From Gymnothorax reevesii (taxonomy: Eukaryota > Chordata > Actinopteri > Anguilliformes > Muraenidae), in the NCBI GenBank assembly GCA_029721435.1, contig CM056576.1:66979876-67043875 (forward strand): 64,000 nt of DNA, read 5' to 3'. The notes beneath the pieces were generated by a model, which had not been told where the DNA came from, made no database searches, and was given only the letters and a program-made list of their open reading frames with translations. Shown here piece by piece: positions 1 through 64,000 of the stretch. Position 1 is the first letter of the stretch. The number at the start of each line of letters is the position of its first letter. The translations under genes and the position numbers were made by a program.

Positions 1-779
1 TCCGCAGTTGTTCTTGTCTGCTAGAATAGTTTCCGGTGTGGGCAGGTCCATTGCCGTGATTGGTTCTGGCTAGGTCTGTACTAATTGGACGGCACAACCT
101 GACGTCAGTTTTTCCCAGATCTTGTGAAGATCTTGGGAGGAGCTGTTCAGAGAGGAAATCACATTCACAAAATCACATTCTTGGATTTCGACAAAACCCC
201 TGTATGTTATGTTTAGAAACTTTTCAGAGGTTGAGTATGGACATCCAACATTATTACATTACCTGTATGTATTATAAGAATGATTAGCGTTATAGGTCCC
301 CTTAAACAAAAGCTTCAGCTTTTACCAGATCAGTACAGTTTCTCTGTGCATCATCTCAAGATAAGTAAGGCAACTCAAACCAATAGCCGTGTCGCTACGT
401 TTCTCTGAAGACTAAGTTAAATTGCTCATGCATGAGGTCAAATCCAGACAGGGGAGGATCTGTTTTTGTTAATTATAATAATACAATTCATGATTCATGA
501 CCTTATTATTTGACATTGACATATTGTTTAATGTTTGGTATGTAATAAAAAAAACATCAAGCCTACCCCTTCAGTGATTGAAACTTCAAAAAAAGAAGAA
601 AAAAAAAGCGTTTCGTCATGATTGGGTCATGCCTCCAATTGAGCTGAGTGGGTGTTGGAATGACCCACTAGCATAAAAAAATAGTGCCACAGTAACCCAA
701 ACAGCAATGGGCAAGGCATACGGACAGCTGGCAGCCTACGGGAGAGGCGCAGTTTTCTCAGGCAGTCTTGTTCTGTGGG
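1..779. other. Upstream non-genic sequence
   Basis: No gene is supported here. Short open frames lack any recognisable domain. The stretch contains one dispersed repeat copy, annotated separately, and A-rich runs near 549-606. Confidence 0.6.
186..310 (+). repeat. Dispersed repeat, copy 1
   Basis: The segment beginning at 'caaaacccctgtatgttatg' matches 32797-32915 in the same orientation. Shared blocks include 'ttatgtttagaaactttt', 'ggacatccaacattat' and 'tgtatgtatta'. Family unknown; no coding potential seen. Confidence 0.7.
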
Positions 780-1438
780 AAATAATGCTCAGGGCTGGCG
801 GTAAACCTGAAAATTAGGGGGAAAATATCCATCCCTTTACTGACTGCAATTAGTCCTGGCTAATTCTAGATGGTTTTCCCTTATTAAGACGTTTTCCAAT
901 TCAAGAATAATCAAGTGGCACTTGAAGACACGGCTTCTCTTAGGTCTATGCACTGGCACTCAGCAACGGTAATTTTTTTTTTCCAGGGAGAGCGGCATTT
1001 CAGAACTCTTTTGTGAATGAAGGTAATTTTGGCGACAAGTACGCACACCTGCTTTTGCAGCACGGTCACGCAACTTGCTGTAAAAAAAAATAGACTGTTT
1101 GACTGGAAAATGTAAATGGACGAAACCACGTACTTGTCACCAGAATTACCTTTATTCGCTGAAGAGTTCTGCAATGCCGTTCTCGCTGTAAAAAAGTTAC
1201 GTCGCTGAGTGCCAGTGCAGACCTTATAATTATTTTTCTGAACTGAATGTAGCCCACTTGTCGCTGTTAGATTGCATAGGGGGAGAGAAGCTGTGTCTTC
1301 AGTTGCCACTTGATTATTCTTAAATTGGAAAATGTGTTAATAAAGGAAAACCATTAAGTACAACCCAGGACTAATTGTTGCCAATGGAGAGATGGATTTT
1401 TGCCTCGGCAATCGTTTAGGCGAGCGCCGGCTCTGATA
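780..1438. mobile_element. Foldback element with long inverted arms
   Basis: The left arm (about 780-1050) is matched by the reverse complement of the right arm (about 1120-1438). Matching blocks include 'aagaataatcaagtggca' at 903-920 with its complement at 1304-1321, and 'tgcactggcactcagc' on both arms. The central loop is about 70 bases. Arms this long suggest a non-autonomous foldback DNA transposon. The overlapping minus-strand open frames are by-products of the palindrome; no transposase is visible. Confidence 0.8.
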
Positions 1439-1689
1439 ATACTCGTATTGTTTTATTATAATTATTTATATCCCCGAACGCTGAATGGCGTTCGCCGAAT
1501 GGCGAATATTGTCTTTTTGGTCCGGCCGCCACCGCCGCCGCCGGGCCTCCCTACGCGTTAACGCGATGACTTCAGTAATATTTCAATTAAAAATTTCATG
1601 TTTTGCATATAAGCAAGCATCATAAAGAGGAAGAACTGACTCGATTTTGGACAATTCACAATTTCTAGATTGGCCACCAGGAGCCAAAC
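1439..1689. other. AT-rich then GC-rich spacer
   Basis: AT-rich sequence is followed by a short GC-rich block at about 1520-1565 with CCG triplets and then 'acgcgttaacgcg', a perfect palindrome. The block 'gaacgctgaatggcgttc' is an imperfect inverted repeat. No gene seen. Confidence 0.5.
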
Positions 1690-2085
1690 ACTGAAAAATC
1701 ACTGTTTTTAGTATATCTCTGGAAATATTTGTTCGATTGACCTCAAATCAAGTGCAAATGAAAGGTCATGACCCGAGGATGAGTCCCACGATGACATTAT
1801 ACCTGTTTGGTGCAAAATTTGAACACAAGGTGGAGCTTTGTCACATAGAATTCACCATTTTTGCCATATCTTTGGAGCCATTTGTCCAATTGACATGAAA
1901 CTATGTGCAACTGCAAGGTCATGACCTCACATCGTGTCAGATGATGACATCATACCTGTATGGTTCAATATTTTGCCACCAGGTGGCGCTTTGTGATGGC
2001 AAATTACCATTTTGGCCATATCTTCAGAACCATTTGTCCGATTGACCTGAAATTAAGTTCAAATGAAATTCTATTCAAGGTCTAT
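1690..2085. repeat. Tandem repeat, ~153-bp unit, ~2.5 copies
   Basis: The anchor 'gtycrattga' recurs at 1731, 1884 and 2036, spacings of 153 and 152 bases. Each unit carries 'ggtcatgacc', 'gatgacat-atacctgt' and 'aggtgg-gctttgt'. Non-coding; family not recognised. Confidence 0.75.
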
Positions 2086-2306
2086 TCGAGGATTGGGGAA
2101 TTGGAGGATTGGGGCCGTTCGGGGACATACCTCAAGCCATCGCCTCCGACGGCATAAGCCTAGTTTTAGAATATTATATACAGGCCTAATATTATATGTA
2201 TAATAATTACATATTATTATGAAAACGTGAAAAATGATTGATACAAAATCCAAACAGTATAGATTACCTGAAAGGCCCAGGTGGCTGGTCCGCTGGTGGT
2301 ACACGC

Positions 2307-3276
2307 TGGAGATGTGATGTTCGCGAATGAGTCGAGTCTTTTGAACGGCTCTTTTAAGTGAACAATGAGAACCGATTTGCAGTTGCGAGCTGCTCATTCG
2401 CGAGCCATTCTTATATGCAATTTGCCCACGCTGCCTTCATGTGTCATCTGTGCACCCCATGAGTCTGAGTTGTCCACGCTGCCTTCACTTGAACGACTAA
2501 TGACATCTCCGAGTTTGAGTTGTCCACAGCACACTCCATTCACGTGAACGCCGCTATATATGTGCTGTTAACTTAGGGGAGAAGAATATTAGTGAGCGCC
2601 GCCCGACTGGACTGAGGACATTTGCCGCTGTATCTGTTTTGATGTGGATTCGAGTCAAGGAGCTGAGCTCCTGTTTGTATAGTAGTTCAGGTGTGCAAAA
2701 ACCAGGTGGGGTAGTACAATTTTGCATTCACATTTTTATCATGTCCTAATTTTTTATCTAGTTTTATTTATGTTTTAAATAAACATATTATATATATAAT
2801 TATTATTTATTTTATTTCCTGTATTGTTACAATATCCTTGTGTGGGAAAATTTTACAGTAAAGTTGTTTTGCATGGAAGTTATCTGTAGCCTGCGTAGTT
2901 TTTATTGTGCCACAGTTTTTAAATTTTTAAGGTGATCACTTCAAAATAGTGATCTCATTGTCAAAGCATGGGGATATGGCATCAACGTATGGCATGTTTA
3001 CAAAGAAAACACAAGCCAACTGAAATTCTAATCAATATTTCAGAATAATTCCCACCAATAGAGTATATATTGGTGGGATGTGTAAGTTTAAATTATTCTG
3101 ATCTAAATCTTAACTTACGACTGCTACCAGCAATTGTTTCCTTGATAAAAACTAATTACCCTTGGTAATTAGAAAATAAATAAATATAACAAGGAGCCAG
3201 TCCTTCAAATGGCTCTTTGAAAGGAACGGCTCCTCAAGATCCGGCTCCCTTCAAAGAGCGATAAATCCCACCTCTA
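2307..3276. mobile_element. Non-autonomous hAT-like element, 970 bp
   Basis: The ends are inverted: 'tggagatgtga' at the left and the complement of 'tcccacctcta' at the right. They are flanked by a perfect 8-bp direct repeat, gtacacgc, at 2299-2306 and 3277-3284. Eight-base target duplications are characteristic of hAT transposons. The interior is AT-rich with subterminal 'ggctc/gagcc' motifs and has no recognisable transposase. Confidence 0.85.
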
Positions 3277-3284
3277 GTACACGC

Positions 3285-4103
3285 GTTCTGGCATCTTCTA
3301 TTATTTAACTGGCGATAAAGGTGATTTAGTTCTCTTTCTGCGATTTTCTCAGGGGTTTACCTGAAGCTAAAGCAAGGTGACTTCATATAGGCGAGTGAAT
3401 TCGGGAAGTGGAGCCCCATGTGCACATCCACATGTGTCCAAGTGGACGCGCATTGAAACCGCCTGGGCGTGCTATTGTAAAAGTACAAATGGGTAGCGTG
3501 TGGTTTGAGGACCCGCTATACGCTCTCCCTAACGTGTGTGGTCAAGATAGCAGTTGTAGACAAAGTGCATAAACACGCCCACGGGCACACCTTTAGGTGC
3601 AAGAAAAGGATTCGGCATAATGTATAGCGGGTAGTGTGGCCGCAAGATACCGTTTAGGGATAGTGGAAGCTGCTAAATGCGTAATTCACGGGTGGCGGGT
3701 AGTGGCAATGGGTAGGGCAGTGTGAAAGATAGAGCCCATAATTTGGTGTCCCTACTCTGAATCTCTGCTGATTCCAGACAGACCTCAGACAACTCAAAAA
3801 ACATAAAAAGTTTTCACTGGTTGCAGTTTTACGGCCCTAACCTCGACTCTATCAATGGAATAAGTTATAAAACATTGTTTTTAATGTCAAAGAGTGTTAT
3901 ACATGTGTCCTACACCTGAAAAGTAAAAAATGTGATTGAAATTTTTCTTGTTTGGCTTCCAGGCGGATCTTTCCAGATCCTGAAAACCAATACCAGGTCC
4001 TGATGAACAACATTCACCTACTTGAAAACACCTCAAAAAAACCTAAAATCTGTTGTTCTTAACATGCTATAGGCCAAGTTTGGGTGATTAATAGATTGCA
4101 ATT
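3285..4103. other. Non-genic sequence
   Basis: No gene or RNA recognised. The block at 3788-3806 carries the 'aactcaaaaaacat' motif that recurs at 7306-8722 on the far side of the next transposon. Confidence 0.5.
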
Positions 4104-4383
4104 TACAACTCCAATTCCGAAAAGGTTGGGACAAAGTGTAAATTGTGAATAAAATCAAAACGCAATGAAATCAGACCAGCCAGTATTTTATTCACAAATA
4201 GAACAGAGATAGCAAATCTTGAAACTGAGAAATTCTACAATTTCATCCACAAAATGAGCTCATTTCAAATTTGATGGCTGCTACAGGTCTCAAAAAAGTT
4301 GGGACTGGGGCCTGTTTACCATGGTGTAGCATCATTAACAAAGAGTGGAGGCGTCTGGGCATAGAGGAGACAAGTTTCTTGAG

Positions 4384-5216
4384 TTAAGCCGTGGGAATTT
4401 GACCCCACTCTTGATTAATACAGGCTAACAGCTGCTGGAGAGTTTTGGGTCTGCTTAGATTGACTTTTCGTTTAATTATGTGCCAAATGTTCTCAATCGG
4501 TGAAAGAGTGAGGACTCTTCTACTACGAAGCCATGCTGTTGTAATAGCTGCAGTATGTGGTTTTGCATTGCCATGCTGAAATACACAAAGCCTTCCCTGG
4601 AATAGATGTTGTCTGGAGGGGAGCATATGTTGCTCAAAAACCTTCATATACCTTTCAGCATTCATGGTGCTTTTTATAACATGCAAGTGTCCCACACCAT
4701 ATGCAATAATGCATCCCCATACCATCAGAGATGCTGGCTTTTGAACTGAACGCTGATCATAGGAGGGATGGTCTTTCTCCTCTTCAGCCCAGAGCACACG
4801 ACGCCCATGATTTCCTACAAGAATGTCAAATTTGGACTTGTCTGACCACAGGACACTTTGCCACTTTGCTACAGTCCATTTCAAATGAGCCTTAGCCCAC
4901 AGAACACGGCGGCACTTCTGGATCATGCTCAACAATGGCTTCCGTTTTGTATGGTAGAGTTTTAGGTGGCATCTGTGGATGGCACGGCGGACTGTGTTTA
5001 CAGACTGTAGTTTCTTGAAGTATTCCTGGGTCCATTTAGTAATGTCATGCTGGTGAGTGATGCAGTGGCGTCTGAGGGCTCGAAGATCACTGGCATCCAG
5101 TAAAGGTCTTCAGCCTTGTCCCTTACGCACAGATATTTTTTCCAGTTTTTCTGAATCTTTTGATGATGTTTTGCACTGTCAATGATGAGACCTTCAAAGC
5201 CTTTGCAATTTAACAT
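4384..5216 (-). pseudogene. Tc1-like transposase remnant
   Basis: The frame at 4384-4935 encodes the DDE catalytic half of a Tc1-type transposase. It shows the first catalytic block ([10 protein letters not shown]), the VWGCI block and the terminal SPIENIW glutamate block. The second catalytic block reads [10 protein letters not shown], so the usual aspartate of this motif is replaced by glycine. The N-terminal HTH half (about 4936-5330) is broken; 4998-5216 is a frameshifted piece of it. Such enzymes cut and paste their own element at TA. This copy cannot be active: a catalytic residue is lost and the reading frame is broken. Confidence 0.88.
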
Positions 5217-5410
5217 TGAGGAACATTGTTATTAAACTATTCCACAATTTTTTTAATGCAAGGCTTCTCGGGTTGGAGAGCCTCTGGCCATCTTCACTTC
5301 TGAGAGACTCAGCCCCCCTAAGACATCCCTGTTATAGCCAATCATGTTACACAACTGATGCCATTTAACTTAATAATTTGCTAAATGTTCTTTCAGCTGA
5401 TTCTCTTCTA

Positions 5411-7025
5411 CAAAACCCAAAACCAGTGAGGTTGGCAAGTTGTGAAAATCGTAAATAAAAACAGAATATAATGATTTGTTAATCCTTTTCAACCTATATT
5501 CAATTGAATACACTGCAAAGACAAGTTACTTAATGTTCGAACAGGTAAACTTTGTAATTTTTTGCAAATATTAGCTCATTTGGAATTTGATGCCTGCAAC
5601 ATGTTTCAAAAAAGCTGGCACAAGTGGCAAAAAAGACTGAGAGAGTTGAGGAATGCTCATCAAACACTTATCTGGAACATCCCACAGGTGAACGGGCTAA
5701 TTGGGAACAGGTGGGTGCCATGATTGGGTATAAAAGCAGCTTCCCTAAAATGCTCAGTCATTCACAAACAAGGATGGGGCGAGGATCACCACTTAGTGAA
5801 CAAATGCGTGAGCTGATTGTCGAAAAACAACACTCTTCAACGAGCTATTGCAAGAAATTTAGAGATTTCATCATCTACGGTCCGTAATACCATCAAAAGG
5901 TTCAGAGAATCTGGAGAAATCACTGCACGTAAGCGACAAGGCTGAAAACCAACATTGAATGCCCGTGACCTTCGATCCCTCAGGCGGTACTGCATCAAAA
6001 ACCGACATCAGTGTGTAAACGACATCACCACATGGGCTCAGGAACACTTCAGAAAACCACTGTCAGTAACCACAGTTCGTCGCTACATCTGCAAGCGCAA
6101 ATTAAAACTCTACAATGCAAAGCGAAAGCCATTTATCAACAGCATCCAGAAACGCCGCCGGCTTCGCTGGGCCCAAGCTCATCTAAGATGGACTGATGCA
6201 AAGTGGAAAAGTGTTCTGTGGTCTGACGAGTCCACATTTCAAATAGTTTTTGGAAACTGTGGACGTCGTGTCCTCCGGACCAAAGAGGAAAAGAACCATC
6301 CGGACTGTTATAGGCGCAAAGTTCAAAAGCCAGCATCTGTGATGGTATGGGGGTGTATTAGTGCCAAAGGCATGGGCAACTTATACATATGTGAAGGCAC
6401 CATTAATGCTGAAAGGTACATACAGGTTTTGGAGCAACATATGTTGCCATCCAAGCAACGCTTTTTTCATGGACGCCCCTGCTTATTTCAGCAAGACAAT
6501 GCCAAGCCACATTCTGCGCGTGTTACAACAGCATAGCTCCGTAGTCAAAGAGTGCGGGTACTAGACTGGCCAGCCTGTAGTCCAGACCTGTCTCCCATTG
6601 AAAATGTGTGGTGCATTATGAAGCGTAAAATGCGACAACGGAGACCCCGGACTGTTGAACAACTTAAGCTGTACATCAAGCAAGAATGGGAAAGAGTTCC
6701 ACCAGAAAAGCTTCAAAAGTTGGTCTCCTCAGTTCCTAAATGTTTACTGAGTGTCGTTAAAAGGAAAGGCGATGTGGTAACTGTGGCAACACAGTGGTAA
6801 AAAGGCCCCTGTGCCAACTTCTTTGCAATGTGTTGCTGCCTTTAAATTCTAAGTTAATGATTATTTGCAAAAAAAAAAAAAAAAATTTCTCAGTTTGAAC
6901 ATTAAACATCTTGTCTTTGCAGTGTATTCAATTGAATATAAGTTGAAAAGGATTTGCATATCATTGTATTCTCTTTTTATCTACGATTTACTTAACGTGC
7001 CAACTTCACTGGTTTTGGGTTTTGT
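5411..7025 (+). mobile_element. Tc1-like element nested in another
   Basis: The ends 'caaaacccaaaaccagtga' and its exact complement at 7007-7025 are flanked by TA at 5409-5410 and 7026-7027. The inverted repeats continue for over 100 bases, including 'ttcaattgaat-acactgcaaagaca'. The host sequence resumes at 7028 with the 'ttttgtctgtgtcccaact' block found in uninterrupted copies of the outer family. Confidence 0.92.
5624..6800 (+). pseudogene. Tc1-like transposase, lightly decayed
   Basis: This is nearly the whole transposase of the nested element. The HTH half spans about 5780-6100 and needs a frame change near 5830; a stop follows at 5942. The main frame 5955-6800 carries the catalytic blocks VLWSDESTFQ, VWGCIS, FQQDNAKPHS and SPIENVW, so all three acidic catalytic residues are present. 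It is broken once by an in-frame TAG at 6534-6536. The protein would bind the terminal repeats and move the element at TA. With so few lesions this insertion is younger than its host element, whose transposase has lost a catalytic residue. Confidence 0.9.
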
Positions 7026-7374
7026 ATATTTATAGCTTTTTGAAGCCCTTTTTTGTCTGTGTCCCAACTTTTTTGAGACCTGTTGCAGCCAGAAAATTTC
7101 AAATGAGCCTATTTTGTGGATAAAAATGTAAAATGTCTCGGTTTCAACATTTGAAATGTTGTCTATGTTCTATTGTATATAACATATTGGCTCATGTGAT
7201 CTGAAAGTCATTGCATTTTGATTTTATTCACTTCGTCCCAACTATTTTGGAATTGGGGTTGTAGAATAAAATGAGTTTAAACTGCGGATTAAAAAAATAA
7301 AAAATCGGATAACTCAAAAACAAAGATCAAATCAACATAAAAAACTGACCTAACTAGATGATGCGTACTCTTTA

Positions 7375-7575
7375 GAGATGCTAACCCACGCCTCTTGTTG
7401 ACCTTGACCTTTGACCTTTCGACCTCAAAATGCAAATTTAGACAGGGTACCTTAGGATCATCTACCCCACAAAGTTTGGTCACCCTGGCTTCAGTGGTGG
7501 CCGAGCTCACACACACACACACACACAGTGCTAAACTGTATACCCACGCCGCCTCGTCGGGCGTGGGTAATAATG
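7375..7575. repeat. Short repeat with (CA)n and terminal hairpin
   Basis: A (CA)10 microsatellite lies at 7508-7527. A perfect hairpin follows at about 7540-7572: 'tacccacgcc', an 8-base spacer, then 'gggcgtgggta'. The start of the block ('acccacgcctc' at 7385) repeats the same motif, suggesting a small hairpin-ended interspersed repeat. Confidence 0.6.
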
Positions 7576-9399
7576 TCCTAATGACTATTTATTTTGCTAG
7601 AATTATGTATTAATGTAAACAATCTTTGACGTATCAGTCTCTGAAGATGATAGACGGTGGGTGTTTAGTCCTGGTATGAGTCTTTAACTGTGCTGAACCT
7701 GAGTCTGGACACTACTGTTTGTATCATATTGTATCCTATTGTTAATGTGAAATAGGTTAACAGGCATACAAATATTTCAAACAGACCAAAAAAGGCCAGG
7801 AATAATTATGCTTTTCAAAAATAATAAAGGGCTAGGCGAAGCTATGCTTATTTCCTTTGAAAATGAACAAGCTGTTACATCGTAACCCAAATATTTTTTT
7901 TGGTTGTCTGACACTTCAGAGACCCTTAACAGAGCAAATCACACTATGTCTAAGAGTATAATCAGCCCCAAGATCCAACCCTGGATGACATGGTGAAAAT
8001 ATGGGTTTTTTGAGTTATCCAGATTCAGCCACCCAGACATCACACGTATCAATATAAATGAATAACACTTATAACTCGATGAGACATGCCCTTGGCTGTC
8101 ATTTAAGACATAGGTTAGGGGGATCTAACACAAATCGGCAAGGATGGCGAAGCATCTTTCAGTTTTTTAGTTGTCCGATCATTTTTTTGCATTATCGTAT
8201 CAGCTGATCCACCTTTCTGACTGCCGGCACCATTTTCGAACTGCGCAAAAAACTTTCCTCGGTTTCAATCAACATTATATATGTATTTTCACCAAATCAC
8301 CCATAAAATCTTGATTACGTAGTTCTCCGGATCATATTTTACAAGATTTCAGATGGGATGTTGCAAAAAATCTACCTTAGTTTGTTCAAAATCAAGGAAA
8401 AAGTTGATCTTTCTCTCTGTTTCGCGTGCGTCTAGCTCTCTGGTTGGGCAGAGTAAACCATGGAGTACATGGAGGAAAAGTTTTTCTGTTTAAATTTCAG
8501 TAGTTTTGACAAACCCGGATAACTCAAAAAACATGCTTATCACTGTCTGCCGACCTTGAGATCTCGGGTATGTGAGTGCTTCCCATGTACTTCTGAGGTA
8601 AAATTAACTATGGAATAACTCGATAAACTTATTTTTCTGTGTGAAGAGATGATTTTTGATCAAATAGATGTAAATTTTCCCATCCTTGGACTAAAACATA
8701 TGCGAATAACTCAAAAAACATATTTTCTGTGGACATTTTATTTTTGGTCACCTGGAATATACAAAAGGACCAAAGATCTAATAATACCCTTTTCGGACAC
8801 CACCATACATATATATAATCACTAGAGAAACACATTGTTGGTAAAAGAATGTTTTAAATGATTTAATATATTCAGTTTTATTTGTACTTGTAAAATGGAC
8901 ATGGGAAAAATGGCCATTTGGCTAACTCCACCTTTGTATTTGACCAGGAAATATTCATCAGACACATACAAAAGTGTAGTGTTCTGAGTTGCACTCAATG
9001 AGCTTTATCCATTTATTCAGTTCTTAAAGCCTACGATATAATTTAAAAATCTCCTGGACATAAGACATAAATTTGGGTGACTGGTTCCACTTTGTGAGCC
9101 TGTCCCATTTATATTTATGGCATGAACATTCCTTCCACGTATGCTTATTTATATTTACGTTGTGATGGTCGGTTTTTTGAGACGCTAAATGCTGTGGCCG
9201 GAACAAAAGGAAGAATAGCAAAATAAGAGACAAACACAGACAGAAATCAGAGAGGGAGACTCTTGCTTCCAAAGGACCTAGATACAAACAATAAGGAAGC
9301 AAAGCCAGTTCGACTGAATGAATTGAAAGGGAAAAAATATCGGAAACTGAGATAAAAAGAATTAGCACCAGATGGTGCCCAGAAAGAGGAAAAACAGAT
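7576..9399. other. Non-genic sequence with a recurring motif
   Basis: No gene recognised. The motif 'ataactcaaaaaacat' or a close variant occurs at 7306-7327, 8517-8534 and 8703-8722 on the plus strand and at 8005-8020 on the minus strand. Family unknown. Confidence 0.5.
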
Positions 9400-9630
9400 T
9401 CCCTTGACATCAAGCACTTTCCTCTTTTACAGCTAATACCTGAACAACTTTCTCACAAGAGACCTTACCGGCTAAAGTGCAAACAAAACACTGACACTCG
9501 AGCAAGGGCAGCGAGGCGGAATGTGGGCTTAAATAGAATCCGGGCACAACCCCCAGTAATGCCAGCTGGCCAAAGAATCCGATTGTGGAAAAACCAACAT
9601 CTTCCCAGACGAGAGCAACCAAGAATGCTT

Positions 9631-10970
9631 TCAAAGCCACCACCAGCCTCCAAAACCATGACAGGGCCCCTCCCTCAAAGGAACAGCTCCAGAAGTCCCA
9701 AGGGAACCCCGTTCACGGAACTCAGAAATGAGAGTGAGATCCAGAATATCACGAGAAGGAACCCAGCAGCGCTCCTCTGGGCTATATCCCTCCCAGTCAA
9801 CAAGAAACTGGACCCCATGACCAACACGCCTCTCGGCCAGAATAGGGTGCATGGTGACCTCCTTAACACTTTGAGGAGCAGACCAATTTTTGACAACCAC
9901 CTTTTCCGGATCCATACGGACTGAACCCTTGGAAACAATAAAGCCAAGAAATGATACAGTCCGGGCGTGAAAGACACATTTCTCAGCCTTGACAAAAAGC
10001 TTTGCATTTAGGAGGGCCTCAAGCACACGTCTGACGTGTTGTTTATGCTCTGAGAACTTTGCAGAAAAAATCTAAATGTTGTCAAGAAAAACAAAGACAA
10101 ATTTCTCCAACATCTCCCAGAGGATGTCATTAACGAGCGCCTGGAACACCGAGGGGGTGTTAACTAATCCGAAGGGTAAGACCAAATATTCGTAGTACAC
10201 GTCATGCTTATCAAATGCCGTCTTCCATTCATCCCCCTCCTGAGTGCGAACAAAGTTATAAGCATTACGGAGATCTAGCTTGGTAAAAAAATGACGCCTC
10301 CTGCAGACGTTCAAAAGTGGAATTCATTAACGGCAGGGGGTATTGGTTTTTCAATGGTGATCTTATTCAAACCTCTATAATCAATACAGGGTCTCAGACC
10401 GCCATCCTTTTTTCCCACAAAAAAAACCCCGCTCCGGCAAGAGACATGGACGGCTGAATAAAACCATCAGTGAGAGCTTCCTGAATATATTCGCACATGG
10501 CCTTAAGCTCAGGCCCTAACAGTAAGTATAGCGGGCCTCTAGGAGGAGTAGTACCAGGGTAGAGAGTGATCCCGCAATCGTACGGACGATGGGGAGGTAA
10601 TGTCAATGTTCATCGCTTGCTAAAAACCTCGGTGAGATCAGCATAAACATTAGGAGCATTAGGAGGCAAACTAAAGTTCAGGGTGGCCCCAAATTCCTCA
10701 CCCTATTCAGAATCTAACGTCTCAGTGACAGAATCAAAAACATCCTCTTAAAGGTAATCGTCCTCTGGCTGTCACCAATCAAATTGAGGATCCCACTCCA
10801 ACCCCTCCTCTGCCCCTCTTTCTAGTTTAGGAGGGTACGGTGAGACAACCTCCTCACACTTGCTCCAGGCATCAGCCTGCTCCAAAGCTTGTCTGGGAAA
10901 ACAAGTCACATTCTCTTTACAATGAGACCTACACTTGGTGCCCCAGTGGACGATAGATTTATTCTGTTCC
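9631..10970 (-). pseudogene. Chromovirus RT fused to chromodomain by deletion
   Basis: The start of RT ([18 protein letters not shown]) is at 10394-10606. The palm (FFTKLDLRNAY, LPFGLVNTPSVFQ) is at 10072-10314, with the catalytic box reading FLDN, so the second aspartate of the usual DD pair is changed. The thumb (FVKAEKCVFH, VSFLGFIVS) is at about 9900-10000. At about 9855 the thumb passes directly, in frame, into a chromodomain (FLVDWEGYSPEERCWVP, about 9760-9820). The connection, RNase H and integrase core are therefore absent. Several frame breaks are also present. The element is non-functional. Confidence 0.87.
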
Positions 10971-10978
10971 CCCCAAGT

Positions 10979-12272
10979 CAGTGGTTCCCAAAGTGGGGGG
11001 CGCGCCCCCTAGGGGGGGCGCAGAGCAATTGCAGGGGGGGCGCGGGGTGCGGGAGTTTCGGACACCAGCAGAAAATCATTTGCATACAGTCCATTCGCTG
11101 CCCAGAATTCTGCGATTACATCGTAAATGCCTGCCTTACTCTCAACATAACTGTTCGCCAAATCATTCATCTTGCCTGCCATTTTCATAAATAATTTGTT
11201 ATGAATGTTGTTGTTCAAATATTTGAAGGCGGTAATGTAGTCTCTCCATACCCAACTCGCTGCTTTTTATCCTGCACTGATCTGGCATATTGATAATAAA
11301 ATGGTAAGTGACACCGAACAAAATCCGATGAATACAAAGCAGAAATAACCGAGATTGCGTCATCTTATTCTCGATAATATGAATGCTCTGTATGCCGACA
11401 GATTATTTTTATCTAGCCCAGCAACTGAACGTTACAAACATATCGGCAGGTTCGGCAAGTGGTGTTTGTGAATTTTTTTTCGTACTTCGCTGTCGGCTGT
11501 TAATATAGGTTGATTGTGGTGCTTTCTTTCTGCATCCTAGAAACATAATTTTAAGTAGACGGCTATACTCGGCAGACGAGTGTGATACAGCCTAATGATT
11601 TTATACTTTAAAAGAGATTTTGCATTATTCAATTTTCGTGTCCTTAATTGGAAAATAACGGTGGCCGTTTCCAAACGTGCCAATCGTTTTTAATGTTTCC
11701 AGCTAGGCTGGACAAAAATCATCTGTGCAGAGCATTCCTATATTCTAGAATAAGCTGACGCGATCTCGGTTAACGTATTTTAACTTAAAAGTGCGAGGCC
11801 AGTGAAGAGAGGAAAATGTAACTGTCTCGAGACACTCCTTCAGCGGTCCGCACAAGGTCGCTGATTGGCTGTATGCAAGTAAGTTTCTGTTTGTGTCCGG
11901 AAAATGCATAAATAGCATTGTTGTTGTATATTAAAAAAAATAAACCTGTTACACTGAACATAATTACACAGATAAGGTGCTTGAAAACATTTACACTTAA
12001 AATAATTACACCGTGGTTGTTTGTTATTTTGCTATTTCCAATTCTAAAAGTAGCCTAGTTTTAGTTTGTGACAATCTACAGTTTATGACCGTTTACTTAC
12101 ATTTTTTCCAAAAAGGTTGAGGTTTATATAAATTACAATGAGTGAAATAAACTGCAATGGTCTCTGAAAACAAAATGTGCGTATGTATTACCTATTTTTT
12201 TTTGGGGGGGGGGCGCAAAAATTTTTTTATGTACCAAATGGGGGCCCAGCAGAAAAAGTTTGGGAACCACTG
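10979..12272. mobile_element. Non-autonomous hAT element in chromovirus
   Basis: The termini are 'cagtggttcccaaa' and its exact complement 'tttgggaaccactg'. They are flanked by a perfect 8-bp duplication, ccccaagt, at 10971-10978 and 12273-12280. G-rich subterminal runs follow each end. The 1294-bp interior has no recognisable transposase. The terminal motif and 8-bp target site identify the hAT superfamily. Confidence 0.95.
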
Positions 12273-12280
12273 CCCCAAGT

Positions 12281-12691
12281 GATGCAACGTCTATGTTCCC
12301 ATAGCCAAGAATAACCCAAAACAATGGGAAAAGCAGGGGAACTGATAATAAAAAACCGAACCTCCTCAGAATGGTCACCAAAAGAAATGAACATATTTAG
12401 TGGTTCAGAAACTTTGGCTATACCTCCCGTTCCAAGCGGGTGACCATCCAAAGTTCTCACAGAACATGGCTGTGAAAGAGGACTGGTAGGAACGGAGTGC
12501 CTCCTAGCCCACTCAGCATCCATGAAACAATTCACGGCACCCGAATCCACTAACACTTCAATTATAACTCTCTTGCTCCCCACAGTCAGTTCAACTGGGA
12601 TTAGTGTTCGGAAGGGAAATTGGGTCTGCCCCTCTAGTGCCCCCCCACTAACCACTAGAGGGATTTCCCGTTTCCCTGAAGCTTCAGGCAA
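12281..12691 (-). pseudogene. Chromovirus retropepsin remnant
   Basis: This minus-strand frame encodes an aspartic protease domain. It contains VLVDSGAVNCFMD, the DSGA-type catalytic loop, and PIVLGYSWL, the flap/hydrophobic-glycine region typical of chromovirus proteases. It continues on the far side of the hAT as the RT fragments at 9631-10970. The start is not preserved; sequence above about 12710 shows no Gag similarity. Confidence 0.85.
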
Positions 12692-12710
12692 TGTGGACGG
12701 GTATGACCTG

Positions 12711-14209
12711 GTTTATTATAATGACGAGACACTACAGGTGAATAGAGTAAAATTTTTAAATAATAAACATCATCATGAAACTTCCTTAGTTGATTACTTG
12801 CAATAGAATGAAAAAAAAACGTATTACAAGTTTTTGAAATTTTTATGTTTAAGAATGCAAATTATGCATTATCTCATTAAATATTTGCTAATTTGCATAT
12901 ATTTTAGGAAGATAAATCTAAACATCTGATAAAGCCAAGTGCAAAATTCTTTTTTCATTTTGTTTACATATAAGATGAAAAAAAAACAATTACAGAGAGA
13001 TTTAAGGATATCTGCTTTTAATTCTGAGAAAATAAAAATATGCTGTACATGGCCTTAAAAATTCAATTTTCGTCATATTTTTGGGAATAAAATGTCTCAT
13101 AAATCAAGCTAGGGATGATATATTAACAAATCCCTCGGTAAATATCTTCAGAATATAGCGATGTGTATTGATGCAAAGTTTGGTGTACATAGGTACTACA
13201 GAGGCGGAGAAGTTTGACTTGGAGTGACAAAAAACTTGATTTGAGAAAACGGTATTCAATGATTTACACAGGGGAATTTAATACATTTCTGTAGGAAATA
13301 ATTGCTCACAAACAGATGTTCAGGCCCTTTTTAATAGTATTGTGGTATATTTTAAGCTCATGAAAATAGGTCATTTAATAACATGACAGGCATCTATGGG
13401 CTACAACTGTAGTTATTCAACTAATAAACATATTGGCCTACACTGCTCAAACTTGCAGACAAAACTCACGTCAAACGCGACATCACTTCTACTCTCACTC
13501 TGCAATCGTGTAGATCAGTGGTCTTCAACGTCATTCCTGGGGACCCACTGTGTATGCTGATTTTTGTTCCAACCACAATTGTTTCACAGATTTTCAAAAG
13601 ATTTTCACAGTCCCAGACAAAAAACTGACAGTCTTTGGGAGTCTAACTGGAGTCTCGGCGCGCTCCCGTCATCTTGATCGTTAAGTTTAAGGTGGTAGTC
13701 TGCAGTCTGAGACCGCTTTTCATACCAGTCTTTCCCTAGTCTTGGGCCTGCGGATCATATCAAACGTGTTTAATATTATCGCAAGTTGCAGTGACGTAAC
13801 GCAATCAACAACCAATAGATGAGCACTGACAAAAGTGGAAACAGGAAACCAGACAGTTAATAACATGCACGATGGGGAAAAAAAGCTAAAAAATCTAGTT
13901 GTAGTCTTGTAAATAGTGACCCTACAAGATTCACAGTCTTTGTAAAATCTTTAGTCTGAGTCTAAAAACTCTAAACACTAGTCTTTAGCTGTGAGCGGAT
14001 AGTCTTTTAGAGTCTTTTCTAAGTCTTCAAAGTCTTCTGGTGTGTTGGTAGCATAAGCTGTAAAAGAGTCCCCTTGATACCTTTCCTTTACCTCATGACG
14101 TTTTACACAGAGGTTAAAGAAAAGTGGTTCGGAATTAGACAATAGGACGTGATTATTTAACTATTCGGATGCAGCCAAGGTTCTGCTGCAAGCTAAAGAC
14201 GGAAGTGTC
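12711..14209. other. AT-rich non-genic sequence
   Basis: No gene seen. A common fish-type repeat motif begins near 13512 ('agatcagtggtcttcaacg'). The interval 13610-14050 is rich in 'agtctt' and its variants and may be a degraded transposon. Confidence 0.5.
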
Positions 14210-14490
14210 AGAGCGTACCACGTGATGCATCTGAGCGAATCACATTAGCAGAAACAAGCAGTGGCCAATGAGATTTAGTCCTTAGCTTCAAATCCCCGTA
14301 TGAACTTTAATGATTGGTTACTGACAGAAAGGAAATGCCCTTATTTGGATTACACAGCGTTGTGCAGGAGAATCAGAGCTTTACAACGGTGCTGGACATG
14401 ACAGACTTCAGTGAAGAGGCGAAGTACTGTTTGTTGCGTTGGAATGCTAACTTTTTGGTAAATTCAGAAGAAATTTATTGCCACAAGTAG
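14210..14490 (+). promoter_or_regulatory. Promoter-like block with short ORF
   Basis: An E-box (cacgtg, 14219-14224), a CCAAT box (14265-14269) and an inverted CCAAT (14313-14317) lie upstream of a 30-codon ATG frame, 14398-14490. A possible splice donor ('ggtaaat') lies within it at 14457-14463. The frame's product is not recognised. It may be an orphaned first exon, part of a transposon, or chance. Confidence 0.25.
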
Positions 14491-15558
14491 ACAAAATGTA
14501 ATAAAATAAACGTCTAAATGTATAATTTTAATGTTTTCTTTATAACAGCTTGAAAGAATAATATTCGAGGAGTAAACTAGCCCAAAATCTCAAAATTGAC
14601 CACTGCATGAAAAATCCATGTTTTTGCCCGCTGTGTCTGGCAACCCCTCCGGTCGACCACCCCTCTCTGTGTTACTTACTCCCATCTGCGACCCGACTGG
14701 CCGATGACCCAGTCAATAGCGATCCCCGAATCCCGTAGTGGTTACCAGCCACCCAGGTGGGAACCGACGGTCTTCATAAGCTTCATAAAGCCTTGTTTGG
14801 CCATCACTAGTGACGTTAACATTACTGTTACACACCAATGCATAGCAACGACTCCGCAACGTTATCAAAAATCCCCAAACATATAAACGTTATGGTGATA
14901 TGTGATTATATTACACGTTTGCGCACATTTTTACTGACCTAAATGCCTCTTCGGCTTCCTCATTTATTGAAACTTACATCATTGTGACCAGTCATAACTT
15001 GAGATTTTGTGTTGTAATACAATTTATTGAACACATAATGCCATAGTCACACACATATGTATTCCCCATAAAGATAACATCAGTGAGTTGGAAATCAGTA
15101 CGTACATTACACGGTACATAAAGCTATAATATTTTAATACTCAGAGCGAGACTGAGGCTAGAGACTTCTTTCGCTATTGGATCACATGATTGGTCACATG
15201 ATTACACTTAGTCTCCACAATGCGGTACAACTTCTAGCCTCGAAATATTGCCCCTAGTGGCGGCAACATAAATTAAGGTGTTCTAATTGAAAATCTGAGA
15301 GGTTCCATGGTGAGACGTTACTTAGTGAGCACAAGCGGGTCATTATATTTCTTCCACCACCACTGCACGCCTGCACAGCGCTGAATAACGGACGGAACCA
15401 AGAATTCATTATTGACGAAGGTCTTGCACCCATGGGTAAATGATGAAAAGTAGAATGAAGTTTATCAAATCAATTGACAATATGTCTATTTTTCAATTCA
15501 CTTGATAATTTATGACTCTTTCAATTCTTCAAGTTTTTTTCAAGTTTTTTTTTCAATC
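14491..15558. other. Non-genic sequence
   Basis: Nothing recognisable as a gene. The right end runs into T-rich sequence (15515-15558) that joins abruptly to LTR sequence at 15559. Confidence 0.5.
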
Positions 15559-15654
15559 AAGTTTTTTGTTGGCCCTCGTGCCTGTTTTATTTTGTTTTCA
15601 ATAAATCCTCATTTCCCTTCACCCCGCTTCTGGTGTCTTTCTGATTCCATATCA
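15559..15654 (+). repeat. 5' LTR remnant of chromovirus
   Basis: This is a near-identical match over 96 bases to the last 96 bases of the 3' LTR (21244-21339), ending 'ttccatatca'. The first ~950 bases of the LTR are missing here. Confidence 0.9.
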
Positions 15655-15683
15655 GTAGACACTGTCTCCTAGACACCAGCGGG

Positions 15684-18600
15684 ATGGAGTGCAAGATCGC
15701 CCAGCGAGAGGCTGAGCTGCTGCGTCAACGGCAGCAGATCCAGGAGCTGACAGCTGCGCTGGCCACACTGCAAGCCAGCCTTCCCCGGGCAAGTCCCAGC
15801 CAGGGCCCCATCATGCCAGCTGTCCAGCCCCTTGCTCCTGCGGCACACCAGCCACCCGTCACCCCTGTGCGCCAGCCCGGCGCAGAAGCACCTCAGCTGC
15901 AGCCAGCCGTCCACCCAGGTCCTGAGCCCTGCCTTCCGCCGCCCGAAAGGTACGGTGGAGAACCAGGGTTCTGCAGGGCTTTTCTCACCTCCTGAGAGAT
16001 GTGTTTTGCTCTGTAGCCCTCCACCTTCACCTCAGAGCCGGCCCGAATCGCCTTCGTCCTCTCCCAGCTGACGGGGCGGGCTCGCTTGTGGGGTACTGCC
16101 GCATGGCAGGCTCGGCAGCCCTGCACTACCACCTACCAGGCCTTGGCGGATGAGCTGCTGCGTGTCTTTGACCGCTCCAAGCAGGGGAGAGCTGCAGGAT
16201 GGGAGCTGCTGAGGATGAGGCAGGGGAGGAGATCGGTGGCGGACTACGCCATCGATTTTCAGACGGTGGCAGCCACGTCGGGCTGGAGCAGGGAGGCGCT
16301 GTGTGACGTGTTCCTCCAGGGGCTGTCCGAACCAGTCAAAGACCGACTGCTGTTCTGCGAGATCCCTGAGTCTCCAGAGGCCCTCATAGATCTGGCCCTT
16401 CGCATCGACAGCCGCCTGGAGGAGAGGGCGCTCACCCTAGACCATGTCCGAAGGCCCACTCCCTCTGGTCAGAGCCAGCCCTTGAGGCCCGGTTGCACTT
16501 CACACCTGGACCGGCCGAGGGGGAACGCCGCCACTACCTCACCCAGGAAGCCGTCTTCCATGGAGGTCGGACGATCCCGGCTCACCCAGGAGGAGCGCCA
16601 GCGGAGAAAGAGGTCGGGAGCATGCTTCTACTGCGGTCAGCAGGGTCATACGTTGCAAGGCTGTCCATCAAGACAACGCCCACTAGTGTCTGGAGGAGTA
16701 CTAGTGGGCGCTTCAGCCAAGGAAACCTCCTCCTACCGCCGGACCTGCATCCCGGTGACCCTGACCTGGCAGGGCTGCTCCCGCAAGACCACCGCCCTCA
16801 TTGACTCAGGAGCTGAGGAGAGCTTCATTGACGCCAGAGCTGCCGCCGAGTGGGGGGTTCCCCTCTCTCAACTTCCCAGCCCATTGTCCATCTCAGGGCT
16901 GGGTGGGCAACCCCTTGCTAAGGTGTGCTACCGGACCAGTCCCATCCAGCTGCTGGCGTCAGGCAATCACCACGAACAGGTCCGGCTGTTCGTGACCGAG
17001 ACACCCCGCTCTCCCATCGTCCTGGGTCACCCTTGGTTGGCGTTACATGGGCCGGTGATCGACTGGGCCCGCCATGAGGTGCGGGAGTGGAGTCCCTCCT
17101 GTTCAGCCAGCTGCCTCCTCGACTCCCGACCCTCCTGTTCGGCGGGTGGACCAGCTTCCGAGGGGAAGCCAGACGTCTCCAGAGTGCCCCCTGAATACCA
17201 TGACCTGGCGGCTGTCTTTAGCAAGTCCTGTGCGGTGTCTCTGCCCCCGCACTGCCCATATGACTGTGCTATTGACCTCCAGCCTGGTACAGCGCCCCCT
17301 AGGGGGCGTGTCTTCGCCTTGTCTGAGCCAGAGAGGGGGGCCATGGACAAGTACATCCGGGAGTCCCTTGCAACTGGCATCATCCGTCCATCCTCCTCTC
17401 CCGCGGGGGCAGGCTTCTTCTTTGTCAAGAAGAAGGATGGCTCCCTGCGCCCCTGCATCGATTACCGAGGGCTCAATAAGATCACGGTCAGGAACCGCTA
17501 CCCGCTTCCACTGATGTCCTCGGCGTTTGATGTCATCCAGGGGGCGGCCATCTTCACCAAGCTGGACCTGCGAAATGCCTACCACCTCCTGCGCATCAGG
17601 GAGGGCGACGAATGGAAGACCGCTTTCAACACCCCTAGCGGCCACTGGGAGTACCTGGTGGTTCCATTCGGCCTGACCAACGCGCCCGCAGTGTTCCAGA
17701 ACTTGGTGAATGATGTGCTCGGCGACATGATCGGGCGATTCGTCTATGTCTACCTTGACGACATCCTGATCTTCTCCCGGGACAAGACGGAGCACACAAA
17801 CCATGTTCGCTAGGTGCTCCGCCGCCTCCTCGAAAACCACCTCTTTGTCAAGGCTGAGAAATGCGAGTTCAGCACCACCACTACCTCCTTCCTGGGGCAC
17901 GTCATCTCCCCTAACCACCTGGGCATGGACGAGGAGAAGGTCAAGGCTGTGGTGGACTGGCCCGCACCCAAGGACCACAAGGCCCTACAGAGCTTCCTGG
18001 GATTCGCCAATTTCTATAGGCGATTCGTCAGGAACTACAGCACCGTGGCAGCTCCCCTAATGGCCCTTACCTCCATTAAGGTGCCATTCCGTTGGACTCC
18101 GCAAGCCGAGGTGACCTTCTGTGGGCTGAAGAGGCGCTTCACCACCGCGCCCATCCTCACCACCCCCGACCCCGCCAAGCAGTTCATTGTGGAGGTGGAT
18201 GCCTCCAATGTCGGGGTTGGTGCGGTGCTATCTCAAAGATCCAGCAATGATCAGAAGGTACACCCGTGCGCGTTCTACTCCCACTGGTTGACGCCTGCGG
18301 AGTCCAACTATGACATCGGGAACCGGGAGCTGCTGGCGGTGAAACTGGAAAACCTGGAGTACCTCCGATCTGCGAAGAGGCTGACGCCCAGACAAGCCAG
18401 ATGGGCCCTCTTCTTCGACCGGTTCAACTTCTCCCTGGCCTAAAGGCCAGGTTCCAAGAATACCAAGGCTGACGCGCTCTCCAGGCGTTTTGACGCCCCC
18501 TCGTCCAAGGGACAGCCCAGCTCCATCCTGCCTAAGACCTGCTTTGTTAGCAACGTGTGCCTCCGGATCGAGGAGCTGGTCCGCAATTCCCAGAACGGCG

Positions 18601-19912
18601 CAGCTACACCCAGTGCCTGCCCTGCCAACTGCCTGTATGTCCCTGCAGCTGCCCGGTCTGACGTTCTCCAGTGGGGCCACTCTTCCAACCTGTCATGCCA
18701 TCCCGGACCCTGCAGTTCATCCAGCGACGTTTCTGGTGGCCCAAGATGGCAGCAGAGGTCCGGGGGTTTGTCACTGCCTGCTCAGTCTGTTCCGGCGCCA
18801 AGTCCTCCCACGCACCTCCCTCTGGTCTGCTCCAACCACTGCCCATTCCTCACCGTCCCTGGTCCCACATCGCTCTGGACTTTGTTACTGGCCTGCCCGT
18901 CTCCCATGGAAACACCACTGTCCTGACCATTGTCGACCGGTTCTCCAAGTCTGTTTACTTTGTGCCCCTTCCTAAGCTCCCCTCTGCTAAAGTCACAGCT
19001 GACCTACTTATCCAGCATGTCCGTCCCCATGGCATTCCTGTGGATATAGTGTCAGATCGTGGTCCCTAATTCACCTCCCACTTCTGGAAAGCATTCTACA
19101 CATCCCTTGGGACCGCTTTCAGCCTCAGTTCTGGTTACCATCCACAGATCAATGGACAGACTGAGCGGGCCAACCAAACCCTGGAGACGGTCCTTCGCTG
19201 TGTGTGCTCGACCAACCCAAGATCCTGGTCAACCATGCTACCCTGGGTCGAGTACGCTGTAAACTCTCACGCCGCCTCTGCCTTCGGCCTCTCCCCCTTC
19301 GAGTGCTGTATGGGCTACCAGCCTCCATTGTTCCCCAGCCAGGAGGAGGAAGTCGGGGTGCCTTCGGCTGGGGCATTCGTCCGACGGTGTCGCCGTGTGT
19401 GGCTGTCTGCTCGCCGCGCCTTGGTTCGGGCGGGCAAGACAATGAAGACCGCGGCAGACAAGCGTCGGCGCCCAGCCCCTCACTATCGGGTCGGCCAGAA
19501 GGTCTGGTTAGCGGCGCAGGACATCCCACTCCGGGTGGAAAGCCGCAAGCTGGCTCCTCGCTTCCTGGGTCCTTTCCCCATCCAAAGGATCCTCAGCCCC
19601 ACTGCTGTCCGGCTCAAGCTCCCATCCACCATGCGACGTCTCCACCCAGTATTCCACGTCTCACCCCTGAGGCCTGTTGCCACCTCCCCCCTCCTGCCCC
19701 CACCCGAGCCTCCGCCTCCTCCTCGGCTCATCGACGGAGGGGAGGCCTACACTGTCAAAGCCCTGCTGGATTGCCGTCGGAGGGGCCGGGGCCTCCAGTA
19801 CCTCGTGGATTGGGAGGGGTACGGCCCAGAGGAGCGTTCCTGGGTCTCGGCCAGGCACATCCTTGACAAGTCCCTCATCCGTGATTACCATCAGTCACAC
19901 CCCAAGCCATAG
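15684..19912 (+). pseudogene. Chromovirus gag-pol, multiply broken
   Basis: Gag starts at 15684 with a short coiled-coil-like leader and is frame-broken near 15980. The main frame 16086-17813 carries capsid sequence, a CCHC knuckle (CFYCGQQGHTLQGC), a retropepsin loop (ALIDSGAEES) and RT with an intact YLDD box, ending at an in-frame TAG at 17811. RT thumb and RNase H continue at 17814-18443 to a second in-frame stop. RNase H lacks a block between ELLAVKL and NLEYLRSA, removing the usual catalytic TDH segment. Integrase follows after a frameshift near 18670, with a further stop at 19067-19069. The chromodomain ([16 protein letters not shown]) ends the protein at 19912. The codon composition is much more GC-rich than the surroundings. 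Confidence 0.93.
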
Positions 19913-20080
19913 CCCCAAGCCATAGCCATAGTCCCAAGCTCAAGCCAAGCCATAGCCATAGCTCCAAGCCATAGCCCCAAGCCAAGCCAAGCCAAGCCAT
20001 AGCCACAGCCCCAACCCCATAGCCATAGCCCCAACCCAAGCCCTAGCCATAGCCATTGCCATAGCCCTAAGCCTTAGCCC
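19903..20080 (+). repeat. Degenerate 'ccaagccatagc' tandem repeat
   Basis: Repeats of 'ccaagccatag' and 'ccatagcc' begin at the chromovirus stop codon and run for about 175 bases. They are non-coding and lie between the chromodomain and the 3' LTR. Confidence 0.85.
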
Positions 20081-20294
20081 CAGCTTGCTGGAGACCTAGT
20101 AATCTTGTTTATGTTTAGTGTTTCTTGTGGTACTGTTTCTTGGTTGGGTGTTTTGTGTCTTAGAGTTTTTGTCCTTAGTATTTAATTGGTTATTTGTCTT
20201 GTGGGATTTGTATTTAGTTTTGTGCGGCTTCATGTATTTTAGTTCTTGGTGTTTTTTGTCAGGGTCAGGTGCCGCTTTTGTAAGGGGGGGGTAC

Positions 20295-21339
20295 TGTTGT
20301 ATTCTGGGGCCAGGACAGCATTTATGGATTTAACAGTTTCATGTTCAAGAGTTCATAGTTCATAGTTCAAGTTCATGTTCATAGTCACAGTTTTAACAGT
20401 TTCTTATATCAGGATCAAGTATTTCATAATTCATGTTCATTGTCCATGTTTTTACTTTTCCTTGTTTTGGTTTTCGCCAGGTCTGCCAAGCCACTCCACC
20501 GCTTGTCTGCGTTCCGCCCCGTGCCTTCGTTGTTGCACATTTCTGAGCTATGGTTGGCTTTGGTATTTCCCCTTCCTTCTGTGCTGTGCTGGATTCGGGC
20601 GTTTCTAAGCTTAATTGGCCATTAACTGTTTTTAAGTTACTAACATTTACTAACACTCACTGGGTGGTGTAATTCATTAGATAGGCACATTACTAATACT
20701 ACTAATTTAGACAGGGAGTTTATTGTCATGATTCCTGCTTTGCTATTTCAAGATCTTGCTGTGCTTTTCTGTTCTGAACATTCATGCTGCTTTCAAACTG
20801 CATACTCAATTGGTACTTAAGCTGAGCACGCTCATTCTCTTAATGAGCAAGTCTTGTCATCCAATCTTAGTCCATGTCGTGATCTTGCCATGCCTCTTGT
20901 TTCTCCTCCTCCAGGTGTTGCCCTTCATGTCTTGATTTCTCACCCTTTATCTGGATGCGGTGGAAGTTGGCTGGCAGACAGTGTCTCATTCCAAGTTTTG
21001 TTGTCAAGTTTTGTTTCAAGTCTCGTTTCATGTACAAGTCTTCGCTCATGTTCACGCTTTCAAGTCCTTGTTTCCAAGTCTTGTTCATAGCCCTTGTGTA
21101 TATAGCCATAGTCTTGTTATTTATTTTTCTTCTTGGATTTCTGCCTGGAGTTTCCAGTGGTTTTTTGTTCTTGCCTTTTTAGCTCTTTAGTTCTTTGCTC
21201 TGTGAAGCACTCCTTAGTTTGTCTTTTTGCAACCCTTTGGGCTAAGTTTTTTGTTGGCCCTCGTGCCTGTTTTGTTTTGTTTTCAATAAATCCTCATTTC
21301 CCTTCACCCGGCTTCTGGTGTCTTACTGATTCCATATCA
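20295..21339 (+). repeat. 3' LTR of chromovirus, 1045 bp
   Basis: It begins 'tgttgtattctgg' just after a G-rich polypurine tract and ends 'ccatatca', giving TG...CA ends. It is closely similar along its length to the solo LTR at 23592-24645. A polyadenylation-type AATAAA lies near 21286. Confidence 0.92.
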
Positions 21340-22466
21340 CATGGCACCTCATGGGAAAGAACTCTCTGAGGATCTGAAAAAGAGAATTGTTGCTCTCCAC
21401 ACAGATGGTCTAAGGTACAAGAAGATCTGTGAAACCATGAAACTGAGCTACAGCACGGTGGCCAAGGTTAACCAGCGGTTTTCCAAGACGAGTTCTGCTC
21501 GGAACAGGTCTCGTCAGGGTCGACCGAAGAGGAAGTCCCCGTGCTCTGCATCAGGTGCACAAGTTGGCTTCAGAAAACAGACGCAGGAGTGCTGGCAGCA
21601 TTGCTAACAAGGTTGTAGCAGTGGAATAACAGTCTGTCAGTGCTCAGACCATACGCCATGCTCGGCGCAAAGTTGGTCTGCATGGCCGTCAGCCAAGATG
21701 GAATCCTCCTCTGAAGCTAGCCCACAAGAAAGCCCGAAAACAGTTTGTTGAAGAAAACCAGTCCAAGAACATGAACTACTAGAACCATGTTCTGTGGTCT
21801 GACGAGACCAAGATAAACTTGTTCGGCTCAGATGGTGTCCAGCATGTGTGGCGGCGCCCTGGTGAGAAGTATCAAAACAAGTGTGTACTGCCTACAGTCA
21901 AACATGGTGCTGACAGCATCATAGTCTGGGGCTGCATGAGTGCTTCTGGTCCTGGGGAGCTGCACTTCATTAATGGAATAATGGATCCAACATGTACTGT
22001 GAGATGGCGTGGCCAAGTATGTCAGACCTGAATCCCATTGAGCACCAGTGGGGCATCCTCAAGAGGAAGGTGGAGGAGCAGCAGGTGTCCAACATCCACC
22101 AGCTCTGTGATGTCATGGAGGAGTGGAGGATCCCAGCAACAGCCTGTGCAGCTCTGGTGAATTTCATGCCTTGGAGAATCAAGGCAGTGCTGGACAGCAA
22201 TGGCGGTCACTCTAAATATTGACACTATGGACACAATTTGGCATGTTGACAGTAAGGTGTACTCACTTTTGTTGCCACCCATTTTGGAAATAGTGACTGT
22301 TTGTTCAGTTATTTGGATAATGCAGTAAATCTACACTGCTACATATATTGCGCAATGACTACTCTAGAATATATTTAGTTTTCATTTCTGTAACGTTGGC
22401 CCTTAAAAAGATATACTAAATTAATAGTCGAAATGTGAAGGGTGTACTCACTTTTGTGAGATACTG
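21340..22466 (+). mobile_element. Tc1-like element fossil A, 5' end lost
   Basis: Transposase sequence begins immediately after the chromovirus 3' LTR. The 3' terminal repeat ends at 22466 ('cttttgtgagatactg'), followed by TA. The left terminal repeat is missing, consistent with a chromovirus insertion at the start codon followed by deletion of sequence upstream. Confidence 0.85.
21341..22222 (+). pseudogene. Tc1-type transposase fossil A
   Basis: The ATG at 21341 opens an HTH domain (ELSEDLKKRIVALH, YKKICETMKLS) that loses frame near 21540. The catalytic core resumes with a WSDET block at about 21797-21811 and HVWRRPGEKY at 21843-21872. The region carrying the second catalytic aspartate is deleted: the frame passes from INGIMDPT (about 21970) to SDLNPIEHQWG (about 22023). 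The C-terminal helices are at 22040-22222. It is inactive. Confidence 0.88.
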
Positions 22467-22571
22467 TAACTAGAACCTGTCTGACAAAGTGAAGTAGGCT
22501 AAAACATCTCAAAAGGCAACACATCATGCAGTGAGCTAAAGAAATTCAAGAACAGATCAGAAACAACGGCA

Positions 22572-23463
22572 TTGACATATCAGTTTGAAAAGAGTTACAA
22601 AGCCATTTCTAAGGCTTTGGGACTCCAGCGAACCACAGTTAGAGCCATTATCCACAAATGGAGAAAACTTGGAACAGTGGTTAACTTTCCCAGGACTAGC
22701 TGGCCGACTAAAATTGCTCCAAGAGCGCATCGATGGCTCATCCAGGAGGTCTCAAAAGAACCCAGTACAACATTTAAAGAACCTCAGTTAGTCAGTGCTT
22801 ATGATTCAACAATAAGAAATATACAGGTCAAAAATGGCATCCTTGGGAGAGTTCCAAGGCAAAAACAACTGCTGACCAAAAAGAACACAAAGGCTCATCT
22901 CACATTTGTCAAAATACACCTTGATGATCCCCAAGACTTTTGGGAAAATATTCTGTGGACTGATGAAACTAAAGTTGAAATTTTTGGAAGGGGTGCGTCC
23001 CGTTACATCCGGTGTAAAACTAACACAGCATTGCATAAAAAGAACACCGTACCAAAAGTCAAACATGATGGTGGTAATGTGATGGTTTAGAGCTGCTTTG
23101 CTGCTTCAGGACCTAGACAACTTGGTGTTATTGATGGAACCGTCAATTCTGCTGGAAAATCCTGAAGGAGAATGTTTAACCTTCAGCTTGTGACCTCCAG
23201 CTCAAGCGCACTTGAGTAATGCAGCAGGACAATGATCCGAAACACACCAGCAAGTCCACCTCTGACTGGCTTAAAAAAACAAAATTAAGTTTTTGGAGTG
23301 GCTTAGTCAAAGTCCGGACTTAAATCCGATTGAGATGCTGTGGCATGACCTTAAACAGAAACCCTCCAAAGTGGCTACATTAAAACAATTCTGCAAAGAA
23401 GAGTGGGCCAGAAATTTTCCACAGCGATGTGAAAAATCAGTGCCAGTCATCGCAAATGTTTGA
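22572..23463 (+). pseudogene. Tc1-type transposase fossil B
   Basis: The frame 22572-23090 holds the N-terminal HTH region (YKAISKALGLQRTTVRAIIHKW) and the first catalytic block (ILWTDETKVEIFG). A stop at 23088-23090 interrupts the conserved VWG-type strand. The second catalytic block (QQDNDPKHTSKS) is recognisable in another frame at about 23225-23260, and the glutamate region near 23325 after a further frame change. This family differs from the elements at 4106 and 5411. Confidence 0.87.
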
Positions 23464-23591
23464 TCGCATTAGTTGTCGCCGAGGATGGTGCTGCCAGATA
23501 TTAGGTTTTGGGGGCAATTACTTTTTCACGTAGGGCCATGCATTTTTGGATAGCTTTTTCCCCTTAAGAGATTAAATCATCATTAAATAAC

Positions 23592-24645
23592 TGTTGTGTT
23601 CCGGGGTTCGGGGTTCTGGCCTTTGGCCAGGACAGAATTTATGGTTTTAACAGTTTCATGTTCAAGATTTCATAGTTCATAGTTCATGTTCATAGCCACA
23701 GTTTTAACAGTTTCTTGTATCAGGTCATTGCATTTCATAATTCATGTTTATGTCCATGTTTTTACTTTTCCATGTTTTTGTTTTCGCCAGGTCTGCCAAG
23801 CCACTCCACCGCTTGTCTGCGTTCCGCCCCGTGCCTTCGTTGTTGCACACTTCTGAGCTATGGTTGGCTTTGGTATTTCCCCTTCCTTCTGTGCTGTGCT
23901 GATTCGGGGCTCTCTAAGCTTAATTGGCAATTAGCTGTTTTTTAAGTTACTAACATTTACTAACACTCACTGGGTGGTGTAATTCATTAGATAGGCACAT
24001 TACTAATACTACTAATTTAGACAGGGAGTTTATTGTCATGATTCCTGCTTTGCTATTTCAAGATCTTGCTGTGCTTTTCTGTTATGAACATTCATGCTGC
24101 TTTCAAACTGCATACTTAATTGGTACTTAAGCTGAGCACGCTCATTCTCTTAATGAGCAAGTCTTGTTATCCAATCTTGGTCCATGTCTCATGATCTTGC
24201 CCTGCCTCTTGTTTCTCCTTCTCCAGGTGTTGCCCCTCATGTCTTGATTTCCTAGCCTTTATCTGGATGCGGTGGAAGTTGGCTGGCAGACAGTGTTTCA
24301 AGTTTTGTTGCCAAGTTTTGTTTCTAGTCAAGTCTTCGCTCATGTTCATGCTTCCAAGTCCTTGTTTCCAAGTCTTGTTCATAGCCCTTGTGTTCATAGC
24401 CCTTGTGTTCATAGCCATAGTCTTGTTATTTATTTTTCTTCTTGGATTTCTGCCTGGAGTTTCCAGTGGTTTTTTTGTTCTTGCCTTTTTAGCTCTTTAG
24501 TTCTTTGCTCTGTGAAGCACTCCTTAGTTTGTCTTTTCAACCCTTTGGGCTAAGTTTTTTGTGGGCCCTCGTGCCTGTTATTTTGTTTTCAATAAATCCT
24601 CATTTCACTTCACCCCGCTTCTGGTGTCTTACTGATTCCATATCA
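23592..24645 (+). repeat. Solo LTR of the chromovirus family
   Basis: The sequence is close to the LTR at 20295-21339, from 'tgttgtgttccgggg' to 'ttccatatca'. It is flanked by a perfect 5-bp duplication, ataac, at 23587-23591 and 24646-24650. The internal region was therefore lost by recombination between the two LTRs after insertion. Confidence 0.95.
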
Positions 24646-24658
24646 ATAACTGCATTTT

Positions 24659-24854
24659 GGGGTGGGCTCCAGTGGCACATCAGCCCAAGCGCGCACACCA
24701 CAAAGGCTGTATTCCTCTAATGGCGACCTGTGTTCGATTCCGCCATGGGTCATTTGCCGCTTGTTATTGCCATTCTTCACCCCAACCTTCCTGTCTCTCT
24801 ATCTGTAACTGTCAAATAAAGGTAAAAATCCCCCCCAAAAAAATCTTTTAAAAA
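24659..24854 (+). mobile_element. tRNA-derived SINE
   Basis: A Pol III B-box-like motif (gttcgattc, 24732-24740) lies in a tRNA-like head. The body ends in 'aaataaaggtaaaaatccccccc' plus an A-rich tail. It is flanked by near-perfect 11-bp duplications, aactgcatttt (24648-24658) and aactgcaattt (24855-24865). The same family is present inverted at 44800-44988. Confidence 0.85.
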
Positions 24855-25259
24855 AACTGCAATTTGTGTTTTCTCAGGTTATCATTATCTAACATTAAAA
24901 TTTGTTTGATCTGAAACATTTGAGTTTGATAAATATGCAAAAAAAGAGAGAAAGAAATCAGGAAGGGGGAAACTGCTTCTTCACGGCACTGTGATTTCTA
25001 ATGCATTTTGAACTTGTTCTGCCTGGGAATCAGGAGGATCATGGGACGTGCCCTTTTTAGACTACAAATAGGATTAGCATGGTGGCGAAAAATTTAAAAT
25101 GATTTAAATTATAGCTTACTCTGGTCAAGAAAAACAACATTTAATGTTACTTCGGAAATATTACACAATCTCGAAATCGATGGAGGCTTGAAAACAACTG
25201 AAACTGCTTCAAAAGTGAATTTTTAAAAAAGCATGGGTTTAATTTAATTCATTAAATGT

Positions 25260-26260
25260 AATTTTTCTTTCCACCAGGGAGAGTATTTCTTGCAAGTCAA
25301 AGGTACAAGTATGGGGAGTAATTTGCTCCTAGTTATGCCAATCTTCATGTTGGTTATGTCGAGCAACTGTTTATCTTTAATGAAAACAGAAATCCCTTTT
25401 ATCACAATATTATTAAATATTTCAGGCATCTTGATATCCTTTGCATTTTTAAAGGGTCTCAAATAGAGTTTGCAGATTTTTTCACTTATCTTAATTCCAT
25501 GAGCCCATTTCCTCTTTGTTGTGAGTGCCTCTGATATGAAACAATGTTTCTTGGCCAGGGGCTACTCCCCTGAGAGTATTAATGAGGCCTACAATACTGC
25601 ACTGTCTACACCACGGTCTGAACTATTAAAGAAGGGTGTTATAAGGGATAAGTTTTCCTTTTCATTTGTTACCACTTATACTCCAAAGGGTTATGTAATT
25701 AAAAATATCATTATGAAATATTGGCATTTAATTTCAAATGATCCTTCATTGAATGATAAATTTAAAGATCCACCTTTATTTCTGTAAAAACAGGCCCTAA
25801 TCTCCGTTACAGGGTGGTCAGGGCTAGTATTCAAACGGCTCCAAGTCAGACCCTCTTGGCACCTTTGAGAAATGGCAATTATACACGCGGCAATTGTGCC
25901 CAATGTCATAATACTCATAAATCTTTCGATTTTAAACATTCAAGATCTGGTAAAAGTTATTTGGTAAGAGGTTTCATTACATGTAACACTAAAAATGTGA
26001 TTTACATATTAAAATGTCCTTGTGATGTGGTGTATGTTGGTAAAACCACACGGAGTTTAAAGCAGAGGACCAGTGAACATACAAGTTCTATTGGACGTGC
26101 TGATCCTAATTATCCAGTTGTCAATCATTTTAATGCTCTTTCTCATCCCATCTCTTCCCTTTGTTTTCAGGGAATAGAACATGAACAGTTGCCAAGAGGT
26201 GGAGATAATAAAAGATTGTGTCAAAAAGAACTTTCTTGGATACACACATTGGACTCTTGA
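25260..26260 (+). pseudogene. Penelope-like RT and GIY-YIG remnant
   Basis: The RT starts within MGSN at 25312-25323, then after a 1-base frame change reads APSYANLHVGYVE (about 25326-25364). The position of the catalytic aspartate box reads RHLDILCIF, so it is degraded. The linker RGYSPESINEAYNTAL is at about 25557-25604. A cysteine pair (NCAQC, about 25890) precedes the endonuclease motif (VIYILKCPCDVVYVGKTTRSL, about 25998-26060, given here as family signature). Such proteins copy RNA at a nicked target. Frame changes at about 25324, 25510 and 25790 show it is dead. Confidence 0.82.
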
Positions 26261-26670
26261 CACCCTAAGGGGTTAAATGTTGATTTTTATATGAGTGTTA
26301 TGTTATAATATGGATTTTTATGGATTTGTTTGAGGTCTTTATTTGGCTATGGTTGGAGATATTGCATTTTATGATGGTTTTCCTGATGTTTGTGCAATTT
26401 CTTTACCTGTTTAAGATTTTGTCTTATACATGCATACATTTTTTCAAAAAAAATTTTTCTTAGTTTAGTTCTTTCATTGTTTAGTTGTTAGAGTATGGCT
26501 CATGTGGTAAATCTTTGTTTCCTCCTTCTGATAGTGGTATCCATTACAGTGCAGAGAAGACACCACTATGATTTTCTCCATCTGAGCAGGATTGGTCCAG
26601 CACAGCTGTCACTGATTCATTGATTGGCTGTTGAAACACATAAGATTGTTCATAGTACTCAAGTGCTGAT

Positions 26671-26725
26671 CGTTACCCTGATGAAGGTCCTTTGATCTAA
26701 AACTTGGTGTTTTAAAGAGACTTGC
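26671..26725 (+). ncRNA. Possible degenerate hammerhead core
   Basis: CTGATGA (26678-26684) is followed by a 5-bp stem aggtc/gatct (26685-26689 with 26694-26698, one G-U pair) closed by a 4-base loop, then AAAA where active hammerheads have GAAA. Hammerhead motifs are known from Penelope-like elements. Stems I and III are not convincing, so activity is doubtful. Confidence 0.35.
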
Positions 26726-26779
26726 ATTGATCTACGTGTGCAGGTATTCTTTTTTATTAGTTGTTATTTGGTTATCTAG

Positions 26780-27299
26780 CACCTTGACCTTTTTATTTTT
26801 GGTCGGGGGGGTGGTGATCTGCTCTCAGTATCTCAAAAAAGTATGGGTAAAATGAATGGGAAATTTTACTTTCGACACCAGTGTGCCATCATCACTTTAT
26901 AACACTATAAATAAAGTTGGCGTTTGGAAAAAAAGTGCCTCAAAATAAGTAAATGTAGAATTAGAAATGAAAATTCTTAGAGATTAATAAAGGTAGGCTC
27001 TTGAAAAATGTCAATTTTTAAATAACTAACTTAACAATATTGACTAATTTATATATGATATTTTTAAATGTATTTATATTTTTATGTATTTATCGGCCCA
27101 TTTATTTATTGTAAGATTCATTTAATTTCCATATTTTTGTTATTTCATGGGCATGTTTAATTATTCGTGTATTTATTTATTTAATATTGAGCCATATGGC
27201 TTTCCATAGGTTTAGGGCTAACCATCGGGAGTTAACTCATGTTATTCATTTCTGTGAGTTAATCCACGAACCGAAGTCTTAAACTGAAAAGCCGACCCA
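26780..27299. other. AT-rich sequence upstream of FDFT1
   Basis: AT-rich with no gene recognised. The composition changes to mixed GC near 27230, at the approach to the FDFT1 promoter. Confidence 0.5.
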
Positions 27300-27577
27300 C
27301 CTCCTTCGAGGCGCGTCATCACACCAGTTTTTCTTGCCATTCATTTGCCACCATCAGCTGAGCCCATGACTATGCAGCCAATAAACAGCGTCAGTCGATC
27401 TGACGTTTTCATCAGAGCGAAGAGGATTTTGTTTTGAGATCAAGCATGGATTTCTGCATGCGTCGTGATGTTGTTGGAGACCGACAGCTTGGTTGGAATT
27501 AGAGGCTGTTGCGGCTATTAGACAGAACATATAAACGCATCGTGCTTAAAAACTACTTGCTATCGCTTAACGGAAAT
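27300..27577 (+). promoter_or_regulatory. FDFT1: FDFT1 promoter and 5' leader
   Basis: An SRE-like site, atcacaccag (27318-27327), differs at one base from the SRE-1-type element I recall from the human FDFT1 promoter (atcacgccag). A CCAAT box, the NF-Y partner site often required by SREBP, lies at 27378-27382. A tgacg half-site is at 27401-27405. No clear TATA box precedes the likely start region. This arrangement implies sterol-responsive control by SREBP; the transcription start cannot be fixed from sequence. Confidence 0.6.
27446..27502 (+). other. Upstream ORF in FDFT1 leader, 18 codons
   Basis: An ATG in a favourable context (A at -3, G at +4) opens a frame of 18 codons that stops at 27500-27502, 75 bases before the FDFT1 start codon. 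If the transcript begins upstream of 27446, ribosomes would meet it first. Confidence 0.45.
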
Positions 27578-27676
27578 ATGGACATACTTAAATCGCTCGG
27601 ACATCCTGAGGAAATATTAAACCTTTTCAGATTTAAATTGGGCGGCTGCCGTTCAGTCATGCCTAAATTGGACTAT
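27578..27676 (+). CDS. FDFT1: FDFT1 exon 1 (coding part)
   Basis: Codons 1-33, from [12 protein letters not shown] to MPKLDY. The ATG has A at -3 and G at +4. An in-frame upstream extension is open but shows no conservation. It ends in phase 0 before a gtgagt donor. Confidence 0.95.
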
Positions 27677-30600
27677 GTGAGTAGCCATTGGTCTTTTGTG
27701 ATTTTTTTTCATGTAAATTTGGTACTTTACAATAAAATTAATTATTTCCTGAAACTACGTGCTTGGTTCTGAAATTTGGTAATGTTCGCCTACCCATTAA
27801 CAAGCAAATTGTTGTAACCCTGTTGGTTCAGGATTTAGTCGTATGACACGAAGACTGTAATCTTTTTATATAATCAATGCGAATAGCAGTATTGACATTT
27901 AAATGGAACCAAATTCGGCTCGCTAGTTCGCACTTCCTGGTTTTTTGCGAAGTGATGTTTCGCTTGACAGAAATGCGGCATTCAGTTTAAGTTCGCTGTG
28001 GTACTAAATTAAATTAATGTTAGTCCGCCCGGTGTTACTGAACATGTTCTTTTTCGTGGGAAATTTGGGATACATGTTCACAGGTCTGGATATAACATGG
28101 GAATATTAGGCTATTGCCTATACGCATACTTATTTGATTAACCACTCGTACATGTGTTTTCATTAAAACGGAGCAATATCCCTTCGTGGCCTTGAAAATG
28201 AAAGATCATGGTATGCCAGTTATGTCATTTCCTGGGTTTACCTGACACAATGAGGCATCTTAAGAAATACCAAGCATCTCCCCATCCCCGTAAATGTTAC
28301 TGAACATGGTATGAAACTTAACAGAATTCTTCAAACGGCTTAATCAATTATAATCCCAATTCCGAAATAGTTGGGACAAAGTGTAAATTGTGAATATTAT
28401 CAAAAGGCAATGGCTTTCAAATCACAACAGCCAGTATTGTATTCACAATACAAAGGACATAACATAGCAAATGTTGAAACTTAGAAATTTAGCTATTTTA
28501 TCCGCAAAATGGCTAATTTCAAATTTGATGGCAGCTACACGTCTCAAAAAAGGTGGGACAAGGTGGGACAGGGGTTTGTTTACCATGGTGTAGCATCCCC
28601 TCTTTTTACTACAGAGTGGAGGCGTCTGGGCATTGAGGACACATGTTTCTTGTGTTAAGCCATTGGAATTTGATCCCACTCTTGTTTAATACTGGCTTCC
28701 AGCTGCTGGAGAGTTTTGGGTCTCATTTGATGGACTTTTCGTTAAATTATGCTCCAAATATTGCCAATCGGTGAAAGTTCTGGACTGCTGGCGGGCCAGT
28801 TTAGCATATGGACACTCCTACTACGAAGCCATGCTGTTGCAATAGCTGCAGTATTTGGTTTTGCATTTTCCTGCTGAAATACATAAGGCCTTCCCTGGAA
28901 TAGATGTCATCTGGAGGGGAGCGTATGTTGCTCTAAAACCTTTATATACCTTTCAGCATTCATGTTGTTTTTTATTACCCCTCAGCCCTCAAGACTGACG
29001 GGGTATTGCTATCCTTCGTGCGGTTGGGCGGGCGGGCAGGTGGCGGGTGGGCGGGCATCTCCAAAAACTTTGACATCGGGTTGAGGGGTATTCCGTGCAT
29101 TGCACGCCTATTTTTAAAACATGCAAGTGACCCACACCATATGCACTAATGCATCTCCATACCATCAGAGATGCTGGCTTTTAAACTGGATGTTAATAAC
29201 AGTAGGGGTGGTCTTTCTCCTCTTCAGCCTGGAGGACGCAACGCCCATGATTTCCAACAAGAATGTCAAATTTGGACTCGTCTGACCACAGGACACTCTA
29301 CCACTTTGCTACAGTCCATTTTAAATGAGCCTTAGCCCACAAAACGCTGCAGCGCTTCTGGATCATGCTCAACAATGGCTTTCTTTTTGCATGATAGAGT
29401 TTTAGGTGGCATCTGTGGATGGCACGGCGGACTGTGTTTAAAGACAGTGGTTTCTCGAAGTATTCCTGGGCCCATTTAGTAATGTCAATGACGGAATCAG
29501 GCCGGTGAGTGATGCAGTGGCATCTGAGGGCATGAAGATCATGGGCATCCAGTAAAGGTCTTCGGCCTTTTCCCTGATGCACAGAGATTTTTCCAGTTTC
29601 TCTCAATCTTTTGATGATGTTTTGCACTGTTGATGATGAGACCTTCAAAGGCTTTGCAATTTGACGTTGAGGAACATTGTTTTTAAAGTATTCCACAATT
29701 TAAAAAAAAAAATTTTTTTTTATACGCAAACCTTCACAGGTTGGAGCCTCTGGCCATCTTTACTTCTGAGAGACTCAGCCTCTCTGAGACATCCCTTTAT
29801 AGCCAATCATGGTACACACCCGATGCCAGTTAATTTCCTTACTTGCTAAATGTCCTTTTAGCTGATTCTCTTATATATTATTGGCTTTTTTCAGCCCTTT
29901 TTTTTGCCTGTGTCCCAACTTTTCTGAAAGCTGTTGCAGCCAGAAAATTTGAAATAAGCTCATTTTGTGAATAACAATGTAAAATGTCTCAGTTTCAACA
30001 TCTGAAATGTTATCTGTGTTCTGTTGCAAATAGCATATTGGCTCATGTGATCTGAAAGTCATTGCATTTTGATTTTATTCACAATTTGCGCTTTTTCCCA
30101 ACTATTTCGGAGTTGGGGTTGTGCTTCAAAAGTAAGTAACTTAAATGTTTTGCATGATCCAAGAAAAATTTGGCATGGGTTCATTAACTATGTTGTAGTT
30201 ACTGTGCTGAAACTTTGTGCTGAATCTGAAGGGGTTGTGCGGGAGCCACTTGTTGAAATTCTATGGAATGACCCAAATTGCCATAGCTGTGGAAAGCTTG
30301 TCCACTTCTAATTGCTATCATTTAAGTTATTTCTACATCAGAAGGCCATGCATGTGCACGTGTCCTCATCTCGCGGACAGCCCCCTTGCCGTCCCTTCTG
30401 GGTGAGTAACTATTAACCATTTCGGTACCCTGCTTCTGAGGCAATAGCCACTTCCATCATTGCTTCAATGGCTTGTGTGTGGCCACTTTCTTGCAATTAG
30501 TCGGCCAAACTAGAAGGGAACTGATTAGCCGTGCTTATTCCTATACTTCAGCCCGATTTCTAGGTCCTCCTTCTAGTTTTCTTGTACCATTAACAAGGTA

Positions 30601-33600
30601 GTGGCCCTACAAGGGATGGGGATTGAAATCTTCACTTCAGTAAAGGGACACCACTTGTTCCGCTGATGACGGCAAATACATAAAACCACAGTTAAAAGGC
30701 AGTAGTCTTTTAGTCACTCCCATTGTGGGCAGTGGTTTTCACAGTTATGGATCCAGATGTGCCATGGCAGGATGGAAAGACAATTAACGTAGTGACAGTA
30801 GCCAAAAACATGTTTAAAATAGGCTAAGGATATTTATTACTGACAATAACGATTATTAATAATAGAAATAAGACTTATTCTCATCCGCATTTAGTTTTCA
30901 TGTGGTCCTATTTATATTGTGAATTCCAAATTTTGTGCTTTTCATATCGTCCGAATCGATTACATTTTTCATTGTATCTTCATTAACCCCTCTCAGATGA
31001 GCAGATCTGTCGAGTAGTGCTTCTGAATCACTGCACAATTGATGGAGCGACTGCAGTTTTAATGGGTAGACCATAATTGTACTATGCCATGTCCTAAAAA
31101 GGTGGGCAATGGTCAATAACATGAATAAATGTAAAGGAGCATTTGAGAGAGGCTGAGTCTTTCAGGAAAAAAACAAGGCAAGGTCTTCACCACTCTGAAA
31201 ATCAGCATGGGCAATTAGTTCAATTTATGACTGACATTTCTCAGTATTTCTTTGTATTCTGTTGTTTAAATTACTACACTGACTCAGGAACTCCTCTGAA
31301 AAACATTGTCAGTAAGCACATGGACGCCACGTTCTCTGAACTAAAGAGGGGAGGGACTGTCCTGCTGGTTCTCAGTGCCAGTTTAAAAGCTAGCATCTGT
31401 GATGGTATGGGGATGCATTAGTGCACGTGGCATGGGTGACTAACACATCTGTGAGGACACCATGCTGAATGATGCTGGTTTTGGAGCTGCAAATGCTGCC
31501 ATCCAAACATCTATTTAGGGAAGGCCTCGCTTATATCAACAAAACAATGTCAAATCATTATCTCTGTTCAAAATTACAACATTGCTCCAAAGTAAGAGTC
31601 CAGGTGCTAAACTGGCCCACCTGCAGTCCAGACCTTTCACCCACTGAAAACATTTGGTGCATTATGAAACAAAAAAAAAGGAAAAAGACAAAGGAGTTGC
31701 AAAGTATTGAGCAGCTGAAATCCTACATTTAGCAAGAATGAGAATATTTTTGCTTTCAAAACTACAGAATTTGGTCTTCTATGTTCCCAAAGGCTTGCAG
31801 ATTGTTGTTTAAAGAAGAGATGATGCAACACAGTGGTAAACGAGCCTATGTTTCAACTTTTTGAAAAGTGTTTCTGGCATCAAATTCCAATTGGGTGTAT
31901 ATTATACAAAAAACAATAACATTTCTCAGTTTCAACATGTGATATGTTGTCTTTGTACTTTATCCAATTGAAAATAGAGGGGTCATTCCATATGAAATCA
32001 CCTAAGCTCCCATCTTGATGGTCTCAGACCATTTGGTAATATTTTGTTGCCTGTGATGAGCAAATTAAATTTCAGGTGGTTTCAAGTTGATATCTCGTTC
32101 TGTTCTCATTTTATGGGCCCCCGAAAAAGGGGGCGTGGCCCATGTTAACCATCTGGTCACAGATTGTGACCATATTCAAAGGGTTATAACCAATGAACTA
32201 ATCAGGATAAAAATTTCATTCTTTCAGGATATGTTTATTCTGTTTAATAGTCTGCAACAAACCTTTTAATATAGTGATTAACCCTTTGAGTGCTTTTCAA
32301 TTAACCCCTAAACATTGAAATTTGGTGCCAAACATGTCGATTTCTAATGAAATATTATGCAAGTATCCTTGGAATGTCCCCTTTGCCATTTACATTGTTG
32401 ATAGTATACCTGACGGAGTTTCAAATGAAGGCAAAAACATCTTTCTATCTTCATCCAATTTGGAGAAACATTAACCCCTTTCCCGCTAATTACTGAAACG
32501 GTGCACTTTTTGACCCTCATTTTGACCATGTGGGCCTGTTTTGATTCTCAAAAAGTTGGCCTCAATTGAAAGCTTATTCAAAGAACTTCAAAGTGCAACA
32601 CAATCAAACTTGGAACAAATTCTCCTACTTGGAAAAATAAGACCCCCTTTAAGGGCTATTTGCACATTGGCACAACTACTCTCAGAGTATGTAAATGTAC
32701 AGGAAATACTGAACTCCACTCATTTATTTCTACTTTCAGTTGCATGCTCTTTGATCATTTGCAGCCTGTATCATTTTCCGTTCTTAGATTACAGCAAAAC
32801 CCCTTTATCTTATGTTTAGAAACTTTTTTGAGGTTGAGTCTGGACATCCAACATTATAACATCACATGTATGTATTAAAAAAGGATCAGCATTATGGATC
32901 CCTTTTAACTTCCATTTTACACCTGTATTGCCACTATATTTCAGCAAACCGGACCCTTTGAAAGGCTTGATGGTATTCCTTTCATTGCCATCGCTGTATT
33001 TAATGTCTTCAGCATCATGTAAGACCATAATATGAACAATCTCAGAGAGGTCCTTCCATTGTGCCATCATGTTTAACACTCTGACAGGGCTCAAATTTCA
33101 TATCACCTTATATACTGGAACAATTGATCATCAGAGAAAATTTTGCTGAATTGTGTTCCCTCAAACCAGTTTAAACAAATTTTTTTTGCAACAGTAATCA
33201 TGGAATGAGCCTTCAAAAATGCATTAATCTTATTCAAGGGTAAAAAAAATTGGGACACCTTTCAATTGCTATTAAAAAATTGATGTTTTCAGTGCTTTTA
33301 TCGTCCCCTATGAAAGAATTTCGGAAGGGGACTATGAAATGAGCAGCGTGTATCCATCTGTATGTCCGTCCGTTCTTCCTTCCGTTAACCAAAAATGTTT
33401 ACCCTGTAAAGAATTGATCACTCTATCAATATACTTCATTGCATTTTTTTTTCTTTTATAAATTTGGCATCTTCAATCCCACCCGAATCTGGAATGCCCA
33501 ATTGGTGAACTATGTACAAAGCTTGCTCGTATGCGACCCCTTGCTGCCATCTCAGGAGAGTGTAGACAGTAGTGATGCGCGGGTCGGCCCGGAACCCGTG

Positions 33601-36600
33601 GGTCTCGCGGGTCGGGCGGGGCGGGTCAAAATTTAATAACATTTAGCGGGTACGGGCGGGTTGGGCCAAACAGGGGCGACATCTAATTCCCACGAAATTG
33701 CGAATAAAAAGTATAATAGGCTATCGGTCACTTGAGTGCTCTAGACATACAGCCAAGATAATATGCTCTTGTCAAATGATGTAACGCTACCTTAAGCAGG
33801 ATAGAATGCCAATTGTACCTCTCCCTCTTCCTACTCTCAATGTACACGCACTCACTGGTGTGCGGCTTAATCCTCCACGGTTAGACTAAGGATCTAAAGG
33901 TTGAATGATAGCTCATCTTGTAAATTGTCCTGCAGTCAGCTCCAAAATATTATATAGTAGTAGTAATTTTATTGACCAGTGGGTCCAAACAACACATAGA
34001 CAAAACATTTTTTCGCCACTTTACAGTGGAAGGCATATCACGATTCCTATTCAAAAATAAAATCAACTTGTTGAGGTGCTTCCGTTTATTCCGCTATGTG
34101 TTCTCTAACAGCAGAGCGTGTGCTGCCATCGGCAGTAAAGACACTTCTTAGATATACATTTCTTTAACACCATTCTATACACATATCACCCAAACAAATA
34201 GGTAACTTACCATTACTGGAGCATGTATGGGCATAAACTTAGTCTTGATCTAATTAATTACCATACCATGAGACAAAGAATAATGGTGTAAAACTCCATG
34301 GTGGCCAAAGCAGTCCTCTGCGTCTCAGCAACTAGCGCAACAAGCGAGCGAACCTTCAGTTCGGCCTGCCGTGTCCTGGAAGCGCGCCGTAATCGCTGAA
34401 ACCCTGGCACTGTTGACGCGATTTTGTTTTTGCATAGTTTGGGGAAAAAATATGCCTAGGCCTACATTATAAGTTGTGTTGAAAAAATAGCCTAAAAGTC
34501 CCCCCCAAAAAAAACAATCTTGAAATAAAGATATGAGGAATAAAAAATTTCCTCGTAGACAGGATATCGCAACACTGTATGGGAGAGTAGGCGATGGCGC
34601 CAGTTCGCCATTGTCATGTTAATTTTGTTCCGATAAAACAGCCTGTTTGCAATATTTTGCCTGATGCCATTTTGTTTGGTTGCAAAGATCAGAAATCACG
34701 GTAAGGTTCAATAATAGACAGCGCCTAAACTTTGTATTAAGAATTCCAGCCAAAAGCCAAATGTATGTTGTCCGCCACTCAAATTCATAGCGTAACAGAG
34801 GAATTGTTTTTTTCCATTCCTAATCATGTCACACAGATCCAATGTATTTTTTTTCACTTGCCTCCTTTTTGTGTCGGGTCGGGTTGGGTTCAGGTTGAAA
34901 TTCAGAGCGAGTTTTAGCGGGGCAGGTTAGGCGGGTTAGCTGTCACGTTGGGTTGGGTTGGTGCGGGTGTTAAAAAACCTCGACCCGGGCATAACTAGTA
35001 GACAGTTCACTGCTCTCCTCCGAAGCACATGCCTGCCAGCCTGCTGCTTCTTGTACACTCATTGGTTGAATCTTCGCAAGTTCAGAACAAGGGCAGAGGA
35101 TACCCGGACATGAACAGACTTAGAATCTTCCTGAAGAGTGCCCGTCTGGCCAACAGGAGGCGCTTGAGCAACGAACAAAGCTGTTTATTTCCCTTTCGGA
35201 CAGTCCCTTCCCAATTTGAAACCCTGTAGCGCGATGGCCATTTGATTACCAGAATGTTGTTATCCACCTGGAGCACCCTTGAAGTTTGAATCTTATCTCT
35301 TTGACTTCTAATTAACAAAACCAAAATTCTAAAAATAGCAGCTAGATGGCAGCACTAATCCTTATAAAATATGAACATGGTACTTTGTTGAGACAAGATG
35401 CATGTATGCATTCATGTACAGTCAAGAAAATGTTCTTGATACAGTTGTACTTGCTGCCTTTTCATGGCCAGGCTCTTAAAGCACAGATATGAGAGGTGAG
35501 AGTAGAATAACAGTAAGTTGCAGTGACAAATGAGTGAAAACGCAATGTTTTGCCACATTTCATATTTCAGTCCTCTTGTCCATCACTGCACAAGAGCAAG
35601 CAGGAATGTATGCTTCTCTTGGCTAACTTCATACACCTCCTTGTGCTTCCCTTTGGTGTTGTTTGAGAGCTTCAAATCTGGAGCAGTCACAACAACAGAG
35701 GCTGTAGATGGCCGTCAATCACTTTGTAGCCCGGAACCTCTGCTGTAGTCTGAATTTCAGGAAAGCCCCGGATGCTGTGCGCCATTGTTGCAGGTTTTTT
35801 AAATACATGAGTTTTATGCCAAGGAGGGCAGGTTTTCGTTCTTTCCACCTCTGCCAACTTAGTGGAACGTCACCCCTGTTTATGGTCATGAAGAATTAAA
35901 ACCAAATAATAACTGCAAGCAGTGTTATGGCCCTCACCGTCCCGTTCAAGATACTTACAAGTTTCATTTTTCTGGTTGGAAAAAAGTTTGGGGTGGGCTC
36001 CCTTCTGCGTAATTTATTTTGCTTTTTGTCGGGGCGGGGCCAAGTGATTTTTCAATAGTTTTCTTGGAGACTTCAAATAAAAAATAAAAAAAAAACTATT
36101 TGTGGTCGAATAAGCTTAACTTTTTGTTAATGTTCAAGGAGTCAAATTTGCGTTCAAAGCAGGGAAAGGGTGATAATAATAATAATAACCATAATAACGG
36201 AACCATGCGGTTTTATAGTCCCTCACCTGGCTTCGGCCAGGCTCGGGCCTAATTGCTGCCACCATGGAGTTAGTTTGCACCCTTGGTCTGCAGAGCGAGG
36301 TATGTGCAATTATTTGATTGCTCCATTAATGTTAGTGATAATAAACTACCGTGAATGGCGATTTATTTTATTTTTTTTTTGGTTGGGATAATTGTTGGGG
36401 AAAAGGCTTTTTCCTTTTCTCGGCGGCCTCTCTCTTTGGTTGATTGCCCTCAAGATGGCAATATAAATGCAATATCCAAAACTTTTGTTGTATTCGCTGC
36501 ATTTATTTTTTACCATCCTTACCATTCTCACTTTTCTGTGCATCGTGTCTCATAATGCTCTGTAGCTGTGCCCACATTCAGAATTTTGAGTGGATTCTCG

Positions 36601-39600
36601 TGGCTTGTTGCCTCATGAGCCTTGCGAACTGATTTGCGTGAATCAGTGCTGTTTCACGAGCTATATGAGGTCAGAGTTTATGGAGACATATTTTATTTTA
36701 CGTTGTCACTTGTGTGATTAGGAAAACGCCTCAATTTTGTGGTGCAATGTATAATAATGCCATCTGTTTGTTGTTTTACCGGTTAGTCTGAGCAACTGCT
36801 GCTAGTTGGGGAAGGCGAACCGTGGGAAGTTTGGGATGTTGCGCATTTATAGGTGGGTTTTTTTCCAAGGGCCTTTGTTGCTGCTGACAAACTGCAGTTG
36901 GGTTTTACAATATTGGTAACTCAATTCAAAAGAATACGTCCGTATTTTTGGACTGGGTTGTACTTTGTATTAATCAATAAAGTGCGGGGGTCTTTTATGT
37001 GTGAATATAAATTTATATAAGGTTGTTATATTTTATGCGTTTTGTGTAGTTTCACTGTGCGGAATTGAAAAATAAAGAGGTTGTACCCGTCAGAGACTCT
37101 CTTCACTTATTTTGTGAGGCCGAGGGCTGCTACTCTAGGTTCCTTAGATGTAGACCTTGTGGGCCACTGGCTGACAAATGAAAGCTTAAAAGTCCATGGA
37201 TTCCTATAATTTTTTTGTCTCTGAATGGGTAAATGCTGCATTAAAGAAGCCAGTATACCGAACTGAGATGGTTGTTGTAACTGTGAGAGTAAACCATTCT
37301 CTCATCTCAGCTGGCAAGCTTCCTCTCCTCTGTATGATATTATCCTCCACCGCGCGATTAGTGCAAAACGGGGGCTATAGTTTTGGGCTCCTGCCGTCCG
37401 TCCGTACATCTGTCCGTACGGACACATAAAATAGAGGCGGCGGGGGATATTGCCATGTTAGTGGCAGACACTTTTTATTCCTGGAATTAAAAGAAAGGTG
37501 AAAAGGCCTTTTTTGTTTTTTTGGGAGTGTTACTAAATCCCTTCACTGTGCAAATCTAACCAAAGGAAATTTGTGTAAATATGCAAATAAATGTGACCGA
37601 TTGCCTCTTTGAACCTCTTTGTCAATACACCAATGGCTCGTGTTTACACCAGAATGGCTGACTTCCAGTTTAAAATGTCGAGCATAATTGGCAGTGAAAG
37701 CACCTGAAAATGAACGTGAAAGTGATCAATGTACTATGTGTTATAATAATGTACTGATACTAGTATAGTATATAAAGATGGACGACACATCTCCACTTCC
37801 TCGCGCTGTACAAAAATGGAGCTAAAGTATCTTTCATACGGCAGCTGCCATCATGCACATTTGAAGCCAGAGTCTGTGCAGTCGAGATCAGAGAGTTGAG
37901 CTGCAGTATCAAGGACCCGCCCATATGCCCGCCCTACTCAATATTATATCCCCTGAACCTAGAAATGGCGATTACAAACCTTTTGAAAGCCCTTCAAACT
38001 TTTGAAAGCTTGTTTTGAAATGTTTCTACGAGTAGTGCACACGGGCGGAAGTGTCTATTGCAGCACTTATATTTCTAACAGAAAAAGCACGGATAGTGGC
38101 AGATGAGCTCTAATAACTGATTATATTACTACCAGAATTGATATCAAGCTTTTACAAGTATGCACAATGTAGCCTAATTTGTTTCTATATTCAATTTAAT
38201 TGAAATGCGCTGACATTCACATCGTGCACCTATATAACTGACATATTTTAGTTTCGGATCATTTGCTCGTTAGGTCAGGAACCACTGGTTTACAGATTGC
38301 GATGGTTTAATTTCACAGTTATTTTATTGGAGGGAGAACATGATGTACTGAACGTACAAAAGTTTTGAAAGTCTCCACTCTAAAATATTCAATGAAGTTG
38401 TTTTAGTAATACTGGAAATGGAGCTCTAACAAGATGTTCATCTTTTAAATGGGATAGCAATTGGAGAAAAACGTTTGAACTAGTGCAACAATGGATCTAA
38501 GCTATTAAACTAAGCTACCGAGTAATCCACACACTGGCCAATGCCAATTTGATATCAGTTATCTATTGATCTCTACCAACACATTCTCATAAAAATTTCC
38601 ATTTAACATAAATAGTTTAACAGCACGTATCTCAAATTTCATCTTCAGTAACAGTGTCCATGAGCATTCAAACCTTCCTGCAGTGCATATGATGCAACTT
38701 GGTCATGCGACTGAAGTTTCAAAACGGTGTTGCGAACCAGTGTTGATATTGGAAGTGTTGAACATGTTCAAAATGGATCAAACATGACTTTTGAAATTGC
38801 CATCACTACCTGACCCTTTTATGTTGCCCAACTAGCTCAGACTGTAAGCAGTAAACATGGCTTGCTGTTCACAGACAACAGACTAGTTCTGCTTCGACTT
38901 TAGCTTGTTAAAGGGTTTGATGGTTCCAATCTTATCCAAGTACAGTCTTATGATGATAAAATGTTTGATGCTTTCATCGTCGAGGGTGACCCTACTTAAT
39001 CTCAATTTCTTTACGTTGGGTTGCTAGCTATCATTTTGGGTCACTTTTGCCAGCAACACATATTAATTGTAAAGAGCCCTTTGCTCAGTACATAGCATCA
39101 CTGTAAACAGTACCTGCATTATACTCTGCTTAAAGTAAAGAGCATTTTACCACTGATTTCTGTTGCTGTCTATGGAGACCTATTATACAATATAGCTAAA
39201 TGAGCTGGCATGCCATACCTTTCTATAGTAAGGTCTATGACCCTTTTGCCCAAAGTGGTTTTCAGACCCCCACAAGTCCGCCAGCAATGGTACTGTTATC
39301 CGAAAAATTTGTTTGGTGCTGGGAAAGTTCCCAAATATGAGGAATAACCACATTTCCAATAGTAACATTCACTGAACTGAATCCTAGAGACCCCCAAAAA
39401 GTGAAAAATCACTTGTCGCTTCAAAAAAATTAGGATTTTAGGAGCCCTCCTCTCACCCCTCTGACGTCTCATGGTGATTCTGGCTGCAGAATCCTGATAT
39501 ATGGGCCAGAATACATCAGCACATCACATTTCACCTTCCTATCTCTATTAAGTGAGAAGTTATGGTCCATCCAAAATGCTACAAAATGAAAGGACAATTC

Positions 39601-41218
39601 ACATACATCAAAAAGGGGTGCGGCACCCAAATTTGAAGAGGGTGGCATATGAAACCCGTTAAGAGTTATTATTGACACAAAACGTAGGATTCTTTCCTTT
39701 GGCGCCGTGAAGTATTTTTGGATAAAGTTTGAGCAAAATCTGAGAGGCGTCGTGTTTCTGGGTGGCTGAGTCGACATGGAATGGCCCGTTTAAATTATGT
39801 GAAGGAAATTACTTTCGTCGAAGAATGCGGGTTAGGATGGACGGTTTTTTTAAGAGATAAAAAAATACCCTTAATATACAGTAGTTGGCGGCAATACACC
39901 CACAGTTTGTCATCGCCATGACAATAAAGAACGTGCAGAAGAAGAAAAAGAAAGTTTTCATGCCACCCAAGTAAAAACGCACCTTGTGCAACTAATTTGA
40001 TCAATTGATCTCAGCCTGTACCGTTGATTAGTTGTATCAGGTGTGCTTCTGCTCGGCTGGAATGGAAACGTACAGCCTCGGGTGACATTGGATGAGGCAA
40101 CTAATATGGTCGAATAATCAGCATTTTCCTTACTTAGGTGTCTCAAACTCGGGTACAATTAACAATGTAATTATTTCTAAACTAAACAATGCATTCGGGA
40201 ATTATGTCACATCAGCCATCTGAACATGCTGATTATTCAGATTTGCCTCCCCAGATGTTAACTAATGCCGACCGTCGCAAAATGCGTTGGGGTTGTCCGT
40301 AAAGCAGCGTCACGGTCCGCTACTTCAGATTCTGCCTCTGCAGGTTGAAGTGGGCGTGGAGAAAGTTTGTTTTCAACTGTGCAAGAGAAATGGGTTAGCC
40401 ATCGGCCTAATATCCGTAAATGTAATATATTTTCAATCGTATTTACCGTGGGAGGGGTATCTACATGGCTGCGCCTTGTTGCAAGAGTTCAGTGTATTTT
40501 TTAGCTTTCAAACGTGGTCTCTGTGTCACTCCTCGGAACTCCGCAACAGCAGCGCGACCTGCGCTTTGCGGTGGCCGTCTGGGCGAACGGGGTGTCCAGG
40601 AAGGCTGTTGGGCCGTCCGCCCGAGTCCCCTCAGAACGGCTGGTTCTTACAGGCACCCCGTATTTCTGTGTTTCTCCTGCCAGGAATCCATGAGTGAGAG
40701 CCTGCGAACCTGTTATATTTATTTGAATCAGACAAGCCGGAGTTTTGCAGCCGTTATTCAAGCATTAGACGGAGAGTTACGGTAAGTTGGCCTGTAGCAA
40801 CGTTTTCTGTATCTTACTTGCTGAATTGTTTTTAATGGTCGTAACTCGTACGGACTGATTAACGGAGATCATCATTGCCTGACTCAGTTAAAAGGAAAAT
40901 ATATCATGCGTTTTATTCAGTTACCATATAAATATAATCTTATGATGAACTCTTTTTAAAGGCTCAAAGTTACATTTTAGTCATACTTTGGAGTTGACCT
41001 TGGAATAACACTACCAGTACATGAATGTGTTAGCAGTAAATAGCGCCTTATATATTGTAATGCATTAATTAAAAAAAAAAAGTAATTGCGTGCGAAATTA
41101 AGTTTTTGTTTCTGTGTCGTTGAACTTGGTATGTTATTTCTACAATTGGTGTAGTGGAGGTATTGTGCACCCAACTCTTACGCATATTTATAAACCGTTA
41201 GAAAAAGCTCTTCATATC

Positions 41219-41257
<39 letters not shown>

Positions 41258-44200
41258 GGTGGCTGAGGGGACCTAAGAGTTGAGGGGATGATGAGTGGCT
41301 ATCCTGAAGTTTTTGGCTTGTCTTTTTATTTTCCAGGTGCACTAGTTTTGTTATGATAGATGGTATCATTTGGCTGTAAATCTCTGAAAAAGGAAGATCA
41401 CGAATATAATACTCTGGGTTTAATATGCATTTTATATCTGACCCTTAATGATATTGACCTCTCAAACACGCTTTCCAATGGCTCCCTGTTGAATATATGT
41501 CTCAGTCATGCAGTGTGCATCTTCTACCTGGTGCTGCGTGCTCTGGACACTGTAGAGGATGACATGACCATCTCCATGGAGAGGAAGGTCCCCCTGCTGC
41601 ATGAATTCCACAACTTCCTGTATGATCCAGAGTGGAACTTTACAGAGAGTCAAGAGAAGGACCGACAAGTGCTGGAGGACTTCCCCACAGTAAGTGCTCT
41701 CACGCCCTGACCAGAACTGACTTTGAAGATATGCCCATCTACTCAATTTAGGTATTGGTGTTGAGTTACAGCAGTAACTTTTTCTGTCATTCCCCACTTC
41801 GGAGGGGGTTGGGGGACTTACAAGCCCCGCCTGTCTCTCATTGACCCAACAAAATGGAAATGAAATGGGGTATGTTTGAAATTTATTAAAATGACAACAC
41901 GGTGTAAATCAATAAAATCAACTAACAAAAGAAACTAAAAATTCTGTTTACCACCTTGCATCAAATAATGTTGAATTCAAAAACAGAAAAAATAAAAGTG
42001 CAATTGTGTCGTAATTTTGCTTCATTTTGCCAATTTGCAATCAGTGCATTTTTTATTTATTTATTTTTTTAAAGGCAAGAATTCAAAACAAGTAATTCTA
42101 TTGATTCTGTTACATGCATGTCAACTTGTACAGATTGCCTGTAAATTATAAAGAATTCCCCAACAATGCAGATTACATATTTACAAATAAAGTTAAATGG
42201 ATTTTTAATCCCAGCTATGAAGCGTAGCTGGTTAAATCAGCTGTGATGTGTAGCTATTATTGGGATCTTAAGTTCAGTCTGTCAGCGGCAACACAGTAAC
42301 TTCGGAACCATTTTAGAATCAATTTTAAGGCATTGCATGTCTCTAGCTGGAATAAAAAAGAAACTGAGTTCAAGATGGGTATGATATGATGGGTATGAAA
42401 AAAGCTGCTTTGCAGCAGTACAAAATGAATAAATATTCTGAAACTCAGGTTCTTTGATATGCCATTGGACTGCTGTAAATTTGCAGTGGTGCAACATGTT
42501 AGGATTATTAGTGGGATTTTACTTAAATAATTTTAATAATCACAGTCAGATAATATTCATTTTATAATTTTATTTCACGTTGTATGACTTTGCCGAGAAA
42601 CGAAAGTAATTTTCCACAACTCCATCATAGGACCTCTCTGGCCTCAATAGCAGCAACAGTGCTGCTTTTTGCTGTTTTTATATTTTTACATTCTTCATAA
42701 CGGCATAATTAAGACTCTTTCCTCTCAGATTATATTTAATCTAGAAGAATTTTTTCTTGTAAGATTTGATTAATCACACAGCACCCGAGTATGCACGTGC
42801 ATAATTTCAAGTGAACACCTAATCAGTGTAAAACGTCATTTATCCCGTCAAGACGCAGTCCCATTGCCGTGGGTCTTGGTCTGTGCTGGCGGAGCCCCCT
42901 GGTGCCGTGGAGGGCAGATGTCCTACGAATTTTGCTGCTGCGCAGTGTAATGTCATTTTCAAAAACGCTGTCATCCTGAATTGACACGATTGTGGTTTTC
43001 ATAAGAAGGCAATCCTCAGGCTAATTTCTGGTAACTAATTTATATTTTGAATGCCCCGCTGTTCAACAGCACCATTGAAAACTGTTTTGTGACCAAACTA
43101 CACTGTAATCCTATCTGAAATGAATTATTCTGGGATATGCAGAACAGATATAAGGTTTGAAGTAGGTATTTCAAAGTTGAAGGTAGGCAGTAAGGCACTT
43201 TTTGAGCACCAAAGGCATGAGCCCTCTAGTGGGTCTGGGGGCATCGAAAAATTAGAAATTTAGGTGCTTGGAAATGTTACTTTCAGCATATTCCAGTCAG
43301 TATTTGGTCCAAAAGAACAATCAATGCTTAAGCTATGTTTACCATGTTTTCTGTTTAACAACTGTTTTTTAAGCTCCGCTGTGACGATTGACAGTGGAGC
43401 TTTTCTAGTGCTGAGTCGTCCGGCGTCTGTGTGTCCATCCGGCGTCAACTTTTCACTTCAAATTTGAACAGGCCTATCTCAAAAACTGTCTGATAAATTT
43501 CTTTCTAATTTGTTGTGAGCCTTCCTTATGATACTCTGAATATTCACTGTTAAATTCTATTAATATTCAAAATTTAAATTCTACAACCCCAATTCCAAAA
43601 TAGTTGGGACAAAGTGTAAATTGTGAATAAAATCAAAACGCATTGACTTTCGAATCAAACTGGCCAGTATTTTATTTGCAATAGAATAGAGATAAGTAGG
43701 CAAATGTTGAAACTGAGAAATTTACAATTTTATCCACAAAACTGGCGCGTTTTGAATTTGATGGCTGCTACAGGTCTCAAAAAAACTAGGGACAGGTGCC
43801 TGTTTACCATGGTTTAGCATTCCCTCTTCTTTTTAACACAGAGTGGAGGCGTTTGGGCAAGGAGAAAAGTTTCTTGAGTTTAGCCATTGGAATTCGATCC
43901 CACTCTTGCTTAGTACAGGCTTTCAGATGGACCTCAGACCTCAGACCTACCTGCTGGAGAGTTTTTGGTCTCCTTTGACGGACTTTTCGTTTAATTATGC
44001 GCCAAATCTTCTGAATTGGTGAAAGATCAGGACTCAAGCTGGCCAGATCAGCGCACACACTCTTCTACTACGAAGCCATGCTGTTGTAATGGCTGCTGTC
44101 TGTGGTTTTGCATTGCCCTGCTGAAATACACTTGGTCTTCCCTGATGTCATCTGGAGGGGAGCATATGTTGCTCGAAAACCTTTTTATATACCTTTTCAG

Positions 44201-47200
44201 CATTCATTGCGCTTTTTAAAACGTGCAAGTGTCCCACACCATATGCACTAATGCATCCCCATACCATCAGATATGGGTATGGCTTTTGAACTGAACGCTG
44301 ATGACAGAGGGTCTTTTTCCTCTTTAGCCTGGAGGACTCTACGCCCATGATTTTCAACAAGAATGTCAAGTTTGGACTCATCTGACCACAGAACACTTTG
44401 CTACATTTCATTTTAAATGAGCCTTGGCCCACTGAAAATGGCGGCTCTTCTGGATCATGCTCAATAATGCCTTTTTGCATGGAGTTTTAGGTGGCATCTG
44501 TGGATGGGACGGCAGACTGTGTTTACAGGCAGTGGTTTCTTGAAATACTCCTGGGCCCATTTAGTAATGTCAATGACAGAAACATGCCGGTAAGTGATGC
44601 AGTGGCATCTGAGGCCCCAAAGATCACGGGCATCCAGTAAAGGTCTTCAGCCTTGTCCCTTACGCACAGAGATTTTTCCAGTTTCTCTCAATCTTTTGAC
44701 GATGTTATGCACTGTTGAAGATGAGACCTTCAAAGCCTTTGCAATTTGACGTTGAGGAACATTGTTTTTAAAGTATTCCACTATTTTTTTTTTTTTTTTT
44801 TTTTAAAAGATTTTTGGGGGGGGGATTTTTCCTTTTATTTGATAGTTATACAGTGTAGAGAGACAGGATGGCTGGGGAGAGGAATGGGGGAAGACATGCA
44901 GCAAGTGACCCAAGCCGGACTTGAACCCAGGTCGCTGCGGGAAGGACACGGCCTTTATGGAACGCGCACTTAGATGGATGAGCCAATTTGTTATGACGTT
45001 AACGACAGCAAAGGATGACAGACAAAAATTTAAAAACTAAAACACATTTAATTAAACAAAGGCAACTAACAACAAACTACTCTACCGACCAAGATTGATT
45101 AAATACAAAAACAGAAATATTTACAGTCCCTTTGGTGGGTTGCTTGATGATGTCCTAGGTGAGGAAAATGCTGTAACACAGTCAAAAATCCACTAAAAGC
45201 TTCACAGGTCTTAAACAGAATGACAGGTCTGGTCACATGTATCCTTCTCCTTGCAATTTCTCCTACTACTTCATTGTCTCGATTCTCCCCCTTATATATC
45301 TTTTTGCAGACCCCTCCCACCTTTTAGGCTTTTTAAAATTTTTTTCTCTGGGACTTGTCCCAGACATTCCTAAAACATGCCCAAACCTATCTCCAGTCTG
45401 GGCTTAACAAAAAAGGTAAATACTGCCTTCTAGTGGCCTCTATTCACATTACACTTACTCAATGTTCCTTCAGCTGATTCTCTTATATAATAATTGCTTT
45501 TTAAACCCTTTTTTGCCTGTGTCTCAGTTTCAACATTTGAAATGTTATCTATGTTCTATTGTAAATAACATATTGGCTCGTGATCTGAAAGTCATTGCAT
45601 TTTGATTTTATTCACAATTTACACTTCCCAACTATTTCGGAATTGGGGTTGTACGTCCCGGGTGAGAAATTCAGCATTTTGGTCTTTTAGGAAATTGGTG
45701 TTTGTGCCCATTTTACCTGTTCCTATTTCCTGTTCCTATTACCATCATAGTATAGAAAGAATAATCCTAATTAGACCCACTTGATGGCACTGTGTTTAAA
45801 AAAAGAAAAAAAAAGAAAAAAATTGTCTGAAAGCAGAGCAAGAATCAGAAGTGAATCGAGAAGATTGCACGCTTCACAAATTCACAGCAGATGACAGTGA
45901 AAGTTCAGGTTAGAAAAAAATCTAATTAGATTTCATGATGTAGACTTCTTAAGGATTATATTTTTGCTATATATCTGTCACTCATGAAAAGAAAAGTGAC
46001 TGCTCAGTCGAGCTGCCCGATAATGGTAACTAAAACCCTTTTCTCATTGACCTGCGTTGGCCCGCGGAAGTGTGCGGATGAAATGGTTCACAGAGAAGAA
46101 TTGATTCCAAGAACCATGAATTGTTTTGCAGTGCTACGAGACCATTTGCCATCACCGCGAAAATGAAACTTTTCTTTTTTTTTTGCAGATGTCTGAGCTG
46201 GAGCTTTTTAATGCCAATATCGTGTAGACAATGTGTTGCTTTCACAAGAATTTGTGTTGGCTTGCTGTTGAATCCGCGGACTGATTCTAGTTACTTTTCT
46301 CCTGTTGGAGCTGTAACTGCCGGCAACCTTCAGGGCCCTGGCACTTTAGTTTTGTACAAATTTGATCTCGCTTCCAAACTTTTGGCCTGTAGTATCAATT
46401 ATGACTTAACTTTGAACAGGCTATGATGAACAGTCCATTCGTGTCTGACTGGTCGGACATCCTACTTTTGTTTTATTGAAACATCTGACGGTCATGGTCT
46501 GTCAAAGGTCTGTCACTTCTTGCGATTGATAGTCTGACTTGGACAGACAAGTTTATTGAAACAGCCCCCTGGGATCCAATTATGTGAAAATGTCCCTGGC
46601 GTTGTATGACCCTTAGATTCACTCCTGCTCTAGGTTCTGCTCTGCTGCATTGCACGTGGGAAAGGTAAACACGTCTGAGACTCTTGAAATGCATCTTCAC
46701 TTCGACTCAGACGTTTGAAACGGATGTCTTACAATATTTTTGCAGGATGTTTTCAATTGCTTTATTTTAATTGCCTTATAAAAATTAATGGCATATTGAG
46801 AGGAAAATAGACAGTCGAAGATCAGTTAGTAGACTGCTGTTTCGGCCGGGTACCGGCCCATAATGACACCCCTGGATTTCATAGATTCACCTAGCCCATT
46901 GTCGCCACACCAGATCATCATGTTAACGTGATAACTTGAACTGTGTTTAGGGAAATGGCATGAAACTTTGTGTGGCTGAGTTATGAACCTTGTGTGACCC
47001 TAGAACCTTTCCTTTTGCACCGCCACCAGGTCAGACTTAACATTTTCAAGTGCAATATCTCAAACTTTGATAGGAAGCAATTATCATGTCGTGTGTGTTT
47101 CTGGTGTGGAAGGCTCATTATCAATGTTGATCACCTTTATGATTTTTGCTGTCAGGCTAAATTTATAATTTGGAAAAATTGGAATAACTTGACACTTCTT

Positions 47201-50200
47201 AAAGCTACTGTAACTGGTTTTGTCATTTTTGCTAGCTTCCTGTCCGTCGCTGAAGTAAGCAGTTCCCGCCCCCATCCCCAGCCGCACATGAACGCGTATC
47301 AGTTTCCGACAGGCAGAGATGGAGAGCAGTGACCATGGCAGCGACTTGGTTACAATAAAAGTACAATTTTAACAAACACTGTTATTGTTATTTGAAAGCC
47401 ACACTGAAAACGTGGACCAATGGCACATTACATCCAAACAGAAACTTTGGTATGAATGGCCTTTTGAAGGCATTTGCAAAAGCTAGCTAGTGTCCTAGAG
47501 CCACACCAACCAGTAATGGCACAGTAGTATCCCTGAATATGGTGAGGAGATTGCTGATACAAAAAAATTACTTGATTGTCTAATCAAGAACATTTTTCTG
47601 CTAGCTATTTTAAAGCATTTTTTCCCCCTCCTGTTAATACATGCCATTGCAAAGATGGTTCAGCCTACTTTTGTCAGAACAAATATAGCTACCAAGTTCT
47701 GCTATCGTTACACAGCTAATCAAGCTGTCATCGGCCACAAACGATGTCTGCACATTTATAAACTAACATTAAGCAGGATTTAAAACCTCCAACAGGACTA
47801 CCCTAGATTAATGAAACTGCGTAACAACTACAGAGTAAAACATGGCTTACCTGCCCAGTAGCCGCAAGGCCAACTGCACAGCGCTTTTTAGACCCCTGGA
47901 TTCCTTCAGTTTTCTCCACCTCCTGAAAGCAGCACCGATACAAACATGGCACTGGACCATCTCCCATTTTCTCTTACTTGACTATCTGTTCCTCTGCCAG
48001 TTCTTGGCACACACAAACAGACAAAGCACCATCTCTCGTAGCGCTGGGATTGGAAGCTTAATCTGTTCTGCCATGGTCAATAATTCATTCTTCTTTTAAT
48101 GATTTTCCAGCAGGCTTTGCACTAACAAGACAGATTCTGCTCTCTGTGTGTTCACAAGTAGGGAGGACTGCCTCTATGGCGTTCTCTCACCTTATTGGAT
48201 AGAGGCAGCGGGTTACTCCAGAATTTTATAGACTGCTTTACTGCTGAGGGCCGTGACTGAGAGACCTGTTTAAAGGACCAGATACTCCATCTCTGTTGGA
48301 AAGTGGAGCTATTCAACGCTTAAAAAATCAAAAATAAATAAAATCACTTACAGCAGCTTTAAGCTCTATTTTTGTGCTGGCACAAGGGTGGTGCCCATCT
48401 GTAGTGCAGGTGCAATGACATTTTTGTGCATTGTAAGGTAAATTCTGCGCATTTATGCCAGTTTGGTATTTTTGGGGATCTAAATGCATGGACTCCTGTC
48501 AAGATGGGCGAGAAGGCTCTTTGGAGGGTACATTGATAAAGATACGCCAGTCTAATGCAATCATGATGGGTCATTTGAACTCAAATGATGGATATCTCCA
48601 ATTTTTTTTCACAAACAGCCCATCAGTATGGATTTTATGGGCCTCTGAAAAAATGGCCAGTAGGGGTGCTTTTCAAAACATGCTGTTGGAAAAAGTCATA
48701 TCTTTGATTCTATCGCCATGTTTCCATCCACACGTACTTTTGTGAATTAAGTCATATCGAATTAAAAATGTCCTATGTAAACGGTGAAATTCGACTTGAT
48801 TTCAGGAATATCGACACAAAGTTTAAACTATTGATCTGATCGGATTTTCTCCTGATCAGTAAAAGGCTTATGCGATAAAAGCTGATGGAAACATTATTAG
48901 CTGAATAAATATGCCTCTGCATCGTGACGGTGTTTTGATGCCGTTGTTGTTTTCTGATAATGGTTTGCTATGTTGCTAATAGCGGGCACATAAGCAAGTA
49001 CAACTTGTGCAGTTATCATCATTTGGTTGTAGACCCCATCCATTTAGGGTAACTAGCTAAATTAGTCAGCTAACGCACTACTTTTGTTCACTTAAAAGTT
49101 CTGCAATTCAGTGCGAAAATGAATGGAAAATGCTTAAAATGTCAAATCTATTCAGTACACCAATTTGATTGCATAACAGCATGTGACGTCATTACGCAAA
49201 ACTTTTTATTCGCTTTAATGCCGTTAGATGGAAAACATTTTCACCTGCTTTTTTTCGCATGAATATTTTTGGTGAACTTTTGATGGTTCGATTGACAAGT
49301 GGATGGAAACATCGCTTATGACAGATACAGATCTGGAAAGTGGCTTGGTCCTTGACATGAACCTTGCTCTAGGCTGACAATCTTTAAAGGTTGCGTGTAT
49401 CAGTGGTGAATGCCATGGAATGTAAGGTCAAAGTTGGGGTTCCCAAAAATATTTTCCACTTTTTCAATCCTAATTACTCACTGATAGTTGGAAAGAGTGA
49501 TCAACTGATGCCAGGAACCTTTTATTTCAGGTAGATTCTTGCCATTTCTATCAAAAAATCAAAACTTTGAGAGCGTTAATCTGAACAACTACTAAGTTGG
49601 TTGCAGCTGTTGAAGGGCCCAAGTTTAAGGGCCTAGCTCACCCCCGGGGGAAAGTTGCACTGACACCACTTTGCACTTGAGCAGTGTCTAATGACCTGAA
49701 TTACACTGCTATGGCCCAAAAATCCAGTATATAGGCCTGTTTCCCACCAAAAAGCTGGCCTAAAAAGTTGTAAAAATCATTGTTTTTCCAAGCCAAGTGA
49801 AAACACACCTGGCCCATCATGGTCTTGGATTTTATTTGAACTTTGTCCCAAATTTGTTCATTTGACCCAAATAATGGATATCTCAAATTTTTCTGCAAAC
49901 TGCCCCCTGGTTTGGGTTTTATGGACCTCTGAAGAAATGGCCGATAGGGGACTCTTCTCAAAACCTCCTGTAGAAAAATCCGTATCTCTGGCCCTATTTC
50001 TGATACAGGTCTAGGGTTTGGATGGATTTTTAATATGAAGCTTCCTCTAGCACCACTATCATTTACGATGGTTGTATCTGTTTTTGTTTCCATGGAAACT
50101 GCTTCATCCTCGAGAGTCTGTGTGTAAACGGTCTCTGCACTTAAACGCCATGAAATCCAACAGCCATCACATCCTCATCCCCTAATCTCCCCAACAATAT

Positions 50201-53200
50201 TAATCGTAGGCAATTCCATAATCAGAAACATTTGTTTCTTCAATTCAGCCCCCCACTGCTTTCCCGGAGCTACAGTCCCCGTTATCTTGGATAAATTCTG
50301 GGGACTTCTACATTCACTCCCATTCTCCATAAACCGAGTATTAGTGCATGTTGGAACAAATGATACTGCTCATCAGCAGTCTGAGGTGACCAAACAGGAT
50401 TTTAACAAGCCTTTTAACTTTAGCAACTATGGAAGTCAGTTTTTATTTCTGGTCCAATTACCACATTGCCCCATGGAGTTCGGTGTTTCAGCAGAATCGT
50501 CAGTCTTCAGTCTGCACGTGGAGCTCGGAGTATCAATTTTATTGACAATTTTAACCAATTTTTGGAACTTTTGTCCCTTCAAAAATGGTGTTCACCCAAA
50601 CAGGCTGGGTAGCCGAATGCTAGCAGCCAATCTGCAGCATGCCGTTCAGTCCTCCTCATGTGACTGACTGTTTGCATTGAATGCTCTCTCCGGAAATTAA
50701 TTCTTCAGTGGTATTGGCTCCGTACACTATATCTACAGTTAGCACCCTCTCTCAGCCCATTGACCCTTTTCACTCCCGCTGCTCACTTATAATTATAGCA
50801 TTTCAGCACCCGTTTGTTTACAGTCTCATGCGTTGTTTTATTTCTGCCAGAGAGGCGCGTGATTCGCAAGTGGTGACAGCGGTAGGCAAGTGGAAGGGGC
50901 GCTGCGTCAGATGACAGACTGGAAGCTCGGCAAATAATTTTATTCGGACCGAAGAAAATGATTGGTCAGACTAAACAGCAATATATAAGAATTGAGTTTC
51001 AACACCTGGTGGATTTCTTGTACATTTTAGTATGCCATACGCTTATTATGAGCATTTTAAGATTACAAAAGTGTAAAAATGCCAGAAAGGTAAGAATTGC
51101 TTTAATTTCAGAAATCCTTAAACTATTGTAATGTGAACACATGACACATTTGGAAACCAGATTGTCCTGTGAACCAGATTGTCGTCTCAATTAATGTAGT
51201 ACAACAATAGAACCACACTACAAATTGCAATCATTTACTTCAATCATTTTACCAGCAAGCAATACTAACAACCAACAAATACCCTCCCCCCCGTACAGAT
51301 ATTCAAATTTGAAGTGAAAAGTTGACGATCATATTGTTCCAGATCATGTTATTCTGCTTCATGCTGTTCTTCATTGTTGTTCTTGATTAACTGTTCTGGA
51401 ACATATTGTTCGGCCTCATATTGTCCTATGACGGTGTCAGAAGGATTGTGACTGCTATATTTGTGATGTACCGGGGGGGAAGGGTATTTGTTGGTTGTTA
51501 GTATTGCTTGGTGGTAAGATGATTGAAATAAATGATTGCAATTTGCAGTGCGGTTCTATTGTTATACTACTATTTCTGAAATTAAATTATGAAATGGACA
51601 TTTTACTCATCCTCAGTGGAGCTCTCTATGCCGACAGGCCTCTTGTTACTTTGATAATTCAAAAACGTCTTCTGCAAAACCAGTGGACTGATTAAGCTGA
51701 AACCTGGCAATAGTGTTGCTACACATGAGTAGATGAAAGTTTTTTTTTTTCAAATCATTTTAATCCAAAATCCAATATGGTTGCCACAGCCTTTACCTTG
51801 AAAATCTTAAAACCTCTCAGAAACCTCTTGAAGGATTTAGTGAAAACTTAAGTGAGTGTTCCTACACATTAGTAGATTAATGTTTGTTCAAATCATTCTT
51901 ATTCAAAATCCAATATGGCCACCACAGCCTTGAATTTGAAAATCTAAAAGCATCTCCTAAACCACCGGACGGATTAAGCTGAAACTTGACACGTGCATTC
52001 CAACACGAGGAGATTAAAGTTTGTTCAAACTATTCTGACCCAAAATCCAATATAGCCGCTACAGTGCTGACCTTGAAAATCTAAAAATGTCCTCTTCTCC
52101 AAAACCACTGGACCGATTTAAGCTGACCCTTGGCATGACAAAAAAGTTTCTTCAGATCATTCTGATCCAAAATCCAATATGGCTGTCACAGCTTTGACCT
52201 CCAAATGTAAAAACATTATCTTCGCCGAAAGCTCTTGACAGATGATGCTGAAACTTGGCAAACATGTTCCTATCCATGTTAATTTCACCTAACAAATCCC
52301 AATTTTACCTATATCTGAGGCATTTCTGGATGCTTTCAACCCAAATTTGGTATGTATGTACTAAGTACCATTATTTGATACACAATACAAATCGGCTGTA
52401 CTTTGCATATTGACCTACATTTTTTGCTCACGTACATTTTGCAGTTGTGCAGTGATCCAGACGGTCAGTCCTGGTGAGCTACAATGCCAAATGGCACTAT
52501 TTCTAAGATTATGGCTTCTGTGGCACAAAATCTAATTACTTTCCCTTTTTCCAAACAATAGATTTCTGTTGAGTTCAGGAACCTGGGCCAAGAGTATCGA
52601 GAGGTGATATCCGATATCTGTCACCGCATGGGTGTGGGAATGGCAGAATTCCTTGAAAAGAAAGTCGGCTCAATGAAAGAATGGGACAAGGTATGTTCAT
52701 TTAGTCTGAACTGTTGATAATTTACATTGAAGTTTAAATTTGGGATTTTCATATGCGATTTCCCAGAGAGATTAAATCCTACTTCCTGGTCAGAAATGGT
52801 GGCAATCGAGCAGATAAATTGTTGGGGCACAAGTTTCCTGTAAAGTGATCATTGATCACAATATGTTGTCATTTATTTTCCTTGTGTAACAAGTGTGGCT
52901 AGAGCCAGTGCATCCATTCGTTATCTAATCTGCTTATGCTTGGTCTTGGTCACTGGAATGCTGTAGCCTATGCCAGCAGCCTGTGAGCCAGAGGCATAAC
53001 TGAGTACTTTGTGACTTTATCATTACTTATAAATAAAAATGACTGCTAACAGGTCTATTTCAAGGAAAGTATTGTGCCCCACCAATTTCCTGCTGGTTGG
53101 AAGCGGACTGTTATCTCATGCAACAGAGTCCTGAACCATCCACTTTTGATGGAGTTGGGAGTATTCATTAAGTTGCACCTGAATTGAAAACTCTTTTCAG

Positions 53201-53959
53201 TAATAAATTGTACCCCTCAATGGGGATTTTGTATTGCCTTCTGGCACTATTTGTTAGTAACAGTTCTTTTTCTATCTGAGTAGAGTGAGTTTGTGACCCA
53301 AAATGTATTCAACTTACACATAAATGCTAGTGGAGTCTTTTTAAACATTGGACTGTTGCTGTTACCTGACTGATCATAGAAACATTAATAAACAGTTATG
53401 TAAAATAAAGCTTAAGTAGGCAATAGATTATACGGAAGAAATGACGTGTCATGAGTGATCCGTTCCAACATTATGCTCCTGCTAGCCTTTTTGGGAACAA
53501 AAATAACAGCTTTTAACCGTCAATTGCACATAGTTTATCGACTGTTGGCAATTCCTTGATATGGACTTTGTTGTCTTCATGAATAAGTGCTATACTTCTA
53601 TGTGATTAAGTACTCGCTTGATGCATTGCTACATGTGAATTTGTGAATGTTGTGTGAATATTGTATGTTGCAGTTACCAGGTGAGTCAAAAACATGGATA
53701 ATCTAGTTTTATTGTGCTGCATTGTTCATTCAGTGTTCTGATGTGAACTTGGTAATGTGGTTTACAGTATTGTCACTATGTGGCTGGGCTGGTGGGCATC
53801 GGGCTGTCTCGGCTTTTTTCCGCCTCGCAATTGGAAGATCCAGAAGTGGGGAAAGATGATGAGTTGGCCAACTCCATGGGCCTCTTTCTCCAAAAGACCA
53901 ACATTATTCGAGACTATCTAGAAGACCAGCAGGACGGACGGGCCTTCTGGCCAAAAGAG
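27578..53959 (+). CDS. FDFT1: Squalene synthase (exons 1-5 of a longer gene)
   Basis: Farnesyl-diphosphate farnesyltransferase joins two farnesyl diphosphates, via presqualene diphosphate, into squalene with NADPH. This is the committed step to cholesterol, at the ER membrane. The joined coding exons are 27578-27676, 40684-40781, 41506-41689, 52562-52690 and 53768-53959: 234 residues of the usual ~417. The first aspartate-rich motif DTVED falls at residues 80-84, the catalytic tyrosine of [10 protein letters not shown] at 171 and the second motif DYLED at 219-223, all at human numbering, so no indels have occurred. The C-terminal half and membrane anchor are encoded beyond 64000. No stop or frameshift is seen in the exons. 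Introns 1, 3 and 5 are greatly enlarged by transposons. Confidence 0.97.
28680..29696 (-). pseudogene. Tc1-like transposase remnant
   Basis: The frame at 29298-29696 keeps the whole N-terminal DNA-binding part: two HTH-like segments ([21 protein letters not shown] and [14 protein letters not shown] with VRRAIH), followed by the linker to [13 protein letters not shown] stop then cuts the frame just ahead of the first catalytic block. The catalytic half (about 28680-29297) is fragmentary and further split by the 28976-29112 insertion. It is inactive. Confidence 0.85.
28976..29112. mobile_element. Small MITE-like insertion in transposon
   Basis: 'tacccctcagccc' (28976-28988) and the near complement 'gggttgaggggta' (29078-29090) are inverted ends of a 115-bp GC-rich block with 'gggcggg' repeats. 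A 20-base tail with 'gtgcattgcac' follows. Other copies of the host family lack this block. Confidence 0.7.
30122..31130. other. Intron 1 sequence, no gene seen
   Basis: Short open frames without recognisable domains. No RNA gene or clear repeat structure found. Confidence 0.5.
31143..31977 (+). pseudogene. Tc1-like transposase fossil
   Basis: Related to the nested element at 5411-7025. Recognisable pieces are a 'gctagcatctgtgatggtat' block (VWGC strand region, 31388-31407), the HMLPSK-type region near 31495 and [15 protein letters not shown] at about 31627-31671, the glutamate block. The tail 'tttctcagtttcaacatgtg' matches the family 3' end. It carries many stops and no intact terminal repeats. 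Confidence 0.75.
31978..33569. repeat. Unclassified interspersed repeat region
   Basis: This begins 'ggtcattccatatgaaatca' and contains 'attttatgggcccccgaaaa', a variant of the block at 48624-48645 and 49918-49934. It also contains the second copy of the 186-310 repeat at 32797-32915. The block 33296-33395 carries 'gtccgtccgttc' motifs. No coding capacity found. Confidence 0.5.
32797..32915 (+). repeat. Dispersed repeat, copy 2
   Basis: Direct match to 186-310. Shared blocks are 'ttatgtttagaaactttt', 'gaggttgagt' and 'ggacatccaacattat'. Confidence 0.7.
33570..34997 (+). mobile_element. hAT element with degenerate transposase
   Basis: The ends 'tagtgatgcgcgggtcg' and the near complement of 'cgacccgggcataacta' are flanked by a perfect 8-bp duplication, gtagacag, at 33562-33569 and 34998-35005. 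The subterminal regions carry 'gggtcggg' and 'gggttggg' repeats. The 1428-bp element retains a fossil of the transposase C-terminus at 34310-34440. Confidence 0.95.
34310..34440 (+). pseudogene. hAT transposase C-terminal fossil
   Basis: In frame from 34310 it reads [20 protein letters not shown], then RRNR, a stop at 34397-34399, then [14 protein letters not shown]. This is the hAT dimerisation (hATC) region, whose hallmark is a T/S-rich SERxFS segment followed by the V/LxFLH helix. Nothing of the catalytic core was recognised upstream. Confidence 0.85.
35006..37344. other. Intron 1 sequence, no gene seen
   Basis: No recognisable coding or RNA features. An (AAT)n stretch lies at about 36174-36190 and a T-rich run near 36366. 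The open frames here have no family signature. Confidence 0.5.
37345..37935. repeat. Fragments of two dispersed repeat types
   Basis: 37387-37427 carries repeated 'gtccgt' (as at 33355). 37755-37780 reads 'gtatagtatataaagatgga', similar to the ends of the element at 55371-55832 ('ctgtataaaaagatggatg'), suggesting a degraded relative of it. Confidence 0.5.
37936..40683. other. Distal intron 1, no gene seen
   Basis: No gene recognised. The block 39440-39790, ending 'catggaatggcccg', resembles the complement of the phrase opening the repeat at 31978. The last ~25 bases before 40684 form a good polypyrimidine tract for exon 2. Confidence 0.5.
40684..40781 (+). CDS. FDFT1: FDFT1 exon 2
   Basis: Starts after 'tttctcctgccag' in phase 0 and reads [20 protein letters not shown] to ALDGELR. 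The last arginine codon is split after two bases. Donor gtaagt. These residues contribute to the prenyl substrate pocket in the family. Confidence 0.97.
41221..41254. repeat. (TG)n microsatellite
   Basis: About 17 uninterrupted TG units in intron 2, roughly 250 bases before exon 3. Confidence 0.95.
41506..41689 (+). CDS. FDFT1: FDFT1 exon 3, first Asp-rich motif
   Basis: Starts after 'atatgtctcag' with the third base of the split codon and reads [20 protein letters not shown] to QVLEDFPT, ending in phase 0 before gtaagt. DTVED (residues 80-84) binds magnesium and the diphosphate of the first farnesyl group in this family. Confidence 0.98.
41690..43583. other. Intron 3, proximal part, no gene seen
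   Basis: AT-rich with T runs at about 42048-42072. The stretch 43370-43460 carries a fragment of the dispersed 'gtccggcg' repeat type. No gene found. Confidence 0.5.
43804..44780 (-). pseudogene. Tc1-like transposase remnant
   Basis: From high to low coordinates: HTH region (about 44520-44780), a damaged catalytic strand region (44148-44480, with [15 protein letters not shown]) and the [17 protein letters not shown] block (43804-44058), where the glutamate expected after SPI is replaced by glutamine. Several frame breaks occur. It is inactive. Confidence 0.85.
44800..44988 (-). mobile_element. tRNA-derived SINE, reverse orientation
   Basis: Read on the minus strand it has the B-box-like 'ggttcaagtcc', the body 'ccatcctgtctctctac' and a tail of 'aaataaaaggaaaaatcc' plus a C-run and A-run. 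It is the same family as the SINE at 24659-24854. Its 5' end abuts the solo LTR directly. Confidence 0.82.
44989..45453 (-). repeat. Solo LTR, Gmr1-like family
   Basis: The 465 bases match the complement of the LTRs at 57776-58272 and 63334-63830 along their length: 'tgttatg' start, 'ctaaaacacatttaatt', the TATA region complement near 45292, and 'tattcacattaca' end. It is clearly diverged and about 30 bases shorter near the U5 end. Flanking 4-5 bp do not match, so the target duplication has decayed or been deleted. Confidence 0.88.
45654..47198. other. Intron 3 sequence, no gene seen
   Basis: No recognisable gene. A-rich run at about 45798-45822. Open frames lack any family signature. Confidence 0.5.
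47203..48358. mobile_element. piggyBac-like non-autonomous element
   Basis: The inverted ends 'agctactgtaactggtttt' (47203-47221) and the complement of 'aaaatcacttacagcagct' (48340-48358) are each bounded by TTAA (47199-47202 and 48359-48362), the piggyBac target. The interior 1.1 kb has no transposase. Confidence 0.72.
48571..48714 (+). repeat. Dispersed repeat, copy A
   Basis: Direct repeat of 49858-49997. Shared blocks are 'atggatatctc', 'gggttttatgg-cctctga' and 'aaatggcc-ataggg'. Unknown family; non-coding. Confidence 0.75.
49858..49997 (+). repeat. Dispersed repeat, copy B
   Basis: Matches 48571-48714 in the same orientation, about 1.29 kb downstream. A weaker relative occurs near 32105. 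Confidence 0.75.
50178..50670 (+). pseudogene. LINE ORF1 esterase-domain fragment
   Basis: One frame reads [10 protein letters not shown] (GDS-like first block), [14 protein letters not shown], then [19 protein letters not shown] (the GxND block) and finally [19 protein letters not shown] (the DxxHP-type block, here with N instead of D). This is the SGNH hydrolase-like esterase domain found in ORF1 of CR1/L2-type fish LINEs. The middle part is diverged and no ORF2 follows. It is a dead fragment in FDFT1 intron 3. Confidence 0.78.
51196..51570. mobile_element. Foldback element, ~95-bp arms
   Basis: The left arm 51196-51291 and the right arm 51477-51570 are near-perfect inverted copies, for example 'actaacaaccaacaaatacc' and 'ggtatttgttggttgttagt'. 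Both arms end in C7/G7-type runs facing the centre. The central ~185 bases contain 'attgtt' motifs. No transposase is present. Confidence 0.9.
51655..52265. repeat. ~137-bp tandem repeat, ~4.5 copies
   Basis: The anchor 'aaaatccaatatgg' recurs at 51767, 51905, 52042 and 52169 (spacings 138, 137, 127). Each unit also carries 'gctgaaac-tggca' and 'cacagc-ttgaccttgaaaat'. Ends about 300 bases before FDFT1 exon 4. Confidence 0.88.
52562..52690 (+). CDS. FDFT1: FDFT1 exon 4
   Basis: 43 codons, phase 0 at both ends, from [12 protein letters not shown] to GSMKEWDK (residues 128-170). Acceptor 'ccaaacaatag', donor gtatgt. Contains the [13 protein letters not shown] helix conserved in squalene synthases. 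Confidence 0.98.
52691..53767. other. FDFT1 intron 4, no gene seen
   Basis: 1077 bases, AT-rich, with no recognisable repeat or gene. Confidence 0.7.
53768..53959 (+). CDS. FDFT1: FDFT1 exon 5, catalytic Tyr and second Asp motif
   Basis: 64 codons, phase 0 at both ends. Opens with [14 protein letters not shown], whose first tyrosine is residue 171, the proposed catalytic base region. DYLED is at 219-223. Ends FWPKE before gtatgt. This is the last exon visible in the window. Confidence 0.98.
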
Positions 53960-54089
53960 GTATGTCTCGAAGCCTGAATTTATCCCATGGTTCAGTACAT
54001 TAGTGTCTGATGGCACCTTTGGAAAGCGCCAGTTTGGGCATGCTTCTTGGCAAGGTCACCATAAAAGGGCTTTTTATCCCCCGCCAACA

Positions 54090-54235
54090 CGAAGTCAGAG
54101 ATGTTCACTAGTCTTTTTTTGCAAGTCCAAGTCAAGTTTCAAGTCTATGTGGGGTGAGATTTGGTCAAGTCTCAAGTCTTCGGTCACGAGTCCAAGTCAA
54201 GTCTCAAGTCTCAAAAAAATAAGTCTCATGTCTCT
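54090..54235. repeat. Degenerate 'caagtc' simple repeat
   Basis: Repeats of 'aagtccaagtcaagt' and 'aagtctcaagtct' over ~140 bases, a pattern common at the ends of some fish DNA transposons. Confidence 0.7.
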
Positions 54236-54564
54236 TCTTGTTGTAGTGAGCCTTCCATCATCTGCTGCTATTCGGTCTACTAAGAATACTGCACCGCTAT
54301 ATCTAAGAAATTCAAAGCATTTACTGTATTATCACTCCTTTATCTATTAGCATAAAGCATCAGTACTGATTAGTTGTTTGTTATATGATCACTTTAAACC
54401 GGGTACTGCGATGCAATATGAAGAAAACGCACAATTAATTATTTCCTTTAAAAGAAACTGTATTCTTCCAACATGAACATACAGTTACAATATATCTTGC
54501 CCCCTATTGTGGAGGCTCAGACCGCTCAAAGCGGTCATTATAATTTATATTTTTTCCTTTAACC

Positions 54565-54657
54565 ATGCCAAAATCGTGCAAAGTTGAGGGATGCACAAAC
54601 CATAACCTGGAAACAGGCCGGGTGGTATCTTTTCACGCATTTCTAAGCAAAAACTAA
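54565..54657 (+). pseudogene. Possible THAP-domain fragment
   Basis: A 30-codon ATG frame, MPKSCKVEGCTNHN followed by GRVVSFHAF, resembles the start of a THAP zinc-finger domain: C-x4-C near the N-terminus, then an SFHxF segment. It stops soon after. THAP domains occur in P-like and other transposases and in host proteins; a degraded transposon origin is likelier here. Confidence 0.4.
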
Positions 54658-54955
54658 TCATTAATCACAATGGAACTATCTGGAATCCTGCAAAATATCA
54701 TTATCTGCAGAGACCGTAGTTGTCGCTTTGCCGTCCAAGTGAACTTTTTATTAGTTTGATTCGTACTTTGACAGAGACTTATGATAATGTTGGCAGTCAT
54801 TCCGGAATTGGATTATAGTGGTTAGGCTATCAAATACTATCAGGACTGAATTTAGTCCACCCTTACACATTACACCAAGTGTTTAGAATGTAAGCCAATG
54901 GCTGGTATTCATTCTTCATGAATATGTTTATTCCTGGAATAAAATTTCCCAGATT

Positions 54956-56055
54956 CCCAGGAATCTGCGTAGAAAAAGTGTTGATTCCGCGGAGAACATT
55001 CCTGATTCTGCGGAGAGTAAGTCTTGATTCCCGGCTTGAAAGTTGATTTTCCGCGGGCATAAAAAAAAAACCTAAAATGACCAGTTATAAAGCAAACTTA
55101 TGTAATAATGAAGCAAAATTTCTCTTATGAAATTATTTGCAATACCAAAACACTGCGAAACATTGTGGTTATAAAATAAGCAGCATCAATATTCTTTTTG
55201 TCCCTCTTGAGCAGATTTATTTGCATAACTTATAAAGTGTAAAACATTTCACCAAACTATGGGTAAACGAGGCTTAGTAACTGAACAAGTGCCAAAGATC
55301 AAAGTAAAGATTTAAACAAAGTGTACACTATTCACTGTATCCTCAGGATATTGTAAACGTTACTGCATACCATAGACTGTATAAAAAGATGGATGAAGCT
55401 ACCGTGATGTCACCCACTGGTTTGAAGATGAAGAAGTGAATCGAAGATCCGGGGAGGAACGTGGCTCTGGATCTGACCGTATCGGACGAGGACCAGAGGA
55501 TAGCGACGCCCCAGAAATATATTCTGGCTTTATACTTTATTCTAGTTTATATGGGACCATAATTCACGAAAATGAATGTCATGATATATCGAAGGAGACC
55601 TGAAACTTGCTATACCTAACATAAAATGATGTGAAAAATCATTATTTAAATTAAAAATCAGGTCGGAAAGTAGGATCATTTTCTCATAGACTTCTATTGC
55701 ATTAAACTTCTTTCTGCAACCACTGACGTCGCCATCTGCTGGCCATGAAATAGAATGCCATTCTACCGTACTTCCACATGGGCTTATTTTTTCAAATCAG
55801 GGTGCTGCGTCCATCTTTTTATATCGTTTATGCTGCATACAGCAGAAAAAAATTAATTTCTGTAACCGGCAGCACCAGCTGTGAGTCTTAGATCCCGTTT
55901 ATCTGACCGCAAAATCTAGCGGCCGGGATGAAAAATACATGTAAAATATAAAATTCTGCACCTCGCCCTATATTCCGCGGACTGCATTGATTTCCGCGGA
56001 GGGCTTTGAAATCTGCGGTAAATTCCGCGATCGCGGAATCGCGGACTCCTGGGGG
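54956..56055. repeat. Repeat with 'ccgcgg' ends, invaded by another
   Basis: 'cccaggaatctgcg' (54956-54969) is an approximate inverse of 'cgcggactcctgggg' (56040-56054). Several 'ttccgcgga' motifs follow inward from each end. The element 55371-55832 lies inside it. The family is not recognised; the ends are tentative. Confidence 0.55.
55371..55832. mobile_element. 462-bp TIR element, 8-bp target duplication
   Basis: The ends 'catagactgtataaaaagat' and the near complement of 'atctttttatatcgtttatg' are flanked by a perfect 8-bp duplication, ctgcatac, at 55363-55370 and 55833-55840. Non-coding. The target length fits hAT-type transposition. Confidence 0.85.
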
Positions 56056-56125
56056 GACTAATCATAACACTTACAGACAATGAGAAGTATCAATAGAATC
56101 ATTCATTATAGCAAATATGTGAACT

Positions 56126-56488
56126 TTAAAAGTAGACAGTGGGACCAGTTTGCTTAGTTTTAAGTCCTTTTGCAGACTGTTCCACAGAGGGAGCAGAACA
56201 CATGAAGGCTTTCTTACCAAGGTCAGTCCTTGCCCTTGATACCTCTAACAGAACCACATCCTGGGACTTTAAACTATAGCTGCCTATAGCTTTCTGTACG
56301 ATCAGAGAGCAGATGTAAGGTGGGAGTTTGCCTAATATGGCTTTATAAATAAAAATGTACCAATGGCCAAGTCTCCTTAAGGTCAGTGAAGGCCAACCTA
56401 CTCTTGTGGGCCAACCTACTCTTGGACTAAAGTTGAGTCCATCAGCTTCATTCCATAGTGGTGTATACAAATGTAATGCACCATACAC
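56126..56488 (-). pseudogene. LINE RT C-terminal fragment
   Basis: The minus-strand frame includes VGWPSLTLRRLGHWYIFIYK, AILGKLPPYICSLI, YSLKSQDVVLLEV and RARTDLGKKAFMCSAPS. This is the C-terminal region found downstream of RT in many L2/Rex-like fish LINEs. No RT core or endonuclease is visible. It lies in FDFT1 intron 5 in antisense orientation. Confidence 0.7.
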
Positions 56489-56915
56489 CGATATGGAATG
56501 AAGCCGCCGAGTCTTTGACCAAGTCGTATCAAATAGACTTATTCCTGGACAATTTCAGGACTTAGTTTCGATACAAATAGATTTGTAACTGTATTCCTCC
56601 TTTGCGAATACCTGCCAATGTGGTCATCTGTCAAAGGACCTTTAATACTAAAATTTGGATGTATAAACCTGTAAATAAAAGAAGTGTTAAAAAAAAAAAT
56701 TCTGAGGCTGAAGCTACCTTTTGACAATTATTATTGTGCTAAGGTAAAATTGACAATGGTATACATGTAGGAGACAACAGTTGAACTACACGCAATAGTA
56801 TCAATTTAACCATCGTATAATCCACCATAGTCGAAATCAAAAACTCCCGATTTGGATCCTGGTGAAATATAAAGGAACAATTAAGACCATTTTAAAATGT
56901 CAGTGTTTGTTTGTA

Positions 56916-57225
56916 CAACCCCAATTCTGAAATAGGTGGGACAAAGTATAAATTGTGAATAAAATCAAAACGCAATGACTTTCAAATCACACCAGCCAGT
57001 AATTTTATTCATAACAGAACACCGATAACATAGCAAATGTTCAAACTGAATTTTTTAAATTTTATTCACAAAATGAGCTCATTTCAATTTGATGGCTGCT
57101 ACAGGTCTCCAAAAAGTTGGGACAGGGGCCTGTTAACCATGGTGTAGCATTCCCTCTTCTTTTAAACACAGAGTGGAGGTGTCTGGGCATTGAGGAGACA
57201 AGTTTCTTGAGTTTAGCCATTGCAA
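56916..57225 (-). mobile_element. Truncated Tc1-like element end
   Basis: The terminal repeat 'caaccccaattctgaaatag', preceded by TA (56914-56915), and ~300 following bases match the family at 4106, 28350 and 43584. Similarity stops at about 57225 and the rest of the element is absent. Confidence 0.88.
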
Positions 57226-57771
57226 GTCAATATTCATACAACAGAGTGAATCCAAACAGTTTACATATTAATGATATTGACTACCCGACTTGTCTTTTTA
57301 AAAGACCTTCTTGTTTTTTGATACTTCATTTTGGCGGGAATTCCCGGGAAATGCTCCACGTTCTGGCATAGGAAATATTGGTAGTGTAATAAGACAAATA
57401 TTCCCCACATTTTAAGACCAAATTCAGGTAGTGTGCAGGAGGGGGTCACAAGATTGCTTTTCCGGTAACATATTGATGCCATGCCCCATAGTCTATAAGA
57501 CCACCTGCTGCCATGGGGCAAACATTCAAGCTTGTCCTTTTGTTTTCTTGAACCTGAAGCAGTCTTGAATGAACGGCTGGCAAAAGTGCCAAACATCAGA
57601 GGGCATGTGAAATGTTTCTGGAAAAGCTTTACTGAGATGAGTATTTTTCAGTGACATGCTGAACGGAGCTAAGTAAAGGACTACAGAATCGTCTCCTTTT
57701 AACCAATTGCCCTACTCTTATCTTGTCCCTGTTTACTTTGCTCAGTTAGCAATCAAACGGTGGGTTTGTTT
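57226..57771. other. Intron 5 sequence before LTR element
   Basis: No gene or repeat structure recognised. Confidence 0.5.
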
Positions 57772-57775
57772 GTGT

Positions 57776-58272
57776 TGTAATGTGAATATAGGCCACTAGA
57801 TGGCAGTATTTACCTTTTTTTGTTAAGCTCAGACTGGAGTCATGTTTAGACATGTCCTGGACATGTCTGGGGCAAGTCTCAGAAAATTAAAAAAAAAGAG
57901 GTCTAAATGTGGGTGGGGTCTGCAAAAGAGTATATAAGGAAAAGAATTGAGACAGTAAAGTAGTAGGAGAAATTGCAAGAAGATGACCAGACCTGCCATT
58001 CTGTTCAAGACCTGTGACGTTTCTTTTGTGGATTTCTTTGACTGTGTTTGAGCATTTTCTTCATCCAGGACATCACCAAGCCACCCCACTAAAAAGGGAC
58101 TGTAATTATTTCTGTTTTTTCTTATTTATCAATCTTGGTCTTTAGTTGTAGGTTGTTATTAGTCTTTGTCTTTGTTAAAAATTAAATGTGTTTTAGTTGT
58201 TAAAACTGTGTTTTGTCATCCCTTGCTGTTGCTGTTGTGTTATAAATGTAATAACAAATTGGGGCCATAACA
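57776..58272 (+). repeat. 5' LTR, 497 bp
   Basis: It starts tgtaatgtg and ends ccataaca. A TATA box (tatataa) lies at 57931-57937, so transcription should start about 30 bases further on. I found no difference from the 3' LTR by eye. Confidence 0.96.
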
Positions 58273-58275
58273 AAT

Positions 58276-58293
58276 TGGGGGCTCGTCCGGGAT
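58276..58293 (+). promoter_or_regulatory. Primer binding site, tRNA-Pro type
   Basis: The 18 bases tgggggctcgtccgggat complement the 3' end of tRNA-Pro, the same primer site as in murine leukaemia-type retroviruses. It begins three bases after the LTR. Confidence 0.9.
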
Positions 58294-58385
58294 AGACCAT
58301 TGTGTGAGTAATTTATTGAAAATCTAACATTCCAAATTGTGAAATTGTTTTTGTGAATTTTCCTAGATATATATTGACAACAGCA

Positions 58386-61300
58386 ATGGATGATTTCTTG
58401 GCATCACCAACCGTAGGGGTTTTGAAGTCTTTTAAAAAGACAGAACTGCTAGAAATTTGCAGACAGTTGGAGCTGACAGAGGTAAAACCAGCCATGCGAA
58501 AAGCAAGACTGGCTAGAGAGATAGTTGAATATTACATTGATGAAAATGTGTTTGCACCAGGAGATCTGGAACAGTTTCCAGTGGAAAATCCAAATATAGA
58601 AATGGAACTTAAATTAAAAATGCTAGAGATTGAAAGGGAGGAAAGAGAAAAAGAAAGGGAGGAAAAAGAGAAAGAAAGGGAAGAAAGAGAAAAAGAAAGG
58701 GAGGAAAAAGAAAAACAAAGAGAATTTGAGAGGGAAGAAAAAGAAAAACAAAGGCAGTTTGAGTTAGAAAAATTAGCAAGAGAAGAAAAACAAAGAGAAT
58801 TTGAGTTAGAAAAATTTGCAAGACAGAGAGATTTTGAATTAGAGAAACTCGATAGAGAAGAAAGACTCCAAATGGAGCAACTAAAAATAAAAATTCAAAC
58901 TGAAAATAAATTTCGGGCTAGCCAGGAGGTAAAACTGGTGCCTCCATTTTCGGAAAAGGATGTTGACAACTATTTCCAGTGTTTTGAAAAGGTAGCAAAG
59001 AGTTGCCAGTGGCCAAAGGAACACTGGCCTCTGATGTTGCAAACTGTCCTCAAGGGTAAAGCTCAACAAGCCTATTCGGCTTTGTCTGCAGATGATTCCT
59101 CTGATTATGAGGTTGTCAAAAAGGTTATTTTGAGAGCTTATGAGTTGGTTCCAGAGGCTTACCGACAGAAATTCAGAGGTCTGAAGAAATCTGAAAATCA
59201 GACTTATGTTGAATTTGCTAATGAAAAGCAGGTTTGCTTTGAGCGCTGGTGTACTTCTATGGAGGTCAAGGATGATTTCAACTCACTAAAAGAGATGGTG
59301 TTAGTTGAAGAATTCAAGAACTGTGTTAAAGATGATGTTAAGACCTACCTTAATGAGAAGCAAGCACTGAATTTGCAATCAGCTGCCAAATTTGCAGATG
59401 AATATGTTCTCACACATAAGTCCAAATTTCAGTCTAGCAGTAATAATAGATGGTCCCAATTTCAGAAAAAGGGTTATGGTGATACCCAAGATTCCTCACC
59501 CAAAGACAAAGAAAAATCTGGTGATGGTGCTCAGAAATCCAGTAACAGGTCTGATCAAAGTGTGAAAGCTGACAGTGACAAAAGTGGTCTAGTTTGCAGT
59601 TATTGCAAGAAATCTGGTCATGTTACAACTAACTGTTGGTTCCTTAAAGCTAAGAAAGAAAAAGAAAAGGATACCAAACCAAATGCCTTTGTGAAAACAA
59701 GGTTAGAAACCCCTGTAGTAGATAACCAATCTGCTAAATTGCCTGCTTCTTGTGGGGCTAAAAAGCCTAATACAGCTGACTTTGTGAGGGAGGAATTTCT
59801 TCCATTTGTGTCAGAGGGATTTGTGGCTCTGAATGAGCATACTACTCCTGTCCCCATATATATCCTAAGGGATACCGGAGCTTCTCAGTCACTTTTGTTG
59901 ATGGACTCCTTGGAGTTACGTGATGAGACCGCTTCAGGGGATTTCATACTTGTACAAGGTATTGAAGGGAGGACTGTATCTGTACCCCTGCGCTCTATAT
60001 TCTTGAAGTCAGATTTAGTTACAGGACAGGTAAAGGTGGGACTTATGTCAAGTCTACCTATAAAGGGTGTTTCTCTGTTGCTAGGCAATGACCTGGCTGG
60101 GGGCAAAGTAGTTCCCCCTGTACATCTTACTTCACAGCCGAGCACTGAAAATGGGGATGAGGACCCATCTCTGTATCCTTCTTGCGCAGTGACTCGTGCT
60201 ATGGCCAAGAAGGCTAAAGAAGATGATGTTGTGGTGCCGTCCAGTACATTGAATAGTCAGGACTCAGGTGGTTCGCCTCATGACTCTGATTGGCCTACTA
60301 TGGTTTCTCCGTTTGAGGACTTATCAGATACTTTTATCAGTTCTCTATTCAGCCAGCCGGATGGGTCTGGTGATTCTGATGTGTCTGGAGACTTGTCTCT
60401 GTCCAGAAAGCGGTTGATTGAGGAGCAAACTAATGATCCTGAAATTGGTGTACTAAAGAGGAGAGCCCTTCCTGAAAAAGAAATAGATGCAGTTCCAGTT
60501 GGGTATTATCTCAAGGATGGTGTGTTGATGCGGAAGTGGCGCCCTCCTGATATCCCTGCCAATGCAGATTGGGCAGTGGTCAGGCAAATTGTTGTTCCGA
60601 AGGTCTATAGGAATGAGATCTTAACAATGGCTCATAGTTTACCTTTAGGAGGTCATCTTGGTGTTAACAAGACTGTTGATAAGATCATGAAACACTTCTT
60701 TTGGCCTGGGCTTCGGAAAGACGTTTCCAACTTTTGCAAAACCTGTCACACTTGTCAGGTAGTTGGAAAACACCAGTTAGACCCACCTGTAGCTCCATTG
60801 CAGCCTATCCCAGCATTTGGGGAGCCATTCTCTAGGGTCATTGTTGATTGCGTTGGTCCATTACCCAAGACTAGATCTGGAAATCAGTACTTGTTGACAA
60901 TCATGTGTGCATCTACCAGATTCCCCGAAGCCATACCTCTACGTAACATCAAGGCAACTGCAATCTCGAAGGCTTTGATAAAGTTCTTCACGTTGTTTGG
61001 CCTTCCCAGGGAAATTCAGTCAGACCAAGGTAGCAATTTCACTTCAGGATTGTTTCAGCAGGTTGTGTATGAACTAGGTGCAAAACAGATTCTTTCTAGT
61101 GCCTATCATCCAGAAAGTCAGGGTGCCTTAGAGCGGTTTCATTCCACTCTCAAGACAATGATGAGGACTTATTGTTATGACCATGAGAAAGACTGGGATG
61201 AAGGGGTTCATTTGCTGTTGTTTGCAGCTAGAGAAGCAGTGCAGGAGTCTACTGGATTCAGTCCATTTGAGCTAGTGTTTGGTCATGAAGTGAGAGGACC

Positions 61301-63200
61301 TTTGCTATTATTGAGTGAACAATGGCAAGAGGAAGAGCCGCAAATCAGTCTGTTAGACTATGTTAGCAAGTTCAAGGAAAGATTGTGTGCAGCTTGTGAC
61401 CTTGCCAAAGAGAACTTGAAATCAAGTCAGGGAAAAATGAAAACTTGGTATGATCATAAGGCTAGAAGCCGTGAGTTTAAACCAGGAGAAATGGTCCTTG
61501 TGTTGTTTCCCTTGCAGTCCAATCCATTGCAGGCTAGATTTCATGGTCCATATGAAATTCTGACAAAACTCAATGATCTCAATTACATTGTGAAGACTCC
61601 AGATAGGAGAAAACCAAAACAATTGTGTCATATTAACATGCTAAAGCCTTATCATGACAGAAATGCTAGGGTTGCAGCTGTCACTTCAGATTCTCCAATG
61701 GTCGAAACGTGTGAAGATGAGGGGGAGTTTCAAGATGATGAACCAAGAATTAAAGCTGAAGTTCTTTCATGTAAATTGTCAAACACTGAAGTGTTGCAAA
61801 ATCTTGATGTAAAACTCCAGCACTTAGAACCCTCACAGAGAGATCAGTTTGAAAGGTTGATCAAGAAATATGAGGATTTGTTTCCTGATGTTCCAAAGAG
61901 AGTTACTATAGCCTCTCATGATGTAGATGTTGGTGATGCCAAATCAATAAAACAGCATCCATACCGGATGAATCCTGAAAAGAGAAAGATTGCTGAGAAA
62001 GAGGTTGAGTACATGTTAAAACATGATATTATCAGACCCTCCAACTCCGATTGGAGTTCACCCTGTGTGCTAGTTCCAAAACCTGATGGAAGTACTAGAT
62101 TCTGTACAGATTATCGCAAAGTCAATGCTGTAACTAGAACTGATGTGTTTCCAATACCTAGGATTGATGATTGTATTGATAGTGTAGGGCAAGCAAAGTT
62201 TCTGACCAAGATTGATTTATTGAAGGGTTATTGGTGTGTGCCTTTAACTGAGAGGGCCAAGAGCATCTCTGCTTTTGCCACACCATCTGGATTGTACCAG
62301 TATGAAGTCCTACCCTTTGGCATGAAAAATGCCCCAGCCACGTTCCAAAGGATGATACAGTCTACAATCGCCGGATTGCCACACACGGGTGCGTACATCG
62401 ATGACCTGATCACATGGAGTGACTCCTGGGAAGAACATCTAAAAGATGTAGAGACGTTGTTCCAGCGCCTGACCCAGGCTAACCTGACTGTTAACCTAAG
62501 CAAGAGTGACTTTGGTTGTGCTACTGTCACCTATCTTGGCTACGTCATAGGCCAGGGTAAGGTGGCACCCATAAATGCTAAAGTCCAAGCCATCATGGAC
62601 TTTCCAGTTCCTGACAACAAAAAAGCTTTGCGCCGCTTCCTTGGAATGATCGGGTACTACCGCAAGTTCTGCAAGAACTTTGCTGAGATTGCTCTCAGTC
62701 TAACTAACCAACTGAAGAAAGGCGTAAAGTTCACCTGGGATGATGCATGCCAGAGAGCCTTCGATCACCTGAAGTCTCTGCTGTGTCACTTCCCCGTGCT
62801 CAAATCTCCTGACTTCAACAAACCGTTCTCCATCGCGGTCGATGCTAGCGACCAAGCTTGTGGATCTGTGCTCCTACAGAGAAGTGACTCTGATGACATT
62901 GAGCATCCCGTGGCATACTTCTCCAGGAAGTTCAATCGCCACCAAAGGAACTATTCCACAATAGAGAAGGAACTGTTGGCTCTGGTCCTTTCTTTACAAC
63001 ACTTTGAGGTTTATGTTTGTACAGGACAAAAGCCAATGATTGTGTACACTGACCACAATCCGTTAATGTTTTTGAGTAAGATGAAAAACAAGAATCGGAG
63101 ATTGTTGAATTGGAGTTTGATTTTACAGGAGTTTGACTTGGAAATTAAGCATGTGAAGGGTACAGACAATGTAATTGCTGATTGCTTATCCCGTGTTTGA
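58386..63200 (+). CDS. Gag-Pol polyprotein, integrase before RT
   Basis: The single open frame of 1604 residues has no stop or shift. The first in-frame ATG at 58386 is taken as the start; the frame is open a little upstream but without ATG. Order: SAP-like N-terminal helices (58400-58545); a Glu/Lys/Arg coiled coil (58610-58900); capsid (58920-59420); CCHC knuckle CSYCKKSGHVTTNC (59595-59636); protease DTGAS (59871-59885); integrase HHCC zinc region (60633-60760); integrase D-D35-E with residues at 60846, 61023 and 61131; RT with YIDD at 62394-62405; RNase H ending at the stop. All catalytic landmarks are intact. It would package, cleave, copy and integrate its own RNA. Gag and Pol in one frame implies processing rather than frameshifting. 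Confidence 0.96.
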   Translation: MDDFLASPTVGVLKSFKKTELLEICRQLELTEVKPAMRKARLAREIVEYYIDENVFAPGDLEQFPVENPNIEMELKLKMLEIEREEREKEREEKEKEREEREKEREEKEKQREFEREEKEKQRQFELEKLAREEKQREFELEKFARQRDFELEKLDREERLQMEQLKIKIQTENKFRASQEVKLVPPFSEKDVDNYFQCFEKVAKSCQWPKEHWPLMLQTVLKGKAQQAYSALSADDSSDYEVVKKVILRAYELVPEAYRQKFRGLKKSENQTYVEFANEKQVCFERWCTSMEVKDDFNSLKEMVLVEEFKNCVKDDVKTYLNEKQALNLQSAAKFADEYVLTHKSKFQSSSNNRWSQFQKKGYGDTQDSSPKDKEKSGDGAQKSSNRSDQSVKADSDKSGLVCSYCKKSGHVTTNCWFLKAKKEKEKDTKPNAFVKTRLETPVVDNQSAKLPASCGAKKPNTADFVREEFLPFVSEGFVALNEHTTPVPIYILRDTGASQSLLLMDSLELRDETASGDFILVQGIEGRTVSVPLRSIFLKSDLVTGQVKVGLMSSLPIKGVSLLLGNDLAGGKVVPPVHLTSQPSTENGDEDPSLYPSCAVTRAMAKKAKEDDVVVPSSTLNSQDSGGSPHDSDWPTMVSPFEDLSDTFISSLFSQPDGSGDSDVSGDLSLSRKRLIEEQTNDPEIGVLKRRALPEKEIDAVPVGYYLKDGVLMRKWRPPDIPANADWAVVRQIVVPKVYRNEILTMAHSLPLGGHLGVNKTVDKIMKHFFWPGLRKDVSNFCKTCHTCQVVGKHQLDPPVAPLQPIPAFGEPFSRVIVDCVGPLPKTRSGNQYLLTIMCASTRFPEAIPLRNIKATAISKALIKFFTLFGLPREIQSDQGSNFTSGLFQQVVYELGAKQILSSAYHPESQGALERFHSTLKTMMRTYCYDHEKDWDEGVHLLLFAAREAVQESTGFSPFELVFGHEVRGPLLLLSEQWQEEEPQISLLDYVSKFKERLCAACDLAKENLKSSQGKMKTWYDHKARSREFKPGEMVLVLFPLQSNPLQARFHGPYEILTKLNDLNYIVKTPDRRKPKQLCHINMLKPYHDRNARVAAVTSDSPMVETCEDEGEFQDDEPRIKAEVLSCKLSNTEVLQNLDVKLQHLEPSQRDQFERLIKKYEDLFPDVPKRVTIASHDVDVGDAKSIKQHPYRMNPEKRKIAEKEVEYMLKHDIIRPSNSDWSSPCVLVPKPDGSTRFCTDYRKVNAVTRTDVFPIPRIDDCIDSVGQAKFLTKIDLLKGYWCVPLTERAKSISAFATPSGLYQYEVLPFGMKNAPATFQRMIQSTIAGLPHTGAYIDDLITWSDSWEEHLKDVETLFQRLTQANLTVNLSKSDFGCATVTYLGYVIGQGKVAPINAKVQAIMDFPVPDNKKALRRFLGMIGYYRKFCKNFAEIALSLTNQLKKGVKFTWDDACQRAFDHLKSLLCHFPVLKSPDFNKPFSIAVDASDQACGSVLLQRSDSDDIEHPVAYFSRKFNRHQRNYSTIEKELLALVLSLQHFEVYVCTGQKPMIVYTDHNPLMFLSKMKNKNRRLLNWSLILQEFDLEIKHVKGTDNVIADCLSRV

Positions 63201-63324
63201 ATGTGTATATATATATCATGTGTTTGAATATTGTGTGATATGTATATATAGACAAGTGTTCACTTAACCATTTTGTATTGAAAAGAAAAATTTTGCCTTT
63301 ATTTGTCAAAATTTTTCCCTTTTG

Positions 63325-63333
63325 GAATGGAGG
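63325..63333 (+). promoter_or_regulatory. Polypurine tract
   Basis: The purine-rich 'ggaatggagg' segment immediately before the 3' LTR is the expected plus-strand primer. It is short and interrupted by one T. Confidence 0.7.
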
Positions 63334-63830
63334 TGTAATGTGAATATAGGCCACTAGATGGCAGTATTTACCTTTTTTTGTTAAGCTCAGACTGGAGTCA
63401 TGTTTAGACATGTCCTGGACATGTCTGGGGCAAGTCTCAGAAAATTAAAAAAAAAGAGGTCTAAATGTGGGTGGGGTCTGCAAAAGAGTATATAAGGAAA
63501 AGAATTGAGACAGTAAAGTAGTAGGAGAAATTGCAAGAAGATGACCAGACCTGCCATTCTGTTCAAGACCTGTGACGTTTCTTTTGTGGATTTCTTTGAC
63601 TGTGTTTGAGCATTTTCTTCATCCAGGACATCACCAAGCCACCCCACTAAAAAGGGACTGTAATTATTTCTGTTTTTTCTTATTTATCAATCTTGGTCTT
63701 TAGTTGTAGGTTGTTATTAGTCTTTGTCTTTGTTAAAAATTAAATGTGTTTTAGTTGTTAAAACTGTGTTTTGTCATCCCTTGCTGTTGCTGTTGTGTTA
63801 TAAATGTAATAACAAATTGGGGCCATAACA
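63334..63830 (+). repeat. 3' LTR, 497 bp
   Basis: Same length and, as far as read, same sequence as the 5' LTR. TATA box at 63489-63495. Confidence 0.96.
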
Positions 63831-63831
63831 G

Positions 63832-64000
63832 TGTAATGTGATTATAGGCCACTGGATGGCAGTATTTACCTTTTTTTGTTAAGCCCAGACTAGAGCTAGG
63901 TTTGGACATGTTCTGGGCATGTCTGAAACAAGTCCCAGAGAAAAGAAAAAAAGTCTAAAAGGTGGGAGGGGTTTGCAAAAGAGTATATAAGGAGGGAGAA
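63832..64000 (+). repeat. Older Gmr1-like LTR, cut by window end
   Basis: It begins tgtaatgtgattatagg and aligns with the first ~170 bases of the young LTRs with many substitutions and small indels. It keeps the 'gagtatataaggagg' TATA region. It is separated from the young 3' LTR by one base, because the young element inserted at its very start. Confidence 0.9.

What the first reader, a model, noticed from the sequence alone, without database searches (positions are those of the whole stretch)
57776..63830. Intact Gmr1-type retrotransposon with integrase ahead of RT
Ty3/Gypsy elements normally place integrase after RNase H. Here the HHCC/DDE integrase (about 60600-61200) precedes RT (about 61900-62500) and RNase H ends the ORF. 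The Gmr1 clade, first described from Atlantic cod, has this order, so the arrangement is known but uncommon. This copy is notable for being full length with an uninterrupted gag-pol and all catalytic motifs present.
Basis: partly seen in the sequence, partly recalled or inferred. Interest (0 to 1): 0.75.

Follow-up and report, generated by a model that had tools for sequence, protein, structure and literature searches.

The report
Young Gmr1-type retrotransposon in moray eel
This is a recently inserted, complete-looking jumping gene of the known Gmr1 group, whose integrase and reverse transcriptase come in the reverse of the usual order; it is a well-preserved example of something already described, sitting inside a fish cholesterol-synthesis gene.

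Summary
Window 57776-63830 holds a 6,055-bp LTR retrotransposon with identical 497-bp LTRs, a GTGT target-site duplication and one 1,604-aa gag-pol frame, ordered SCAN-type capsid, zinc knuckle, protease, integrase, RT, RNase H. The order is no assembly error: 22 of 23 family loci examined in this genome have it (the other is a solo LTR), and 18 of 18 loci with both LTRs read in full have an exact 4-bp duplication. So do 115 of the 120 relatives listed. RT and integrase trees put the integrase-first rows, window included, in one clade. No named Gmr1 sequence was available, so membership rests on order, SCAN gag, clade and literature. LTR pairs of 18 copies, picked by likeness to this one, differ by 6 substitutions in 8,961 positions. 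The host is almost certainly Gymnothorax reevesii, and the copy lies in sense orientation in an intron of FDFT1 (squalene synthase). Gmr1's order, SCAN gag and recent activity are published. New member of a known kind; low interest.

The parts
57772..57775 (.). target-site duplication GTGT, left copy
57776..58272 (+). 5' LTR, 497 bp, identical to the 3' LTR; TATATAA at 57931 and ATTAAA at 58181 as candidate promoter box and poly(A) signal
   Evidence: roles of the two motifs inferred
58276..58293 (+). primer binding site, 18 nt, of the tRNA-Pro type used by murine leukaemia virus (identification recalled)
   Evidence: sequence; the tRNA gene search did not complete
58386..63200 (+). single gag-pol open reading frame, 1,604 aa
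58625..58863 (+). tandem-repeat region of gag coding a charged, probably coiled-coil stretch
   Evidence: coiled coil inferred from the sequence
59151..59423 (+). SCAN domain (capsid C-terminal domain) of Gag
   Evidence: Pfam PF02023, E 7.5e-11
59595..59636 (+). CCHC zinc knuckle CSYCKKSGHVTTNC
59871..59885 (+). aspartic protease active-site motif DTGAS; protease domain around it
   Evidence: domain not called by Pfam
60594..61649 (+). integrase: H2C2 zinc domain, rve core (D 60846, D 61023, E 61131, spacing 35), p58_C / GPY module
61950..62549 (+). reverse transcriptase, YIDD at 62394
62736..63197 (+). RNase H, ends the open frame
63334..63830 (+). 3' LTR
63831..63834 (.). target-site duplication GTGT, right copy; it overlaps the first bases of an older solo LTR that starts at 63832

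Best explanation
An autonomous-looking Ty3/Gypsy LTR retrotransposon of the Gmr1 clade, inserted recently. Inferred cycle: the LTR promoter makes a genomic RNA; the single gag-pol frame is translated as one polyprotein; the SCAN-bearing capsid assembles particles; the protease releases integrase, then RT-RNase H; tRNA-Pro primes cDNA synthesis; the integrase inserts the cDNA with a 4-bp stagger. Shown here: the anatomy, the 4-bp duplications, near-identical LTR pairs, integrase-first order in other copies, and the clade. Inferred: transcription, processing and present mobility. The swapped order probably does not change the biochemistry, because each enzyme is cut out of the polyprotein. It looks like one ancient rearrangement inherited by the whole clade.
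For: Domain order. Ty3 has RT 598-1008 before integrase 1088-1444 in one chain, the reverse of the window. 18 of 18 loci with both LTRs read have exact 4-bp TSDs, 6 mismatches in 8,961 LTR positions in all, and integrase upstream of RT in the same frame. Four further loci show the same order and one is a solo LTR, so 22 of 23. 115 of the 120 listed relatives are integrase-first; 4 are RT-first and 1 lacks an integrase match. One integrase-first clade in the RT and integrase trees. Published Gmr1 features: integrase upstream of RT (PMC8220671), SCAN domain in over half of frog Gmr elements (PMC4131045), similar sizes in four pufferfish Gmr elements (6,058-6,465 bp; one gag-pol of 1,506-1,634 aa, PMC11117352).
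Against: No named Gmr1 reference sequence was in the trees, and 20 of the 23 RT-first rows come from one pseudoscorpion. A 2008 paper states, without data, that Gmr-1 proteases carry a TIHG motif (PMC2577118); it is absent from the window protein and from 116 of 116 relatives checked. No transcript or transposition evidence. Copies were picked by LTR likeness to this one, so the age estimate leans young.
Confidence: 0.95

Rival explanations
1. An assembly chimera or a nested join of two Ty3/Gypsy elements that only looks integrase-first.
For: The element abuts another, older LTR (81% identical) at 63832.
Against: 22 of 23 loci have the same order, and 18 of 18 loci with both LTRs read in full have an exact 4-bp TSD; the frame is continuous through both domains. 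In the 8-kb stretch fetched around and beyond the abutting LTR (L009) no capsid, integrase or RT piece of the family matched, so it reads as a solo LTR hit by the insertion.
Confidence: 0.01
2. A Ty1/Copia element, or a Copia-Gypsy recombinant that took its integrase from Copia.
For: The pol order matches Ty1/Copia.
Against: Pfam calls are the Gypsy/retrovirus types (RVT_1, RT_RNaseH, Integrase_H2C2, p58_C); no Copia RVT_2 model matched at E 0.001. The best integrase chain in the PDB is Ty3 (3e-32). The integrase tree keeps the window inside one clade with the RT's relatives, but no Copia rows were included.
Confidence: 0.02
3. A Ty3/Gypsy lineage that gained integrase-first order independently of Gmr1.
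For: No named Gmr1 sequence was compared.
Against: All 53 other integrase-first rows kept and the window form one clade against 23 RT-first rows; the capsid piece of the window, which holds the SCAN domain, matches 97 of the 120 listed relatives; published Gmr1 descriptions match.
Confidence: 0.03

Closest known systems
Gmr1 clade of Ty3/Gypsy (Gmr1 of Atlantic cod; deuterostome group of Goodwin and Poulter 2002; originals not seen, known here from citing passages and reference lists)
   Same: Integrase upstream of RT, SCAN-type capsid, about 6 kb, LTR about 0.5 kb, one gag-pol frame; young copies as reported in pufferfishes
   Different: Only species and sequence; nearest relatives 80% identical in RT among those listed, 77% among those in the tree, and 85% in integrase. 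Lacks the TIHG protease motif attributed to Gmr-1 in one paper
Ty3 and other canonical Ty3/Gypsy elements, such as the chromodomain element at 16086-19912 of this window
   Same: Homologous RT, RNase H and integrase; 32% RT-RNase H identity and 29% integrase identity to the window's own chromodomain element
   Different: RT before integrase; chromodomain and Retrotrans_gag in the window's second element
Ty1/Copia
   Same: Integrase upstream of RT (stated in PMC8220671)
   Different: Domain families are of the Gypsy type

Membership tests
Gmr1 clade | integrase upstream of RT-RNase H within a Ty3/Gypsy pol | tested here: met
Gmr1 clade | RT and integrase in one clade of integrase-first elements | tested here: met
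   RT 100, integrase 98, SH-aLRT, quick trees; 20 of 23 RT-first rows are from one pseudoscorpion and several rows have long branches
Gmr1 clade | groups with the named cod Gmr1 sequence | not testable with these tools
   none of the 120 hits listed bore that name
Gmr1 clade | Gag with SCAN domain | tested here: met
   PF02023 E 7.5e-11
Gmr1 clade | protease with TIHG motif, as stated without data in PMC2577118 | tested here: not met
   absent in the window and in 116 of 116 relatives; a literal string was searched and the claim may concern a looser pattern, so not treated as defining
LTR retrotransposon | LTRs, PBS, duplicated target site | tested here: met
   PBS identity recalled
Ty1/Copia | Copia-type RT (RVT_2) | tested here: not met
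   RVT_1 and Gypsy-type RNase H only

The most novel reading that the evidence does not exclude
The family is still moving in moray eels, and this sense-strand copy in an FDFT1 intron supplies a promoter or poly(A) site that alters squalene synthase transcripts in carriers. Its integrase also prefers a weakly palindromic site: A or T three bases outside the 4-bp stagger on both sides.
Probability: 0.08. Interest if true: 0.35.

Novelty: new member of a known kind. Interest (0 to 1): 0.15.

Why it matters
It adds a young, many-copy Gmr1 family in an eel genome. The paper on that genome tabulates LTR elements as a class in the passages seen, and its main text has no occurrence of Gmr, gypsy or retrotransposon. 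The family offers several near-identical copies for studying how an integrase-first Gypsy polyprotein is processed and where it integrates. It does not change the picture of Gmr1.

Tried and rejected
Assembly chimera, Copia membership and independent origin were considered and set aside (see rivals). Gag capsid piece against PDB sequences: no match at E 0.1. N-terminal gag region and protease region against Pfam at E up to 1: five matches, none reaching its curated cut-off. COX1 in the own genome to name the host: no match; the host was named instead from FDFT1 exons and assembly size. tRNAs and Rfam families in the window: none. A genome-wide protein census, a RAG1 search and a tRNA-Pro gene check did not complete. 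Structure prediction was not run, because the domains are clear by sequence. The SCAN paper (Emerson and Thomas) is not held; the two original Gmr1 papers were seen only as citations and were not looked up.

Rows dropped: the trees used the first 40 of 53 integrase-first rows and left out two rows from concatenated pseudoscorpion gene models (P0156, P0170), which the script had labelled integrase-first because they hold alternating RT-IN-RT-IN units. (RT only) put back all 13 and both of these: the 54 integrase-first rows stay one side of a branch and the two fall among RT-first rows, on long branches. Redundant rows were removed at 78-80% identity (201 units to 77).

Full report
Observation. 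The reported element is real and its ends are exact. The LTRs 57776-58272 and 63334-63830 are identical over 497 bp. The left flank ends GTGT and the right flank begins GTGT, a 4-bp target-site duplication. Right after the 5' LTR, TGGGGGCTCGTCCGGGAT at 58276-58293 is a primer binding site of the tRNA-Pro type (recalled from murine leukaemia virus; the host tRNA search did not complete). One frame of 1,604 aa runs 58386-63200.

Order of domains. Pfam gives SCAN, Integrase_H2C2, rve, integrase p58 C-terminal, RVT_1, RT_RNaseH in that order. A CCHC knuckle lies at 59595 and a DTGAS protease motif at 59871. The catalytic residues of integrase, RT and RNase H are present and placed in window coordinates; they face the same residues in Ty3 and PFV, except the third RNase H Asp, which faces Asn in the deposited chain 4ol8. 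In Ty3 the two regions occur in the opposite order in one chain: RT 598-1008 and integrase 1088-1444 of 7q5b. The window itself holds a canonical control: the broken chromodomain element at 16086-19912 has gag, protease and RT, then RNase H, integrase and chromodomain, with RT-RNase H matching at 17313-18485 and integrase at 18701-19675.

Not an assembly error. The first 300 bp of the LTR, searched in the own genome, gave 800 first-look candidates of which 40 were scored and listed. These 40 fall at 23 loci, the window included. In 18 loci both LTRs were fetched complete: 18 of 18 have an exact 4-bp duplication and integrase upstream of RT in the same frame; 17 of 18 have the capsid piece, and L029 lacks it. 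Three more (L026, L030, L031) have a 5' LTR cut by the end of the stretch fetched and the same order, and L028 has the same order with one LTR in the stretch fetched. L027 is a solo LTR: no capsid, integrase or RT piece matched in the 10 kb fetched, and ATAT stands on both sides. That makes 22 of 23 loci with integrase before RT. Whether the other copies' frames are free of stops was not counted.

Age. Over the 18 LTR pairs there are 6 substitutions in 8,961 compared positions; 13 of 18 pairs have none, one of these 13 having a one-base gap. The set was chosen by likeness to the window LTR, so older copies are under-represented. Two older relatives of the LTR lie near by: one at 45005-45453 on the minus strand (80%) and one starting at 63832 and running past the window (81%, L009:208-693).

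Relatives and trees. A search with residues 1180-1604 found 3,357 proteins, 120 listed. Of these 120, 115 have an integrase match upstream of RT (P0016 and P0013 in broken pieces), 4 are RT-first (two ryegrass, two pseudoscorpion) and 1 has no integrase match. Named integrase-first relatives include a sawfish, sea cucumbers, a brittle star and the coral Paramuricea clavata. In quick maximum-likelihood trees the integrase-first rows form one side of a branch: RT SH-aLRT 100 with 41 against 23 rows, integrase 98 with the same rows, and RT 100 with 54 integrase-first rows, 23 RT-first rows and 2 rows from concatenated gene models. Of the 23 RT-first rows 20 come from one pseudoscorpion, 2 from ryegrass and 1 is Ty3; the program warned of long branches among them; no Copia or named Gmr1 rows were available. 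A single origin of the order is therefore supported within this sample, not proven.

How it works. Shown: structure, duplications, near-identical LTR pairs. Inferred: LTR-driven RNA (TATATAA at 57931, ATTAAA at 58181), tRNA-Pro priming, one Gag-Pol polyprotein with no frameshift, protease cleavage into integrase and RT-RNase H, and insertion with a 4-bp stagger. In the 18 insertion sites the base three positions outside the duplication is A or T on both sides, 36 of 36, against 60% A+T in the flanks (0 of 20,000 random placements). The positions were chosen after looking at the table, so this is a lead.

Host and site. Exons of squalene synthase FDFT1 lie on the plus strand at about 40.7, 41.5, 52.6 and 53.8 kb, and the next ones at L009 about 7300-7460 and 7680-7850, beyond the window. 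So the element lies in sense orientation in an FDFT1 intron. Only the exon at 41.5 kb was matched to a solved squalene synthase; the others were found by recalled motifs and as a joined query matched squalene synthases over its whole length, Conger conger best (91%), then other bony fishes. The genome has 2,173,976,663 bases and contig C8 has 112,885,341. The Gymnothorax reevesii paper reports 2.17 Gb, 21 chromosomes and a scaffold N50 of 112.89 Mb (PMC10387071, passages). The host is therefore almost certainly that species, by inference.

Literature. Seen as passages only: PMC8220671 (Gmr1 has integrase usually upstream of RT; one annelid family in the clade), PMC4131045 (SCAN in over half of frog Gmr elements; about 200 copies in Silurana), PMC11117352 (pufferfish Gmr elements of similar length, Gmr1 with an activity peak at insertion age zero), PMC3424704 (vertebrate SCAN domain derived from a Gmr1-like gag), PMC2577118 (Gmr-1 proteases said to carry TIHG, data not shown; not found here in the window or in 116 of 116 relatives), PMC8556966 (Gmr1 present in several phyla).. 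These make the finding ordinary in kind. A search for any two of Gmr1, Anguilliformes, eel genome, moray and retrotransposon found 117 papers; none of the 10 listed holds Gmr1.

Verdict. The element is a young, well-preserved member of a known clade.

Noticed in passing
window 40700-53970 and L009:7300-7850: Exons of the host gene FDFT1 (squalene synthase) on the plus strand; the retrotransposon lies in sense orientation in the intron after the exon at about 53.8 kb.
   Followed up: partly
63832 to beyond the window (L009:208-693): An older solo LTR of the same kind (81% identical) starts at 63832; the young element inserted into its first bases, so the GTGT duplication includes its start.
   Followed up: yes
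45005-45453, minus strand: A relic LTR about 80% identical to the element's LTR.
   Followed up: partly
16086-19912: A broken chromodomain Ty3/Gypsy element in canonical order (RT before integrase); a further RT fragment lies at 9919-10323 on the minus strand.
   Followed up: partly
L010, L011, L014 against the window copy: These copies are 40-42 bp shorter between LTR start and capsid piece; the repeat-coded stretch of gag is the likely place, but where the difference lies was not checked.
   Followed up: no
4384-4935 (-), 5955-6536 (+), 22572-23090 (+), 29298-29696 (-): Frames that look like Tc1/mariner transposase fragments, judged by eye only.
   Followed up: no
proteins P0084 and P0115: Integrase-first relatives filed under Campylobacter sp. 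and Candidatus Thiodiazotropha, most likely animal DNA in bacterial assemblies.
   Followed up: no
18 insertion sites: A or T at the third base outside the 4-bp duplication on both sides, 36 of 36; G or C at the first duplicated base in 15 of 18. Chosen after looking.
   Followed up: partly
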